IMG/VR virus record: IMGVR_UViG_3300025703_000004
Coordinates: 1 to 44,650 of that record
DNA: 44,650 bases
Strand: one strand, 5' to 3'
Source of the DNA: a virus
In this document: one piece after another, positions 1 through 44,650 of the stretch
Position numbering within the stretch: position 1 is the first letter of the stretch
Layout: the number at the start of each line of letters is the position of its first letter
Made by a program: the position numbers and the translations under genes
The notes under the pieces: model-generated
What the model was told of the DNA's origin: nothing
The model's database searches: none
Seen by the model: only the letters and a program-made list of their open reading frames with translations

Positions 1-99
1 AACACCGCGCTGGAGCCAACGGCGGCTGCTCCTTGCATTGAGATTTCAGTGATATTCATAGGTTTTTGTTTTTCGCGCCGTGGCTCAGCTTTGGATCGT
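1..99. repeat. Terminal direct repeat (copy 1), circular overlap
   Basis: These 99 bases are identical to 44552-44650. The repeat begins and ends inside an attC-like site and inside coding sequence, and reading frames continue correctly across the join. It is therefore most simply an assembly overlap of a circular or circularly permuted genome of 44,551 bp. It also repeats the first codons of the gene whose full copy is at 44266-44610 (start codon here at 57-59). Confidence 0.93.
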
Positions 100-104
100 T
101 CGGC
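1..104 (+). repeat. attC-like site 9 (window-start copy)
   Basis: R'' AAC (cut by the window edge), arm GCTGGAGCCAACGG, loop, arm CCGTGGCTCAGC, R' GTTCGGC at 98-104. The 5' arm pairs with the 3' arm but has one extra G and one extra A, the extrahelical pattern of integron attC sites. The loop holds the start codon of the 44266-44610 gene and the stop of the 56-700 gene. Confidence 0.85.
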
Positions 105-700
105 GTCTTTGCGATGCCGCTCAGTAAATCGTATTCGACCTGGTTTCCGAACACCTCCCAGCCAGGTCGTTTCAGCCGAGAGAACATTTCGAGTTTTGGC
201 ACGTCTGGATACCACTCCGCGATTTTGTCGCGCACATAGTCCGGTTTCGAGCTATGGCTTCCACGCGGCGAGCGGATCACGCTTGAGATTCGCAGCGGTT
301 GCGGTGGCGGCGAGACGTTGCCGCGAGTTCCGACCATCAGGATTTCATGCTGGCCTCTGAACCAGTAGCCCATCCCGACTTTTACCTTGTCCCAGACGGC
401 TTGCGTTTTGTAGCGGAATCCCCACGCCTTCATCACTTCCAGCGCGACTTCCAGCCGTGGCGCACACGCCCACAGGTAGAGGATGCAGTCTTTTGCGGCT
501 GGCACTTGCAGGGCGCATATTTCCTCATCGCTCATTGTCGGGTAGTGGTTTTCGATCCGTCTGTTTGGCGTGGCGTTATCGTAGCGCCACGGCGGGTCGG
601 CGTAGATCACACCAAAAGACGCCGAACAAATCGCTGCACCCGCAATGACTACTGCGGCGGGCAGTTTGGCGGATTCGGGCATCGTAGGCGCAGTAGTCAT
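56..700 (-). CDS. MT-A70 family adenine methyltransferase (cassette 10)
   Basis: Predicted N6-adenine methyltransferase of the MT-A70/Ime4-like class, 214 aa. The catalytic DPPW motif lies at residues 35-38, preceded by the strand VIYA. The downstream pattern YLWACAPRLEVALEVMKAWG and the C-terminal ...PGWEVFGNQV match the usual order of the fold. It would modify adenines in phage DNA, probably protecting it from host restriction (inference). The first 34 residues are non-conserved and are encoded within attC 10. The C-terminal tail from PND onward is encoded within attC 9. Its stop overlaps the next start as ATGA. The target sequence cannot be read from the protein. Confidence 0.88.
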   Translation of the reverse strand: MTTAPTMPESAKLPAAVVIAGAAICSASFGVIYADPPWRYDNATPNRRIENHYPTMSDEEICALQVPAAKDCILYLWACAPRLEVALEVMKAWGFRYKTQAVWDKVKVGMGYWFRGQHEILMVGTRGNVSPPPQPLRISSVIRSPRGSHSSKPDYVRDKIAEWYPDVPKLEMFSRLKRPGWEVFGNQVEYDLLSGIAKTPNDPKLSHGAKNKNL

Positions 701-721
701 GGGGTGAGCTTGGCGTTGGGC
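621..721 (+). repeat. attC-like site 10
   Basis: R'' GCCGAAC, R' GTTGGGC. Arms GCTGCACCCGCAATGACT and AGTCATGGGGTGAGC pair, with an extra G after GCT and an extra A before TGACT in the 5' arm. The loop side holds the start of the 56-700 gene. Confidence 0.85.
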
Positions 722-861
722 AGCCGGAGTGCGCGCTGGGTTTTCGCACGGTTCTTTTGAGCCTTCCGAAGTCTCGCCGTGCGCTTGGCGATTTCGGCTG
801 GCGAGTATTTCTTTGGCACGCCAGCGGCCATCTTGCCGAGTTGTGAGGCGGGATTGCTCAT
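697..861 (-). CDS. Small basic protein, 54 aa (cassette 11)
   Basis: Starts MSNPASQLGKMAAGVPKK and is rich in Lys, Arg and Ala (…EIAKRTARLRKAQKNRAK…), suggesting a nucleic-acid-binding peptide; no family recognised. Its ATG overlaps the stop of the 858-1124 gene as ATGA and its own stop overlaps the start of the methyltransferase gene as ATGA, so the three are translationally coupled. The C-terminus LPNAKLTP is encoded by attC 10, in the same PN frame as the other cassette genes. Confidence 0.6.
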   Translation of the reverse strand: MSNPASQLGKMAAGVPKKYSPAEIAKRTARLRKAQKNRAKTQRALRLPNAKLTP

Positions 862-1124
862 TCGAGTTCTTGGTTGTGGCCGATATACATCGGGCTGGCC
901 TTGTGGAAGGCGTGAATCATTTGCTTGGCCTCATCCTTCGTTTGAGCCTTCCCGACCACGCGACCGGAGCAGGTTGTTACCACGATTCCATCCGGCCAGA
1001 CCGTCGCCGTCCAGCCGCGCTGCGCGGACTTCGGCGCATACGCCTTCATGTGGAATTGGTTCGATGCAGGCGTGCCAGCGAGACAGGTTGCCATCGTGTT
1101 TTGTTTGGTCAGTTTTATTTTCAT
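858..1124 (-). CDS. Hypothetical protein, 88 aa, own promoter (cassette 11)
   Basis: Not recognised. The start at 1124 (MKIKLTKQNTMATC) is preferred over an upstream ATG at 1163 because a good promoter (TTGACA, 17 bases, TATGCT) lies between them with the ATG six bases after the -10 box, so translation would be leaderless. The C-terminal half has a compact pattern (GWTATVWPDGIVVTTCSGR…KAQTKDEAKQMIHAFHK). It is the only cassette seen with its own strong promoter and with two full genes. Its C-terminus does not reach an attC site. Confidence 0.7.
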   Translation of the reverse strand: MKIKLTKQNTMATCLAGTPASNQFHMKAYAPKSAQRGWTATVWPDGIVVTTCSGRVVGKAQTKDEAKQMIHAFHKASPMYIGHNQELE

Positions 1125-1130
1125 GCCCAC

Positions 1131-1159
1131 AGCATATTCCACATAACCGCTTGTGTCAA
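1131..1159 (-). promoter_or_regulatory. Sigma70-type promoter inside cassette 11
   Basis: On the minus strand TTGACA (1159-1154), a 17-base spacer and TATGCT (1136-1131), preceded by an A/T-rich stretch (1160-1185). The ATG at 1124 is six bases after the -10 box, so the transcript should be leaderless. Confidence 0.75.
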
Positions 1160-1212
1160 ACATTTATTTGATTTATTTTCAGCCTCACAGAAGCCTTGGT
1201 TTTATTAGCGTT

Positions 1213-1266
1213 TCAGGCCGGCCTGCCCAACAAGCTGCTGGAGGCAACGGCGGTTGTGCGCGTCAT
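1213..1266 (-). pseudogene. 17-codon remnant or leader ORF in attC 11
   Basis: Reads MTRTTAVASSSLLGRPA then TGA. Its start overlaps the stop of the 1263-1517 gene as ATGA and lies in the attC loop like the true cassette genes, and AVASSSLLG matches the attC-encoded N-termini of other cassettes. No body follows. Either the cassette gene was lost and replaced by the promoter-driven gene at 858-1124, or this is a short leader peptide. Confidence 0.45.
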
Positions 1267-1314
1267 TTGCAATCCACGCCCCCAGTCCGCCGCGCCTCAG
1301 CAGCGGCGTTAGGA
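1225..1314 (+). repeat. attC-like site 11
   Basis: R'' GCCCAAC, R' GTTAGGA. Arms GCTGGAGGCAACGG and CCGCGCCTCAGC pair with one mismatch; extra G and A in the 5' arm. Shortest site of the main array, about 90 bases. Confidence 0.8.
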
Positions 1315-1517
1315 TGCCCAGCCACCATTATGTTCCAAATTGATTTACATTTTTCTGGGGTTTCTCCAAAGGCAGATTCAAGGCCACACTTTGGGCAGTA
1401 TGTGTGCCACTGCCGAGTCTCAGGTTTTATGCCGCAGGTTGGGCATCCTAACAAATCGCTGGAACCAACGGCGGGAGTCCCTTGCGTTCGTTTGTCAGTT
1501 GAAAATAGGTCAGTCAT
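1263..1517 (-). CDS. Lar-like restriction-alleviation zinc protein (cassette 12)
   Basis: 84 aa. After an attC-encoded leader (…GTPAVGSSDLLG) comes a zinc ribbon with CPTCG and CPKCG about 14 residues apart, then a spacer and KSIWN. This order (CPxCG, CxxCG, then a helix ending in WN) is that of the Lar family, which in lambdoid prophages relieves host type I restriction. The start at 1517 is chosen because it places the ATG in the attC 12 loop; a longer frame reaches 1586. The C-terminus from HPN onward is encoded by attC 11. Function is by family resemblance; other small zinc ribbons look similar. Confidence 0.6.
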   Translation of the reverse strand: MTDLFSTDKRTQGTPAVGSSDLLGCPTCGIKPETRQWHTYCPKCGLESAFGETPEKCKSIWNIMVAGHPNAAAEARRTGGVDCK

Positions 1518-1553
1518 ATTTATTCGCCGCCGTGGTTCAGCTTTGGGTTGTGC
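1446..1553 (+). repeat. attC-like site 12
   Basis: R'' TCCTAAC, R' GTTGTGC. Arms GCTGGAACCAACGGCGG and CCGCCGTGGTTCAGC pair fully apart from the extra G and extra A. The AACC/GGTT step differs from the GAGCC/GGCTC of other sites in a compensated way. Confidence 0.87.
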
Positions 1554-2206
1554 CCGATTGAGCGTCTTGCGATTTGGAGCAGCCATTCAGCGAAAGCAAC
1601 GGGCGTGTGTTCTCGTTCTGATGTTGGCAGTCTTTTCTTGTGAGCATTTCGGCTCGTCGTTTTGTTGTGAGCTTTGATGCAGTGAGTTCTCGGATCGTAT
1701 CGCACCAGATGCGCCGGTATTTCTTCTTGCGGCGTGCCGACGATGTAGAGCCATGTCATTTTGTTTGCACGATGCCCCCACCATCTTTGATCCACGGCGA
1801 TTGTATATCCGCCCCACTTGTCGGGACGTGCGCCGGGTTTCGGAAGCGGTATCGCTTTCCAGAGTCGGCTCATTTCTGGATGTTCTAGCACGCCGCCATT
1901 TGCCCTGACTTTTTCGACAGCCCACAGAGCCAGTTCTTTTTCTCCGGGTTCTGGGTTTGCGAAGTGAGCGAGTTTTGCCCATGCGCGGCACGGCGGGTGC
2001 GCGATTACCGGAGTTCCAGCCACGAATGTTTTTGCATCGCGTGTTTTGTCATACACGTCGCAGGCTGGCAGAGATTTGTAGATGGAGTCTTGTCTGGCGA
2101 ATAGCACAGAGACGGGCACAACAAATCGCTGGACACGAATGGCTAGTGTCCCGGCAGTTTGGTCGCTGGTCTTGCGCTCCATCGTTGTTGGTTGTTCAGA
2201 GTTCAT
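1520..2206 (-). CDS. DNA cytosine-methyltransferase-like protein (cassette 13)
   Basis: 228 aa. After an attC-encoded N-terminus (about 33 residues) it has a strand followed by HPPC (70-73) with RAW just after, resembling the PC motif IV of C5 cytosine methyltransferases, and GGVLEHP (about 104-110), resembling the ENP motif. Further on come WWGHRANKMTW and a strand. No clear SAM-binding FxGxG motif is visible near the N-terminus, so it may be a divergent or non-methylating relative. The start at 2206 lies in the attC 13 loop. The C-terminus (GHNPKLNHGGE) is encoded by attC 12 in the common frame. Confidence 0.55.
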   Translation of the reverse strand: MNSEQPTTMERKTSDQTAGTLAIRVQRFVVPVSVLFARQDSIYKSLPACDVYDKTRDAKTFVAGTPVIAHPPCRAWAKLAHFANPEPGEKELALWAVEKVRANGGVLEHPEMSRLWKAIPLPKPGARPDKWGGYTIAVDQRWWGHRANKMTWLYIVGTPQEEIPAHLVRYDPRTHCIKAHNKTTSRNAHKKRLPTSEREHTPVAFAEWLLQIARRSIGHNPKLNHGGE

Positions 2207-2242
2207 TTTACGCACCCGCCATCGGTCAGCTTTGCGTTCGCT
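2116..2242 (+). repeat. attC-like site 13 (terminase end of the array)
   Basis: R'' GCACAAC, R' GTTCGCT. Arms GCTGGACACGAATGGC and GCCATCGGTCAGC pair with an extra G and A and one further unpaired stretch. It is the most diverged site and ends 10 bases from the terminase stop, so it marks the outer end of the array. Confidence 0.72.
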
Positions 2243-2252
2243 GGCTTCCACG

Positions 2253-4364
2253 TTAAAATCCTTTTCCAGGCCGTCCGCGGTGGCCAACCGTTTCTAAATG
2301 CTCCAGTTCCGCCAGCGCCGAGTATTTCACCAGGTCAATAAAATCCTTGCTCGCGCCCGTGCCGCCGCTGCGCCCCGTGTAATTCTCCAGGCACCAGATC
2401 ACCTGCCGGCATTCCTCGCTCACGAACAATCGCGGCTGGTTCACCCCCGGCATCTGGTCTTCCCCCGCGCCCACCGCACCCAGCCCATCACCACCCAATA
2501 GCCCGTTCAGCAGCGTGATCCCCTCGTCCGCCTCCTCCGCGTTGGAGCGTCTGGACGTCGGCGCATCGTTCAGCTCCATCGCCGGCGCGATGCGCTCGCC
2601 CGTCTTCGCGTCCAGTTGTTCCGCCTCAAACAGATCATAAAGCGTCACCCCGCCGCCCGTGCTCACATGCTCATTGTGGATCCCGCGTGGATCGCCATAC
2701 CGCGCCGCAATCTCCTCGCGCAACTCCAAAAGATTCTCCCCGCCCCGCATCGCCTGCCGTATCCGCTTCTGCCAATACAAATCCGGCACGTCTCTTGTCA
2801 GCACGGTTTCCAATGTGGTTTCATTCCAGGGCACGGCACGGTTCCCCAGCAGCATCGCTGGCACGGCGATCAACTCCTGCCGCAAAATTTCATTCTTATA
2901 CCGCTCCACGCCCCAGCCCAGCCCCGTCTGCGCCGGCCCCGCATCGCCGTCCCAGCCCTTGCGGTTCTGATCGTTCACTTCCCGCTCCGTCGTCACCGCC
3001 CATTCGCCGTAGGTCGGCATGTCCGGCCATTCCCGGTAGAGATACCAGCTCACCGGCCGCGTCGGCACCGCCCGGATCCAGATCATCGGGAAATTCCGCG
3101 TCCCGTGCGGGTCAAAGAAAAAGTAATTCGTCCCCGTCGCCGGGATTTGCGACCGCTTCACGATGTTCAACGGCCCGAAGTTCGGGAACGCCCGCGCGAT
3201 GCTGTCCCGCGCATAACCGTAGGCCACCCGCTCGATATACTCCGTCGTCTTCCCCGCGCACAGCGCCGCGATCTCGTCGTAATACGTCCGCCCCGCGCCC
3301 GGGCCGAACCGGTTGAAGATCGTGTGGAAATAGATCGCCTTCGCCCCCGGCATCACGCACTGGCGGATGTAGGGCATGTGGCCCTTGGCGATGTCTGGAA
3401 AATTCTGGCCCGGCAGCAGCTCGCTCGGCCGGCTTTGCAGCGTGCGTGCCGCCTTGCCCACCATCTCCTTGATCGCCGGCGTGATGCCCTTCACCGGTGT
3501 GAACGGCCACAGCAGTTTCGCCTGGCGGAACTTCACGCGACGCGCGAACATCTTCAGCCATGCCAGCGGCATGGATTCATCCGGCACCGCCCCGATGTTC
3601 GGACACGCCGTCCGTCCCTGCGCCCGCCACGCGGAGAGGTCAACCGGCTCAAATTCCTTGTCCAGCGCGCCGGTGGCATCTTTTAACGCCTCCGTCAATC
3701 GTTGGCTCACCGCGTGATACACGTCCATTGGAGCGCCCCATTCCCATCCTTCAAAATCCGTCGTCTCCTGGTTGTAGGTCAGGAAATAAATCTGGCTGCC
3801 GTTCGGGAAAATCACCTTGCCGTCCGCAAACCCGTTCTTCTGCGTGTGGTTGATGTTTGTGATCGCGCTGCCCCGCTTCCCGTTCAGATGTTCGAAATGG
3901 CGGCGGATGTAATACCACCCCAGCTCCTGCACCGTCGCGATGCTCGACTCCAGCGATTCTGAACAGATCGCCACGCGCGAATTCGGGAACAACAGCGCGC
4001 TTTCCACCGCCCGCTTCACCGCATACCACGTCTTCTGCGCCCGGTTCCCGCCAAAGATTCCCAGCAGGTAGCAACCCTCCGCTTCTATCAACAGCTTGTC
4101 CGCGTCCGACCACGTCTCCGCCTCAAACGTCCAGTTCAACGGATCCATTTTCTCAAACGCAATCCTTTCCTGTCTCCGTTGCAGTTGTGTGATGAATCGT
4201 TCCTGACCGTCTGGCGTCGCCATCAACGCCTGCACCTGCGCCAATGTCGGCAGCTTCAAAATCGGATGCGCCGACACCTCCAGCTTCTCATACAACGCCT
4301 TCAGCTCCGCCTCACCAAATCTCGGCGCAGCGGCTGGCGTTCTGGATGTCTGGACGGTTTCCAT
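2253..4364 (-). CDS. terL: Terminase large subunit
   Basis: ATPase and nuclease of the DNA-packaging motor, 703 aa. The P-loop region reads FGGNRAQKTWYA (about 104-115); the usual FGGNRxGKT pattern is altered to AQK, an unusual Walker A. A nuclease-like segment FFDPHG (about 420) and a C-terminal DLVKYSALAE follow. It starts by overlapping the stop of the upstream gene (TAATG). Downstream, where the portal would be expected, lies the cassette array, so terminase and portal are about 7.8 kb apart on the circle. Confidence 0.88.
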   Translation of the reverse strand: METVQTSRTPAAAPRFGEAELKALYEKLEVSAHPILKLPTLAQVQALMATPDGQERFITQLQRRQERIAFEKMDPLNWTFEAETWSDADKLLIEAEGCYLLGIFGGNRAQKTWYAVKRAVESALLFPNSRVAICSESLESSIATVQELGWYYIRRHFEHLNGKRGSAITNINHTQKNGFADGKVIFPNGSQIYFLTYNQETTDFEGWEWGAPMDVYHAVSQRLTEALKDATGALDKEFEPVDLSAWRAQGRTACPNIGAVPDESMPLAWLKMFARRVKFRQAKLLWPFTPVKGITPAIKEMVGKAARTLQSRPSELLPGQNFPDIAKGHMPYIRQCVMPGAKAIYFHTIFNRFGPGAGRTYYDEIAALCAGKTTEYIERVAYGYARDSIARAFPNFGPLNIVKRSQIPATGTNYFFFDPHGTRNFPMIWIRAVPTRPVSWYLYREWPDMPTYGEWAVTTEREVNDQNRKGWDGDAGPAQTGLGWGVERYKNEILRQELIAVPAMLLGNRAVPWNETTLETVLTRDVPDLYWQKRIRQAMRGGENLLELREEIAARYGDPRGIHNEHVSTGGGVTLYDLFEAEQLDAKTGERIAPAMELNDAPTSRRSNAEEADEGITLLNGLLGGDGLGAVGAGEDQMPGVNQPRLFVSEECRQVIWCLENYTGRSGGTGASKDFIDLVKYSALAELEHLETVGHRGRPGKGF

Positions 4365-4654
4365 TATTTTATTCGATCTCTGATTTCAAAGTCTAAAAGT
4401 TTCGACATCGGCACGTTTGCCGCCAAGCTAATCTTGCTTAATTCCCTCAATGCCTCAAAATAACGCTGTGCCATTTTCCCTTGTTTAGTCCTCAAATCTT
4501 CGCGGGAATTCGGATTCATTGGAACTGCTGGTCTATCTCGAAAAATCAGTTCGCAAGCAGCCAGAGAAATAACGAAAATGTTGGCGGGCACGCGCTCGCG
4601 CGGACGCGGAGGAGGCGCGACGTAGCCCGGTGTGTATTCAATTGACAGTGTCAT
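4364..4654 (-). CDS. Hypothetical protein, possible small terminase position
   Basis: 96 aa from the ATG at 4654 (MTLSIEYTPGYVAPPPRP); a longer frame to 4729 has no support. It has a Pro/Arg-rich N-terminus and a helical C-terminal half (…QRYFEALRELSKISLA…). It sits directly upstream of and overlapping terL, the usual place of a small terminase subunit, but no HTH is evident. The opening MTLSIEYTPGY resembles the start of the tail-collar protein at 23697 (MALTIQYTAGY), a curious similarity of unknown meaning. Confidence 0.65.
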   Translation of the reverse strand: MTLSIEYTPGYVAPPPRPRERVPANIFVISLAACELIFRDRPAVPMNPNSREDLRTKQGKMAQRYFEALRELSKISLAANVPMSKLLDFEIRDRIK

Positions 4655-4659
4655 AGTGG

Positions 4660-4884
4660 CTAAACCTTCTTCCTTCTGCGTCTCGGTGTCTCTGTGGCAG
4701 GTTTCAAAATCGGCTCCGTCAGATTGCACAGATCCGTCGCCGCCACCGCCAGCCGGTTGCTCATCTCCAGCAACTCCATCGCATCCGCCTTCGTATGGTT
4801 CGGCGTCCGCAGCAATTCCTCCGATTTCGCCCGCGCACGCCCGCTCGCGCTATACGCCGCCTGCTTCGCTTCATTGATCGTCAT
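4660..4884 (-). CDS. Small helical protein, 74 aa
   Basis: Not recognised. Mostly helical (MTINEAKQAAYSASGRARAK…MELLEMSNRLAVAATDLCNL) with a very basic C-terminus (RRRRKKV). It lies in the packaging/replication operon immediately before the 4364-4654 gene. The Ala-rich helices would suit a small oligomeric or DNA-binding role; this is only inference. Confidence 0.6.
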   Translation of the reverse strand: MTINEAKQAAYSASGRARAKSEELLRTPNHTKADAMELLEMSNRLAVAATDLCNLTEPILKPATETPRRRRKKV

Positions 4885-4899
4885 AATGTTCCTTTCGTT

Positions 4900-5280
4900 T
4901 TAGCGGATATACTCCGCGATTTCTTCTCCCTCTCCGCTCTGGGGAGAGGTCCGGGGTGAGGTGTCCCCGCCGTTCACTGCATCCCGCATCTGCTGAAACA
5001 AACCCTTCGCCATCTCCATCGTCGGCCTCACCCGCACCGGCCGTTCCCCGCTCGCCACTCGCCACTCATCACTCGTCACTGCCCTTTGCGGCACCCACAC
5101 CACCGTCCACTTATGGCAACGCGGACACTTCGCCGGCGTCCCCGCCTCCTCGGGGATGTTCTCCGCCGGCTTCTCGCACCGCTCGCACCAAAACCCGCTG
5201 AACCCCAACGGCACAATCACCCGCGCACTCGCATGGTGGATGTTTTTCAATTTTTCTTTTTGGTTTTGGTTGATCGTCAA
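4900..5280 (-). CDS. Zinc-ribbon protein
   Basis: About 126 aa if started at a TTG (5280) just after the upstream stop; the frame is open to an ATG at 5316 and further, so the start is uncertain. CERC and CPRC spaced by about 20 residues form a probable zinc ribbon (FWCERCEKP…AKCPRCHKW). The middle encodes TSDEWRVASGERP, which comes from an inserted heptanucleotide repeat (5050-5083), and the C-terminus overlaps a CTCTCC/GGAGAGG intergenic-type repeat (about 4926-4965). Such inserts within a coding region suggest tolerated repeat invasion. Confidence 0.6.
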   Translation of the reverse strand: MTINQNQKEKLKNIHHASARVIVPLGFSGFWCERCEKPAENIPEEAGTPAKCPRCHKWTVVWVPQRAVTSDEWRVASGERPVRVRPTMEMAKGLFQQMRDAVNGGDTSPRTSPQSGEGEEIAEYIR

Positions 5281-5284
5281 AATT

Positions 5285-5488
5285 TCATCGTATCTGCCAC
5301 CCGTGCTGCGTCGCATCCACGCAATGTTTCGCGCACACATGACCGATGCACACGCCGGATTGATGCACCTCAAACAGCGGATATTCCCCGCACGTGATGA
5401 ATCCGCTGCTATGCTTCGACATCACGCCCTCCACCCACTGGCATTTCTTCGGCCTGCGGATCCTCTGTTTTGTTTTATCTGTGCTCAT
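5285..5488 (-). CDS. Cys-rich small protein, 67 aa
   Basis: Start at 5488 (MSTDKTKQRIRR). It has a basic N-terminus, then scattered Cys and His (KKCQW, ITCGEY, GVCIGHVCAKHC) that could bind zinc; no family recognised. The start codon sits within a CAGATGAGCACAGAT repeat of the kind found at other gene junctions here. Placed between helicase and zinc-ribbon genes in one operon. Confidence 0.55.
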   Translation of the reverse strand: MSTDKTKQRIRRPKKCQWVEGVMSKHSSGFITCGEYPLFEVHQSGVCIGHVCAKHCVDATQHGWQIR

Positions 5489-5511
5489 CTGTGAAAATCT
5501 GTGGCTAAAAT

Positions 5512-7092
5512 TCAATCCCCCGCCAGCACATCCTCATCGTCAATGACCGACTCGTTTTTAAGCTCCAGCGACTCATCCGATTTCGGCGCCGACGTCCGGT
5601 AGGCATCCACAAACCGCGTCCACGGCTTGATGAACACCAGCGTCGCATCCTCCCCGCTCCGTCCCTCGCGCTGCTTCTCCACCGTGCACGTCACGATCGC
5701 CAGGTTCTTTTTCCAGAAACCCTTTGCCGTCACACGCCAGTCCTCCGGCACGCTCGTCAGCCGCGGCAGGATGTCTTCGATCCGTTTCACCCACGCCTCG
5801 CTTTTCACGTCCGGCTTCCACAAAAACATCACCACGTCCGCGTCCTGCTCGAGCTGGCCCGTGTCCTTCAAGTCGCTCAACCGCGGGCGCCGATGCGTCT
5901 CCTTCTCGATCTCCCGGTTCATCTGCGCGCACAGCACCACCGCCACGTTCAATTCCTTCGCCAGCGCCTTCAATCGCATCGAGCACTCCGCCAGCTCGTC
6001 GCTCTTGCTCCATTGTTTGTGACGGTTGCGGACATAAAGCAGTTGGAAATAATCAATGAAGATAACGCCCACGTGATGCTGCCGCACCATCCGCCGGCAG
6101 CGGATCTCCAGGTCCTCGATGCTCAACCGCGCCGACTCGTCAATGTGGATGTTTAACCCCGCCAGTTGCACCGCCGCGTTCGTCAGCTTCTGCACGTCCG
6201 CGTCCGACATGAAGCCGTTCAAAAATTTCGTCATGTCCGAACCCGCGCGCTGAAACAAGGCCCGCGCACCCAGGCTCACCGCCGTCATCTCCAGGCTGAA
6301 CACCGTGTTCGGCATTTTCTCCACAAGCGCGATGTGCTCCGACATCTGCATGATCAGCGCGCTCTTGCCCGTGCGCGGCCGCGCCGCGATCACGATCAAC
6401 TGCCCGCGCCCCAGCCCCGGCAAAATGTTGTCCAGATAATTGAACCCCGTCATCGGCCCGATCTTGTGCTTCACCCCGCGCCGGAACTTGTCCAGATATT
6501 TCACCTGAACGTCCACGATCACGTCCCGCATCGTCTTCTCCGTCACCTTCAACCCCGTCTCGCACAGCTTGAACAAGTCCGTGGAGACCTGTCCGGTCAG
6601 CGTGTCCACATCCCCCTCATACTCGTAAATCCGGCCTGCGACTTCTCCGCACAATGCCAGCCATCGCCGCAACAGCCATTTCTCCCGGACGATTTCAAGG
6701 TAGTAGGACAGGTTCGCCGCGCTCGGCACGCTGTCCTGGAGTTGCGAGAGATACGCGATGCCGCCGCACTCTTCCAGCAGTCCGCCGTCTTTCAACCCTT
6801 GCTGGACGGAAATCACATCAAGCGGCACACCCTTCTCGCGCAGTCTCACCAGCGTGTTCCAGATCGTCTGATGCCGCAAATCGTAGAACGCATGAAAATC
6901 CGTGATGGTCAGTTGCGCTTCGTCCAGACATTCCGACGGCGAGAGCAACACGCAACCCAGCACCCCCATTTCAGCTTCTGGAGAATGCGGCGGCAACCGG
7001 TCCAGCTTCATGGGATCGGATGGTGATGCCGCTTTCCTGCGACGCTTCTTCCAGTCATCACCACCCGCTTGGTCTGAAACAGAATCAATCAT
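5512..7092 (-). CDS. dnaB: Replicative DNA helicase, DnaB family
   Basis: Hexameric fork helicase, about 526 aa. The N-terminal DnaB domain (LPPHSPEAEMGVLGCVLLSP…) interacts with primase in the family. The C-terminal RecA-like domain has Walker A (ARPRTGKSAL, about 237-246), Walker B (VIFIDYFQLL), an arginine-finger region and RLSDLKDTGQLEQDADVV. ATG at 7092 is preferred to a TTG 12 bases upstream. It is the only clear replication enzyme; no DNA polymerase is visible, so the phage probably uses the host polymerase. The solitary attC cassette lies immediately upstream. Confidence 0.95.
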   Translation of the reverse strand: MIDSVSDQAGGDDWKKRRRKAASPSDPMKLDRLPPHSPEAEMGVLGCVLLSPSECLDEAQLTITDFHAFYDLRHQTIWNTLVRLREKGVPLDVISVQQGLKDGGLLEECGGIAYLSQLQDSVPSAANLSYYLEIVREKWLLRRWLALCGEVAGRIYEYEGDVDTLTGQVSTDLFKLCETGLKVTEKTMRDVIVDVQVKYLDKFRRGVKHKIGPMTGFNYLDNILPGLGRGQLIVIAARPRTGKSALIMQMSEHIALVEKMPNTVFSLEMTAVSLGARALFQRAGSDMTKFLNGFMSDADVQKLTNAAVQLAGLNIHIDESARLSIEDLEIRCRRMVRQHHVGVIFIDYFQLLYVRNRHKQWSKSDELAECSMRLKALAKELNVAVVLCAQMNREIEKETHRRPRLSDLKDTGQLEQDADVVMFLWKPDVKSEAWVKRIEDILPRLTSVPEDWRVTAKGFWKKNLAIVTCTVEKQREGRSGEDATLVFIKPWTRFVDAYRTSAPKSDESLELKNESVIDDEDVLAGD

Positions 7093-7107
7093 GGGTTTGT
7101 TCAATTA

Positions 7108-7350
7108 TCAGTTCGGCAGATGGCGGGCTAGGATTTTCCGCAGAGCGTTGGCGAGCGCCAGTTCGCAATAGCCGCCGTTGTTTTGTTCCCGGTCAGGATA
7201 CGTTCCACCCATGAATTGAATCCGCTGGCATGGCGTGCGCTCGTCGCCTTCTGCGAAAATATCTCGAGCGATTTTGTCCGCCAAATCTGCCGAACCACCG
7301 CATGAAGCGGACACGATTGCAGCAGGCTCTAAAGGTTTGGTTGCATTCAT
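7108..7350 (-). CDS. Cassette protein, 80 aa (solitary cassette)
   Basis: Reads MNATKPLEPAAIVSASCGGS, then DLADKIARDIF and QRIQFMGGTYPDREQNNGGY, then a helix, ending RHLPN. The conserved-looking QRIQFMGGxYPDxExNxGGxCE block suggests a real family; no function known to me. The ATG lies in the attC loop. The C-terminal PN is encoded by CCG-AAC of the left R' box, in the same frame as in the main array. It is followed by the helicase gene. Confidence 0.72.
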   Translation of the reverse strand: MNATKPLEPAAIVSASCGGSADLADKIARDIFAEGDERTPCQRIQFMGGTYPDREQNNGGYCELALANALRKILARHLPN

Positions 7351-7392
7351 AGTTTTTTATCAATCGGCGTGCCGCTTATGCGGACGTTGAAA
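7111..7392 (+). mobile_element. Solitary integron-like cassette upstream of the helicase
   Basis: One cassette bounded on the left by a lone R'-type box (GTTCGGC, 7111-7117) and on the right by a complete attC-like site (7289-7392). The single minus-strand gene 7108-7350 fills it. As in the main array, the left box is close to the start codon of a phage backbone gene (helicase, 7092). This is a second, independent insertion locus in the same genome. Confidence 0.75.
7289..7392 (+). repeat. attC-like site of the solitary cassette
   Basis: R'' GCCGAAC, R' GTTGAAA. Arms CCGCATGAAGCGGACACG (7298-7315) and CGTGCCGCTTATGCGG (7368-7383) pair over 16 bp with exactly one extra G and one extra A in the 5' arm, six bases apart. 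The arm sequence is unrelated to those of the main array, so structure and not sequence is conserved. Confidence 0.8.
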
Positions 7393-7393
7393 A

Positions 7394-8179
7394 TCATTTC
7401 TCATCCTCCACCACCGGCGTGAAATCCCCGCGCCGCTGTTTTTTTTGAATTTTTTGGACCAGCGCCGCCATTTTTTTTAGCTCTTCCTCCTGCTCCTCCG
7501 TCCGGTCCTCTTCCAAAATCGCTTCTAGCTCCCGCTTCCGGGTGGAAACAGCCGCAAATTGGTTCGTCAACGCCTTGCGGGCCTCTTCCTTCGAGGCGAA
7601 GCCACCATTCTTCTCTATCTTCTTCCCCTTGTCTGTCTGTTTACTGTCTGTCTGTCTGTCTGTAGCAGAATTTTTCCCAGACGGTTCCTGATGGGCGGGA
7701 ACATGGCGGGAATTTTTCCCAGACGGTTCCTGATGGGCGGGAACATGGCGGGAATTTTTCCCAGACGGTTCCTGATGGGCGGGAATTAATGCCGGTTGCG
7801 TCCCGTTCAGATGCGGACATTCAATGTGTTCCACCCAGTTGATTTTGGGCTGTGCAAACCACAGTAACGCCTCCTCAAAGGCCGCGGCGGGTATCGTCGG
7901 CAGCAGTGATGACATGTCTTCATAGTCCATCGCCGCACCGCCACGGATCAACCATCCCCGCTCGTTCATCGCGCTCTGGCTCGCCAGCGTCTCGAGCAGC
8001 GTCCACATGCCCAGCAGGGCCGCGTTGCGCGGGTGCGGCTCGCGCAGCGTCTTGCCGATGCCAAAGCCTATCAGCTTCGTCTGCTTCGCATACCAGCCCA
8101 TGAAATCCGTCTTGCGCGTGTCCGCGCGCTCGTATTTCAGATGCCACTGCGTGATGTGCCAGGCCTTAGTCATAATCAT
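7394..8179 (-). CDS. Phage replication protein with internal 14-residue repeats
   Basis: 261 aa from 8179, where ATG overlaps the previous stop as ATGA. The N-terminal half (…KQTKLIGFG…LLGMWTLLETLASQ…GWLIRGG) resembles phage replisome-organiser or DnaD-like initiators by general pattern only. Then come nearly three copies of PAHQEPSGKNSRHV from a 42-bp tandem DNA repeat, a Thr/Asp/Gln stretch from a GTCT repeat, and a charged coiled-coil C-terminus (KRELEAILEEDRTEEQEEELKK). It lies just before the helicase, fitting an initiator or loader. The DNA repeats inside the gene could be origin iterons. Confidence 0.7.
   Translation of the reverse strand: MIMTKAWHITQWHLKYERADTRKTDFMGWYAKQTKLIGFGIGKTLREPHPRNAALLGMWTLLETLASQSAMNERGWLIRGGAAMDYEDMSSLLPTIPAAAFEEALLWFAQPKINWVEHIECPHLNGTQPALIPAHQEPSGKNSRHVPAHQEPSGKNSRHVPAHQEPSGKNSATDRQTDSKQTDKGKKIEKNGGFASKEEARKALTNQFAAVSTRKRELEAILEEDRTEEQEEELKKMAALVQKIQKKQRRGDFTPVVEDEK
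7630..7663. repeat. GTCT microsatellite
   Basis: Short run of the tetranucleotide GTCT, interrupted once, inside the replication gene and coding for a TDRQTDSKQTD segment. A tetranucleotide repeat in a coding region can shift frame by slippage. Confidence 0.8.
7671..7785. repeat. 42-bp tandem direct repeats in the replication gene
   Basis: Units start at 7671, 7713 and 7755 (the third partial), identical over the shared length. Each encodes 14 residues (PAHQEPSGKNSRHV). Repeats of this kind inside an initiator gene are where lambda-type phages keep origin iterons, so this is an origin candidate. Confidence 0.85.
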
Positions 8180-8370
8180 CGTGAATACCTCAATCCCAGT
8201 TGTCCCTGTCCGCTCGGCCGCTGCAAACTCGCCAGCAGGTCCGTCCGCCGCTGCTCCAGCTTGTTCGTCGGCAGCCCCTCCAGCCACCGCCTGTGCGCAT
8301 TGCGCGCCGCGTCCGAAGCGAACGGTCCGCTCAACTTCAAAATCTCCTCGATGATCGCCAGTGTGCTCAC
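8176..8370 (-). CDS. Small helical protein, 64 aa
   Basis: Starts with GTG overlapping the upstream stop (GTGA). Reads MSTLAIIEEILKLSGPFASD…RRWLEGLPTNKLEQRRTDLL, predicted helical; not recognised. The tight coupling with genes on both sides marks it as part of the replication operon. Confidence 0.62.
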   Translation of the reverse strand: MSTLAIIEEILKLSGPFASDAARNAHRRWLEGLPTNKLEQRRTDLLASLQRPSGQGQLGLRYSR

Positions 8371-8717
8371 CAGTGTCCCCTCCGTCGTGGCAACGGTCCT
8401 TCTAGATTGAACTTCCGATCCGTCACGCGCCGCGCCCGCAGCGCCATTTTTTTGAGAAACAGGGAATTGTCCCGCACTGTCACGTTCACCAGGTTCATCG
8501 GGTTGCCCCCGTCCGCGCCCGGCTCATGGCAGATCAGCAGCCGCGTGTTCACCGCCGGCACAGACCACACCACCAGCTCCGTCAGCCCCTCGGCCCATTT
8601 TGGCGGCGCGTTTTTTTGCCATGCCGGTTTCACCGCTGGCGTCGGTGTTGGTTCGCCAGCCCTTTTAGGCTGCAAAATTTTTCGGGTGGCATCAGCCGCC
8701 TTCGTCAATACGCTCAT
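8367..8717 (-). CDS. Hypothetical protein, 116 aa
   Basis: Not recognised. Basic and Pro-rich N-terminal third (KILQPKRAGEPTPTPAVKPAWQ), then an alternating strand pattern (LTELVVWSVPAVNTRLLI…LVNVTVRDNSLFLKKM) that could form a small beta fold such as a single-strand-binding domain. Overlaps the next gene by four bases. Confidence 0.6.
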   Translation of the reverse strand: MSVLTKAADATRKILQPKRAGEPTPTPAVKPAWQKNAPPKWAEGLTELVVWSVPAVNTRLLICHEPGADGGNPMNLVNVTVRDNSLFLKKMALRARRVTDRKFNLEGPLPRRRGHW

Positions 8718-8847
8718 CGAGAATCCTTATGGTAATAATTTTTCCCGCCCTGCCACCCATCGGTCATTCGCCGCTGGCCGGTTTGCCGACCCCCGCCCCC
8801 CGGTCTGCCATCGCCGTCCGTCCGAACGTCCCGACCGTGTGACGTCG
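8718..8847. other. Intergenic stretch, nothing convincing seen
   Basis: About 130 bases between two minus-strand operon genes. Rich in CCGCCC/GGGCGG steps but without a clear promoter, hairpin or terminator. Confidence 0.4.
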
Positions 8848-9510
8848 TCATGGCTGTTGACCCTCCGAATTGCCATCTGGCACCGGCTCGCTGGCATCAG
8901 AACTGGCATCAGAACTGGCATCAGTCACCGCGCTCGCCATAATTTCCTTCGCTTCCTTCGCTTTCCCGCTTGATTCTAAATCAGCCGCCCACTCGTTCAG
9001 CGACTTCACGCTCAACGCCTCCGGCTGCAGCTTCACGCTCGCGCCCACGCTGATCGTCGTCGGCTCGCCCAGCGCCAGCGACCTTTTGTCGAACACAATC
9101 CCAAGCGCAGAACTCATAAAATTAGGATGCAACTTCCCGCTGGCCACCGCTTCGTGCAATTTCTCCAGACCGTCCTCGAAGAACTCCTCCATCCGGATGA
9201 TTGACCTTACCTTAAAGGGGGCTAGTTTTCCCTGCTCGACCAGAATCCCGCGCGCCGCCCGAACCGTGTGCGGCGACACGTGCATCGCCGCCGCCACCTT
9301 CTTCACCCCATTCCCCAGGCACAGCAAATCCACCATCCGCTGCACCTTCACGTCATCATCCGTGATGCTCGCGCCGGTGAATTCGTAACGCTTCTCCTTC
9401 ACCGCCACCAGCCACTCCTGATTCATCGGCAAGTTCGATTCATCAAACAAAAAAGGCGCGCGGGCGTCCTGACGCTGCGCTGCAACCGTTTTGTGTGTGA
9501 CTCGTGGCAT
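8848..9510 (-). CDS. Helix-turn-helix protein
   Basis: 220 aa from the ATG at 9510, chosen because GAAATTATG matches the A/T-rich start pattern of other genes here; ATGs at 9570 and 9630 are alternatives. The segment VDLLCLGNGVKKVAAAMHVSPHTVRAARG is a LuxR/transposase-like helix-turn-helix (…VAxxMxVSxxTVRxxR…). The rest is helical, with SVGASVKLQPEALSVKSLNEW and a C-terminal DASSDASSDASEP from a short direct repeat. It is the kind of protein found as a phage regulator or small terminase; which one is undecided. Confidence 0.65.
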   Translation of the reverse strand: MPRVTHKTVAAQRQDARAPFLFDESNLPMNQEWLVAVKEKRYEFTGASITDDDVKVQRMVDLLCLGNGVKKVAAAMHVSPHTVRAARGILVEQGKLAPFKVRSIIRMEEFFEDGLEKLHEAVASGKLHPNFMSSALGIVFDKRSLALGEPTTISVGASVKLQPEALSVKSLNEWAADLESSGKAKEAKEIMASAVTDASSDASSDASEPVPDGNSEGQQP

Positions 9511-9582
9511 AATTTCAAAAAACCGCGAACCGTCCGAACGCCTGGAACAAACCAATTCGACCGCTTTCATAAATTGTTCCCA

Positions 9583-9697
9583 GTTGCTGGCTGCTGACCG
9601 GGAGAGTTGTAGTCCCACGATCAGCAGCACCTTATTTGCTATTGTCTAAATGAATCTGATAGAAAGAACACAAGGCTGCCCTTTAGCAGCCAGCAAC
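9583..9697. repeat. 13-bp inverted repeat around a 89-base spacer
   Basis: GTTGCTGGCTGCT (9583-9595) and AGCAGCCAGCAAC (9685-9697) are exact inverted copies flanking a non-coding stretch upstream of the HTH gene. The right copy runs into AACCGGCAACCGGC, a heptanucleotide repeat. The 202-base gap 9511-9712 holds no gene otherwise. Confidence 0.7.
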
Positions 9698-9712
9698 CGG
9701 CAACCGGCAAAA

Positions 9713-9904
9713 TCATATCGGCCCACCATTGGGCACCGGCGGCACATCCTGCTCTTGCGCCTGGCGCTGCACCGCATCCGCCAGCAACTTCGACTTCAAC
9801 TCCAGACTCAACATATCCAGGCAAAAAATAATCTGCGGCATCGGCACTTCCGCCTCACGATTCGCACGCCCGCAAAATTCAGAAAGATGTTCGCCAAAAG
9901 TCAT
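9713..9904 (-). CDS. Small protein, 63 aa
   Basis: MTFGEHLSEFCGRANREAEV, then MPQIIFCLDMLSLELKSKLL and a Gln-rich, Pro-rich tail. Not recognised; amphipathic helix in the middle. Start at 9904 preceded by TTTT. Second gene of the leftward operon. Confidence 0.55.
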   Translation of the reverse strand: MTFGEHLSEFCGRANREAEVPMPQIIFCLDMLSLELKSKLLADAVQRQAQEQDVPPVPNGGPI

Positions 9905-9959
9905 AAAATAAATTCGTCAATGGGGTGAAACCCGAACACAGAACAAAAAAGAGAAGCAC

Positions 9960-10142
9960 TCACGCCGCCACCGCCTGCGGTTGAGATTCGAGAAGTTTCT
10001 TCACGTCCAACGATTTCAAATAGGAAATCAAAGCCTCGCGCGCCACATCCGCTTCAGAGATGTAACGAGCTTTTGCCTCAATCTGGATGCGTCGTTTAAT
10101 GGCCTTTGGCAGCCGAAATGTAATCATTTCTTCGTGAACCAT
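9960..10142 (-). CDS. Ribbon-helix-helix DNA-binding protein
   Basis: 60 aa. MITFRLPKAIKRRIQIEAKARYISEADVAREALISYL (written here in part) has the RHH signature: a short basic strand, then two helices (ITFRLP strand, about 6-11; helices about 14-25 and 29-44). Such proteins bind palindromes as dimers of dimers. A perfect 15-bp palindrome lies 31 bases upstream between its own promoter and the divergent promoter, so self-regulation is likely (inference). The ATG is six bases from the -10 box, giving a leaderless message. Confidence 0.75.
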   Translation of the reverse strand: MVHEEMITFRLPKAIKRRIQIEAKARYISEADVAREALISYLKSLDVKKLLESQPQAVAA

Positions 10143-10148
10143 GATGCG

Positions 10149-10177
10149 AATGTAGGATAAACAGTGTTCAACGTCAA
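10149..10177 (-). promoter_or_regulatory. Leftward promoter of the RHH gene
   Basis: Minus-strand TTGACG (10177-10172), 17-base spacer, TACATT (10154-10149); ATG six bases downstream, so leaderless. Confidence 0.7.
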
Positions 10178-10208
10178 GCAAAATAATTAAATTATTATTT
10201 TGCTTGAC
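10173..10208. promoter_or_regulatory. 15-bp palindrome, probable operator
   Basis: Arms GTCAAGCAAAATAAT (10173-10187) and ATTATTTTGCTTGAC (10194-10208) are perfect inverted copies with a six-base A/T centre. Each arm contains the -35 box of one of two divergent promoters, so a bound repressor would close both. Confidence 0.85.
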
Positions 10209-10231
10209 ATTTTGAGTGTATGTAAGACAAT
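10204..10231 (+). promoter_or_regulatory. Rightward promoter
   Basis: TTGACA (10204-10209), 16-base spacer, GACAAT (10226-10231); the ATG at 10238 again follows after six bases. The weaker -10 box makes this less certain than its -35. Confidence 0.6.
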
Positions 10232-10237
10232 CGTCTG

Positions 10238-10420
10238 ATGATGAATAAATCAATACCTACGCGGGAAAAACTCATGTCCGATCCCACCATATCGTTTTGG
10301 CTAAAAAAAGCGCTGGAGGATTTGGCTAAACGGGACATCTTGGACGCATTACAGGACGCAAACACGCTGCACTTGGTTTTGCAAGAAGACTGGAACCGCA
10401 TAAAACTGGAAAACGCATGA
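10238..10420 (+). CDS. Small helical protein, 60 aa
   Basis: MMNKSIPTREKLMSDPTISF, then helices WLKKALEDLAKRDILDALQDA and a C-terminal helix. Not recognised. First gene of the rightward operon and divergent from the RHH gene, so it may be under the same palindrome. Its stop overlaps the next start (ATGA). Confidence 0.65.
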   Translation: MMNKSIPTREKLMSDPTISFWLKKALEDLAKRDILDALQDANTLHLVLQEDWNRIKLENA

Positions 10421-10545
10421 AAACCTTCACCCCAAAAACAAAATCCATCACCATGAAAACCATGACTCGTAAAACCCAAACCGCCAACTTCATCGGCATC
10501 ATTCACAAGCTGTGCACCATCGCCGAACGCAGAGTTGACGCATGA
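10417..10545 (+). CDS. Very small basic protein, 42 aa
   Basis: MKTFTPKTKSITMKTMTRKT followed by QTANFIGIIHKLCTIAERRVDA. Starts on ATGA overlap and stops on an ATGA overlap with the next small ORF, inside attC-like site p1. Its opening MKTFTP is like that of the integrase (MKTFTL). Coupling supports a real gene; no function seen. Confidence 0.5.
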   Translation: MKTFTPKTKSITMKTMTRKTQTANFIGIIHKLCTIAERRVDA

Positions 10546-10625
10546 ATGATACGCCGCCCACGATGCCCGATTTGCAAGCCGACGTGACCGGCGTATCAGT
10601 CATTGCGTCCAACGATTTGTTAGCC
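10522..10625 (-). repeat. attC-like site p1 (recombinase locus)
   Basis: Read on the minus strand: R'' GGCTAAC, arm TTGGACGCAATGACTGAT, loop, arm ATCATTCATGCGTCAA, R' GTTCGGC. The arms pair with one mismatch, an extra G and an extra A in the 5' arm. Polarity is opposite to the main array and points away from the recombinase gene. It overlaps the stop of 10417-10545 and the start of 10542-10646. Confidence 0.82.
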
Positions 10626-10646
10626 GTCACGGTCGAAAAACACTGA
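10542..10646 (+). CDS. attC-overlapping leader peptide, 34 aa
   Basis: MNDTPPTMPDLQADVTGVSV followed by IASNDLLAVTVEKH. It starts in the attC p1 loop and ends at the first bases of the promoter repeat. The end (NDLLAVxVEKH) recurs in the 20-aa ORF at 11660-11722, so both are probably products of the same attC-plus-repeat junction. Whether the peptide matters or only its translation does is unknown. Confidence 0.4.
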   Translation: MNDTPPTMPDLQADVTGVSVIASNDLLAVTVEKH

Positions 10647-10800
10647 AATCGTCAATGTTTTCAAGGGTAAAATAAATCGCATAAATCTGATAATAATGTA
10701 TTGACAAAACACGGCAATATGCGAAACTATGGGTGTCAGATGAATCTGACAATCGCCCCGGCGAAACCGGGAAGTGAACAAACAACAAAACAAAAATATG
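10634..10800 (+). promoter_or_regulatory. Promoter/structured-leader repeat, copy 1
   Basis: About 165 bases, repeated at 11077-11220 and 11711-11873. A/T-rich upstream part, TTGACA (10701-10706), AACTAT (10725-10730, spacer 18), then a leader with two hairpins: TGTCAGA-TGAA-TCTGACA (10734-10751) and CCCGG-CGAAA-CCGGG (10757-10771), followed by an A/C-rich unstructured stretch to the ATG at 10798. No Shine-Dalgarno sequence. Confidence 0.8.
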
Positions 10801-11022
10801 ACGACTCAAAAAAATCCTTGGACTGGTGGACTGTTCGGAAACACTGAAGCCGCGCAAAAAGCGTTTGGAAACCAAACCTTTTCTGACGAGCAAGTGGAAT
10901 GGTCTGAGGAATATCACCACAACATCGCGACCGCTGCTGACCGCGCTCGCGTTGAATCCCTGGAAGGTGACGAGGGACAAATCATCGCGTGGTATTGGAA
11001 CGACTCTTTTCGCGCTCAATGA
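10798..11022 (+). CDS. Hypothetical protein, 74 aa
   Basis: MTTQKNPWTGGLFGNTEAAQ, then KAFGNQTFSDEQVEWSEEYH, ending IIAWYWNDSFRAQ. Acidic, with several Trp; not recognised. Start at 10798 chosen right after the A/C-rich leader; a GTG at 10774 is in frame and lies in the leader. Acidic small early proteins are often inhibitors of host enzymes, but nothing specific shows here. Its stop overlaps the next start (ATGA). Confidence 0.68.
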   Translation: MTTQKNPWTGGLFGNTEAAQKAFGNQTFSDEQVEWSEEYHHNIATAADRARVESLEGDEGQIIAWYWNDSFRAQ

Positions 11023-11147
11023 AAACCACATGCCCGCATTGCGGTGGGGTGATAAACCCCGCCGCGCTTCTCGGAGCGAAAAACACTGAAATCGTCAATG
11101 TTTTCAAGGGTAAAATAAATCGTAAAAATCTGATAATAATGTGTTGA
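11019..11147 (+). CDS. Small zinc-knuckle protein, 42 aa
   Basis: MKTTCPHCGGVINPAALLGA, then a tail KNTEIVNVFKGKINRK encoded by the start of promoter repeat copy 2. The single CPHCGG knuckle resembles the start of a zinc ribbon, and the later part looks replaced by repeat sequence, so this may be a truncated gene. The stop codon overlaps the -35 box (TTGACA) of the following promoter. A 9-bp hairpin (about 11041-11065) lies within it. Confidence 0.45.
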   Translation: MKTTCPHCGGVINPAALLGAKNTEIVNVFKGKINRKNLIIMC

Positions 11148-11220
11148 CAAAACGAAGATGAAATGCGAAACTATCTGTGTTGGAAGAAACCAACAAATCG
11201 CCCCGGCGAATCCGGGAACA
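11077..11220 (+). promoter_or_regulatory. Promoter/structured-leader repeat, copy 2
   Basis: Same architecture as copy 1: TTGACA (11144-11149) and AAACTAT (11168-11174). The first leader hairpin has a different sequence, TGTTGG-AAGAAA-CCAACA (11178-11195), still perfectly paired, while the second (11202-11216) is conserved. This points to selection on RNA structure. Confidence 0.78.
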
Positions 11221-11238
11221 GAAAAACACTGAAACAAA

Positions 11239-11442
11239 ATGAAAACTGAAATCACCCTCGAAATGCTGACCAAAGCGGTCGGTTCCAAACAAGCCAACGA
11301 ACTCAACGCCTCATTCCCGGTTGGCGATCCCATCCGACAGATAATTTTCGGCGCGTGGTATGCGCCGTCGAACTATTCGCATGAAGGTGCAATCCAAGCC
11401 GCGCTCGGTGGCTGCCATGAAGACTTCGCCGATGCACTCTGA
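11239..11442 (+). CDS. Hypothetical protein, 67 aa
   Basis: MKTEITLEMLTKAVGSKQAN, then ELNASFPVGDPIRQIIFGAW, ending EDFADAL. Not recognised; helical with a GDPIRQIIFGAWYAP core. Driven by promoter repeat copy 2; preceded by ACACTGAAACAAA without a Shine-Dalgarno sequence. Its 3' end overlaps the next gene in another frame. Confidence 0.65.
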   Translation: MKTEITLEMLTKAVGSKQANELNASFPVGDPIRQIIFGAWYAPSNYSHEGAIQAALGGCHEDFADAL

Positions 11443-11617
11443 AACCAAATCAGTCGGAAGGCCGCTCGCGGACGAAACCGCCGCCAGCGGCCACATCCAT
11501 CTTCGCGTGACGATGGAGCGCAAAAACAAATACGTCCGCGCCGCCCGCCGCCGCAAAATGAAGCTCTCGGAATGGATGCTGGCGACGTGCGACCAGGGCG
11601 AGGCTAGTGACGGCTAA
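11417..11617 (+). CDS. Small basic protein with GRPL-RKN domain, 66 aa
   Basis: Start at 11417 or at an ATG 15 bases later; the longer frame from 11360 overlaps the previous gene more deeply. The segment from SVGRPLADETAASGHIHLRV through MERKNKYVRAARRRK to LSEWMLATCD is clearly homologous to the C-terminal third of the 12098-12544 protein. The basic helix and the small size suggest a DNA-binding repressor-like module (inference). The stop codon (TAA) lies in the R' box of attC p2. Confidence 0.65.
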   Translation: MKTSPMHSETKSVGRPLADETAASGHIHLRVTMERKNKYVRAARRRKMKLSEWMLATCDQGEASDG

Positions 11618-11701
11618 CGCTGACATCAGGCACGCCGGGCCGGGGCGTGCGGATTGAAAATGAGGCGTCCAGCCGGCGTTGCCTGCAACGATTTGTTAGC
11701 C
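11612..11701 (-). repeat. attC-like site p2 (recombinase locus)
   Basis: Minus strand: R'' GGCTAAC, spacer with AAATCGTTG, arm CAGGCAACGCCGG, loop, arm CCGGCGTGCCTG, R' GTTAGCC. The arms pair fully with one extra A in the 5' arm; the outer part of the stem is poorly paired. Same polarity as p1. Confidence 0.78.
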
Positions 11702-11722
11702 GTCGCGGTCGAAAAACACTGA
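11660..11722 (+). CDS. attC-overlapping leader peptide, 20 aa
   Basis: MRRPAGVACNDLLAVAVEKH. Starts in the attC p2 loop and ends at the beginning of promoter repeat copy 3, like its relative at 10542-10646. Too short to judge as a protein; listed because of the parallel. Confidence 0.3.
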   Translation: MRRPAGVACNDLLAVAVEKH

Positions 11723-11873
11723 AATCGTCAATGTTTTCAAGGGTAAAATAAATCGCATAAATCTGATAATAATGTGTTGACAAAACACGGCAATATGCGA
11801 AACTATGGGTGTCAGATGAATCTGACAATCGCCCCGGCGAATCCGGGAAGTGAACAAACAACAAAACAAAAAT
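11711..11873 (+). promoter_or_regulatory. Promoter/structured-leader repeat, copy 3
   Basis: Nearly identical to copy 1, including hairpin TGTCAGA-TGAA-TCTGACA. TTGACA at 11777-11782 and AACTAT at 11801-11806. The A/C-rich stretch ends at the ATG of the 11874 gene. Confidence 0.8.
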
Positions 11874-12095
11874 ATGAAATACTCCGAAAAAATCACCGCT
11901 GAATTTGCACCCTCAACCACGACCCCATGCTGGTCTATCTACATCGCGTCAGTGATGACAGCCGGTGGGATATACACCGAGGGACATTCTTACGGCACGA
12001 CCCGCGACGAGGCGATCAGTGGCGCATCACGCAATCTCGCAGCAAAGGTGGAGCGCGGAGTGGGCAGTGCTTACGCAGTCAGCTACGCAAAATAA
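11874..12095 (+). CDS. Hypothetical protein, 73 aa
   Basis: MKYSEKITAEFAPSTTTPCW, then SIYIASVMTAGGIYTEGHSY, then a helix DEAISGASRNLAAKVERGV. The beta-then-helix pattern is that of a small alpha/beta fold; not recognised. Start at 11874 after promoter repeat copy 3; a GTG at 11850 is in frame inside the leader. Confidence 0.65.
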   Translation: MKYSEKITAEFAPSTTTPCWSIYIASVMTAGGIYTEGHSYGTTRDEAISGASRNLAAKVERGVGSAYAVSYAK

Positions 12096-12097
12096 TT

Positions 12098-12544
12098 ATG
12101 GCTCACAAATTCGAACACGGAAAAGACTCGGACGTGTGCGTCCGATGTGCCGAAGAATCTCACGCCGACAACGCGGCGATCAAAAAAATGAAAATCAAAT
12201 GTCCAAGTTGTAAAAAAGAAATCGTGCAGGTGTCGCACTCGCCGGGCGTCGTGGAATCCGGCGCAGAGGTTGAGTGCGGCGCGTGCGGAAATATCTGGAC
12301 ACCATTTCCAGCGCGGGGCGGTGGCGCTAAAACCGCCGACCTAGGACGCCGCCCTGGTCGTCCGCTGAATGACAGCGTAGCTGCCACCGGACACATCCAA
12401 ATGCGCGTCGTGATGGTGCGCAAGAACTGGTATGTGCGGATGGCGAGACTCCACAATCTGACACTGGCGGTATGGATGCAGCGCGTGTGCGACGAAGAAT
12501 CAGGCTACCCGCCAAAGAGCCAGCTAGTGACGGCTAACTGTTAA
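12098..12544 (+). CDS. Zinc-finger protein with C-terminal GRPL-RKN domain
   Basis: 148 aa from the ATG at 12098. Two Cys pairs early (CVRCAEES) and a ribbon CPSCKKEI…CGACGNIW (about 30-65), then GRRPGRPLNDSVAATGHIQM, RVVMVRKNWYVRMARLHN and a helix ending WMQRVCDEES, homologous to the 11417-11617 protein. The pair suggests that a mobile C-terminal module was fused to a zinc domain here. The tail TAN(C) reads GCT-AAC through the attI-like box in the same frame as the cassette genes elsewhere. Last gene before the recombinase. Confidence 0.7.
   Translation: MAHKFEHGKDSDVCVRCAEESHADNAAIKKMKIKCPSCKKEIVQVSHSPGVVESGAEVECGACGNIWTPFPARGGGAKTADLGRRPGRPLNDSVAATGHIQMRVVMVRKNWYVRMARLHNLTLAVWMQRVCDEESGYPPKSQLVTANC
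12532..12538 (-). other. attI-like R box beside the recombinase gene
   Basis: GTTAGCC on the minus strand, 28 bases upstream of the recombinase ATG and identical to R' of attC p2. The 16 bases GCTAGTGACGGCTAAC are shared by this place and the attC p2 end, as expected for a cassette boundary. Confidence 0.55.
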
Positions 12545-12566
12545 TTCAACAAACCCATTTTGTTAA

Positions 12567-13802
12567 ATGAAAACCTTCACCCTCTTCAAGCGGTCCGACC
12601 AACGCGACGCACCCTACTATTTCAAATTCACCTTTCGCGGCAAAACCTGGCTGCGCTGCCTCCAGACCAACGACGCCGCCATCGCCCAGCAACGCGCCCG
12701 CGCCCTGCACAAAGAGATCACCGAGTCCATCATCACCGGCCAGTTTGAACGTCTGGACGCCACTAAAACCCGCCACACCGTCCACGCCACCCTCGCCGAA
12801 CTGATCGCCGCCTACCGTCAATCTCCCGTGGACGCCGCGCAAAAAACGCGCGAGTCGAACATCAACGCCCTTTACAACGTCCTCCGTCGTGCCAACGTAG
12901 CAGCCGATGTAAATCGGCTCAATTCAACCCCTTACCCGCAACTGCTCACGGCCGTCACCGCCGCCAAATTCTTCGCCCAGGCCTGTTTTGAAACCCGCGC
13001 CGACGACCAGACCGAAAACGTCCGTAAAAAACGCACCGCAAATTCGTTGTGGCTCCAGGCCGCCAGCATCTGCGCCCCGCGCGCCATCGCGTATTACAAA
13101 ACCCTCGGCATCTACCATGATTGCCTCGATGCGTTTTCAAACGCCGGCATCCTGCACCGCTTCACCCGGCTCCCGCGCATCGAATACAATCCGCCCGCGG
13201 ACGACATGATCCAAAAAACCCTCGCCGCGTGGGAAGCATTTGAAGACAGAAATGTCTTCCTCGCCATCGGCCAGATCCTAGCCTTCGGCCTGCGCGCCGA
13301 TGAAGTCGCCCAGTCCCGCACAAGCTGGTGGACCACGCGCCACGGCTACCCCGTCCTTGATGGCGAAGCCCGTGTGAAGAACAAAACCGGCATCGTCCAG
13401 GTGCGCGCACTGGATCCGTTCTACACAACGATGCGCGTCAAAGCCATCAGCCGCGGCTGGCTCACATTGGGCACCGGCGACTCGCCGGTCATCACCGGCT
13501 CCGACAGCTACCGCGACGACGGCTTTGAGCGCGAAGTCTCCGCCTTCCTGCGGTCGCACGGTTGGGAAACCCAAAAAACGAACCACGCGCTCCGGGCCTA
13601 CGCCGGCAGCCAGGTCGCCATGAAATACGGCATCTACGAGGCACAGACCTGGCTGCGGCACAGCAGCGTCAAAGTAACAGAGTCGGCCTACAGCCATTTC
13701 ATCCGCAAATTCAAGCCCCAGAACCTCGACGACATCCCCGCGCGCTGGGCCGTCCTCGATCAAGCCCCCATCCTCTCCATCGTCCAAGCTGCCGAACAAT
13801 GA
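12567..13802 (+). CDS. int: Tyrosine recombinase (phage integrase type)
   Basis: Site-specific recombinase of 411 aa. The N-terminal about 60 residues (FKRSDQRDAPYYFKFTFRGK…) look like an arm-type or variant SAM-like binding domain. Catalytic residues visible: R243 (FGLRADEV), a Lys near 271, H340 and R343 (NHALRAYAG), H365 (WLRHSS) and nucleophile Y375 (SAYSHF). It lacks the HTLRHSFATHLL-type core and the extra helix of integron integrases, so it is not IntI in the strict sense. Its gene sits 28 bases from the attI-like box and points away from the attC sites, the place an integron integrase would hold. It could serve lysogenic integration, cassette movement or both. Confidence 0.85.
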   Translation: MKTFTLFKRSDQRDAPYYFKFTFRGKTWLRCLQTNDAAIAQQRARALHKEITESIITGQFERLDATKTRHTVHATLAELIAAYRQSPVDAAQKTRESNINALYNVLRRANVAADVNRLNSTPYPQLLTAVTAAKFFAQACFETRADDQTENVRKKRTANSLWLQAASICAPRAIAYYKTLGIYHDCLDAFSNAGILHRFTRLPRIEYNPPADDMIQKTLAAWEAFEDRNVFLAIGQILAFGLRADEVAQSRTSWWTTRHGYPVLDGEARVKNKTGIVQVRALDPFYTTMRVKAISRGWLTLGTGDSPVITGSDSYRDDGFEREVSAFLRSHGWETQKTNHALRAYAGSQVAMKYGIYEAQTWLRHSSVKVTESAYSHFIRKFKPQNLDDIPARWAVLDQAPILSIVQAAEQ

Positions 13803-14050
13803 AGAAGATTCCATTAACGCGCGGCTTCGTGACGCTCGTTGATGATGACGTTTACGAATGGACGATCATGTTCAAATGGCACGCTCACGTCTCAAAAGGC
13901 AAGGTGTATGCCATGCGGCGGGATGTGTGGACAAAAGTGTTTCTTCATCGTGAAATCGTAAAGCCCGAACCGCACGAACTGGTTGATCATCGTCACGGGA
14001 ACGGCCTCGACAATCGGCGAGAGAATCTACGCGTCGCCTCAAAAGATTAA
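13799..14050 (+). CDS. Truncated HNH homing endonuclease-like protein
   Basis: 83 aa; start overlaps the recombinase stop (ATGA). MKKIPLTRGFVTLVDDDVYEWTIMFKW (in part), then LHREIV and VDHRHGNGLDNRRENLRVAS is the N-terminal part and the core of the HNH family that normally continues with an AP2-like domain. It ends right after NLRVASKD, so the DNA-recognition half is missing. The second HNH residues (DHRHGNGLDNRRENL) are intact. Probably inactive as a homing enzyme or a minimal nickase. Confidence 0.75.
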   Translation: MKKIPLTRGFVTLVDDDVYEWTIMFKWHAHVSKGKVYAMRRDVWTKVFLHREIVKPEPHELVDHRHGNGLDNRRENLRVASKD

Positions 14051-14084
14051 AGGCAAGTCGTTGTCAGCCAAACACTCCCACGGC
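14051..14084. other. Convergent gene junction
   Basis: Only 34 bases separate the rightward recombinase operon from the leftward structural operon. No clear terminator hairpin is visible. Confidence 0.4.
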
Positions 14085-17000
14085 TCACTTTGCCGGTGCT
14101 GTGCCGTTTGATGCCTTTTCCAATGACGTTTTGATGGCCGAGCGCACGGCGGGCGGCGTGCCTTTGGGCAGGTGCATCGCCTTCATTTCAGCGGCAACTC
14201 CGGCGGCTTGCGCGGGTGTCAGCGGTTGAAAATCTTCGTTGACGTGTGCGCCCATGCTTTCCGCTGCGGCCACCGTCGCGGCCTTGATGAAGTCGCGCGC
14301 CTGTAATCCGCTCATGCCGTGGTCGCGCAGCGCGCTGTAAATTTCCTGCGCCGCGCCCGTCGCCGGGATCGGGCCGTGCGACCAAAGATATTCGCCCCAC
14401 GTCAATTTCGGCTGGTCCGCATATTTGGCCGGCTCGTTGGAAAATGGCATCGGCCGTCCGGCGTAATCCGTGCCGAACAAGGTGTCCACGCCCAGCCCCA
14501 CTTGTGGCGAAAGTTTTCTCTGCGCGTATTTCACGGCGCGGTTGCCGAACTGCATCCGGCGCGAATCTTCCCGCTGCTGCTGCGCCGTGCGCTTCCCCAG
14601 AATGTCGCCGAAAATCACTTGTCCCAAAAACCGCACCGGCGTCAGCAATCCGCCGTCGAGCATGATGTTGTAACCGTGCGCCTTGAACTTTAGCCAGTCG
14701 CTCTTCGTTGGATCCGTCAAATTCACCTTCTGGTTGCTGCCCAGCGCGGACAACATCCCCTGGTTCGCTAGCAACGCCGCATAATAAACCGCCGCGAACT
14801 GCGCCGCGTGCCACACGCGCGTCTTGGCGATCATCTTGTCCGCCTCGCTCGCATGGCTCCAGTTGAACCCCGTGTAAATCGTCTTCACCGGGTCGCCGAT
14901 GATCCGCGCCCAACGGCTCGCCTCGAGCTTCGCGGCGAACATCACCATCTGTGCCGTCGTCGTCAGCGGGCCGTGTCCGAGATTGCCCACGCCCGTCGCG
15001 TGGTTGTTCAACTGCGCGATGTTCTTGCGCGCCAGCGCCGCCGCCTGCGGATCGCGTTTGATTTCCGGCGCAACCTTGTCCCACATCGCCTTGTTCGCCG
15101 CCATGCGGTAAATCTTCAGCGTGTCAAACCCGCGCTGGCTCATCGCCGATCCCAAAAACCGTTTGCCCCAGCTCGCGTAAAGTTCCGTGTCCGTATATTT
15201 CTTGCGCGGGTCAATGTCCGCGCCCGCCTTCAGCCAGTTGTGATAATCCGCATCGTTCACCAGGTCATACATCGCCCGCGCATGATAATCCTTGTTCAGC
15301 CACATCGGCCATTGCTTGAAGAAATGCGGCCAGTATTCGCGCCACATCGAGGGCAGGAACATCCGCGCGCCCGCGTGCGTCTCCATGCCCACCGTGCCGT
15401 GATACGCGATGGCCACCGCGAAGGGCGCGCGGATCGCCGCCACCAGGCTGTCCTTCACTTTGGCCGCCGGCGTCCGGGCCGCGCGCAACGCCCGTTCCGT
15501 CCCTTCGTGAAACGTCTGCTTCGCCGCCTCGTTGTCGCGGAACGCTTTGATGACTTCCGGCGATGTCTTCCACGCCGCCGGCTTCACCTGGCGTTTGGCA
15601 AAATCCCCGCGTGCCAGCCGGTCCGCGTAATTCGCCGCGCTGTTCGCCAGGCGCGAGAGATAGCTTTTGATCGCGCGCTGTTCCAGCGTGGCCTTGTATT
15701 GCGGATCCATCGCGCGCAGCTCGTCCCGTTGCGCGCGCAACGCATCGCGCCGCGCCTTCAGGGCGTCCAAACGTGCCGACGTCACCTCGCTCCGTTGCCG
15801 TGGCAATAAACTTTCCACGCCGGCCACCTGTTTCGTCAGCAGGTCAATCTCCCGCTCGATGCCGTGCTCGGCCAGCGCCGCGCGTTGCGCGTCCGTGATG
15901 CCCGGCTTCGGCGCGATGTCATCGAGCTGCCGGTTCAAGTCGTCCAGCTTCACCTGCAACAGCTTCGTCTCCGCGTCCCACGGTCCGGGCGTCTTCGTCT
16001 TCACCGTGCGCTCGCCGTTCGCGATCTGGAACTTCACATCGGCGATGCGGTTGTTCAGCCACGTCTTGCGCGCATCGAGCGCCGATTTCAACTGCTTCGC
16101 CGGATCGTTCGTCACCACGCCGTAACGCCGCTTGGCCTCGTTCACCTGCTGTTGCAGCAACCGGCCTTCCGTGCTGGGCGTGTGCTGCTCCACGCCGGAC
16201 TTCGGCAACGGCCGGCGCGCCTGGATGTCCTCCAGCTTCAGCGTCTGCGCGATCTGATGGCTCAAGTCCCGGCGCGTCGCCTTGATCTCGTCCGGGTTAA
16301 GGGCTTTGAATTTGCCGTAATTCGCCATCGCCTCGCGCACGTCGCGGCGCGACACGCCGCTCAAACCGATCTCATCCGTGAGAACCTTGTGGATCGCGTC
16401 CACCAACGGCTCGCGTTCCTTCAAACCGCTCGCGATGAAATTCTCCATCAGCTTGCGGATGTAATCGCCCTGCTCATCGAGCGGCCGCATCTGGTTCGCC
16501 GCATCCTTCAGTCCGGCGATGATCTGCGCGCGGTTGCCGGTCACATCATCTTTCCGCACGCGCTTCTTGACTTCAAGGGCAATCCGTCCGCTGCTGCCGC
16601 GAGCGATGCTCTCCTCGATTTTCTTGTTCGCGTCCGCCCAGATTTTGTTCAGCCACGGCAAGGATTTGTCGCCAAAATCATTCACCATCTGTTTTAGCCA
16701 GGTGTCTTTGTCCAAGCCGAACCGGACAATTTTCGCGATGCCTTTGGTCGTGACGTGCTTCAAAAACGTCGGGTCAATGCCGCTGTTGAAACGGTTACCC
16801 ATTTCCTTCAACGCCGCGTCCGCCTTCGCTTCCTGTGCCGTCCAGTAGGCGACGATGCGGTCAGCGAGCCGTTGCGCCGCCGGATTGTAGCCGGGCGTCT
16901 TGGCAACTTGGTCAATCTGTGCTTTGATCGCTTCATCGGCTATCGCCTTGCTGCGCTCCTCGTCTTCGACGCTCTTGGCCTTCGCCTCGCGCTCGGTCGC

Positions 17001-19466
17001 ATCCTTCATCTTCGCGCGCAAGTCCAGCAGCTCCTTCATCATGTCCGCATGTTCGCCCGGAGTCAGGTCGCGGCCCAGTGCGGTCGTCATCTCGCGCGTG
17101 CGGACGCGTTCCATGCGCGTGAGCGAATAATTGTCCTGCACCATTGCCCGCAACGCCGCCAGCCCGCGCGCCGTCTCCGTCACCGCCGGCGCCATCGCCT
17201 TCTCCAGCGTGTCGAGCTGGTCGTCAATCTTCGCGATGTCGCCCTTGATGCGCGGCAGTTCGTCGGCGCGGTTCGGAAACTGTTTCGCATCGTCCTCCGT
17301 CATCGCCTGTTCGCGCACCAGCTTGGCGCGGTCGTAGGTCAGTTCCGTGTGGCGATGCAGCAGCAGGCCGATGTCTGAATCCGTCAACGCGCGCTTATTG
17401 CCGTCAATCTGGTCCGCCAGCAGCGAATTCACCAGCTCCTGCGGCGCATCAGGATTATCGGCCACCTTCGCCAACGTCTGCTGCCAGACTTCCTTGGGAA
17501 AACTCCGCGCTTCCGGCGGCGGCAACGGCTGTTCGCCGCGTGCCGTGCGTTCGCGGGCGATGGCGGCTTTCTTGATTCCCGTCGGCTCGGCCACCATGCC
17601 TTCAAATTCTTTCGGCACCGCGCCGCCCATGCCGGTGAATTGTGGCTGGTCACTTAATTGCGGATGCAACTTTTCTATCTCTGCCATTTTCCGAGCGCCA
17701 AGCGCCATTCCTTCCGGCGTATTTGATTTGTCCCGATAATTTTTCCAGTATTCGTGATTTTGTTTAACCAGATCAATAAAGCTCGCGCCCTTGGTTTGTG
17801 GAATTTTATGTTGTTCGCCGCGTGAGCCGCGTGGGATTGCCGTCGAGTTGACAAAATCGCCGCCTTCCGCCGCGCCCATGCCCATCCTCATGCCCAGCGG
17901 TTGCGGTTCGCCCTCGCGCAAACTCCCCGCGTCCATGTGGATTTGACTGCCCACCGGCAAATGTTGCACGCCATACGCGCCCTCGAGCTGCACACCGCTC
18001 ACCTTGCCCGTGTCCGCGTCCACCGGATGATCCACCACCGTCATGCGGTTCCCGTTCACCGTGAACGTGTCGCCGATCTGCGTCTGTTCCACCGGCACGG
18101 ATTCCACGCCCGCCCGCGACGCCTTGTTCGCCTGGTTAAAAAGATTATCCCGTGCCTGCGTCTCGGCCATCGCGCGCGCGTTCAAATCAATCGGCGGATT
18201 CTCCCTCATCTGGTGCGCGCCGATGATGGCCGCGCCCAGGTCGTCCGGTGTCCAGTCGGCATACTTTCCGCCGTCGCCAGCGAGTCCGGTCAGCACCTCG
18301 TCCGCCGGCACGCCAGCCTTGTCGCTCATCACCGCGTCCAGCCGTTTGGTGGCCGCGCTCGGCCGTCCGGCCTTCGTCAGCGTCTGCTCGCGCGCATCCG
18401 CCACCAGGTTGCCAAACTGTTTCGGGTCAAAATAAACCGGCTGCGACGTGTGATTCTGCAAATCATCAATCACATCCGGCCCGCGATCCACGGTGGACGC
18501 CATGCTCGCAACATGTTCCGGCGAAACGTCCACGGGAAGTAACTTCGTTACATTGTTGATAGCCGAAGCCGCCGGTGGCGGCGGAGCCACTTCCGCAACC
18601 GGCGGTGAAACCGTCTGTGGTTCTTCAGCAGGTGTTATGGCCGGCTCCGAGGATGGTTTGACAATTTCATCTGAATCGGGCGGCACAAACACGCCGCCCT
18701 TGTTCACCACGGCGTCCGTCGCCGGCGGCGTCCACGGTTCCGTTCGTGCGTCTGGACGCAGCAACGGCGATTCGGCGGGAACATCGTTCGCTTCCGGTTT
18801 CGCCGACGGCAATCCCTTCACCGCCGCGTGCCCCATCAAGGTGGCGAACTCCGCGCTGCCCGTCATGTCCACAATGGCCGCGCTCTGCTGCGCCGGCGTC
18901 ATCGTGTCCCAGTTCTGATAAGTCGTGTGGATCTGTTCGCCCAGCCCTTTCAACGTGTCCCCGGTGAACACGGCCGCCACCGTCTTGGGCGCAATTGCGC
19001 CCGCGCCCAGCGTGGCGATGCCCAGCGGCGATTCGATGAATTCCGGCACGCCCAGCAGCACGTTTGCCGCCTCCTTGCCCGTGGCCGTGAACGTGTCGTC
19101 GTCGGGGTTGACCGTGAACTTTGGGATCGGCACGAAGGGCTTTGCAATCTTGCCGAATTCCTGCCGGTTCGCCTCGGCCTCCTCGGCCGTCTGGCCTTCC
19201 CTTTGCGTGATGCTGCCGTCCGGCTGCACCTCGGCCATCGGCTGTCCCAGCGCGGCCTGCTGTTTGTCCTTGGTTTGGATGGCCTGGATGAAACCCTGTT
19301 TTACCGCGTCGCTCATCGGCGCGGGTTTCACCACCGTGTCGTCATTTGGCGGCTGCCACGAAGTTGCTGACTGCACGATGGTGTCGGAATCCGGTGGCGT
19401 CCAGCCATTGGCAGGTGTCGCTGACACCACCACTTCATCCGTGTCCGGTGGTGCAAAGGCGCCCAT
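14085..19466 (-). CDS. Giant internal virion protein
   Basis: 1793 aa, last gene of the structural operon. The N-terminus has at least five short repeats of the type WxPPDxDxVV (GWTPPDSDTIV, SWQPPNDDTVV, VFVPPDSDEIV) separated by Ser/Ala linkers. Then come long helical and coiled-coil segments (…LLDLRAKMKDATEREAKAKS…, LDALKARRDALRAQRDELRA) and no transmembrane segments. Size, helical content and position after two small virion-type proteins fit the ejection or internal-core proteins that podoviruses send into the cell ahead of DNA. The DxDxVV repeats may be docking motifs. No lysozyme or protease signature was recognised. Confidence 0.72.
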   Translation of the reverse strand: MGAFAPPDTDEVVVSATPANGWTPPDSDTIVQSATSWQPPNDDTVVKPAPMSDAVKQGFIQAIQTKDKQQAALGQPMAEVQPDGSITQREGQTAEEAEANRQEFGKIAKPFVPIPKFTVNPDDDTFTATGKEAANVLLGVPEFIESPLGIATLGAGAIAPKTVAAVFTGDTLKGLGEQIHTTYQNWDTMTPAQQSAAIVDMTGSAEFATLMGHAAVKGLPSAKPEANDVPAESPLLRPDARTEPWTPPATDAVVNKGGVFVPPDSDEIVKPSSEPAITPAEEPQTVSPPVAEVAPPPPAASAINNVTKLLPVDVSPEHVASMASTVDRGPDVIDDLQNHTSQPVYFDPKQFGNLVADAREQTLTKAGRPSAATKRLDAVMSDKAGVPADEVLTGLAGDGGKYADWTPDDLGAAIIGAHQMRENPPIDLNARAMAETQARDNLFNQANKASRAGVESVPVEQTQIGDTFTVNGNRMTVVDHPVDADTGKVSGVQLEGAYGVQHLPVGSQIHMDAGSLREGEPQPLGMRMGMGAAEGGDFVNSTAIPRGSRGEQHKIPQTKGASFIDLVKQNHEYWKNYRDKSNTPEGMALGARKMAEIEKLHPQLSDQPQFTGMGGAVPKEFEGMVAEPTGIKKAAIARERTARGEQPLPPPEARSFPKEVWQQTLAKVADNPDAPQELVNSLLADQIDGNKRALTDSDIGLLLHRHTELTYDRAKLVREQAMTEDDAKQFPNRADELPRIKGDIAKIDDQLDTLEKAMAPAVTETARGLAALRAMVQDNYSLTRMERVRTREMTTALGRDLTPGEHADMMKELLDLRAKMKDATEREAKAKSVEDEERSKAIADEAIKAQIDQVAKTPGYNPAAQRLADRIVAYWTAQEAKADAALKEMGNRFNSGIDPTFLKHVTTKGIAKIVRFGLDKDTWLKQMVNDFGDKSLPWLNKIWADANKKIEESIARGSSGRIALEVKKRVRKDDVTGNRAQIIAGLKDAANQMRPLDEQGDYIRKLMENFIASGLKEREPLVDAIHKVLTDEIGLSGVSRRDVREAMANYGKFKALNPDEIKATRRDLSHQIAQTLKLEDIQARRPLPKSGVEQHTPSTEGRLLQQQVNEAKRRYGVVTNDPAKQLKSALDARKTWLNNRIADVKFQIANGERTVKTKTPGPWDAETKLLQVKLDDLNRQLDDIAPKPGITDAQRAALAEHGIEREIDLLTKQVAGVESLLPRQRSEVTSARLDALKARRDALRAQRDELRAMDPQYKATLEQRAIKSYLSRLANSAANYADRLARGDFAKRQVKPAAWKTSPEVIKAFRDNEAAKQTFHEGTERALRAARTPAAKVKDSLVAAIRAPFAVAIAYHGTVGMETHAGARMFLPSMWREYWPHFFKQWPMWLNKDYHARAMYDLVNDADYHNWLKAGADIDPRKKYTDTELYASWGKRFLGSAMSQRGFDTLKIYRMAANKAMWDKVAPEIKRDPQAAALARKNIAQLNNHATGVGNLGHGPLTTTAQMVMFAAKLEASRWARIIGDPVKTIYTGFNWSHASEADKMIAKTRVWHAAQFAAVYYAALLANQGMLSALGSNQKVNLTDPTKSDWLKFKAHGYNIMLDGGLLTPVRFLGQVIFGDILGKRTAQQQREDSRRMQFGNRAVKYAQRKLSPQVGLGVDTLFGTDYAGRPMPFSNEPAKYADQPKLTWGEYLWSHGPIPATGAAQEIYSALRDHGMSGLQARDFIKAATVAAAESMGAHVNEDFQPLTPAQAAGVAAEMKAMHLPKGTPPAVRSAIKTSLEKASNGTAPAK

Positions 19467-19469
19467 GGT

Positions 19470-20549
19470 TTATTTTTTCTTTCGCACGTTCCCCGCCGCG
19501 TCCTGGTAAGTGTCCCCGCTCTTCAGCGCGTCATAATCCGCCTGCGACTTGACCACTGGTGTCACTGTTCCTTTGTCTGATTGAGATTTTGCCCCCTTGG
19601 TGGCCGCACCGCCAGGTGCCTTCAGCCCCGCGATCGCGTCCCGGTGCTCCCCGATCATGTCGTTGAACGCGCTCGCCGCGTTCGTGTTGCCCTGCTGCAC
19701 AGCCGCGTTGTATTGCGAGAGCAGTGGCGGGATCGCCGCCATGTGCTTTTGCACCAGGTTGTCCCGCTGGTCCTCCGTCAAATCCGCCGTCTTCGTGAAC
19801 GCGAACGGCGTCTTGGGGTTGCCCGTCGGCACGCGGTAGCCCAGCACGCTGCCGTCCGTGTCCTTCACCGCCTGCGCCCCCTGCGTCGTGTCCGGCGCGT
19901 TGGGCACGATCTGAAACTCATTCCCGCGCTTCGTCTTCACGATGCTCGCGCCCGGCAGCGATGTCTTGTCCACCGTCAGCGGATTGTCCTCCGCCGCCGC
20001 GCCCGGACTTCCCGGCAACTGGTTCCATTTCTGGATGCTGTCCAGCACCTTCGGGAAGACGCGGTTCGCGTCCGCGCCCGGCGGCAGCTTCGCCATCGCC
20101 TGCTGCATCGCCTGATATGGCGTGGGCGTCGGAGCGTCTGGATCGTCCGGGTCGCCCTGCATGATCTGGCCGTAAGTGCGCGCGATGTCCGCCGCCGTCT
20201 GGCCGGCTGCCGTGTCCGCGTCCTTCTCGTTGGCCATGGCCGTGCGCTGGTCCGCCTGCGCCTGAAAATCCTGCGTCTGGGCCGCAATCCGCTGCTGCTG
20301 CTCCTTCGCCATCGAAGTCTGCATATATCCCTTCACAAAATTGATCCGGTCCATCGCGCTCCCGTTGTCCACGGCCGTCGGGTTCACGCCCTGCTGCTGC
20401 AGCCAGTCGTCCCCGCCCATCCCCTTGATGAAGTATTGCGAGCTCTTGTCCAGGTTCGCGATCTGCTCCTGCTGGTTCGCCAGGGCTGTCATCGCGTCCG
20501 GCACCGCCGACGTGTCAAACCCCCCCGTGTTGTAGTTCATTTGTGGCAT
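19470..20549 (-). CDS. Internal virion protein, about 359 aa
   Basis: Starts MPQMNYNTGGFDTSAVPDAM, five bases after the upstream stop; the upstream frame extension is unsupported. Gln/Ala-rich helices (MTALANQQEQIANLDKSSQY, AKEQQQRIAAQTQDFQAQAD) and a C-terminal segment QADYDALKSGDTYQDAAGNV ending RKKK, a pattern often seen at the end of ejection proteins. Lies between the giant protein and the Ala/Gly-rich protein; probably part of the same core complex. Confidence 0.68.
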   Translation of the reverse strand: MPQMNYNTGGFDTSAVPDAMTALANQQEQIANLDKSSQYFIKGMGGDDWLQQQGVNPTAVDNGSAMDRINFVKGYMQTSMAKEQQQRIAAQTQDFQAQADQRTAMANEKDADTAAGQTAADIARTYGQIMQGDPDDPDAPTPTPYQAMQQAMAKLPPGADANRVFPKVLDSIQKWNQLPGSPGAAAEDNPLTVDKTSLPGASIVKTKRGNEFQIVPNAPDTTQGAQAVKDTDGSVLGYRVPTGNPKTPFAFTKTADLTEDQRDNLVQKHMAAIPPLLSQYNAAVQQGNTNAASAFNDMIGEHRDAIAGLKAPGGAATKGAKSQSDKGTVTPVVKSQADYDALKSGDTYQDAAGNVRKKK

Positions 20550-20553
20550 AAAA

Positions 20554-21426
20554 TCACATAAGTCCACCACCGCCGTAAAATTCACTCTGGGCTGCCGCCG
20601 TCTGGCTGGCGCTTACCCCCCCGCCAGTCCCGCCAGTCCCGCTGTTATACAAGGAGTAAATGCTATTCAGCCCGGCCGGAATCGCCGCCAGGCTCTGTTG
20701 CTGCGAGTTATACCCGGCCGTGTTCAACTGGTTCGCATACCCCTGTTGCTGCCCATACAGCGCGCCCACCACAGACGGAATCGAACTCATCGGTGCCGCA
20801 TTCCCCGCGCTCGTCACCGTGCTGGTGCCGGAACTGCCCGTGCCAAGGATCGCCGTAAAAGGATCGCCATAAAAATTATTGTTCGCCGACACCACGTTGC
20901 CGGCAAAGTTCTGCGCGTTCGCCCGGTTCTGTGTCCGCTGCGCATTCTCCGCATACGCCACCGCCGCCGCGTCCGTCGTCCCCGTGCCCAGCCCGCGCGC
21001 ACTCGTCCCCGCGTTCACATCATTGGCAATCGCCGTCTTTGTAAATGGGTCTAACGCCCCGTTCAAATTCAACTGCTGGTTCGCCTGGTTCGTCAGCGTG
21101 CTCAACAGCCCCGCGCTTTGCGGATTGTAGGCCTGCAGCGTCTGGCTCACCTGCGGCGCCAGCGCCGCCGTGTCCGCCACGTTCGCCGACCGGATCGCCG
21201 TGTTCTCCGCCGTGCCCGTCGCCGTCAATGTCGGCTGTATCTGCGCCTGGAGCTGGGCTATCAGCGGATCATACGTTGACATCGCGCTGTAATCCGCCGC
21301 CGCCGCACCCGCCGCCGCACCCGCCGGTGTGCCGCTCTGCGGCTGTCCCGGCGCAAACGCCCCGGTCGCGCCCGCGGCGCTGATCGCCGTTCCCGCTGCT
21401 GCTATTGCTAATGCGCCACATCCCAT
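20554..21426 (-). CDS. Ala/Gly-rich internal virion protein, 290 aa
   Basis: Begins with a hydrophobic segment MGCGALAIAAAGTAISAAGA, followed by Ala/Gln/Asn-rich low-complexity helices with YNPQSAGLL and Gln-rich stretches, and a Gly-rich end. The hydrophobic N-terminus is typical of small ejection proteins that enter membranes. Its position next to the 359-aa and 1793-aa proteins supports this; sequence alone does not prove it. Confidence 0.66.
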   Translation of the reverse strand: MGCGALAIAAAGTAISAAGATGAFAPGQPQSGTPAGAAAGAAAADYSAMSTYDPLIAQLQAQIQPTLTATGTAENTAIRSANVADTAALAPQVSQTLQAYNPQSAGLLSTLTNQANQQLNLNGALDPFTKTAIANDVNAGTSARGLGTGTTDAAAVAYAENAQRTQNRANAQNFAGNVVSANNNFYGDPFTAILGTGSSGTSTVTSAGNAAPMSSIPSVVGALYGQQQGYANQLNTAGYNSQQQSLAAIPAGLNSIYSLYNSGTGGTGGGVSASQTAAAQSEFYGGGGLM

Positions 21427-21427
21427 A

Positions 21428-21796
21428 TTATTTGTCCTCCTGTAAAAAATGTGTTGTCGTGATATGTTCCCGGAATCCCAGTTTGGCCATGAACGGATAC
21501 AGCGGGCTGGTCACCGGGCACCACGTCAGCACTGGACGCCGCCCGCTCTTTTCAAACGCCAGGTTCTTCCCCAGGTTGAACACCTCCAGCGAATTCCGCG
21601 CGTTGTGCTTTTGCGAATGAGACCAGAACGTGAACACCGGGATCGCGCAGATGCTCAAGCTGCCCGTGATCTCCCCGTCCTTCACCACCGCGTGCGTCGG
21701 GTAGATCGGCACATGGTTGTCCGCCGCCGCCGCGGCCATCAGCCGCTGGAAATGCTCCGGCGTCACAATCGGGTTGATGCTGATCAGGTGGCTCAT
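21428..21796 (-). CDS. GNAT-like acyltransferase candidate, 122 aa
   Basis: Start at 21796 (MSHLISINPIVTPEHFQRLM), overlapping the upstream stop as ATGA; the longer frame is out of register with the neighbour. The end SPLYPFMAKLGFRE is like the C-terminal helix and strand of GNAT acetyltransferases (…xPFYxxxGFxx…), and the strands before it alternate correctly (THAVVKDGEITGSLSICAIP). A clear acetyl-CoA P-loop (R/QxxGxG/A) is not seen. Small proteins of this sort occur among podovirus structural genes with unknown role. Confidence 0.5.
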   Translation of the reverse strand: MSHLISINPIVTPEHFQRLMAAAAADNHVPIYPTHAVVKDGEITGSLSICAIPVFTFWSHSQKHNARNSLEVFNLGKNLAFEKSGRRPVLTWCPVTSPLYPFMAKLGFREHITTTHFLQEDK

Positions 21797-22335
21797 AAAT
21801 AAAGTTGTGTCCAGCCGTCCAGCCGCGCCCGCACAAACAGATACGCCGACGCCCGTGCCGGCAGCCCCACAATCATCGCCGCCGACGCCGTGTAGGCCGA
21901 CGGGTTTGGGTAAATCGTTTTGCCCGCCGCGTGCAATTGCCGCGTGATGTCCTCCAGCCGGCGGAACTGCGCCGGGAAAAATGCCTCCAGGTGCGCGTCC
22001 ACCGCCAGCCACAGCGGATCCTTGCGGCCCTTCTCAAACGAATTGCCCCAGCCCGGCACCTTCATCTTCAGCGGGATCAGTGTCATCTCGCGTCCCGGCA
22101 TTTGCAGCAAGGCCACCGTCTCCTCGATCGGCCCGTGCGCGCCGCCCAGGCTCGCCAGCGCCGCGATCAATCCGTTCACATACCGGCTGCTGCCAAACGC
22201 CCCCGCCTCAAACAGGTCCCGGCTGATGTTGTGGCGCCCGCACGACGCGACGTGCGCCGCGTGCACCAGCTCCAGCAGGCGCTCTTCAGCGTCCGTCAGC
22301 GGCGTGTCACGCCAGAATGGAAGTGTCCGTGTCAT
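21793..22335 (-). CDS. Citrate-synthase-like protein
   Basis: 180 aa. The segments YVNGLIAALASLGGAHGPIEETVALLQM and YPNPSAYTASAAMIVGLPARASAYLF (each quoted in part) correspond in order to the citrate-synthase pattern (…ALxGPxHGGANEAVLxML… and …YPNVDFYTAxxxxxLGIP…FVxARxxGWxxH). The protein covers only the C-terminal half of the family, and the catalytic His of HGG is present as HGP. No known reason places it among tail genes; it may be an enzyme relic with a structural role or a metabolic gene. The length is far below the family's 370-430 aa. Confidence 0.55.
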   Translation of the reverse strand: MTRTLPFWRDTPLTDAEERLLELVHAAHVASCGRHNISRDLFEAGAFGSSRYVNGLIAALASLGGAHGPIEETVALLQMPGREMTLIPLKMKVPGWGNSFEKGRKDPLWLAVDAHLEAFFPAQFRRLEDITRQLHAAGKTIYPNPSAYTASAAMIVGLPARASAYLFVRARLDGWTQLYL

Positions 22336-22336
22336 G

Positions 22337-22945
22337 TCATTTTCCCGCATAAAATGTTTCCCGCGCCCACGTCGTCTGGCTCGGCAGCGGTGCCATCGTG
22401 ATCTTCTCCGGCATCACCGTCACTCGCAGCGTGTCCAGCATCCGGTAACGCCGTTCGTCCCACGCCAGCCCCGGCACCAGCCAGTCCCACACCGTCCGCA
22501 TCACGTGCGGAAATGCCAGGTCATCCAGCTCCAGCTCCAGCCGCCTGGACGCCGGCACCAGCACCCGCGCCTGGTTGTAATACGCCTGCGCCTTCGCCAT
22601 CACCGCCTCCACATCCGTGTCCGGCGACACGCCCGGATACGGCCGCTCCGGCGGGAATGCCTTGCGGTAGCTCGCCGCCGCCCGCTCCGGCGTGTTTCGC
22701 ACAAACAGCCATCGCGCTGCCGGGAAAAAATCCACCAGTTCCTCCGCGTGCATCAGCAGCCCGCTGTCCGCGTCCCCGGCAAACCGGATTTCCGGCGGCA
22801 ATGAGGCGAGCCGGTCCCGCACATACTCTGCCGTCCATCCGTCTTTCATCGCGTCGTGCCAGCACCACGCCGTCTGCGTCGTGAAAAAATTTGCCATCCA
22901 CGCCGTCCGGCTCCTCGGCAGCCCCGTGATGAAAAAAGGCTTCAT
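22337..22945 (-). CDS. Sulfotransferase-like P-loop protein
   Basis: 202 aa. The N-terminal FFITGLPRSRTAWMANFF matches the 5'-phosphosulfate loop of PAPS sulfotransferases (GxPRSGTxW), here with R in place of G. A later segment ARWLFVRNTPERAAASYRKA fits the 3'-phosphate site (RDPxxxxxSxY). It could modify virion or host-surface sugars, or bind another nucleotide. It lies between the tail-collar and citrate-synthase-like genes. Confidence 0.62.
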   Translation of the reverse strand: MKPFFITGLPRSRTAWMANFFTTQTAWCWHDAMKDGWTAEYVRDRLASLPPEIRFAGDADSGLLMHAEELVDFFPAARWLFVRNTPERAAASYRKAFPPERPYPGVSPDTDVEAVMAKAQAYYNQARVLVPASRRLELELDDLAFPHVMRTVWDWLVPGLAWDERRYRMLDTLRVTVMPEKITMAPLPSQTTWARETFYAGK

Positions 22946-23697
22946 GTCTTGATGATGAACATCAGGTTGATGTTGACCGGCCGCGTCTCATTGCCGCCGG
23001 TGGCGCCCGATGCGGTTGGAGCAGTGCCTACATAGCACTGCGTTGTGTTGCCGGATTGCGGCTCTGTGGCGCTGGGAACATTGTAGGCATGGGTATGGCT
23101 TTTGAATCCGTCCGCCTGCATCGTGCCCACATAATTCCCAGTCACACCGTCGCCCCGGTCCGTGCGCGCCGCTGCATCCGGGTCGTTCCCCGCCCCATGA
23201 TCCCATCCCCGCGCAAATTTCCCGCGCAGGTCCGGCAGGTTGAAATTGCCGCCCGCCACAGTTCCTCCGTAAATATAATTCACAGAATTCTCCACGCTCA
23301 CCAATGCTGTCGCCAGCGCCGGATACGTCGTGGCGGACACGCTGGCCCCGTTGCACTCCAGCCAGCCTGTCGGCACCGTCTCGCCCGCAAACATCGTGAT
23401 GCTGCCCGTCGGCGGCAGCGCACCGGCAGTTGCCAGCTTCGCCGCCGTCACGCTTCCGTCCGCATACATGGCCGTCGTCAGCGCCCCGTTCGCCACCAGC
23501 GTCGCCCCCGCCGCGTCCGCGCTGATCACCCCCACCGCCAGCTTCGCCGTCGTCACACTCCCGTTCGCGATGCTTGCGCTGGAGATGCTGCCGAACAGGT
23601 TGATGATCGGGTTTGCCGCCAGGTTCAGCTTGTCCTCCGTGACGATCTCCCCGACCGTCCAGATGTAGCCCGCCGTATATTGTATTGTCAGCGCCAT
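22942..23697 (-). CDS. Tail collar (tail fibre) protein
   Basis: 251 aa. The C-terminal half has the phage tail-collar domain: PPTGSITMFAGETVPTGWLE, CNGASVSATTYPALATAL, then FNLPDLRGKFARGWDHGAGN with the usual PDLRGxF, and a HTHAY segment. The N-terminal half is an Ala/Thr/Val-rich repeat of fibre type (GSVTTAKLAVG, GSVTAAKLATAG). It would form the distal, receptor-contacting fibre. The start is directly downstream of a heptanucleotide repeat (23706-23729). Confidence 0.85.
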   Translation of the reverse strand: MALTIQYTAGYIWTVGEIVTEDKLNLAANPIINLFGSISSASIANGSVTTAKLAVGVISADAAGATLVANGALTTAMYADGSVTAAKLATAGALPPTGSITMFAGETVPTGWLECNGASVSATTYPALATALVSVENSVNYIYGGTVAGGNFNLPDLRGKFARGWDHGAGNDPDAAARTDRGDGVTGNYVGTMQADGFKSHTHAYNVPSATEPQSGNTTQCYVGTAPTASGATGGNETRPVNINLMFIIKT

Positions 23698-23705
23698 AAA
23701 TTTTT

Positions 23706-23729
23706 CTCGTCACTTGTCACTCGTCACTG
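23706..23729. repeat. Heptanucleotide repeat GTGACGA-type
   Basis: Imperfect units of GTGACGA/GTGACAA on the minus strand, immediately upstream of the tail-collar start codon. Confidence 0.8.
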
Positions 23730-23732
23730 TTT

Positions 23733-26700
23733 TCAAAGCATCAAGCCCATCCGCCGGTCGCCCTTTGTGGCCGCCGGCGTCACCGCCTTGATCTTCATCC
23801 GTCCCGTCGCGTTCTGGATTCGGATCAGGTCATACGCCCCCTGCAACGTCTTCGTGCTGGGCCTTAAGAAAACCTCCTGGTATTGCGCCCCGTTCAATCC
23901 TGCGCCGCAATAAACCCCGCTCGTGTCCGTCAGCGATTGCGACGTCACCGGATGGATGCTGAATATGGCGATGGCCAGCGCATAGCCCGCCGGCGCATTG
24001 TTCACGGCCTGCGGTGTGAACGTGAACGGCACGCCCGATACGATCTTCCCGGCAATGATCGTCTCCGTAAAAAAGGTCGTCCCGCTGCCGTCCGATTTCA
24101 GATACCCATAGGCACACTCCAGGTTCAGGCTGCTGAAGGCCGTCGCGCCCGACAGCTCCAGCGTATACGAATGTCCCGCCGTCAAAGGTTGGATCCACAA
24201 TCCAGCCTGCAAATTCACCCCGGCCAGCAGGTTTGGCTGCGTTGCGTCCCCCAGCTTCACCGTGTAATCGCCCCGGTTCGGCTTTGAAAAATCCCCGTTC
24301 ACATTCGTCACGTCATAGGGCGCGGCGTCAAATGGTTTCAGGTATTGTGTCCGGTTGAACGCCTTGTTCACGATCGCCGCCCGCGTCGTGTGCAGCCCGC
24401 CCGTCCCCACCGTCACCGTCAGCGTTGCCGCCCACATCGCCAGCCCCAGCTCCACCAGCGGAAACCGTTTCGGCCCCGGCTGCCCGAACAGGTGCCCGCG
24501 GATTGTCGTGTCCATGGGGATCTCCGCCCAGCCCAGCCCTCCAGCCTGCGTCAGGTCCGCCACCTGGTCGCCGCTCGTCGCCTCCTCCACCAGGTTCACC
24601 CACCCGTTTTCACCAATGAAAAACAGCCGCTCCTGCCCGCGATACTGCGCCTTGAAAAATTCCTTCACGCAAAACTCGCTGCCCGTGTCCAGCCCCACCC
24701 ATTGCTGCGTCCTGAAATCATAGACCATCAGCGCCGTGTTCACGCCCGTCAGCGTGCCGCCGCCGCTCGTCGTCATCGTGCCGCCGTCCAGCGGCGCGGC
24801 CCAGTAAAGACAGTCGTTCCACCAGCCCAGCCGCATCTTGTCCGCCAGCGGCCAGCAGATCCGCCCCGTCCATTTCGCGATGTCCGTGCTCAACGCCACA
24901 TCCACGCTCTGCACCAGCCCCTGCTGCGTCTGGTTCAACGACACCACCCCCCGCGAGCTGGCCGGAAAATACACGTTTTTCCCCGCCGCAATCGCGCTCC
25001 GCAGCGCGCACGCCCCGTAATTCCCGCCCATCGGCGTGTAGGTGATGTTCGCCACGTTCTGCTGCAAATTGCCCAAAATGCCCCAGCGCCTGCCCTTCGT
25101 CACGATCACCGTGTTCTGGTCATATTCCGTCAGCGTCTCAATCTCCGAATCGTCCCCCTGGTTGATGCGGAACTCGTTTGTGAACGTGAAATGCACCGGG
25201 TCCAGGATGTCCGTCGCCACGATGTAATCCTTCTTCGTGTATTCGCTCGTGCTGTCATACCCGTTGTCCCCGGGCGTGTAGGCCGTCGGCACCAGCAAAA
25301 GATTGTTGATGAACAGCGCGTCATCCGCGTTGGGGAGCACGTTGTAGATCTGGTTCCACGCCTCCGGGTTGCTGTCCGGCGATTGACCCGCCAGCACGCT
25401 TGCCGCCTGTGCCGTGATCGTTCCTGTCGCATCCGTTCCCGGCGCGCTGTTCATTGCATAGGTAAACGTATTGGCATCCAGAACAGTGATGGCATAGGAC
25501 CCGTTGTAGGCGCCCGGAGTTGCTCCGGCCATGGGCACAATCTGGCCGGTGCTAAATCCATGGCCAGTCAAGACGGCAACCGCCGTCTTCTGAATGGAGG
25601 TGTATATTTGTATGGTGCCCGTTGCATCTGCCCCGGGATCGCTTGGCAGCAGATAGGAAAATGTGGAGGGACTGAGCACGGTAATGCCAAAGGTCCCGTT
25701 GTAGGCGGATGGTGTCGCGCCGGCAACCGTCACTGTGTTCCCTGTGCTCAATCCGTTTTCCGCGATCGTGGCAACCGCCACTGTCGTCGAGTAGGCGGTG
25801 ATGGTTCCGGTCGCGGGCGATGTGCCGCCGGCAAAAACATAGGTGAAGGTATTTGCGCCCGTTACGGTGACTGCATAAGTTCCATTGTAGGCGGACGGTG
25901 TCGCGCCGGCAATCGCCACTATGTTTCCAGTCGCCAGGCCATGAGCCGTCAAGGTGGTGGCCGTCGCCGTCGTGCCACTGCTCGTCAGGGTGTCGAGTGT
26001 TCCGCCGCCGATCACCTGGCGTCCCAAGGATGCCGGCGTCTGCCTCATAAGTTTCAGGGAAGTCACCGCCAATAGGCTTCCCAGCGCCTGCCAATACAGC
26101 GCCATGTTCGAGACTTTGATTGTCCCCGTCGCCGGACTGACTGGAATGACATATAACGAATATGTGATGGTTCCCGTTGCGGGTGATGTGCCGCTTCCGG
26201 CAAATACGTAGGTGAACGTATCCGCGGTTGTCACTGTGATGATGTAGATGCCGTTGTAAACCGGCTGCGTCGCTCCGGCGATCAGCACCGTCTGTCCGCT
26301 GGTCAAACCATGCGCCGCGAGTGTCACGGTCGCCGTCGTCCCGCTGCTCGTGATGCTGGTCGGCGTCACTGGCGTTCCGGGGATGGCATACCATTCAAAG
26401 GTGAACGTCACCGGGTCAATCACCGTGATGTTCCACCGCCCGTTGTATTGCGGCTGGTTCGCACCCTTGATCGTCACGTCCGCACCCGTGACATAGCCGT
26501 GTTCCTCCGCCGTCACCACCGTCGCCAGATTGCCCGTCAGCGTGATGCCCGTCACCGTTTGGAACGGCCCGTAGGCCATCTCGTCCGCCGGCTGTTCAAT
26601 CGCCTGCACCGCCGCCTTGTAGGCCGTGGCGGGATTGTATTGCGGGATCACGTCAATGAAACCGGTGTCAATGTCCGGCAGGATCAGCGGTGCCAGGTAT

Positions 26701-27155
26701 TTGCCCCGGAAGCACACCACCCGGTTGAACGCCTGGATCAGCGAACAGTCCCCCAGCACCTTCACGCCCGGGGGCAGCGGCAGCGTGAACCGGTAGTTTC
26801 CCTCGCAGCAGCGGTAAATGTTGCCATCCGCCGCGATCAAGACCCACTCCCGCGACTGCGGGTCACTGAACACCCCCGCGCCGTAAAGCTTCACCCCCAT
26901 CGGCAAAATCTGCTTGCCCACGCACTGGTTCAGCCAGCCCGGCTTCACCACCCCCAGCCGCGGCTCGATGTCCCCGTTCCGCATCCGCGTGTTGACCCCG
27001 TCCGCCACCAGCCCCGGGGCCAGCTTCTCCGGCGGCAGCCGGTTGTTCACCCCGCTCCACGTGATGTTCAGCGCCAGCAGGTAGTCCGGCCAGTAGGCCT
27101 CGCCCACCCGCTCGCGCGGTTCATCCAGCGGTCCGAATGATCGGTAATCACCCAT
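23733..27155 (-). CDS. Tail protein with five tandem FCCH-like beta domains
   Basis: 1140 aa. The N-terminal 200 residues (…NITWSGVNNRLPPEKLAPGL, VVCFRGKYLAPLILPDID) resemble large podovirus tail or stabiliser proteins. From about 200 to 640 there are five repeats of about 65 residues with the shared pattern AxHGLxTGxxVxIAGATxxxYNGxYxxTV then TFTYxF; this small beta-barrel resembles the domain annotated in phage proteins as E1-FCCH. The rest is beta-rich with a C-terminal carbohydrate-module-like part. The repeats at DNA level could recombine, changing domain number. Confidence 0.7.
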   Translation of the reverse strand: MGDYRSFGPLDEPRERVGEAYWPDYLLALNITWSGVNNRLPPEKLAPGLVADGVNTRMRNGDIEPRLGVVKPGWLNQCVGKQILPMGVKLYGAGVFSDPQSREWVLIAADGNIYRCCEGNYRFTLPLPPGVKVLGDCSLIQAFNRVVCFRGKYLAPLILPDIDTGFIDVIPQYNPATAYKAAVQAIEQPADEMAYGPFQTVTGITLTGNLATVVTAEEHGYVTGADVTIKGANQPQYNGRWNITVIDPVTFTFEWYAIPGTPVTPTSITSSGTTATVTLAAHGLTSGQTVLIAGATQPVYNGIYIITVTTADTFTYVFAGSGTSPATGTITYSLYVIPVSPATGTIKVSNMALYWQALGSLLAVTSLKLMRQTPASLGRQVIGGGTLDTLTSSGTTATATTLTAHGLATGNIVAIAGATPSAYNGTYAVTVTGANTFTYVFAGGTSPATGTITAYSTTVAVATIAENGLSTGNTVTVAGATPSAYNGTFGITVLSPSTFSYLLPSDPGADATGTIQIYTSIQKTAVAVLTGHGFSTGQIVPMAGATPGAYNGSYAITVLDANTFTYAMNSAPGTDATGTITAQAASVLAGQSPDSNPEAWNQIYNVLPNADDALFINNLLLVPTAYTPGDNGYDSTSEYTKKDYIVATDILDPVHFTFTNEFRINQGDDSEIETLTEYDQNTVIVTKGRRWGILGNLQQNVANITYTPMGGNYGACALRSAIAAGKNVYFPASSRGVVSLNQTQQGLVQSVDVALSTDIAKWTGRICWPLADKMRLGWWNDCLYWAAPLDGGTMTTSGGGTLTGVNTALMVYDFRTQQWVGLDTGSEFCVKEFFKAQYRGQERLFFIGENGWVNLVEEATSGDQVADLTQAGGLGWAEIPMDTTIRGHLFGQPGPKRFPLVELGLAMWAATLTVTVGTGGLHTTRAAIVNKAFNRTQYLKPFDAAPYDVTNVNGDFSKPNRGDYTVKLGDATQPNLLAGVNLQAGLWIQPLTAGHSYTLELSGATAFSSLNLECAYGYLKSDGSGTTFFTETIIAGKIVSGVPFTFTPQAVNNAPAGYALAIAIFSIHPVTSQSLTDTSGVYCGAGLNGAQYQEVFLRPSTKTLQGAYDLIRIQNATGRMKIKAVTPAATKGDRRMGLML

Positions 27156-27167
27156 GATAAATTGCTG

Positions 27168-27449
27168 TTATCGTTTCGCCGCCCACTGGGCGTTTGCTGC
27201 TTTGATATGCGGCACACTTTCGTGTTCGGGAAAGTGTTTTAGAATGGTTTCCTGGCAGGGGTCGCACAGATCATCAAAGTTGCCATGGATGGAATGAAGT
27301 CCTTTGCAGCGGGGACACTTCAAGTATGTTTCTGGGTCTGTTTTGCGGACCTCATTGCATTCTAGTCCAAGGTTCCGGATAACGCGCACGGTCGCAGTTG
27401 TCAGTTGAGCGTCTTCGAGTATGTTGTCTCTGGCTTGGTTGGCTGTCAT
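27168..27449 (-). CDS. Small zinc-binding protein, 93 aa
   Basis: MTANQARDNILEDAQLTTAT, then CPRCKGLHSIHGNFDDLC and DPCQETILKHFPEH, a possible zinc site with CPRC and CDPC. Not recognised. The attC signature was looked for at both ends and not found, so it is not counted as a cassette gene in spite of its odd place between tail genes. Confidence 0.6.
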   Translation of the reverse strand: MTANQARDNILEDAQLTTATVRVIRNLGLECNEVRKTDPETYLKCPRCKGLHSIHGNFDDLCDPCQETILKHFPEHESVPHIKAANAQWAAKR

Positions 27450-27459
27450 ATTTTGTTCC

Positions 27460-27936
27460 TCAATTCCTCATTCGCGTTGCCACGTCTGGACGGCTCGCCG
27501 CATCCGCGTCCCAAGCCGCCTGTCCGAACTCCTGCACGGCCATCACAAGCGTGTTTATCTCCGCCGGCGGCACAAAATTGTCCTCGGTCAGCTCGCGCAA
27601 CGCCGCGTCCGCTTCAGCCTTGACGTATTTCTCCGGTGCCCACGGCGTCCACGTCACTCCACCGTCAAGTGACTCGTCAATGAATCCCCGATACCATGCG
27701 TCGTGCGAGACGGTCGGGAAAAAGCTGTTTGTGGATTGCAGGTAGCATTTTGAGAACTTCGGCGAACTCAATCCGTCCGTCCTGCCGCCGCTCCGCATCC
27801 GCAGCAACCGCCCGTCACGCATCCGCCAGGGCAGCCCGGAACCAGCCGGCTGCCCGCGCTGCTGGTAAATCGTGAAGTCGCTCCACCCGTCGAGCGTGTC
27901 CACAACCAGCGGAGCATTTGGATGCAGGTAGCCCAT
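27460..27936 (-). CDS. Hypothetical virion-region protein, 158 aa
   Basis: MGYLHPNAPLVVDTLDGWSD, FTIYQQRGQPAGSGLPWRMR and a helical, acidic second half (KAEADAALRELTEDNF…). Not recognised. Lies between the OMP-like protein and the zinc protein, in one operon with the tail genes. Confidence 0.6.
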   Translation of the reverse strand: MGYLHPNAPLVVDTLDGWSDFTIYQQRGQPAGSGLPWRMRDGRLLRMRSGGRTDGLSSPKFSKCYLQSTNSFFPTVSHDAWYRGFIDESLDGGVTWTPWAPEKYVKAEADAALRELTEDNFVPPAEINTLVMAVQEFGQAAWDADAASRPDVATRMRN

Positions 27937-27939
27937 GGT

Positions 27940-28470
27940 TCAAAACGTGATGCCGAATCCGATTTCAATGGAAGGATTCCGGCTGAATGCATGCCTCGCG
28001 TAATACGGACTCGCCACGCGCAAAAAACTGTAGGTATTGTCCGAAAACTTCTTTTTGAGCGTGAGGTTCGGCTCAAGCTTGAACGCACCAAGGTTAAAAT
28101 CCCAGCCGCCGCCGATCTGAGCGTCAACCTCCGTGTCATAGTGCCGGTAGAGTGCATAGCCGCCTTCCAATGTGAACGCATTGAACGCGCTGCCCGCGCC
28201 GTCAAACTCGATGTCGCCAGCCGCTTCCCACCCGCTTTCAAAGTTGTATTGGATTTTCAGCGCGTCCGCAGCCGGAGAACCGATCACCTGTTTGTAGCCG
28301 GTGTCCAATTGCCAGCTTGAATTTGTCGTCCAGCCATAAGCCGGGTTGAACGACAGGAAATAAGTTTCGGCAGCCTGGAATATGCTGTTCGTGCCGCCAG
28401 TCTGCGCCTGCGCATTAACCGTCAGAGCCAGAAGCCCGACGCCGATGAGGATTGATTTGAATAGTTTCAT
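27940..28470 (-). CDS. Outer-membrane beta-barrel-like protein with signal peptide
   Basis: 176 aa from 28470: a clear Sec signal peptide (MKLFKSILIGVGLLALTVNA, cleavage after AQA). The mature part alternates polar and aromatic residues in strand-sized blocks (YFLSFNPAYGW, DTGYKQVIG, LKIQYNFESG, GYALYRHYD, KLEPNLTLKKKF, SFLRVASPYYARH). It ends in IEIGFGITF, a C-terminal aromatic of the outer-membrane insertion signal. It would act in the host outer membrane, possibly in lysis or superinfection exclusion (inference). Confidence 0.65.
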   Translation of the reverse strand: MKLFKSILIGVGLLALTVNAQAQTGGTNSIFQAAETYFLSFNPAYGWTTNSSWQLDTGYKQVIGSPAADALKIQYNFESGWEAAGDIEFDGAGSAFNAFTLEGGYALYRHYDTEVDAQIGGGWDFNLGAFKLEPNLTLKKKFSDNTYSFLRVASPYYARHAFSRNPSIEIGFGITF

Positions 28471-28477
28471 AATTTCT

Positions 28478-28705
28478 TTATTCGTTTGGTTTGGTTGGTT
28501 GATTCTCAATGTGAGATTGGATTACTTTTCCGCCCATGAAGAGGCCCGTCACCTCCACCACCGTCTGCGGGATCTCCACCAGGGACTTTGTTAGGATGCA
28601 CATATAGGCCCAGACCAGGAACACACCTGCTGCCCAGATCAGGAACGCCAGTCGTGTCGCCGAATACTGCCCCGTGTCATCCTTGAAAAATTGTGATAAA
28701 TTCAT
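28478..28705 (-). CDS. Putative holin-like membrane protein
   Basis: 75 aa from 28705 (MNLSQFFKDDTGQYSATRLA). One strong transmembrane helix (LAFLIWAAGVFLVWAYMCIL) and a second weaker hydrophobic helix followed by GGKVIQSHIENQPT, an end often seen in small phage holins. Near two other short membrane proteins, so it belongs to the lysis cluster. No endolysin was recognised. Confidence 0.6.
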   Translation of the reverse strand: MNLSQFFKDDTGQYSATRLAFLIWAAGVFLVWAYMCILTKSLVEIPQTVVEVTGLFMGGKVIQSHIENQPTKPNE

Positions 28706-28716
28706 GTCATCCTCAC

Positions 28717-29001
28717 TTATGGTGGCGGGCGATTTTTCCCCTGCTCCATCCACCGATACATGTCGTCAATTTCCCGCTTCATGTCCGTCATGGTGTCGTG
28801 ATCATCATTCACCCGCTTGCTTAAATCAGCCACCTGGGCGGCCACGGTTTCCACCACCATCTTGCTTGGCACAAAATAATTCCATACCGCCACCAGTGAC
28901 ATGATGGCGATGGCCGTGCCACCCATGCGAAACAATGGCAGCTTGATCACCCCCCCGTTCTTTGGGATGTAGTCTGTTTCACTTGATTCTTTAGTGTTCA
29001 T
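28717..29001 (-). CDS. Membrane protein with coiled coil (inner spanin-like)
   Basis: 94 aa. Short N-terminal cytoplasmic part, one transmembrane helix (TAIAIMSLVAVWNYFV) and a C-terminal coiled coil (VETVAAQVADLSKRVNDDHD, TMTDMKREIDDMYRWMEQ) of the length expected in the periplasm. This topology (N-in, C-out with a coiled coil) is that of i-spanins; holin accessory proteins are the alternative. Overlaps or borders the 25-aa secreted peptide gene. Confidence 0.55.
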   Translation of the reverse strand: MNTKESSETDYIPKNGGVIKLPLFRMGGTAIAIMSLVAVWNYFVPSKMVVETVAAQVADLSKRVNDDHDTMTDMKREIDDMYRWMEQGKNRPPP

Positions 29002-29011
29002 AATGCGAGTT

Positions 29012-29089
29012 TCACATCACGGAGGCCGACTGCGCCACGGCAGCTTGAGCAAGCAGACAGCAGCAAAAAATGAGCGTGAGGGGTTTCAT
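29012..29089 (-). CDS. Tiny secreted peptide, 25 aa
   Basis: MKPLTLIFCCCLLAQAAVAQ followed by SASVM. Almost nothing but a signal peptide with a Cys cluster. Located just upstream of the spanin-like gene, the usual partner position for an outer-membrane o-spanin, but it lacks a convincing lipobox and has no body. It may be a degraded o-spanin. Confidence 0.35.
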   Translation of the reverse strand: MKPLTLIFCCCLLAQAAVAQSASVM

Positions 29090-29150
29090 TGGCCGTTGTA
29101 AATCTCCATCACTTCTGTTGACGACAAAGCGCGGATTGGATTAAGGGGTG

Positions 29151-29348
29151 TCATTTTCGGTGAAAGTGAATATGAATCAAACCAAGCCCGCTGATGATAA
29201 GTGCAAACGCGCCCGGCTCGACGTGAAACAAGTTAAAGGAAATGGTCTGATTCGCCTTCCACAAATCGCAAGCCACGCGAAGTCCCCATAAGATGACAAT
29301 GATTCCAAGCACCGAAGTCGTTTTAGAATTTCCGAATATGTTTTTCAT
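29151..29348 (-). CDS. Small two-helix membrane protein
   Basis: 65 aa. Two transmembrane helices (TTSVLGIIVILWGLRVA and PGAFALIISGLGLIHIHF) joined by a short polar loop. Holin or antiholin candidate; start at 29348 after AATAAATTAT. Confidence 0.55.
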   Translation of the reverse strand: MKNIFGNSKTTSVLGIIVILWGLRVACDLWKANQTISFNLFHVEPGAFALIISGLGLIHIHFHRK

Positions 29349-29353
29349 ATAAT

Positions 29354-32300
29354 TTATTGAGCTACCACATCCCCAGCCATTGATGTTCCAATGACCTTTC
29401 CGCCGGGTTGAAGTTGGATTGAAACTCCAGTAGTGATCGTGCCGTAGTTGGCAACCGCAGTCCCGGCATTGTTATATTTGATAACCGACAGCCCTGTTAC
29501 ATCATCAAGGACGACTGATTTTAGAAGCGCGTTCGTCCATCCTGTCGTTGAAACAATGTTAGTGTCGGTTGCATATGATGCAATGCCATTGGTCGCCGTC
29601 ATTATCCCCTGCACAAAGGCGTTTGTTTTCATAAAAACATTGCCAACACCAGCAGTTGTTACCACAGCATCACCAGCCCCGGTGCTGCCCATGTTCATGC
29701 CGCTCACCGCATAGACGGTTCCGAACGCGGAGCCGTATTGTGGCTGACTGCCAAGATTTTCCGCCCCATTACTATCCGAAGCAATGGACTTTTTTAAGAC
29801 GATAGAATTGTTATTATTGAATTCCATATATTCCACCCCACAGTCTAGGAAATAGAATTTTCCGCTTAAAGATGAACCATAATTGACACTTCCAACACCC
29901 GCATCGCCATTGGGAGCAGCCCACAGATGCGCCCATACACCAGGTGTTCCGGCTGTTGCCACAGTGTCCGTAGAGCCAACATCAAACCACGATGAAGCCG
30001 GCCAGCCCTGACAGCTAAACCCTGTTCCTGTATAACCAGCAGACGGGGATATATCCAAAGCCAAAACTTCATTTGTATTAAATGGTTCTATCGTTGGCAC
30101 GGGAAAGTTGGTAAGCGCAGATGCGCCATAACGTCCCGTGATGACAAAGGTCGTTGAATTATTTGTTGTATTATTTTGCGATGGCGAGATAGAAAGATTC
30201 GATGCCGTTAATGTCGAGTGATATATCCCGTTCGTTACTGTGAAGTTCGTCGAGACATTGTAGAAGGCGATGCCGCTTGGAACAGAGCCGCCGCCAGCGG
30301 GCGCATTGCTCCACGTCCCCGCGCCAGTCGTCGCGTTGGTCAAGGTGAACACCATGCCAACAGTTCCGCCGGACGGAACGGCAATGGACAGGTTTGAAGC
30401 AACCATTGTGTTTTGAACATTGGTGAAATTCAGGATGCGCGTGTCGTTATTGCTGACTGCCGTGGATTGCACCCAGCCGACCGTCGCAAGCCCGTTCGTC
30501 ACGGTAGCGGTGACAAACCCGTTCGTCGCCGTGTTGACGTAGCTGATTGTGGCAATGTTCGTTGACGCCGGAAGCGCGCCGTATTGGTCGAAATAATTGC
30601 TTCTCACAGTCAAAATGTCCGCCGTGTAATCCTGCTCTATATCCCAAGATTTTGTCGTGGAATTATATTTGACCATCCCTGGATAATCCGACTGCAAATA
30701 TCGCGTCCAGTAATAAACGCCATTCGTCGGAGACCAGTTGGATTCATAGGGAGCTTCGATGATTCCGTTCCCAATCGAATTTGACCGCACAATCATCGAA
30801 AGATAATCCGGCACACCACGCTGTAGAATCGGACGGCCATAATTCACGCCACCAATAAACTGTGCTGAAAGATTTGTTGTCACTAGAGGTCCATATTGGG
30901 AATATTCATTATTCATCTGGTTTGCATGACCGTTGTAAGTTGAACCGTTTTTCAGCAGTGTGAACTGGTTTAATAATCCACTTGTCGAGACAAATTCATA
31001 CCAGCCCTCGACTCCCGTTCCGCAAAAAACAGAATCAGCACTGTCCCCATGAAGCGCAGCATCAAATGTCTTTACCAGCGTTGATAATTCATAGGTTGTG
31101 GCATTCTGAAAAGAAACATTATTCAATTCGACCACACAGTAGCTATTTGGAGCCGGGTCACATTCAACCAATGCGGAGTTGGTCATATAGTCTCCGTGAT
31201 TATTTTGGGCTGCATTTGCATTGTTCAATAAAAAATTGTTCAAATCAAGTGTTCCGCCAAGCAGAATGATTGGATTTGTTGCCATGTCCCCCTGTTCGTA
31301 AGACTCCATATAGGAATCGTGAAATGAAACCGGCTGCGGCGAACCATCTACCAACAGCCCATGAAATGAATAAGAGGTGTCATGGTTAATCTCCATTCCG
31401 CGACCGGAGTCGAGCCAATAGACAAGTCCATCAGGCCTGAATCCACCTCCACAATCCGTGATTTTAAGCTGGTCAGGAGAAACGGCTGGAAATCCTGGAA
31501 AGTAAGACAAGCAGTTGCTCCAATAATAAGCCGTTGTCGGCATGATGGCTGCGTTCGTCGAATTTGCCATGTATCCATTGCCCTGTGAAGTTGCAGCCAG
31601 ACCAATCCCGTTCAAAATCCAGACGCAATGATCAAAGTTTGCCAGTCCGGAATTGACTGCAACACCAATCCTGAATCCACTCACAGAAACATTCCTTGCG
31701 GTAAATCCACCAGACCAGCCGATATTTGTATCGCAAACAGTCAGCCCCGCAATGCCAAGCTGTGAGAATGGGGCGGTTTCAAGAGTTGTATAAGTTGCAA
31801 CCGGATTGGTATATCCTTCGATTTGAACTCCGGTAATTGAGCCAATGTCCTTTGTGATGTTGTCAAACCAGACTCCAGTCGCATTGGTGTTGTCAAACCA
31901 AACCATTGAATAATTTGTCGTAGGCAGGTCTGGAACCGCGTCTTCGATGCCATAATGCAAGAACCCAACACCGGCAATGTTGACAGATGGTGGCACGGAT
32001 AATTTATTGCTGGCGGCCACACGGTAAATTCCCGGTGGCAAAAACAACGTCGTCTTGCCCAGCGTATTTGTCGCACACCAGTTCAACGCAAATTGAAGAT
32101 TAGATGATTCATCATACCATCCATGCGCGTTCACATTGTCTTGAACCAGCATCGGCGCATGAGGCGTATTCGTGCCGCAGAAATCAAGAAAGCTGACTTC
32201 ATTGAAAAGATTGTTCGTGACGATGACGCTGCCACCCGGCCCGTAAAGTGCCGTCGTCGCCAGTGTCGCCGTGGCCGCGTTGTTGGAACTCATTATCTGT

Positions 32301-32509
32301 ATCACCCCGCCCTCGGTCAGATTTGTTCCTTCCCCCGGCCACGCCGCCAGCGTTTTCGGGGTCACGGCCTTGTAGCCGTTCACCCCCGCGTTCACCTCCG
32401 CCTGGCTTGCCGGCGCATAGGGCGTCCCCTGCGCATAAACGGTGCCTGTCCACAGGCCCGTCCAGACGCCCAGAAGAACCATCGCCATCAGAATCAATGT
32501 CCGTTTCAT
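29354..32509 (-). CDS. Beta-helix tail spike with signal peptide
   Basis: 1051 aa from 32509; a longer frame to 32863 lies over another gene. It begins with a signal-peptide-like stretch (MKRTLILMAMVLLGVWTGLW…YAQG). The middle has the repeats of right-handed beta-helix spikes (…GVGFLHYGIED…, GSITGVQIEGYTN, NFDHCVWILNGIGL, NNFLLNNANAAQNN), similar to pectate-lyase-type folds, which bind or cleave surface polysaccharide. The C-terminal part is Thr/Asn/Gly-rich fibre. A Sec signal on a virion spike is unexpected, because virion proteins assemble in the cytoplasm. Composition is lower in GC than neighbours, suggesting recent acquisition. Confidence 0.75.
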   Translation of the reverse strand: MKRTLILMAMVLLGVWTGLWTGTVYAQGTPYAPASQAEVNAGVNGYKAVTPKTLAAWPGEGTNLTEGGVIQIMSSNNAATATLATTALYGPGGSVIVTNNLFNEVSFLDFCGTNTPHAPMLVQDNVNAHGWYDESSNLQFALNWCATNTLGKTTLFLPPGIYRVAASNKLSVPPSVNIAGVGFLHYGIEDAVPDLPTTNYSMVWFDNTNATGVWFDNITKDIGSITGVQIEGYTNPVATYTTLETAPFSQLGIAGLTVCDTNIGWSGGFTARNVSVSGFRIGVAVNSGLANFDHCVWILNGIGLAATSQGNGYMANSTNAAIMPTTAYYWSNCLSYFPGFPAVSPDQLKITDCGGGFRPDGLVYWLDSGRGMEINHDTSYSFHGLLVDGSPQPVSFHDSYMESYEQGDMATNPIILLGGTLDLNNFLLNNANAAQNNHGDYMTNSALVECDPAPNSYCVVELNNVSFQNATTYELSTLVKTFDAALHGDSADSVFCGTGVEGWYEFVSTSGLLNQFTLLKNGSTYNGHANQMNNEYSQYGPLVTTNLSAQFIGGVNYGRPILQRGVPDYLSMIVRSNSIGNGIIEAPYESNWSPTNGVYYWTRYLQSDYPGMVKYNSTTKSWDIEQDYTADILTVRSNYFDQYGALPASTNIATISYVNTATNGFVTATVTNGLATVGWVQSTAVSNNDTRILNFTNVQNTMVASNLSIAVPSGGTVGMVFTLTNATTGAGTWSNAPAGGGSVPSGIAFYNVSTNFTVTNGIYHSTLTASNLSISPSQNNTTNNSTTFVITGRYGASALTNFPVPTIEPFNTNEVLALDISPSAGYTGTGFSCQGWPASSWFDVGSTDTVATAGTPGVWAHLWAAPNGDAGVGSVNYGSSLSGKFYFLDCGVEYMEFNNNNSIVLKKSIASDSNGAENLGSQPQYGSAFGTVYAVSGMNMGSTGAGDAVVTTAGVGNVFMKTNAFVQGIMTATNGIASYATDTNIVSTTGWTNALLKSVVLDDVTGLSVIKYNNAGTAVANYGTITTGVSIQLQPGGKVIGTSMAGDVVAQ

Positions 32510-32562
32510 AAAATTCGTTCGGTTTTGCAGCCCGTCAGGGGGCTGCGGTGGCCCTGACGCAG

Positions 32563-32937
32563 TTAGCCCACCCGGATGTCCGCCTTCAGGATCACCTTGT
32601 TGCTGCCCGCGTCCGTCACCTTGGTCGTCGCGTCCGCCGGCGCCACCGTCGAAAGCGCGATGAAGATCCCGTTCTGGAACAGGCTGCCGTCGCTGGCAAA
32701 ATCCCAGGAGTCCGCCACGCCGGCCGGCACGTAACGCACGCCCACGGGCGCCACGCTGTTGGCGTCGCCCGCCGCCAGGTCGAACACCCACACATACACG
32801 TCCACCGCCCCGGCCAGCGGCGAGATGGACAGCTTGTAAAGCCGGCTGCGCTGCGCCGGGCATTGCACCGTGCTGACAAAATTGTTGCCGGACTTGTTCG
32901 TCGCGCTCTGGTCCGCGCCCATGATTTTGACATTCAT
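32563..32937 (-). CDS. Hypothetical structural protein, 124 aa
   Basis: MNVKIMGADQSATNKSGNNF, then VSTVQCPAQRSRLYKLSISP and mostly strand-forming sequence (VDVYVWVFDLAAGD, VGVRYVPAGVADSWDF, GIFIALSTVAPAD). Probably a small beta-sandwich, which would suit a tail or head decoration protein. No family recognised. Confidence 0.62.
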   Translation of the reverse strand: MNVKIMGADQSATNKSGNNFVSTVQCPAQRSRLYKLSISPLAGAVDVYVWVFDLAAGDANSVAPVGVRYVPAGVADSWDFASDGSLFQNGIFIALSTVAPADATTKVTDAGSNKVILKADIRVG

Positions 32938-32976
32938 AAAAATTTTATTTGTGTTTCATCTGTGTCCGTCTGTGGC

Positions 32977-34023
32977 TCAACTCACAAACATCCTCGATAC
33001 CTGCTGCTCCTGCCGCTGCACCTTGTCCGCCTCCATCTCCAGGTAGCTCGTCGCCATCGGCTCCAGCGCCTGTGCCTTGTCCGATTGTCCGTCGCTGGTC
33101 AGCCAGTCCGCATACCCGCCCTCGATCAGGTAACCACGGAAAATGTAGGGGATCTGGATCACCGACCACTTCGCCGCCGCGCTCACCGGGCTGTCTCCCG
33201 CATTGGTGGCCGTTGCCGCCGTGTAAAAATTCCCGCTGCCGCCGCTCACCGCCGCAAAATAAACCTGCGCCCCGATTGCATACGCCACGGTCGAGTCCCA
33301 CGCATCCCCCGTCAGCACCGGCCGCCGCGTCCGGTAATACAGCCACACCAGGTTCGTCGCCGGCCCGCTGAACTGGAAGCCGTCCTGCGACACCATGAAC
33401 GGAAACTTCCGCAACTGCGTCGTCACCCGTGGATCCTTGTCAAACGCCCGGAACAATTCGCCGATGGCCGTCAACCCCGGCTGCTCGAACGCCACATACC
33501 GGTTGAACGGCGTCAGCAGCCCGAACTTCGTCCCGTCAAATGTTCCGCCGCTCGTGTGCGCCGTGATGCACTGATACTGCCGGTTGTCCGCCGGGTTCCG
33601 CACCTGGTCGCCCACGTTAAACTGCGCACCGCTCACCCAGTCATTCGCCTCATACTGGTTCTTGCAGACGGCCCACCACGCGGAATTCTCGACCCCGCCA
33701 ACGGACGGACTGTTGCCTGTGTTCGCCGTCTGCAAGCTCTGGTAATAACTGCACGTCGGCACGTCATACACTTCATTGGCGCTGTTGTCCGCCGTCGGAT
33801 CCGTGTTCACCCCGTAAGTGGCCGTGCCGCTGTAATTCGGGCGATACTGCCGCTGTTCGATCGGGCACAAGTCCGGCCACTTGTGGATCTCCCACGCCAT
33901 CTGCAGCCGCCGGTCGTGGAACGTCCTGAACAGCGCGAACTCCGGCGATCCGATGTCACCCTTGCCGAAACCGGCAAAGGCCGCGCTGCCATAAAGACAT
34001 TCGCTATAATCAACGGCACGCAT
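32977..34023 (-). CDS. Head-tail or tail protein with carbohydrate-binding-like modules
   Basis: 348 aa. The segments WVSGAQFNVGDQVRNPADNR…QYQCITAHTSG and YAIGAQVYFAAVSGGSGNFY…TNAGDSPVSAAAKWSVI follow the pattern of chitin-binding-type modules (YxxGxxVxYxGxxYxAxxxNxGxxP…W). The rest (…RTFHDRRLQMAWEIHKWPDL…) resembles a tail-tubular or adaptor protein. The modules may contact host glycans. Start at 34023. Confidence 0.6.
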   Translation of the reverse strand: MRAVDYSECLYGSAAFAGFGKGDIGSPEFALFRTFHDRRLQMAWEIHKWPDLCPIEQRQYRPNYSGTATYGVNTDPTADNSANEVYDVPTCSYYQSLQTANTGNSPSVGGVENSAWWAVCKNQYEANDWVSGAQFNVGDQVRNPADNRQYQCITAHTSGGTFDGTKFGLLTPFNRYVAFEQPGLTAIGELFRAFDKDPRVTTQLRKFPFMVSQDGFQFSGPATNLVWLYYRTRRPVLTGDAWDSTVAYAIGAQVYFAAVSGGSGNFYTAATATNAGDSPVSAAAKWSVIQIPYIFRGYLIEGGYADWLTSDGQSDKAQALEPMATSYLEMEADKVQRQEQQVSRMFVS

Positions 34024-34026
34024 GGT

Positions 34027-34431
34027 TCAAGTTGCAAACTCCATTGTTCCCCGCCCGAAAGTCACCCCGCTCTGTTTCCCCATCTTCGATCTCCCATCTC
34101 CCATCTGCTTCGTGTATCCCACCCTTGTCCGTCCCGCCACGCTCTGCCCCGCCATCTCCGGGTTGCGCCCCAGCAGCCACTTCACCAGGTTCTTGTCTTC
34201 CTTCCACGCCGGCCCGTATTGCGCCGTGAAAAAATCGTCAATCACCGGGTCCACGATCAGTTGCTGCGGTCCAAAATCATCCTTCCACCGGTGCGGATTC
34301 AGCCGCATCAATTTGGCGATGTGCGTCTGCCGCTGGATCGCCTTCAAAATCTTCAGGTCGGCGTCCTTGCGAAAGATGTTGTCCATCGCCTTCTGCACCG
34401 CCGCCGGCAGCCTGCTCAAATCCACTTCCAT
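34027..34431 (-). CDS. Hypothetical virion-region protein, 134 aa
   Basis: Start at 34431 (MEVDLSRLPAAVQKAMDNIF) because the frame upstream translates the heptanucleotide repeat at 34441-34478. Helical with KILKAIQRQTHIAKLMRLNP. The C-terminus includes MGDGRSKMGKQ, encoded by a second short repeat (34087-34108). Position after the terminator at 34481 and before the tail protein suggests a head-completion or adaptor role. Confidence 0.62.
   Translation of the reverse strand: MEVDLSRLPAAVQKAMDNIFRKDADLKILKAIQRQTHIAKLMRLNPHRWKDDFGPQQLIVDPVIDDFFTAQYGPAWKEDKNLVKWLLGRNPEMAGQSVAGRTRVGYTKQMGDGRSKMGKQSGVTFGRGTMEFAT
34087..34108. repeat. Heptanucleotide repeat GATGGGA-type
   Basis: Units CTCCCAT on the plus strand, within the 3' end of the 34027-34431 gene. 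Confidence 0.7.
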
Positions 34432-34440
34432 AATTTTCCA

Positions 34441-34478
34441 TTCCGCACTCCGCACTCCGCACTCCGCACTCCGCACTT
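34441..34478. repeat. Heptanucleotide repeat GGAGTGC-type
   Basis: Five consecutive units CCGCACT on the plus strand (GGAGTGC on the minus strand), ten bases upstream of the start codon at 34431. Confidence 0.9.
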
Positions 34479-34480
34479 GG

Positions 34481-34516
34481 AAAACTCCGGCGGCGTTAAC
34501 AACCACGCCGCCGGAG
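34481..34516 (-). terminator. Rho-independent terminator after the capsid block
   Basis: On the minus strand CTCCGGCGGCGT, an eight-base loop and ACGCCGCCGGAG (perfect 12-bp stem), followed by TTTT. It lies after the 34568-35092 gene and would reduce transcription from the capsid genes into the tail genes. Confidence 0.75.
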
Positions 34517-34567
34517 AACTCAACCCTAACTTGTCCCGGCTGCCATCACGCACCGGGCAAGATGTTT

Positions 34568-35092
34568 CTACGTCTGGTTCGTCGGCTCGTTCAGGCTGTC
34601 AGCCGCCGGTTCGAGGATCGTCATCAGGTTGCTCGCGTCGTCCAGCTTCAGGTAGAAGTCAATCTGCCCCGCCACCAGTGCCGTGATCGCCTGCGTCGCC
34701 GCCGTCGGCGTGAAGATCAGCGCATCCGCCGCCGTGTAGGCCTTGGTCGCGCCCAGCGTCGTCAGATACCCCGCCGCCTTCAGGTTCAGCGCGTTCACAT
34801 ACTGCGTCGCGCTGCCGCTGTCGCCCAGGCTGCCCGTCAGCGTGCCGTTGTTCGCGCCCGAAAACGCGAACGCCGTCACCACGTTGGCGAACACCTTGCT
34901 GATGATCGCGCCCGCCGGGATCGTTCCCGGCGTCAGCGCCAGCCCCGCCGCCGGCAGCACCTGCTGCGCCGTCCCGCTCGTCAGCTGGATGATGTCCAGA
35001 TACGACAGCCGGATGATGTGTGAAAAACCCATATACGCCCGCGTCTCCGGCGGCAGCGGTATCAGGGTTCCGATTGGTAATACACTTGGCAT
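34568..35092 (-). CDS. Probable capsid decoration or head-associated protein, 174 aa
   Basis: MPSVLPIGTLIPLPPETRAY, then strands and Ala/Thr/Gly-rich segments (ALTPGTIPAGAIISKV, FAFSGANNGTLTGSLG). Lies immediately downstream of the major capsid protein and upstream of a strong terminator, so it is probably made in capsid-like amounts. A decoration protein is the best guess by position. The initiation region is A/T-rich (AACTAAAATTATG). Confidence 0.62.
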   Translation of the reverse strand: MPSVLPIGTLIPLPPETRAYMGFSHIIRLSYLDIIQLTSGTAQQVLPAAGLALTPGTIPAGAIISKVFANVVTAFAFSGANNGTLTGSLGDSGSATQYVNALNLKAAGYLTTLGATKAYTAADALIFTPTAATQAITALVAGQIDFYLKLDDASNLMTILEPAADSLNEPTNQT

Positions 35093-35126
35093 AATTTTAG
35101 TTGGTCAATTGTTTCGTTGGTTGGTA

Positions 35127-35148
35127 GGGCGGCGCTGCTGCGCCGCCC
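35127..35148. repeat. Intergenic hairpin repeat, copy A
   Basis: GGGCGGCGCTGCTGCGCCGCCC: a 9-bp perfect stem with a 4-base loop, preceded by TTGGTA. One of three related junction hairpins (36203-36236, 37593-37619) beginning TGGT(A/G)GGGCG. No T-run, so not a classical terminator. Confidence 0.7.
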
Positions 35149-35157
35149 CATAAATAA

Positions 35158-36180
35158 TCACGCATCGCTCGGCGCAATCTTGCCTTCGCCGATCGGGTTC
35201 TTGCACAACAGCATGATGATCGCCTCGATCGCGCATGTGTAGGAACCGCCCTTGTATTCCGGCTGATACACCGTCGGCTTCTGGTTCCAGTGCCACGCCC
35301 ACATGTCCGGGTGCAGGATGTAGGTGCGCCAGTCCGCCACCGTCGCGCTCGCCACGCCGCCAAACCCGTTGAACGCGTTCCATTTCGTCGGCACCAGCTC
35401 GCACGATCCCCACGAGCTCAAGTAGGTGCTGATCGCGCTGCCCAGCGTGGTGTCCTCCTGGTCCCGCTTCGTCACGCGGCTTGTGCTCGGCGTGTTTTGG
35501 CTGTTTGGCATGTAGAATTGGAAGTTTTCCGCCACCTGGTTCAGCGACTGCTGGCCACCCACAAAGAGCATGTTCCGGTTCTTCAGTCCCGTGGTCTGCC
35601 ACATCGTCTGCAAGATCGTCTTCAGGCTGTTTTCTAGGAAGCTCGCCTTCGTGCTGCTGTAGATCTGCGCCGCGTTCGGGCGTATGGACGCCGGCACGTC
35701 GCTGTCCGCATCGGACTGCGCTGCGGTGGAAATCCACTTGCCGATGCCGCGATACATATTGCCCGTCTCGCCGTCGTCGGCATACGAGCCTTGATCCGAT
35801 GCGCCGTGGCATTCCATCTGCCGCGCCAGCACCGTCATTTTCTTGGTAATCTCGCGCGCCAGCTCGTCGTTCACGCCGGCCGTGTCCGTCACGTCCTGCG
35901 CCAGCTTGCCCACGCTCGCCATCTGGACGAGGTATTGCACGCGCGCCTGCAGCTCTTTGCGTTGCGCGCCCGCCGATGTGAAATTGTCCCACGGCTTGCC
36001 TTCCGGCCATGCCACCGGCTTGGGCGTTTCATACGTGTCCGCCTGGTAATGTTTGACCACATTCACCGGCTTGTCGCCCTTCGGCAGCCGTTTGAGCAGG
36101 GGCGTTTCATGCTCGTCGGACAGGGTGATGTAATTCGCCCAGTCCGTCTTCTTGCCCACCACATTTTTCTCCAGCAACAT
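35158..36180 (-). CDS. Major capsid protein (SU10/DUF5309-like)
   Basis: 340 aa, HK97-fold capsid subunit by position and pattern. The N-terminus WANYITLSDEHETPLLKRLP is the arm seen in SU10-type capsid proteins (…DxxTPFxxxL…), with no long delta domain. The middle contains HGASDQGSYADDGETGNMYR and the C-terminus EAIIMLLCKNPIGEGKI. It follows the scaffold gene and precedes the decoration candidate. The family name is by resemblance; a profile search would settle it. Confidence 0.8.
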   Translation of the reverse strand: MLLEKNVVGKKTDWANYITLSDEHETPLLKRLPKGDKPVNVVKHYQADTYETPKPVAWPEGKPWDNFTSAGAQRKELQARVQYLVQMASVGKLAQDVTDTAGVNDELAREITKKMTVLARQMECHGASDQGSYADDGETGNMYRGIGKWISTAAQSDADSDVPASIRPNAAQIYSSTKASFLENSLKTILQTMWQTTGLKNRNMLFVGGQQSLNQVAENFQFYMPNSQNTPSTSRVTKRDQEDTTLGSAISTYLSSWGSCELVPTKWNAFNGFGGVASATVADWRTYILHPDMWAWHWNQKPTVYQPEYKGGSYTCAIEAIIMLLCKNPIGEGKIAPSDA

Positions 36181-36202
36181 AATTTTTATTTCTCCGTTGT
36201 TT

Positions 36203-36236
36203 GGTGGGGCGAGACTCTGTCGAGCCGTGACCCACC
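36203..36236. repeat. Intergenic hairpin repeat, copy B
   Basis: GGTGGGGCGAGACTC… …GCCGTGACCCACC: outer stem GGTGGG/CCCACC with an imperfect inner stem. Upstream of the capsid gene start. Confidence 0.55.
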
Positions 36237-36265
36237 GGTTTTAACGAAGTGCAATTTTCAAACTT

Positions 36266-37570
36266 TCAACCCAAAGCAGCTTTCAACGTCGCTTCCATGT
36301 CTTCCGCCGTCCCGCCGGACTTCAACTTCTCGCTGGCCTCGGCCTCCTGCGCGTCCCGCCGTCCTGCGCGTGGCGATGCCCCCGGACTGCCAGCCCTCGG
36401 CGCCGCCCCCGGCGGCTTCCTGCCCGGCAAAAACAACTTGGTTTTCCCGTTCGCATCCGGCAAAGGCACGTTCTTCTTCAAGACCGTCCGCAACGCCGCG
36501 ATCACATCGCCGTCCTTCGAGGCCGCGCTCAAGTGTTGCCACGCCTCCATTCCAAGCGCATAGACGCCCATGCTGAACTTCGCCGCCGGACTCCGCGCCG
36601 ACAATTCCGGGATGAACTTCGAGATTTCAGAGGCCACCTTGCCCTCCGGCGTGTTCACGTCCCCGATCGTCGGGAACCGCGACTTCACCACCGGCTCGAT
36701 CTTCGCCCGCGTCTCGTTGAACTGCTGCACCTGCTCCCGGATTTTCGGGGCGCCCTGCGTCAGCCAGTCGTTCACATCGTCCAGTTGCCGCCGCAATCCC
36801 TTGTCGTCCAGGCCTGCCGTCTCCATGTGTTTCTGGATCCGCTTGGCCGTCGCCTCGTCCGCGTAATCGCCGATGAATGCCCTCGCATCCGCCCGGAACT
36901 TTTCGCTCGCCGTCACCATGTCCGACAATTTCTTCTCGTCCATGCCGCCGACTCCCGGTGCCGGTGCGCCGTTTCCGCGCTGCTGCAACTCGCCGTTCAA
37001 CCGTTCGACTTCCGCCTCGGCCTTGTCTGCACGCGTCTTCTGCGCCTCGCGTTCGCCCACCACCTTGCCGATTTTCTTCTCGACCAGCTTTTGGAGCGAT
37101 GCCGGCAACGTGCCGCCCGTCTTCTCCCACTGGGCCAGTTCCGCTTCCAGATGCTCCGGAAGCGTTTCGGATTCCGCACTCCGCGTTCCGCCTTCCGCCC
37201 TTTCCAGATACGCCCTTTCCTCTTCGGAAAACTCGGGTGCCTGTTCGTCCGCCGCCGCGATCTCCTCCGGTGTCGTCGCCTTCGCGCGCAACTCAAACCA
37301 CGCCTGTTTGTCCGCCGACCACTTTGGTTCTGCTGCTTTGTCAATGATCTGTTCCTCACCGGGCTTCTTGGTTGCCGGCTGCACTTCTTCGCCTTCAACC
37401 TTTTCTCCGGCTGGATCCGGTTTTGCAAAATCGGTGCTCAAAAGGGCAACGACGTTGTCCGGTGTTAAATTCTTTTTGTCATCGCCATTTGCCGCTGGCG
37501 TTCCACGTTGTGGAGTTTGTTCTCCGCCCTTCGCTCCTGCGGGCGACTCTTTAATTGTTTCGGCGTCCAT
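36266..37570 (-). CDS. Capsid scaffolding protein
   Basis: 434 aa, strongly charged and helical. Disordered, Pro/Glu-rich N-terminal third (…GEKVEGEEVQPATKKPGEEQ), a long coiled coil (EREAQKTRADKAEAEVERLN), and a basic C-terminal tail (GRKPPGAAPRAGSPGASPRA…) ending in a short helix. This is the common arrangement of scaffolds, whose C-terminus binds the capsid protein. Position between portal and capsid genes supports it. A short inserted repeat gives GGTRSAESE. Confidence 0.75.
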   Translation of the reverse strand: MDAETIKESPAGAKGGEQTPQRGTPAANGDDKKNLTPDNVVALLSTDFAKPDPAGEKVEGEEVQPATKKPGEEQIIDKAAEPKWSADKQAWFELRAKATTPEEIAAADEQAPEFSEEERAYLERAEGGTRSAESETLPEHLEAELAQWEKTGGTLPASLQKLVEKKIGKVVGEREAQKTRADKAEAEVERLNGELQQRGNGAPAPGVGGMDEKKLSDMVTASEKFRADARAFIGDYADEATAKRIQKHMETAGLDDKGLRRQLDDVNDWLTQGAPKIREQVQQFNETRAKIEPVVKSRFPTIGDVNTPEGKVASEISKFIPELSARSPAAKFSMGVYALGMEAWQHLSAASKDGDVIAALRTVLKKNVPLPDANGKTKLFLPGRKPPGAAPRAGSPGASPRAGRRDAQEAEASEKLKSGGTAEDMEATLKAALG

Positions 37571-37834
37571 GATTCACATGTTTCTTGTGGTAGGGCGTTG
37601 CTGCTGCGACGCCGTCCCGATTTCCGTGCGAAGTTTGATTTGCCGGAAGGCGCACGTCCCATCCGTGCATGAGATAAACCACGAAGTGTCAATCAGGTGA
37701 AGACCCCATCCCCGTTTGATGCCCGCTTTGAAGCTTTAGTGCCCGCTTTAGTGCGAAGTTTTTATCCCTCTCCGCGTTCGCATCGGATGCGAATCGGGAG
37801 AATGACGGGGTGAGGTGTCCCCCATCTGCCATCT
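37571..37834. other. 264-base intergenic region with host-type repeats
   Basis: No convincing gene. It holds hairpin repeat copy C (37593-37619), a segment near 37707-37752 that recurs at 40493-40534 (CCCGTTTGATGCCCGCTTTG…GCTTTAGTGCCCGC), an approximately 55-base CTCTCC…GGGTGAGGTG element (37765-37822) related to 4926-4965, and a GATGGCA-type repeat running into the next gene. Confidence 0.7.
37593..37619. repeat. Intergenic hairpin repeat, copy C
   Basis: GGGCGTTGCTGCTGCGACGC…CCC with stem GGCGT-GC/GC-ACGCC and loop TGCT, preceded by TGTGGTA. Same family as copies A and B. Confidence 0.6.
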
Positions 37835-37852
37835 TCAATCTTCCATCTTCTT
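37822..37852. repeat. Heptanucleotide repeat GATGGCA/GATGGAA-type
   Basis: Imperfect units of CATCTTC/CATCTGC on the plus strand at the 3' end of the 37835 gene. Confidence 0.65.
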
Positions 37853-38182
37853 GCTTTTCACCTTCTGACTCGCCAGCAGCCGCGCATCCCGCAACAATTT
37901 GCACACATAATCCGCATTGGCCGCCGCGCCGCTCGCGAACTGCCGCTGCTCATTGGTAAGGTTCGGCGACAGCGATCCGTCCAGTTCATTCTGCGCGTTC
38001 TCGTCCACCAGGTTCAGCACCGCCTGCCACACCGGATGATTTTCCGACACGCCGGCCAGCGCAATATCCCGCTGCAACTCCGCGTGCGCCTTCGCCCGCG
38101 CGTCCACCGCCACATACCGCCGCTGATATTCCGCCCCGGACTGTCCCGGCAGCATCCCCCGAAGTTTTGAAAGCAAGCTCAT
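37835..38182 (-). CDS. Hypothetical head-region protein, 115 aa
   Basis: MSLLSKLRGMLPGQSGAEYQ, helical throughout (…QRRYVAVDARAKAHAELQRD, HPVWQAVLNLVDENAQNEL…). Sits between portal and scaffold. The final residues (KKMED) are encoded by a short repeat. Possibly a small head or connector accessory protein; not recognised as a family. Confidence 0.65.
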   Translation of the reverse strand: MSLLSKLRGMLPGQSGAEYQRRYVAVDARAKAHAELQRDIALAGVSENHPVWQAVLNLVDENAQNELDGSLSPNLTNEQRQFASGAAANADYVCKLLRDARLLASQKVKSKKMED

Positions 38183-38210
38183 AAATCTTGGTGTCTTTGT
38201 GTCTTGGTGG

Positions 38211-40445
38211 TTAATTCGCCCCCTGCGGCGCCGCCGTCATCGTCTTGACGCCCAGACGCCCCACCTGCTTGTTCTGCTGCTGCTCGATGCTCATCTGCAG
38301 GTTCTTCGAATAATTCTCCATGAGCTGCACGAACCGCCCGTCCTGCTGCATCTGCTGCTGGTATTTCGGGTTGCCCTGGATGATCTGCTGCAAAAATTGC
38401 ATCTTCGCGCCCGCGCTCGGGTCGTTGTCCACATATTGCGCCTCGTTGCCCTGGCTCATCTTCATCACCTGCTGCATCACGTCGTCATACACTTTTTGGC
38501 TCGCCGCGCCCTTGTCCATCAGGATCTTCGCCGCCAGCCGCGAATCAATCATCCGCACCGCGATCGCGATGAACTCGTTCCGGTCAATCGAACCCGTCAC
38601 GTCCAACGGCAGCAGCTTGATGATATACTCCATCTTCTTGGCGAGATATTCCTGGTCCAGCTCCATCATGTCGAACGCCAGCCCGAACTGGATGCTCTGG
38701 ATCATATCGAACGGGTCCAACTGCGCCAGCGCCGGCTCGCCCGTCACCGTCACCAGCTCCTGCGGATTGTATTGCAACGTCAGGCACGTCATGTGCAAAA
38801 GGATCTCGCTGAAGAACGTGAAAAAATCGCCGCTGCTCTTTTCCTGCTTGCTCGACGTGCTCGGCTGCGGCACGCCCGCGTCGAACAATCCAAAATAATC
38901 CGCGCGCTGCACGTGCAACATCTGGATCAGTTCCATCGCCAGCGCCGGCGGCTGTCCCAGCTCGAACAGTTTCTTGAACGAATCCGCCTGGTTGCGGCTG
39001 ATCGGCACCTGCGCCCCCGGGCCGACGCGGTAATCCACCCCGCCCAATTTCGGCACGCTGATCGGTGGCAGCGTGTCGAGCTGCGCACGGTTGAACAGCA
39101 TGTCCCGCTGCGTCTTCTCCTCCGCCTGCCACGTCCCGCCGATCTCGCTCACACTGCGCGTCTCCGTCAGCCCGCGCCCCAGGTTCTCCCGCTTCAGCAC
39201 CACCAGCGGATATTGCCCGTGCGCGTAATCAATCAGCTCGTGCTTCGCGCAAAAATCTTCCTCACCCTTTTCCGATTTCGTCAGGTGCGGACTGAAAATA
39301 GTCTGGTAAATCTCCGTCACGCCGTCCTCGTCCGTGTTCCGTCGCAACGCATAGACGATCTCGATCCGTTCATACTGCGATTGCGTCAGCTTATACCACC
39401 GCACGCCCCCGACCACCTTGCTCGGACTCAAATTCGTGCTCGCGATCGTCGGCTGGCCGCTCGGATTGCCCCACATCGAAAGCTGCCCCTTCGTCTTCTT
39501 CGCCGCCTCGATGAAATCCGGGTCCCACCCGTCCTGCACCTTCGCGTCCAGTTCCGCCTCCGTAAAAGTCCGCCGCATGAAGTTCACCCGGCTACTCTGG
39601 ATGTCCGTCGTCCCGCGCGAGCACAAAAATTCATGATACGGCCGCATCATATAGACCAGCGGCTGGTTCTTGCACACATACGGCATCGGCACCTGCACCT
39701 TGCCCTCCTTGCGCAGTTCGCGCACGTATTTCTTCGCCGTGGAAAGTTTCAGGTCCAGCAGCTTCGTGTCGTCCAGCTCCTCCTCGTAAAATCCCTTGCC
39801 GCTCATCGCCTGCTGGACATATTGCTTGTAAAGCTCCTGGATCATCACCGCCGATTCGCCGTCCAGTTCCGGCGATTCCAAAATCATCTGCGGCAGCGCC
39901 GCGAACTCCGGCGCCTGCTGCGCCAGGTTCAAGATCTGCTCCAGCGTCACCATCACCCGCCGCTTGCTCAACTCGCGTTCCCAGCCCACATACGCCACCG
40001 CGTAGCCGTATTCGCCCGTGTATTGCAACGCCAGTTCCGCCTCCAGCTCCATCGCCTTCCGATACCGCCGCTTCAGCAGCCAGTGACCCCACGCCTCCAG
40101 CGGCCCCGTCAGCGGCGACATGTCCGGGTTCACCGCATCCACCTTCAGCTCCGCGCGCCGGAACGCCGCCAGCCCCAGCGCCACCGCGTCGTTGATCGCG
40201 CCGTCCACGGCGGGAATGCGCGTATCGCTCGCGCCGTCCCACGGTTGCGCCGGCTCGCCGTTCGGCTGCCACTGGTCCCACTTGCGCCCGTCCGGCGATT
40301 GTCCCGGCCACAGGTTGCGCCGGATGTTCTCGCAAAAATTCGCGTCAAACAGCCCCTCGCCCAGCGGCGACGCCTGCTTGTATTCCTCCAGCAACAGGTC
40401 CACGCACGGATCAGGATTGCTCACCAGCTTGTCAGAATCGTCCAT
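38211..40445 (-). CDS. Portal protein
   Basis: 744 aa, close to the length of large podovirus portals (about 700-760). N-terminal …CENIRRNLWPGQSPDGRKWD…GASDTRIPAVDGAINDAVAL and a wing/stem-like middle (…RYRKAMELEAELALQYTGEY, then a region with GKVQVPMPYVCKNQPLVYMM). The C-terminal third is helical, ending in a Gln-rich segment (…QQDGRFVQLMENYSKNLQMSI) typical of the barrel or crown. It would be the dodecameric ring through which DNA enters and leaves. Preceded by a GATGGCA repeat at its start. Confidence 0.82.
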   Translation of the reverse strand: MDDSDKLVSNPDPCVDLLLEEYKQASPLGEGLFDANFCENIRRNLWPGQSPDGRKWDQWQPNGEPAQPWDGASDTRIPAVDGAINDAVALGLAAFRRAELKVDAVNPDMSPLTGPLEAWGHWLLKRRYRKAMELEAELALQYTGEYGYAVAYVGWERELSKRRVMVTLEQILNLAQQAPEFAALPQMILESPELDGESAVMIQELYKQYVQQAMSGKGFYEEELDDTKLLDLKLSTAKKYVRELRKEGKVQVPMPYVCKNQPLVYMMRPYHEFLCSRGTTDIQSSRVNFMRRTFTEAELDAKVQDGWDPDFIEAAKKTKGQLSMWGNPSGQPTIASTNLSPSKVVGGVRWYKLTQSQYERIEIVYALRRNTDEDGVTEIYQTIFSPHLTKSEKGEEDFCAKHELIDYAHGQYPLVVLKRENLGRGLTETRSVSEIGGTWQAEEKTQRDMLFNRAQLDTLPPISVPKLGGVDYRVGPGAQVPISRNQADSFKKLFELGQPPALAMELIQMLHVQRADYFGLFDAGVPQPSTSSKQEKSSGDFFTFFSEILLHMTCLTLQYNPQELVTVTGEPALAQLDPFDMIQSIQFGLAFDMMELDQEYLAKKMEYIIKLLPLDVTGSIDRNEFIAIAVRMIDSRLAAKILMDKGAASQKVYDDVMQQVMKMSQGNEAQYVDNDPSAGAKMQFLQQIIQGNPKYQQQMQQDGRFVQLMENYSKNLQMSIEQQQNKQVGRLGVKTMTAAPQGAN

Positions 40446-40460
40446 AGTCGTTTTGTTTTA

Positions 40461-40487
40461 CCATCTGCCATCTGCCATCTGCCATCT
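40461..40487. repeat. Heptanucleotide repeat GATGGCA-type
   Basis: Four units CCATCTG on the plus strand, 16 bases upstream of the portal start codon. Confidence 0.88.
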
Positions 40488-40492
40488 TCGTT

Positions 40493-40533
40493 CCCGTTTG
40501 ATGCCCGCTTTGCCGCTTTAGTGCCCGCTTTGG
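40493..40533. repeat. Copy of the 37707-37752 element
   Basis: CCCGTTTGATGCCCGCTTTG followed by a GCTTTAGTGCCCGCTTT block, almost the same as the element at 37707-37752; both lie next to GATGGCA repeats. Confidence 0.7.
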
Positions 40534-40914
40534 TTAAAGTCCGATCCACTCCCCGATCTCTTCCTTCCGGAATTTCCGTTCACCGATCCCGCCCGGCTGC
40601 ACCGCCGTCAAACCCTTCGCCCGCACGATGTCGCTGATCGTCCCGTTCGCGTAACCCGTCCACTGCGTCACCGCCCCCAGCCCCAGCAACGGCTTCTCCC
40701 GCCACCACGCCTCATAGTTCAGCGTGTCAATCCATCCCAGCAGCCCGGCAAGCTGCCGTTTCTGATACCGCCGCTGCGTGCAACCCTTCGGCAGCACCGC
40801 GTGCAGGATGCCGTGCTCCGCGTATTTGCCGATCGTCGCCGGCGCATACCCGCACGCCACCACCTGCCCCTGCGTCAGCAGATACGGCAACTTCTGGAAT
40901 TCCTCGCGTGTCAT
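40534..40914 (-). CDS. Protein with two helix-turn-helix motifs
   Basis: 126 aa. The N-terminal LTQGQVVACGYAPATIGKYA and the C-terminal LGAVTQWTGYANGTISDIVR both look like MerR/excisionase-type helix-turn-helix units followed by RRYQKRQL and ERKFRKEEI wings. Just upstream of the portal gene, it might be the small terminase subunit or an operon regulator. Start at 40914 overlaps the previous stop (ATGA). Confidence 0.65.
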   Translation of the reverse strand: MTREEFQKLPYLLTQGQVVACGYAPATIGKYAEHGILHAVLPKGCTQRRYQKRQLAGLLGWIDTLNYEAWWREKPLLGLGAVTQWTGYANGTISDIVRAKGLTAVQPGGIGERKFRKEEIGEWIGL

Positions 40915-41195
40915 AAAAATTTCAAAATCAAACCCAATGCCTTTGCCGCATGACGCACCGATTTCAAGTCCACAAAATGTGACTCGCCCGTTGTCTTGTT
41001 TCTCACGCCAAACTCAAATCGGTGCCAGCGTTCCAGTTTCGGTTCACGCTCCAAAAGGCCGGCGTCAATTAAAGCCTGACGTTTGCGGGCCTTGGCTTCT
41101 CGCCAGCGTGCCATCTTAGCGCAAATTCGTTTGTGCCTTTCCTCTCGCAACTTGCGTGAGCGTAAGAAACATGAATTCTGTTGGCACTGCGTCAT
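40911..41195 (-). CDS. Basic protein at the array boundary, 94 aa
   Basis: Very basic N-terminal half (FLRSRKLREERHKRICAKMA, RWREAKARKRQALIDAGLLE), then a strand-rich segment and a helix ending KALGLILKFL. Not recognised; the basic coiled part suggests nucleic-acid binding. Its ATG overlaps the stop of the first cassette gene, and the attI-like box is nine bases upstream, so cassette insertion takes place right at its translation start. Confidence 0.65.
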   Translation of the reverse strand: MTQCQQNSCFLRSRKLREERHKRICAKMARWREAKARKRQALIDAGLLEREPKLERWHRFEFGVRNKTTGESHFVDLKSVRHAAKALGLILKFL

Positions 41196-41578
41196 ATTCT
41201 ATTGTTAGGTGACGGAGCGTTAGCCTTGAATTGCTCCATCAGTTCTTTGGTTTTGAAGCCGAACCATGTTCGACCGTGCATCGTTACATTCCCGCGCCGC
41301 CAGATGCCTTCATGCCCGTGCATCGGCGATGATTGGCGACCGAGCGAGCGGTAGCACCAATCGCGGATTTCGCCATCGAGATCGCCCGTGAACACATCGA
41401 GCATCCAAGGGGTTGGCGACCATTCGCTTTTCATCAGCGCCTTTTGTTCGGCGTCACCGTAGTCTTCAGCCATTGTTTTACGATAGAGTTCAGTTCCGTC
41501 GCCTAACAAGGGCGCTGGAGACAACCCCGATTGTGCATCGCAGTTGTCCGCTTCGGATTTTAGGATTTCGGGCGTCAT
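41192..41578 (-). CDS. Hypothetical protein, 128 aa (cassette 1)
   Basis: The first about 27 residues (…PAPLLGDGTEL) are encoded by attC 1. The body has EWSPTPWMLDVFTGDLDGEI, a WCYRSLG segment and WRRGNVTMHGRTWFGFKTKE, with many Trp and a strand-like end. Not recognised. It ends SPNNRI, read through the attI-like box in the common frame, and its stop overlaps the start of the backbone gene. Confidence 0.7.
   Translation of the reverse strand: MTPEILKSEADNCDAQSGLSPAPLLGDGTELYRKTMAEDYGDAEQKALMKSEWSPTPWMLDVFTGDLDGEIRDWCYRSLGRQSSPMHGHEGIWRRGNVTMHGRTWFGFKTKELMEQFKANAPSPNNRI
41204..41210 (+). other. attI-like R box at the portal end of the array
   Basis: GTTAGGT with no full attC to its left; only a weak partial complementarity (GCCAGCGTGCCA near 41102 with GGCACTGC near 41183) is seen. 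It defines the left border of cassette 1. On the minus strand it reads CCT-AAC in frame with the first cassette gene. Confidence 0.6.
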
Positions 41579-41611
41579 AGGTTCGGGGTGTCTCAGCTTC
41601 GTATGTTAGGC
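41501..41611 (+). repeat. attC-like site 1
   Basis: R'' GCCTAAC, R' GTTAGGC. Arms GCTGGAGACAACCCCG and CGGGGTGTCTCAGC pair fully, with one extra G and one extra A in the 5' arm. Arm sequence differs from other sites with compensating changes. Confidence 0.9.
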
Positions 41612-41895
41612 GACTTGAGCCATGCGACGATTTCACTCGGCAGCAGCATCCCATCAGATGTTTTTTTCCATTGGCCGCGTCCGAATAGATTCGGGTCGCT
41701 TTGACCTTTTATTCTCCAAGCCTGTTCGCAGCGGCGTTGACCGTCATCCGAATAAGCGACGACACTTTCACGACCCATGACGTATTTCCATTTCACGCCG
41801 TTGACATTGAGATTTCTACCAGGTCGCCTAACAAAGCGCCGGAGCCAACCGTGGTTGGACGTTTCATTTACGTTCGCAGGAGTTTTTGGTTTCAT
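41593..41895 (-). CDS. Hypothetical protein, 100 aa (cassette 2)
   Basis: MKPKTPANVNETSNHGWLRR is the attC-encoded N-terminus; the body is VKWKYVMGRESVVAYSDDGQ, RRCEQAWRIKGQSDPNLFGR and a helix LPSEIVAWLK. Not recognised. The end SPNIRS is encoded by attC 1, identical to the last five residues of the cassette 7 protein, which shows how attC supplies the C-terminus. Stop codon inside the L' arm. Confidence 0.7.
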   Translation of the reverse strand: MKPKTPANVNETSNHGWLRRFVRRPGRNLNVNGVKWKYVMGRESVVAYSDDGQRRCEQAWRIKGQSDPNLFGRGQWKKTSDGMLLPSEIVAWLKSPNIRS

Positions 41896-41936
41896 AAAGT
41901 TTTCAGTTCCACGGTGGCTCAGCTTTTTCGTTAGGG
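41826..41936 (+). repeat. attC-like site 2
   Basis: R'' GCCTAAC, R' GTTAGGG. Arms GCCGGAGCCAACCGTGG and CCACGGTGGCTCAGC pair with an extra G and A and one mismatch. Confidence 0.88.
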
Positions 41937-41937
41937 G

Positions 41938-42663
41938 TCATAGCAACGCGCCTTGGTTACATTCACGTTCAAGACGGGCGCACGCAGTCTTGAAGTGTTC
42001 CGGGTCTTTCTCGATACCCACGAAATTCATGCCGAGCCGGAGAGCCGCGATTCCGGTCGTGCCGCTGCCCATGTATGGATCGAGCACAGTGCCGCCTTCG
42101 GGCGTCTTGGCCTGCTCGATACACCATGCCATGAGGTATGCCGGTTTCTGTGTCGGATGCAGCCGGCCTTCACTCGACCAACGTGCTACGCCGTGCCACA
42201 TCTTCGAGCACATCCGCACGGCCTGCCCGACGTTGCACCATGCAAGCTCACAGTCACCGAAGCAGATTTCAGACGGCTTGCCGTCGCCGCGTTTATTGAA
42301 CACCAGCCAGCCACCTTTCTGCGGCAGCGAGTGGCAGAAGTATTGAGCACCCCACAGCACTTGAGTCTTGCCAACTGCAAGCCACGGTGTCGGGTCGAAC
42401 GGTTGGTCATCACCCATTACCCGCTTATCCCACACCTTCGCCATTTTCGCTCCACCCCATGCTGACATCCCGCTCCAATCGGTGTTCAGATTCATTCCAT
42501 ACGGCGGGTCGGTGATTACCGAGTCCACAGTCGGCAGAGTGGGTAGCACGTCCAGACAGTCAGCGTTGTAGAGAGTCACATGGTTGTGACCCCTAACAAA
42601 GCGCCGGAGCGAATGAGCGCCGCGTGCGTCATTTGCAGTGGGTATGGTTTCAGTGGCGCTCAT
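41938..42663 (-). CDS. DNA methyltransferase, beta class (cassette 3)
   Basis: 241 aa. Motif IV DPPY at 52-55 comes before the SAM motif DPYMGSGTTG (about 195), the order of beta-class amino-methyltransferases (N6-adenine or N4-cytosine). Also seen are HPTQKP just before the SAM motif and FVGIEKDPE after it. An intact, apparently active enzyme that would protect phage DNA against restriction (inference). The attC-encoded N-terminus includes SLRRFVRG. The stop lies two bases short of the attC 2 R' box, so it alone of the cassette genes keeps its own C-terminus. Confidence 0.9.
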   Translation of the reverse strand: MSATETIPTANDARGAHSLRRFVRGHNHVTLYNADCLDVLPTLPTVDSVITDPPYGMNLNTDWSGMSAWGGAKMAKVWDKRVMGDDQPFDPTPWLAVGKTQVLWGAQYFCHSLPQKGGWLVFNKRGDGKPSEICFGDCELAWCNVGQAVRMCSKMWHGVARWSSEGRLHPTQKPAYLMAWCIEQAKTPEGGTVLDPYMGSGTTGIAALRLGMNFVGIEKDPEHFKTACARLERECNQGALL

Positions 42664-42685
42664 CGCTCAGCTTTTTTCGTTCTGC
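42591..42685 (+). repeat. attC-like site 3
   Basis: R'' CCCTAAC, R' GTTCTGC (one deviating base). Arms GCCGGAGCGAATGAGCGCC and GGCGCTCATCGCTCAGC pair with extra G and A. Confidence 0.84.
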
Positions 42686-43173
42686 CAAATGACCACGCAC
42701 ATCGGCATCCACAGCCCGCGCTCGAATCCTTTGAAGGCGACTTCGCCACGGATGAAGCGGACGGTTGCGATGTCTTGCACGCACTCATGCCACCAGCCGG
42801 TGTTTGTTCGGGCAGGGATTAGCGCGACCACCGTGCAGCCGCGTTGCCATTCTTTGTGAGCCTTACGCACCCATTTTTGCATCGGGCGTCCATACGGCGG
42901 ATTCATCCAGCACACACCCGACCACGTTTGCTCCAGCCCATCTTCGGCGGCGGTGTAGTGGTTCGCGCAGAGTGCGTTCTTGTGAGTGCTTGCCACGTCG
43001 AGCGTGAAGCCGAACTCTTTGTCGAGAGGTTTCCAGATGCTATCGGGCGTCCCGTATTCTACCGATTTTGCATTGAACCATGATTGATCTACACGACGTT
43101 TGGCAGAACCAAGCGGCGCAGCCAACGGCGGGATCGCTGGTGGTTCAAGAGTCGTTGTGTTTTCGGGAGTCAT
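42667..43173 (-). CDS. dam: Phage-type DNA N6-adenine methyltransferase (cassette 4)
   Basis: 168 aa. DSIWKPLDKEFGFTLDVAST near the start and CWMNPPYGRPMQKWVRKAHK with NPPY (91-94), then ALIPARTNTGWWHE and a final strand CVVIWQNE, is the pattern of the phage DNA N-6-adenine-methyltransferase family (PF05869). Intact by length. N-terminus encoded in attC 4 (about 29 residues). The end WQNEKS reads the attC 3 R' box in the common frame and stops in L'. Confidence 0.9.
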   Translation of the reverse strand: MTPENTTTLEPPAIPPLAAPLGSAKRRVDQSWFNAKSVEYGTPDSIWKPLDKEFGFTLDVASTHKNALCANHYTAAEDGLEQTWSGVCWMNPPYGRPMQKWVRKAHKEWQRGCTVVALIPARTNTGWWHECVQDIATVRFIRGEVAFKGFERGLWMPMCVVIWQNEKS

Positions 43174-43210
43174 TTTTTATTCGCCGCCGTTGCTGGCCTT
43201 TGCGTTCGGC
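43103..43210 (+). repeat. attC-like site 4
   Basis: R'' GCAGAAC, R' GTTCGGC. Arms GGCGCAGCCAACGGCGG and CCGCCGTTGCTGGCC pair with an extra G and a second extra base (C) near the usual A. Confidence 0.78.
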
Positions 43211-43425
43211 GGCGTTAGCGGGTGGCGTTTCCATTTCAGCCAACAGTCATCGCCCAGCATGACGCCGCTTGGCCTCATTGGTATTTGCACGGTAATGGTT
43301 AGTTCGTCTGCGTCACACCCCACCACCACCCCGTAAATTTCGATTATGGACGCGCTCGCCGCCGAACAAGTCATTGGAGCGCAATCGGCAGTGGCCTTGG
43401 CATTTTGGTCGTTGTTTTCAGTCAT
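43177..43425 (-). CDS. Hypothetical protein, 82 aa (cassette 5)
   Basis: An attC-encoded leader (MTENNDQNAKATADCAPMTC), then a beta-rich core IIEIYGVVVGCDADELTITV and VMLGDDCWLKWKR, and a tail PPNAKASNGGE encoded by attC 4. A small beta-barrel is likely; not recognised. Confidence 0.65.
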   Translation of the reverse strand: MTENNDQNAKATADCAPMTCSAASASIIEIYGVVVGCDADELTITVQIPMRPSGVMLGDDCWLKWKRHPLTPPNAKASNGGE

Positions 43426-43486
43426 AAAGTTTCAAGGTTTAGAGTGAGCCTTCGCACCTGCCGATGGCTCAATTCCATCGTTCGGC
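43361..43486 (+). repeat. attC-like site 5
   Basis: R'' GCCGAAC, R' GTTCGGC. Arms ATTGGAGCGCAATCGGCAG and CTGCCGATGGCTCAAT pair with the extra G and A and one further base. Confidence 0.8.
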
Positions 43487-43710
43487 GTAACCATTCTCTG
43501 CCGCAGGCCGGCGAGTGCATGAGCCAGTTTCACCGTTTGGGCTTTCGATGACGGCGAGAGTTCTTCGTAGCAGCCAGCTATCGCCGCCGCAGCAGCGTCT
43601 ATTTCAGCCACCATGATTTCACGATCCGAGGACGCCGAACCAGTCGCCGGAGCCAATGACGGTTGGCCGTCGCAGTTCCGCTTCGCGGTTGTGAGATTTA
43701 GTTCCGTCAT
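43432..43710 (-). CDS. Hypothetical helical protein, 92 aa (cassette 6)
   Basis: Leader MTELNLTTAKRNCDGQPSLA from attC 6, then two helices (EIMVAEIDAAAAAIAGCYEE, SSKAQTVKLAHALAGLRQRM) and a tail TPNDGIEPSAGAKAH encoded by attC 5. Helical hairpin; not recognised. The start codon follows the upstream stop by three bases inside the attC. Confidence 0.65.
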   Translation of the reverse strand: MTELNLTTAKRNCDGQPSLAPATGSASSDREIMVAEIDAAAAAIAGCYEELSPSSKAQTVKLAHALAGLRQRMVTPNDGIEPSAGAKAHSKP

Positions 43711-43732
43711 GGCTCAGCTCCGAATGTTAGGG
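43634..43732 (+). repeat. attC-like site 6
   Basis: R'' GCCGAAC, R' GTTAGGG. Arms GCCGGAGCCAATGACGG and CCGTCATGGCTCAGC pair with extra G and A. The L' arm carries the stop codon of cassette 7 and the start codon of cassette 6. Confidence 0.87.
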
Positions 43733-44046
43733 GCTTTCGGCGCTTCGATGGTTTTGCAGCCAGTGGCAGTTTCGCATTCCTTTGTATTGCACCACCAGCT
43801 TCCGCCGTGTCCGCCACACTGGTAGCACGGTTTCATTTCGCCTGGGTGATACCACAGCGGGTCGTCCTCGTAGCCGTCGAAGTATCCATCTTCGCATCCA
43901 GCGCCACACTCCACCCATTCCATTTCGCCGTTACAAAGAGCGCAGATCATTGAGCCATCAGAGCCACGATACATCGCCCCTAACAAATCACTGGAAGCAA
44001 CGGCGGGTGTCCGTTGCTCTTGAGTTGTTGGCGATGCGGTAGTCAT
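43714..44046 (-). CDS. Cys-rich zinc protein, 110 aa (cassette 7)
   Basis: After the attC-encoded leader (…RTPAVASSDLLGAMYR) come CALC, CGAGC, CYQCGG and CNTKEC, four Cys pairs or triplets around DGYFDGYEDDPLWYHPGEMK. The CxxCxG-like parts resemble DnaJ-type zinc fingers, so metal binding is very probable; the target is unknown. The last residues PNIRS come from attC 6. The leader is nearly the same as that of the Lar-like protein of cassette 12. Confidence 0.7.
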   Translation of the reverse strand: MTTASPTTQEQRTPAVASSDLLGAMYRGSDGSMICALCNGEMEWVECGAGCEDGYFDGYEDDPLWYHPGEMKPCYQCGGHGGSWWCNTKECETATGCKTIEAPKAPNIRS

Positions 44047-44082
44047 TGGTTTTTCGCGCCGTGCTTCAGTTCGTCGTTAGGG
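43978..44082 (+). repeat. attC-like site 7
   Basis: R'' CCCTAAC, R' GTTAGGG. Arms ACTGGAAGCAACGGCG and CGCCGTGCTTCAGT pair fully, with the extra G and A. AAGC/GCTT is a compensated change. Confidence 0.9.
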
Positions 44083-44273
44083 ATAGTGGCGAGCGCGTGA
44101 TATACATGACAAGCAGGGCATGTGTGCTTGTCGTCCGGCCCACCGCCTCCGCAGGTGCAGCACTGCATTACCGCCATGCTGATTTCTCTGTGCGAGTATC
44201 GCGGGTCACTATCCCTAACAACGCGCTGCACCGCAACAGCCGGTGTCCCTTTCACGTTCAATGTCTTACTCAT
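44043..44273 (-). CDS. Small zinc-ribbon protein, 76 aa (cassette 8)
   Basis: Start at 44273 because AAGGA lies six bases upstream; another ATG at 44279 is too close to it. Body with MAVMQCCTCGGGGPDDKHTC and PACHVYHALATI, a CxxC…CxxC zinc ribbon with 10-11 residues between. The tail PNDELKHGAKNQ is attC 7-encoded. Stop overlaps the next start as ATGA. Confidence 0.7.
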   Translation of the reverse strand: MSKTLNVKGTPAVAVQRVVRDSDPRYSHREISMAVMQCCTCGGGGPDDKHTCPACHVYHALATIPNDELKHGAKNQ

Positions 44274-44338
44274 TTTCATTCCTTTGGTTGCGCGCCACCA
44301 CTGCCGCCCCCGGCTGTGGGTGAGCTTGGTCGTTAGGC
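44213..44338 (+). repeat. attC-like site 8
   Basis: R'' CCCTAAC, R' GTTAGGC. Arms GCTGCACCGCAACAGCCGG and CCGGCTGTGGGTGAGC pair with an unambiguous extra G (GCT-G-CACC against GCT-CACC) and an extra A. This is the clearest demonstration that the extra G is structural. Confidence 0.87.
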
Positions 44339-44610
44339 GGATTGACGCTTTTGGCTATAAACCATACATCGTCACGGATTGCCAGAAGTTGCTGGCATGA
44401 TGGTTCGGATGTTGGGATAGGTGAGTTGCCGATTTGGTGAGCAATCTCAGTGAGCATGTCGGCGATATAACGCAGGCGATGACCTGCCGACGCCGAGGTT
44501 ATTTGATCGTGTATTCGCATAGATTTTATTTCAGTTATGAGCCATCCGCCTAACACCGCGCTGGAGCCAACGGCGGCTGCTCCTTGCATTGAGATTTCAG
44601 TGATATTCAT
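44266..44610 (-). CDS. Hypothetical helical protein, 114 aa (cassette 9)
   Basis: Starts MNITEISMQGAAAVGSSAVL within attC 9, then a helical body (HRLRYIADMLTEIAHQIGNS, CQQLLAIRDDVWFIAKSV) and a tail PPNDQAHPQPGAAVVARNQR, encoded in attC 8. Not recognised. The gene's first bases are repeated at 1-59 through the terminal overlap. It ends inside the start of the next gene (ATGAGTAA). Confidence 0.65.
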   Translation of the reverse strand: MNITEISMQGAAAVGSSAVLGGWLITEIKSMRIHDQITSASAGHRLRYIADMLTEIAHQIGNSPIPTSEPSCQQLLAIRDDVWFIAKSVNPPNDQAHPQPGAAVVARNQRNENE

Positions 44611-44650
44611 AGGTTTTTGTTTTTCGCGCCGTGGCTCAGCTTTGGATCGT
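44548..44650 (+). repeat. attC-like site 9 (window-end copy)
   Basis: R'' GCCTAAC (44548-44554), arm GCTGGAGCCAACGG, loop and arm CCGTGGCTCAGC; the R' box GTTCGGC is completed at 98-104 after circularisation. Extra G and A in the 5' arm. Confidence 0.88.
44552..44650. repeat. Terminal direct repeat (copy 2)
   Basis: Exact second copy of bases 1-99. A genuine short terminal repeat of the virion DNA cannot be excluded from sequence alone, but the position inside a cassette gene argues for an assembly overlap. Confidence 0.93.

Follow-up and report, generated by a model that had tools for sequence, protein, structure and literature searches.

A phage attC array whose cassette genes run against their attC sites and end in a common reading phase

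Phage-borne CALINs with a cargo rich in DNA methyltransferases have been described (Qi et al. 2023, PMC9892861). In that study 5 of the 6 phage sites tested recombined with attI1 by means of IntI1, the attC families concerned being other than the one treated here. Translation of cassette arrays is reported to have problems of its own – ribosomes are stopped by attC hairpins except where an ORF reads into the hairpin, and cassettes far down the array are translated poorly (PMC8876359). Translational coupling by ORF-11 is known at attI1 (PMC8876359). The locus described here resembles the CALINs of Qi et al. in being an integrase-less phage attC array with methyltransferase genes.

The window, meaning the whole stretch of 44,650 nucleotides that was analysed, is the IMG/VR record IMGVR_UViG_3300025703_000004. 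Bases 1–99 are identical to the last 99 bases (a 99-bp end repeat), which marks the window as a phage genome that is circular or end-repeated and whose record starts and ends within the array. Read across the origin, the array comprises 13 attC sites (41505 to 2238) and 13 cassettes (41205 to 2236), each cassette being counted from just after the G of G^TT to the following G^TT. The first-pass annotation had placed the array at 1–2242; the array stands, but because the record is cut inside it, that span holds only four complete cassettes and part of a fifth. No integron integrase was found in the window phage, and no Phage_integrase match either, so this is not a complete integron; with at least two attC sites and no integron integrase, the array is a CALIN. 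It very probably consists of integron cassettes lying inside a leftward-transcribed phage gene block. Its features are as follows.

41196–41210, minus strand: attI-like acceptor boundary (CCTAACAATAGAATATGA in sense orientation), across which cassette 1 reads 'PNNRI*', with its TGA overlapping the ATG of the 94-aa ORF
40911–41195, minus strand: 94-aa ORF, its leader being the downstream end of the array; homologs (47–55%) in two other phages
41205–41605, plus strand: cassette 1; attC 41505–41607, gene 41192–41578 minus
41606–41930, plus strand: cassette 2; attC 41830–41932, gene 41593–41895 minus
41931–42679, plus strand: cassette 3; attC 42595–42681, N6/N4 DNA methyltransferase gene (Pfam) 41938–42663 minus
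42680–43204, plus strand: cassette 4; attC 43107–43206, Dam methyltransferase gene (Pfam) 42667–43173 minus
43205–43480, plus strand: cassette 5; attC 43365–43482, gene 43177–43425 minus
43481–43726, plus strand: cassette 6; attC 43638–43728, gene 43432–43710 minus
43727–44076, plus strand: cassette 7; attC 43982–44078, Cys-rich protein gene 43714–44046 minus
44077–44332, plus strand: cassette 8; attC 44217–44334, gene 44043–44279 minus
44333–44650, ending at 98 past the origin, plus strand: cassette 9; attC 44552–44650 = 1–100, gene 44266–44610 minus
1–100, plus strand: attC of cassette 9, the same site as in the end repeat of the record
99–715, plus strand: cassette 10; attC 625–717, MT-A70 methyltransferase gene 56–700 minus, overlapping the cassette 11 stop as ATGA
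716–1308, plus strand: cassette 11; attC 1229–1310, the loop ATG opening a 17-codon leader; genes 858–1163 and 697–861 minus
1309–1547, plus strand: cassette 12; attC 1450–1549, zinc-ribbon (weakly Lar-like) gene 1263–1517 minus
1548–2236, plus strand: cassette 13; attC 2120–2238, phrog_12600 gene 1520–2206 minus
2253–4364, minus strand: putative terminase large subunit, adjoining the array upstream in the same direction; assigned from relatives, the Terminase_6N match being only E=0.12

The cassette boundaries are fixed by the sequence of the cassettes themselves. Each cassette opens with the reverse complement of the bases that stand just before its own R'', with identical runs of 6–13 bases at the 13 junctions, and the summed identity was matched by none of 100,000 partner permutations; these are therefore true cassette boundaries and not chance hairpins. 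Since the ends match, a circle formed from any of the 13 cassettes would restore R''/R'. All 13 sites have AAC/GTT boxes and stems of 13–17 bp (tested as R'' RYYYAAC and R' GTTRRRY), though some R' boxes deviate from RRR, for example GTTCGGC. The motif-and-stem scanner used for other genomes gave about 0.001 false hits per kb per strand; it was derived from the window motif and favours one attC family, other attC types being sampled only in the related contigs L005 and L293. An exact 23-base attC query had zero matches in IMG/VR, whereas a gapped attC pattern retrieved matches there, and Rfam gave no match for the window. A motif-free hairpin scan, which returns many false sites in GC-rich coding DNA, was limited to L005, L293 and the published phages TJE1, P12002L and MW202573; it picked up a single site in TJE1, and that P12002L and MW202573 gave none of use is a weak negative.

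Junction matching is symmetrical, so the polarity of the sites is not obtainable from it. One reading of the locus is accordingly that polarity has been misjudged, and that these are ordinary cassettes with attC 3' of minus-strand genes, each start codon coming from the preceding site. That cassette ends are inverted repeats and that the R boxes are near-palindromic would allow this, but three features contradict it. Unpaired bases are more numerous in the L'' arm than in L' at all 13 window sites and at 78 of 80 distinct viral sites, the latter from about 30 contigs, partly non-independent and several of them fragmentary; the layout is the classical one of two bulges (GCTG-g-AGCCA-a-CGGCG against CGCCG-TGGCT-CAGC). 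On the left of the array, where a cassette interior borders directly on phage DNA, a hairpin was not seen, whereas on the right a complete attC lies beside the putative terminase gene (2253–4364). In related phages the integron integrase gene is found at the opposite end of such arrays, on the left (attI) side, and is placed relative to attC as it is in host integrons. The polarity is thus plus, as the first-pass annotation had judged from extra bases in the 5' arm, and the opposite polarity is favoured by structure at none of the 13 sites. The conserved reading phase, which is found at R' but not at R'', and the homologs that keep a 5' leader and exchange a 3' tail (both below) also speak against the misreading, which is already contradicted and has only a very slight probability. 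Polarity was also sought from folding energy (MFE) of the top and bottom strands, which did not separate them; bulge position did.

Against these plus-strand sites the cassette genes all run on the minus strand, as had been noted. Pfam matches (MT-A70, N6_N4_Mtase, Dam) fix the strand of three of them, and when the 117 sites of the window and the viral loci were scored by codon usage, the best-coding ORF was the reverse one at 100. In integrons the gene usually runs along attC, with attC at its 3' end; here it runs against attC. Co-direction being usual and not obligatory, the array is a variant.

Each attC consequently covers the 5' end of its own gene. An ATG lies in the loop of all 13 window sites and opens the cassette gene at 12 of them, with 19–29 attC-coded codons running through L'' and R''. 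The earlier proposal that every attC carries the start of its gene in its loop holds for these 12 and fails for cassette 11, where the loop ATG opens just a 17-codon ORF and the main ORF begins at least 66 nt past R''. An in-frame start was found within attC in 12 of 12 window genes and 53 of 59 viral genes, against 8 of 24 and 66 of 118 in the other frames. The best PHROG matches begin just behind the attC-coded part, at residue 25–36 in the methyltransferases and 31 in the phrog_12600 protein; family profiles thus begin near the attC-coded leader, and homologs retain that leader in frame, both of which support starts in attC. A start downstream of R'' can be excluded at least for cassette 4, since there is no in-frame start codon between R'' and the Dam domain, and it is unlikely for cassette 12. 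Cassettes 3, 7 and 10 have a GTG or ATG close behind R'' that could be an older start. The phase in which genes enter through R'' is evenly spread (4:4:4 in the window, 14:20:25 in the viral set). The sense RNA, which resembles the bottom strand of attC, can fold the same hairpin with the ATG in its loop, as had been suggested for the mRNA, with an MFE of −23 to −43 kcal/mol and a negative z-score at 12 of 13 sites.

The 3' ends of the genes are arranged in a way that goes beyond the first-pass annotation – the exit side is phase-locked, and the gene ends are supplied by the attC of the neighbouring cassette. The last gene of a cassette leaves it without having met a stop in 12 of 13 cases, cassette 3 being the sole exception (697–861 was taken as the last gene of cassette 11). 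The genes leave across R' with AAC in frame (NNN-AAC), usually as Pro-Asn. Exit phases are 11:0:1 in the window and 40:6:12 in the viral set after deduplication (p=4e-8; 19:3:5 counted per contig), the viral exceptions being 6 genes in phase 1 and 12 in phase 2, the latter often with a TAA in R'. In bacteria, sites of this attC family have no significant exit preference (4:8:12). At all 13 window sites the stop that phase 0 meets in the adjoining attC is placed −17 to +5 nt from the ATG of that attC, often as ATGA. Among 80 viral attCs the stop overlaps the ATG in 32 in phase 0, and in 8 and 10 in the other phases; in the bacterial comparison the counts by phase are 4, 1 and 8 of 42 sites. The first-pass annotation had named L' as a common place for the preceding gene's stop; some stops do lie there and others lie in the loop, and all are in phase 0. 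Start and stop codons that overlap or stand this close together are the sequence pattern expected of translational coupling. Loops rich in TAA and TGA raise the chance of stop-start adjacency, but not the phase bias of the upstream genes.

The cassettes might be reversed while the starts in loops and the overlaps of ATGA type simply come with the compactness of phage genomes, neither phase rule nor coupling having been selected. ATGA overlaps are frequent in phage genes, and in short, A/T-rich loops a stop close to an ATG is not rare. We consider this unlikely, as unrelated upstream genes exit at 40:6:12 while entry is uniform, and host cassettes of the same family have no significant bias. 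A phase-2 exit, moreover, would meet a TAA in most R' boxes and need no neighbour, yet it is not favoured. Phase fixed at the point of exchange and free inside the cassette is what a modular model predicts, and the phase-locked exit is what makes the arrangement a system and not an oddity.

Homologous cassettes in related phages have kept their 5' parts and exchanged their 3' tails. Cassette 10 and its homolog in L203 (70% identity, attC at the 5' end) match up to TPN/SPN and then read DPKLSHGAKNKNL and VAGQTRPAENSNL, respectively. Cassette 7 and its homolog in L029 (62%) match up to EAPKAPN, followed by IRS in one and VRMSEGADK in the other, and cassette 13 matches its L005 homolog (54%, beside intI) up to GHN, followed by PKLNHGGE as against SD before intI. 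Leaders that are kept while tails differ show that attC travels with the 5' end of the gene. Conservation of the attC-coded leader is mixed – the first 19 residues are identical between cassette 3 and its L006 homolog, while those of cassettes 7 and 10 match L029 and L203 loosely, in frame – and strong purifying selection is therefore not claimed.

The downstream end of the array can be compared in the same way. In L011 the homolog of the 94-aa ORF has this left boundary, CCTAACAAYAGAATATGA, as its leader too, and the same AACAATAGAATATGA occurs in L288; the shared leader AACAAYAGAATATGA precedes the homologs of this ORF in both. In L004, L005 and L006 a homolog of the next window ORF (40534–40914) comes straight after the putative terminase gene, the array and the 94-aa ORF being absent, and the cassettes of L005 and L006 stand elsewhere, upstream of the putative terminase gene. 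Related phages carry differing arrays at differing positions. Two such contigs have an integron integrase gene beside the array: L005, related to the window phage by its putative terminase (58% identity), has an intI at E=8.6e-109, and L293, related via the integrase, has one with 76% identity to that of L005. In the Verrucomicrobiales contig SXMN01000089, which also bears intI, there is a reversed methyltransferase cassette like cassette 3 with the same attC family; this contig may be binned phage or host DNA.

These relatives bear on a further reading, in which the hairpins are dead relics of a host integron, immobile and kept solely as leaders of genes. In its favour, the window phage has neither an integron integrase nor a Phage_integrase match. 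Set against this are R', R'' and stems intact at 13 of 13 sites, arrays that differ in content and position between related phages, intact intI genes in relatives, and the same-family reversed cassette in the intI-bearing bacterial contig, which together make a relic improbable.

The reading we prefer, with a probability of roughly 0.78, is that these are reversed, phase-standardised and translationally coupled phage integron cassettes, moved by a host or phage IntI. The attC stands at the plus-strand 3' end of the cassette as usual, and with the gene reversed it covers the 5' end and supplies the start codon. Most genes, having no stop of their own, run through R' into the attC of the adjacent cassette in the standard phase, and from the L' arm and loop of that neighbour they gain a few further codons and a stop that adjoins or overlaps the neighbour's ATG. 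A ribosome translating the upstream gene into L' would open the stem, terminate, and restart on the next gene. With starts and stops coupled in this way, any cassette could join the array at any position and have its gene translated with neither a promoter nor a ribosome site of its own. Translational coupling and co-transcription with the phage genes are predicted from the gene layout; mobility by a host or phage IntI is suggested by the intact sites, the intI genes of relatives and the SXMN01000089 cassette. It seems likely, with somewhat less assurance, that such arrays are a distinct phage form of integron, with a reading-phase standard shared at the junction, in which recombination swaps tails and builds one coupled operon, some phages carrying the integrase and others borrowing that of the host.

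To judge from the cargo, which includes at least three DNA methyltransferases besides a weakly Lar-like zinc ribbon, the cassettes may form an exchangeable anti-restriction arsenal common to phages and Verrucomicrobiota integrons. Gene reversal with stop and start in the loop would solve the problem of ribosomes blocked by attC, and would let cassettes that lack a promoter work in the middle of any operon. Exon phase offers an analogy to the phase rule, which in these phages is enforced at a site of DNA recombination. Tools that assume co-direction of gene and attC would misread such arrays.

Phage attC arrays with methyltransferases were thus already known, while in the open-access literature searched no report was found of reversed cassettes as a rule, of starts in attC loops or of a standard exit phase, and the reversed, phase-locked design is new to that extent. 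In the excerpted text of PMC9892861 neither reversed genes with loop starts nor a phase rule was found, and the cassettes of TJE1 and PH101 are described there in typical orientation, unlike those of the window; the single site detected here in TJE1 likewise shares its polarity with its gene. Chromosomal integrons of Verrucomicrobiota have the attC family, R boxes and bulge layout of the window, with intI in 10 of 10 genomes tested (7 over the cut-off). In this group, which accounts for most bacterial contigs of the family, many genes run with attC and stop 4–20 nt before R'', and the exit phase has no significant preference. ORF-11 is one short leader peptide serving the first cassette only, whereas in the window the arrangement recurs at every cassette junction, inside attC. 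In Treponema integrons (PMC3607928) intI and the cassette genes are co-directional, as in the relatives of the window phage, but there it is intI that is flipped and reads toward attI, whereas in the relatives intI is canonical and the cassette genes are flipped.

A second, small cluster of attC-like sites, of minus polarity, is found in the window at 10526–11697 and at 12537. Its genes are on the plus strand and reversed: they point against the polarity of their own sites, as in the main array. Unlike the main array, with its starts in the attC loops, this cluster has a repeated block upstream of the genes that contains promoter-like sequence (TTGACA and AAACTAT). The cluster adjoins an integrase-like gene:

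12567–13802, tyrosine-integrase-like gene (phrog_1, E=3e-7)

Within the main array, cassette 11 (716–1308, attC 1229–1310) encodes two genes, 697–861 and 858–1163, linked by an ATGA overlap, as well as a 17-codon leader that opens in the loop of its attC, and could have arisen by cassette fusion. A basic 94-aa ORF (40911–41195) is present at the downstream array end in two phages, occurs behind the same leader in a third, and may mark the acceptor site. Another ORF contains three tandem 42-bp repeats (7668–7793; SRPSGTVWEKFPPC / AHQEPSGKNSRHVP).

Two related phages encode an integron integrase immediately downstream of reversed cassettes:

L005, region 3789–6665 with cassettes and integron integrase; integrase of 331 aa
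L293, region 4223–7010 with cassettes and integron integrase; integrase of about 315 aa

The cassettes ahead of both appear from their sequence to be ATGA/GTGA-coupled, and each locus is possibly a phage-owned integron. In the L037 record (loci L284 and L296), integron integrase pieces close to a long reversed array are apparently an intI remnant.

A reversed methyltransferase cassette of the phage type (locus L052, 5138–5235) lies within an array adjoining a bacterial intI on the Verrucomicrobiales contig SXMN01000089, possibly reflecting cassette exchange between phage and host; some cassettes of this array are classical-looking.

Follow-up and report, generated by a model that had tools for sequence, protein, structure and literature searches.

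Does the promoter that occurs three times in this phage lead into a functional RNA structure, and what might such a structure do? The window, that is, the whole stretch of 44,650 bases analyzed here, is an IMG/VR virus record and represents a phage: it encodes a DnaB-like helicase, a major head protein, a tail collar fibre protein, a virion structural protein, and a phage integrase, and has a weak terminase match. The integrase (12567-13802) gave no match to Pfam Phage_integrase and a weak one to PHROGs; relatives with 36-49% identity were found in five other viral contigs. A terminator scan also revealed a long A+T-rich palindrome of 15 pairs at 10173-10208 (GTCAAGCAAAATAATTAAATTATTATTTTGCTTGAC), and self-comparison showed tandem direct repeats of about 42 nt at 7668-7785.

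The original prediction described three repeats at 10634-11873, and when these were checked against the sequence, the elements, coordinates, and sequences given for them were all correct. The three copies of the unit, put at about 165 bases, are real, but the repeat shared by copies A and C begins 31 nt further upstream (10603 and 11679). Copy A (10603-10801), which comprises an attC-like right end, the promoter, two hairpins, and an A/C-rich start region, is 97% identical to copy C (11679-11877) over 199 nt and 85% identical to copy B (11077-11239) over 165 nt; all three are on the plus strand. In each copy, TTGACA, 16-17 nt, and GAAACT are followed by hairpins 1 and 2, with a few unpaired bases between them, and then by AA, a stretch rich in A and C, and ATG. 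TTGACA was present in every copy, as predicted (10701, 11144, and 11777). The putative promoters occupy 10701-10728 in A, 11144-11172 in B, and 11777-11804 in C (plus strand), with spacers of 16, 17, and 16 nt, and GAAACT, with TGC directly before it, is the candidate extended -10 element of each.

Hairpin 1 has the sequence TGTCAGA-TGAA-TCTGACA in A (10734-10751) and C (11810-11827) and TGTTGG-AAGAAA-CCAACA in B (11178-11195). Hairpin 2 is CCCGG-CGAAA-CCGGG in A (10757-10771) and CCCGG-CGAAT-CCGGG in B (11202-11216) and C (11833-11847). All six lie on the plus strand and fold. The CCCGG/CCGGG stem is thus conserved in the three copies, as had been noted; its pattern occurs three times in the window versus 0.03 expected from shuffles, and a covariance model run over the whole 44.65 kb found exactly three sites, copies A, B, and C. 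Hairpin 1 had been described as changed on both sides. Its sequences were confirmed, but the change does not consist of single compensated substitutions: one segment is replaced between A and B. Because the -35/-10 spacer and the whole of hairpin 1 change as a block from A to B, the window holds one event, and since A and C are a recent duplication, it supplies little independent evidence by itself. Covariation within the window, taken alone, is weak evidence.

The leader recurs outside the window in computational matches to dozens of viral contigs and to conjugative plasmids. Pattern scans found viral relatives with equal spacing and another hairpin 1 in contigs L039, L068, L107 (two copies), L109, L104, L065, L061, L110, and L108; further viral members include L120, L151, L131, L153, L136, L145, L188, L117, L126, and L155, among others. 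The first pattern used, TTGACAN{14,24}TGCGAAACTAT, was set aside: it matched 50 loci in viral contigs, with the leader present only in L019, which is the same phage, and in L039. The promoter pattern had 34 hits in genome_contigs, none with the leader. The non-redundant hairpin 2 hits numbered 69, and 53 of them had an ATG ORF just downstream. None of 34 related records contained VirD4, so these are not obviously misfiled plasmids, and one terminase family was present in 9 of 35. Another relative, L057:4359-4419, whose integrase is 36% identical, has the same AATAATGTATTGACAAAAC promoter start and lacks the hairpins.

Among plasmids, the IncHI2 plasmid R478 has two copies, at 252.8 kb and 218.2 kb. 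The second of them is present in 983 plasmid records, which belong mostly to one plasmid lineage and are therefore not independent. Other members are on plasmids of Nitrosomonas stercoris and N. eutropha and, twice, on Shewanella pSA70-3. In the proteobacterial forms, a Shine-Dalgarno sequence is often enclosed in an additional small hairpin, TCCT-GAT-AGGA. This form was found in 0 of 369 sampled gammaproteobacterial genomes, which indicates that it is not a common chromosomal leader in gammaproteobacteria, and GenBank phages contained no convincing copy. A hit in Elizabethkingia was discarded as it resembles a terminator. In Rfam 15, the gathering threshold was not reached in the window nor over the leaders of 13 related loci (there were two hits elsewhere in those loci), and the only other score was a chance one to a snoRNA (E 4.6).

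Searches beyond the window recovered homologs with compensatory changes, which supports the RNA structure that had been proposed for the 5' leader. The family consensus of hairpin 2 is CCSGG, a CGRMW pentaloop, and CCSGG, usually followed by AA. Our search pattern accepted either C or G in the middle of each arm, with no requirement that the two should pair. All 23 hits having a -35-like element and a downstream ORF were nevertheless complementary here (23 of 23), and 11 of 30 hits without promoter and ORF were mismatched. The search patterns partly selected for hairpin 2, and in an alignment of 15 sequences three of its five pairs vary on both sides, with 97.3% of the cells paired (matched by 0 of 500 shuffles). 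In flank-only scans, which used the downstream sequence and left the hairpins out, the stems were CGGGG/CCCCG in L196 and CCCGC/GCGGG in L199 and L200, the loop always had 5 nt, and one stem was broken (L195).

Both loop and stem are far more constrained in hairpin 2 than in hairpin 1. Such tightness, and the constant loop length in the flank-only scans, would be expected if hairpin 2, with hairpin 1, were bound by an RNA-binding factor encoded by the host or by the element, and the leader were regulated; lambda boxB and the ribosomal-protein leaders are models of this kind. One family also repeats the CGAAT loop on a second stem, TCCAG/CTGGA. The hairpin is, however, common to the phage group of the window, proteobacterial phages, and IncHI2 plasmids, which makes a shared encoded factor unlikely, and we regard a factor-bound leader as possible and rather on the unlikely side. 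The family with the repeated loop is a separate one (L116, L118, L121, L135, L140, L150, L175, and L185), in which two CGAAT-loop hairpins with differing stems, TCCAG/CTGGA and CCCGG/CCGGG, lie near the start codon.

For hairpin 1, MAFFT misaligned copies A and B, so anchored stems were compared with shuffles and offset controls instead. Twenty independent leaders were picked by a -35 element at the right distance from hairpin 2. In 14 of them, a stem of 5 bp or more ended at most 3 nt from the CG before hairpin 2; shuffles (n = 1000) averaged 2.9 and never exceeded 9, and no more than 9 were obtained when the anchor was moved 20-58 nt upstream. Stems of at least 6 bp occurred in 11 of the 20 (maxima of 6 in shuffles and 4 with the upstream offset), and in a wider set the stem was found in 22 of 43 leaders (shuffle maximum 14, offset maximum 16). 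Several members (L108, L118, L147, and L061) have a weak hairpin 1 or none. A general count of palindromes did not discriminate hairpin 1, since upstream windows and promoter regions are palindromic in general. This commonness of palindromes, together with the recent duplication of A and C, could be taken to mean that the units are ordinary duplicated phage promoters with incidental palindromes; given the position-anchored test on independent sequences and the 23/23 complementarity in hairpin 2, we consider that very improbable. The two-hairpin structure of the leader is well supported by these sequence comparisons.

Hairpin 1 also differs between copies of one genome while its pairing stays intact. 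This is seen in the window (A and C vs. B) and between the two copies, a and b, of L107. The L039 contig has TGTTGG/CCAACA, identical to the variant of copy B, and TGTAATC/GATTAC, and R478 has TGGCGT/ACGCCA and TGGTGCG/CGCACCA. Loop lengths vary among copies as well. Paired differences within genomes and variable loops are more in keeping with a stem formed in RNA than with an operator common to the copies. The distance from the -35 element to hairpin 2 was 55.5 ± 2.1 nt in the 20 independent leaders, with a 16-base range allowed in the choice of the -35. With this spacing, hairpin 1 would be placed at about +1 to +20, and the predicted transcription start lies upstream of both hairpins, in agreement with the proposal of a leader structure.

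The genes of the window bear on a further explanation. Leaders A, B, and C precede ORFs of 74 aa (10798-11022), 67 aa (11239-11442), and 73 aa (11874-12095), which belong to no known family. The A/B unit is closed by a 60-aa ORF (11435-11617) with a weak NikA-like (ribbon-helix-helix) match below the cut-off (Pfam PF21983, E 0.029), and the C unit by a 148-aa ORF (12098-12544), the C-terminal part of which aligns with the 60-aa ORF and the N-terminal part of which resembles a zinc ribbon; all five ORFs are on the plus strand. A homolog 87% identical to the 148-aa ORF follows the leader in L039.

Around +1 to +20 is the usual position of an operator, and hairpin 1 might be a DNA operator for a repressor such as the ribbon-helix-helix-like protein of each unit. 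The establishment regulon of plasmid p576 has repeated promoters, operators, and a ribbon-helix-helix repressor (PMC8708921), and the NikA-like ORFs downstream of the window leaders keep this explanation alive. Against it, hairpin 1 sequences differ between copies in the same genome (the window, L107, L039, and R478), the half-site spacing shifts with loop length, and the ribbon-helix-helix-like gene with 87% identity lies behind a hairpin of the A type in the window and of the B type in L039; we therefore hold an operator to be improbable. In EGeRS2 of p576, described for Gram-positive plasmids, dual-heptamer Reg operators (TTATCCC) flank the promoter (PMC8708921). In both systems, several copies of a strong promoter region precede genes of a single mobile element, ardC among them, and the set includes a ribbon-helix-helix protein, but the p576 regions are defined by Reg operators and not by leader hairpins. 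The EGeRS2 TTATCCCnnTTATCCC motifs by the -35 element were absent from the promoter regions that we examined.

The predicted position of hairpin 1 brings to mind a different precedent. The ompA 5' stem-loop, which lies no more than a few nucleotides from the 5' end, reportedly serves as a 5'-terminal mRNA stabiliser, in work ascribed to Emory et al. in 1992 (reference listed in PMC3997798). Promoter spacing would place hairpin 1 at the same extreme 5' position, where pairing is expected to outweigh sequence. Unlike the leader described here, ompA has neither a conserved second hairpin nor a mobile-element family.

Two tandem hairpins at a fixed distance right after a promoter are also reminiscent of HK022 put, which has two leader stem-loops, with putL directly after the promoter, and suppresses termination without additional factors via the beta' zinc-binding domain (PMC9378689). 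If the hairpins acted on RNA polymerase in this manner, the elongation complex would resist pausing and termination, and the wide host range could be explained by a conserved host enzyme. The put RNA, however, is about 70 nt long, with two long stem-loops, another sequence and fold, and non-canonical contacts (PMC9378689), whereas the two hairpins of the leader span about 40 nt with stems of 5-8 bp. In the window, moreover, each small gene has its own leader, instead of one leader for a long operon, so that we give a put-like action little credence. The Frpo/ssi single-strand promoters of conjugative plasmids resemble the leader in that anti-restriction genes of conjugative elements have secondary structure close to their promoters. 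Their -35 and -10 elements are within folded DNA (PMC11541004); in the three copies and in the homologs both candidate elements are outside the hairpins, upstream of hairpin 1.

A possible role as a stand-by site in messages without a Shine-Dalgarno sequence had also been suggested for the leader. A Shine-Dalgarno core was found in 3 of 24 window genes and was missing from the other 21. Starts of this kind are thus general in the phage, and the proteobacterial homologs combine the hairpins with a good Shine-Dalgarno sequence, so the leader is not a substitute for one and the suggested link is not supported. A short open stretch follows hairpin 2, with the start codon at a distance of about 16-25 nt, and the openness of the start region modestly exceeds that of shuffles (0.67 vs. 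0.57; 41 of 54). Flank-only scans also found close relatives of the A/C-rich start region that lack both hairpins (L198 and L201), which indicates that this region does not depend on the hairpins. We rejected the idea of a conserved leader peptide, as the reading frame through the hairpins, read by eye, differs between copies.

Repeats just 5' of where certain small, non-structural phage genes start, including inverted repeats with variable spacers and with no assigned function, are known from Cluster K mycobacteriophages. There, SAS is a 13-bp asymmetric sequence resembling a Shine-Dalgarno sequence, and ESAS has inverted repeats of 17 bp, each subcluster having a single consensus (PMC3203893). 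The leader resembles them in placement and inverted repeats and differs from SAS/ESAS in the variation of hairpin 1 between copies of one genome, in the sequence of hairpin 2, and in its attached sigma70-type promoter. The 13-bp SAS sequence GGGATAGGAGCCC was absent from the 22 nt leading up to each of the three start codons in the window.

The repeats of the window lie close to sequences that resemble integron attC sites. A fold-based scan found an attC-like palindrome (GGCTAAC...GTTAGCC, with 7 R-box and 13 L-box pairs) at 11612-11701 on the plus strand, between the A/B unit and copy C. This palindrome and another at 10527-10627 end in CGATTTGTTAGCC just upstream of copies C and A, respectively, and the units are bounded by GTTAGCCGTC and GACGGCTAAC. 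Compared with the attC consensus, RYYYAAC...GTTRRRY with pairing L boxes, 11612-11701 is off at one R-box position and 41501-41611 fits fully. The latter is a candidate for a full attC-type site (GCCTAAC...GTTAGGC, with pairing L boxes), and more R-box-like sequences occur at 41.2-41.9 kb on the minus strand. These features suggest that the phage may carry gene cassettes; no integron integrase was seen in it. Sites of the attC type have already been described in phages (PMC9892861). In L039, L104, L109, and L108, the leader is likewise preceded by a similar attC-like right end. The idea that the whole repeat is part of an integron was dropped because attC-like sequence precedes only copies A and C and these four leaders and not those of L107, L068, and L065.

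Most of the 49 proteins encoded downstream of the leader had no match; a few are of the ArdA/ArdC anti-restriction type. ArdA, the ArdC N-terminal domain, LPD29, a metallopeptidase, a methyltransferase, and Lcl_C were each matched by one protein and DUF5710 by two; three PHROGs families matched by downstream proteins carry the name anti-restriction, and a DUF5417 gene follows the second leader copy of R478. These matches suggest that the leader may be used for early accessory or anti-defence genes, a link limited by the few genes concerned among the 49, the rest being mostly without a match.

The reading that we favor, with a probability of roughly 45%, is that of a mobile, modular 5' leader in which hairpin 1 would protect the message and hairpin 2 would hold the start region open and/or bind a host machine. 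Transcription from the sigma70-type promoter would start just 5' of hairpin 1, so that the message begins with this hairpin, whose sequence is nearly free and whose pairing is kept, and hairpin 2, nearly fixed in sequence, would follow about 1-3 nt later. Hairpin 1 would shield the 5' end from 5'-end-dependent RNA decay in the manner of ompA. Hairpin 2 may insulate and hold open the initiation region and/or be recognised by a conserved host machine. The predicted outcome is strong expression early after DNA entry, and phages and conjugative plasmids would place such a leader before small accessory genes, some of them for anti-restriction.

The leader would be a new RNA motif of mobile elements, being absent from Rfam and new relative to the open-access literature. 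It is common to phages of different hosts and to the widespread IncHI2 plasmids, and its two copies on R478-type plasmids make it amenable to reporters in E. coli. A more speculative and rather doubtful extension is that hairpin 2 is a signal for a universally conserved host machine, RNA polymerase or the ribosome, which would make the leader an expression module shared across phyla for early accessory and anti-restriction genes. If that were true, searches for the leader would offer a route to uncharacterised anti-defence genes. The leader could also serve as a marker of genes switched on soon after DNA enters the cell, the majority of them uncharacterised.
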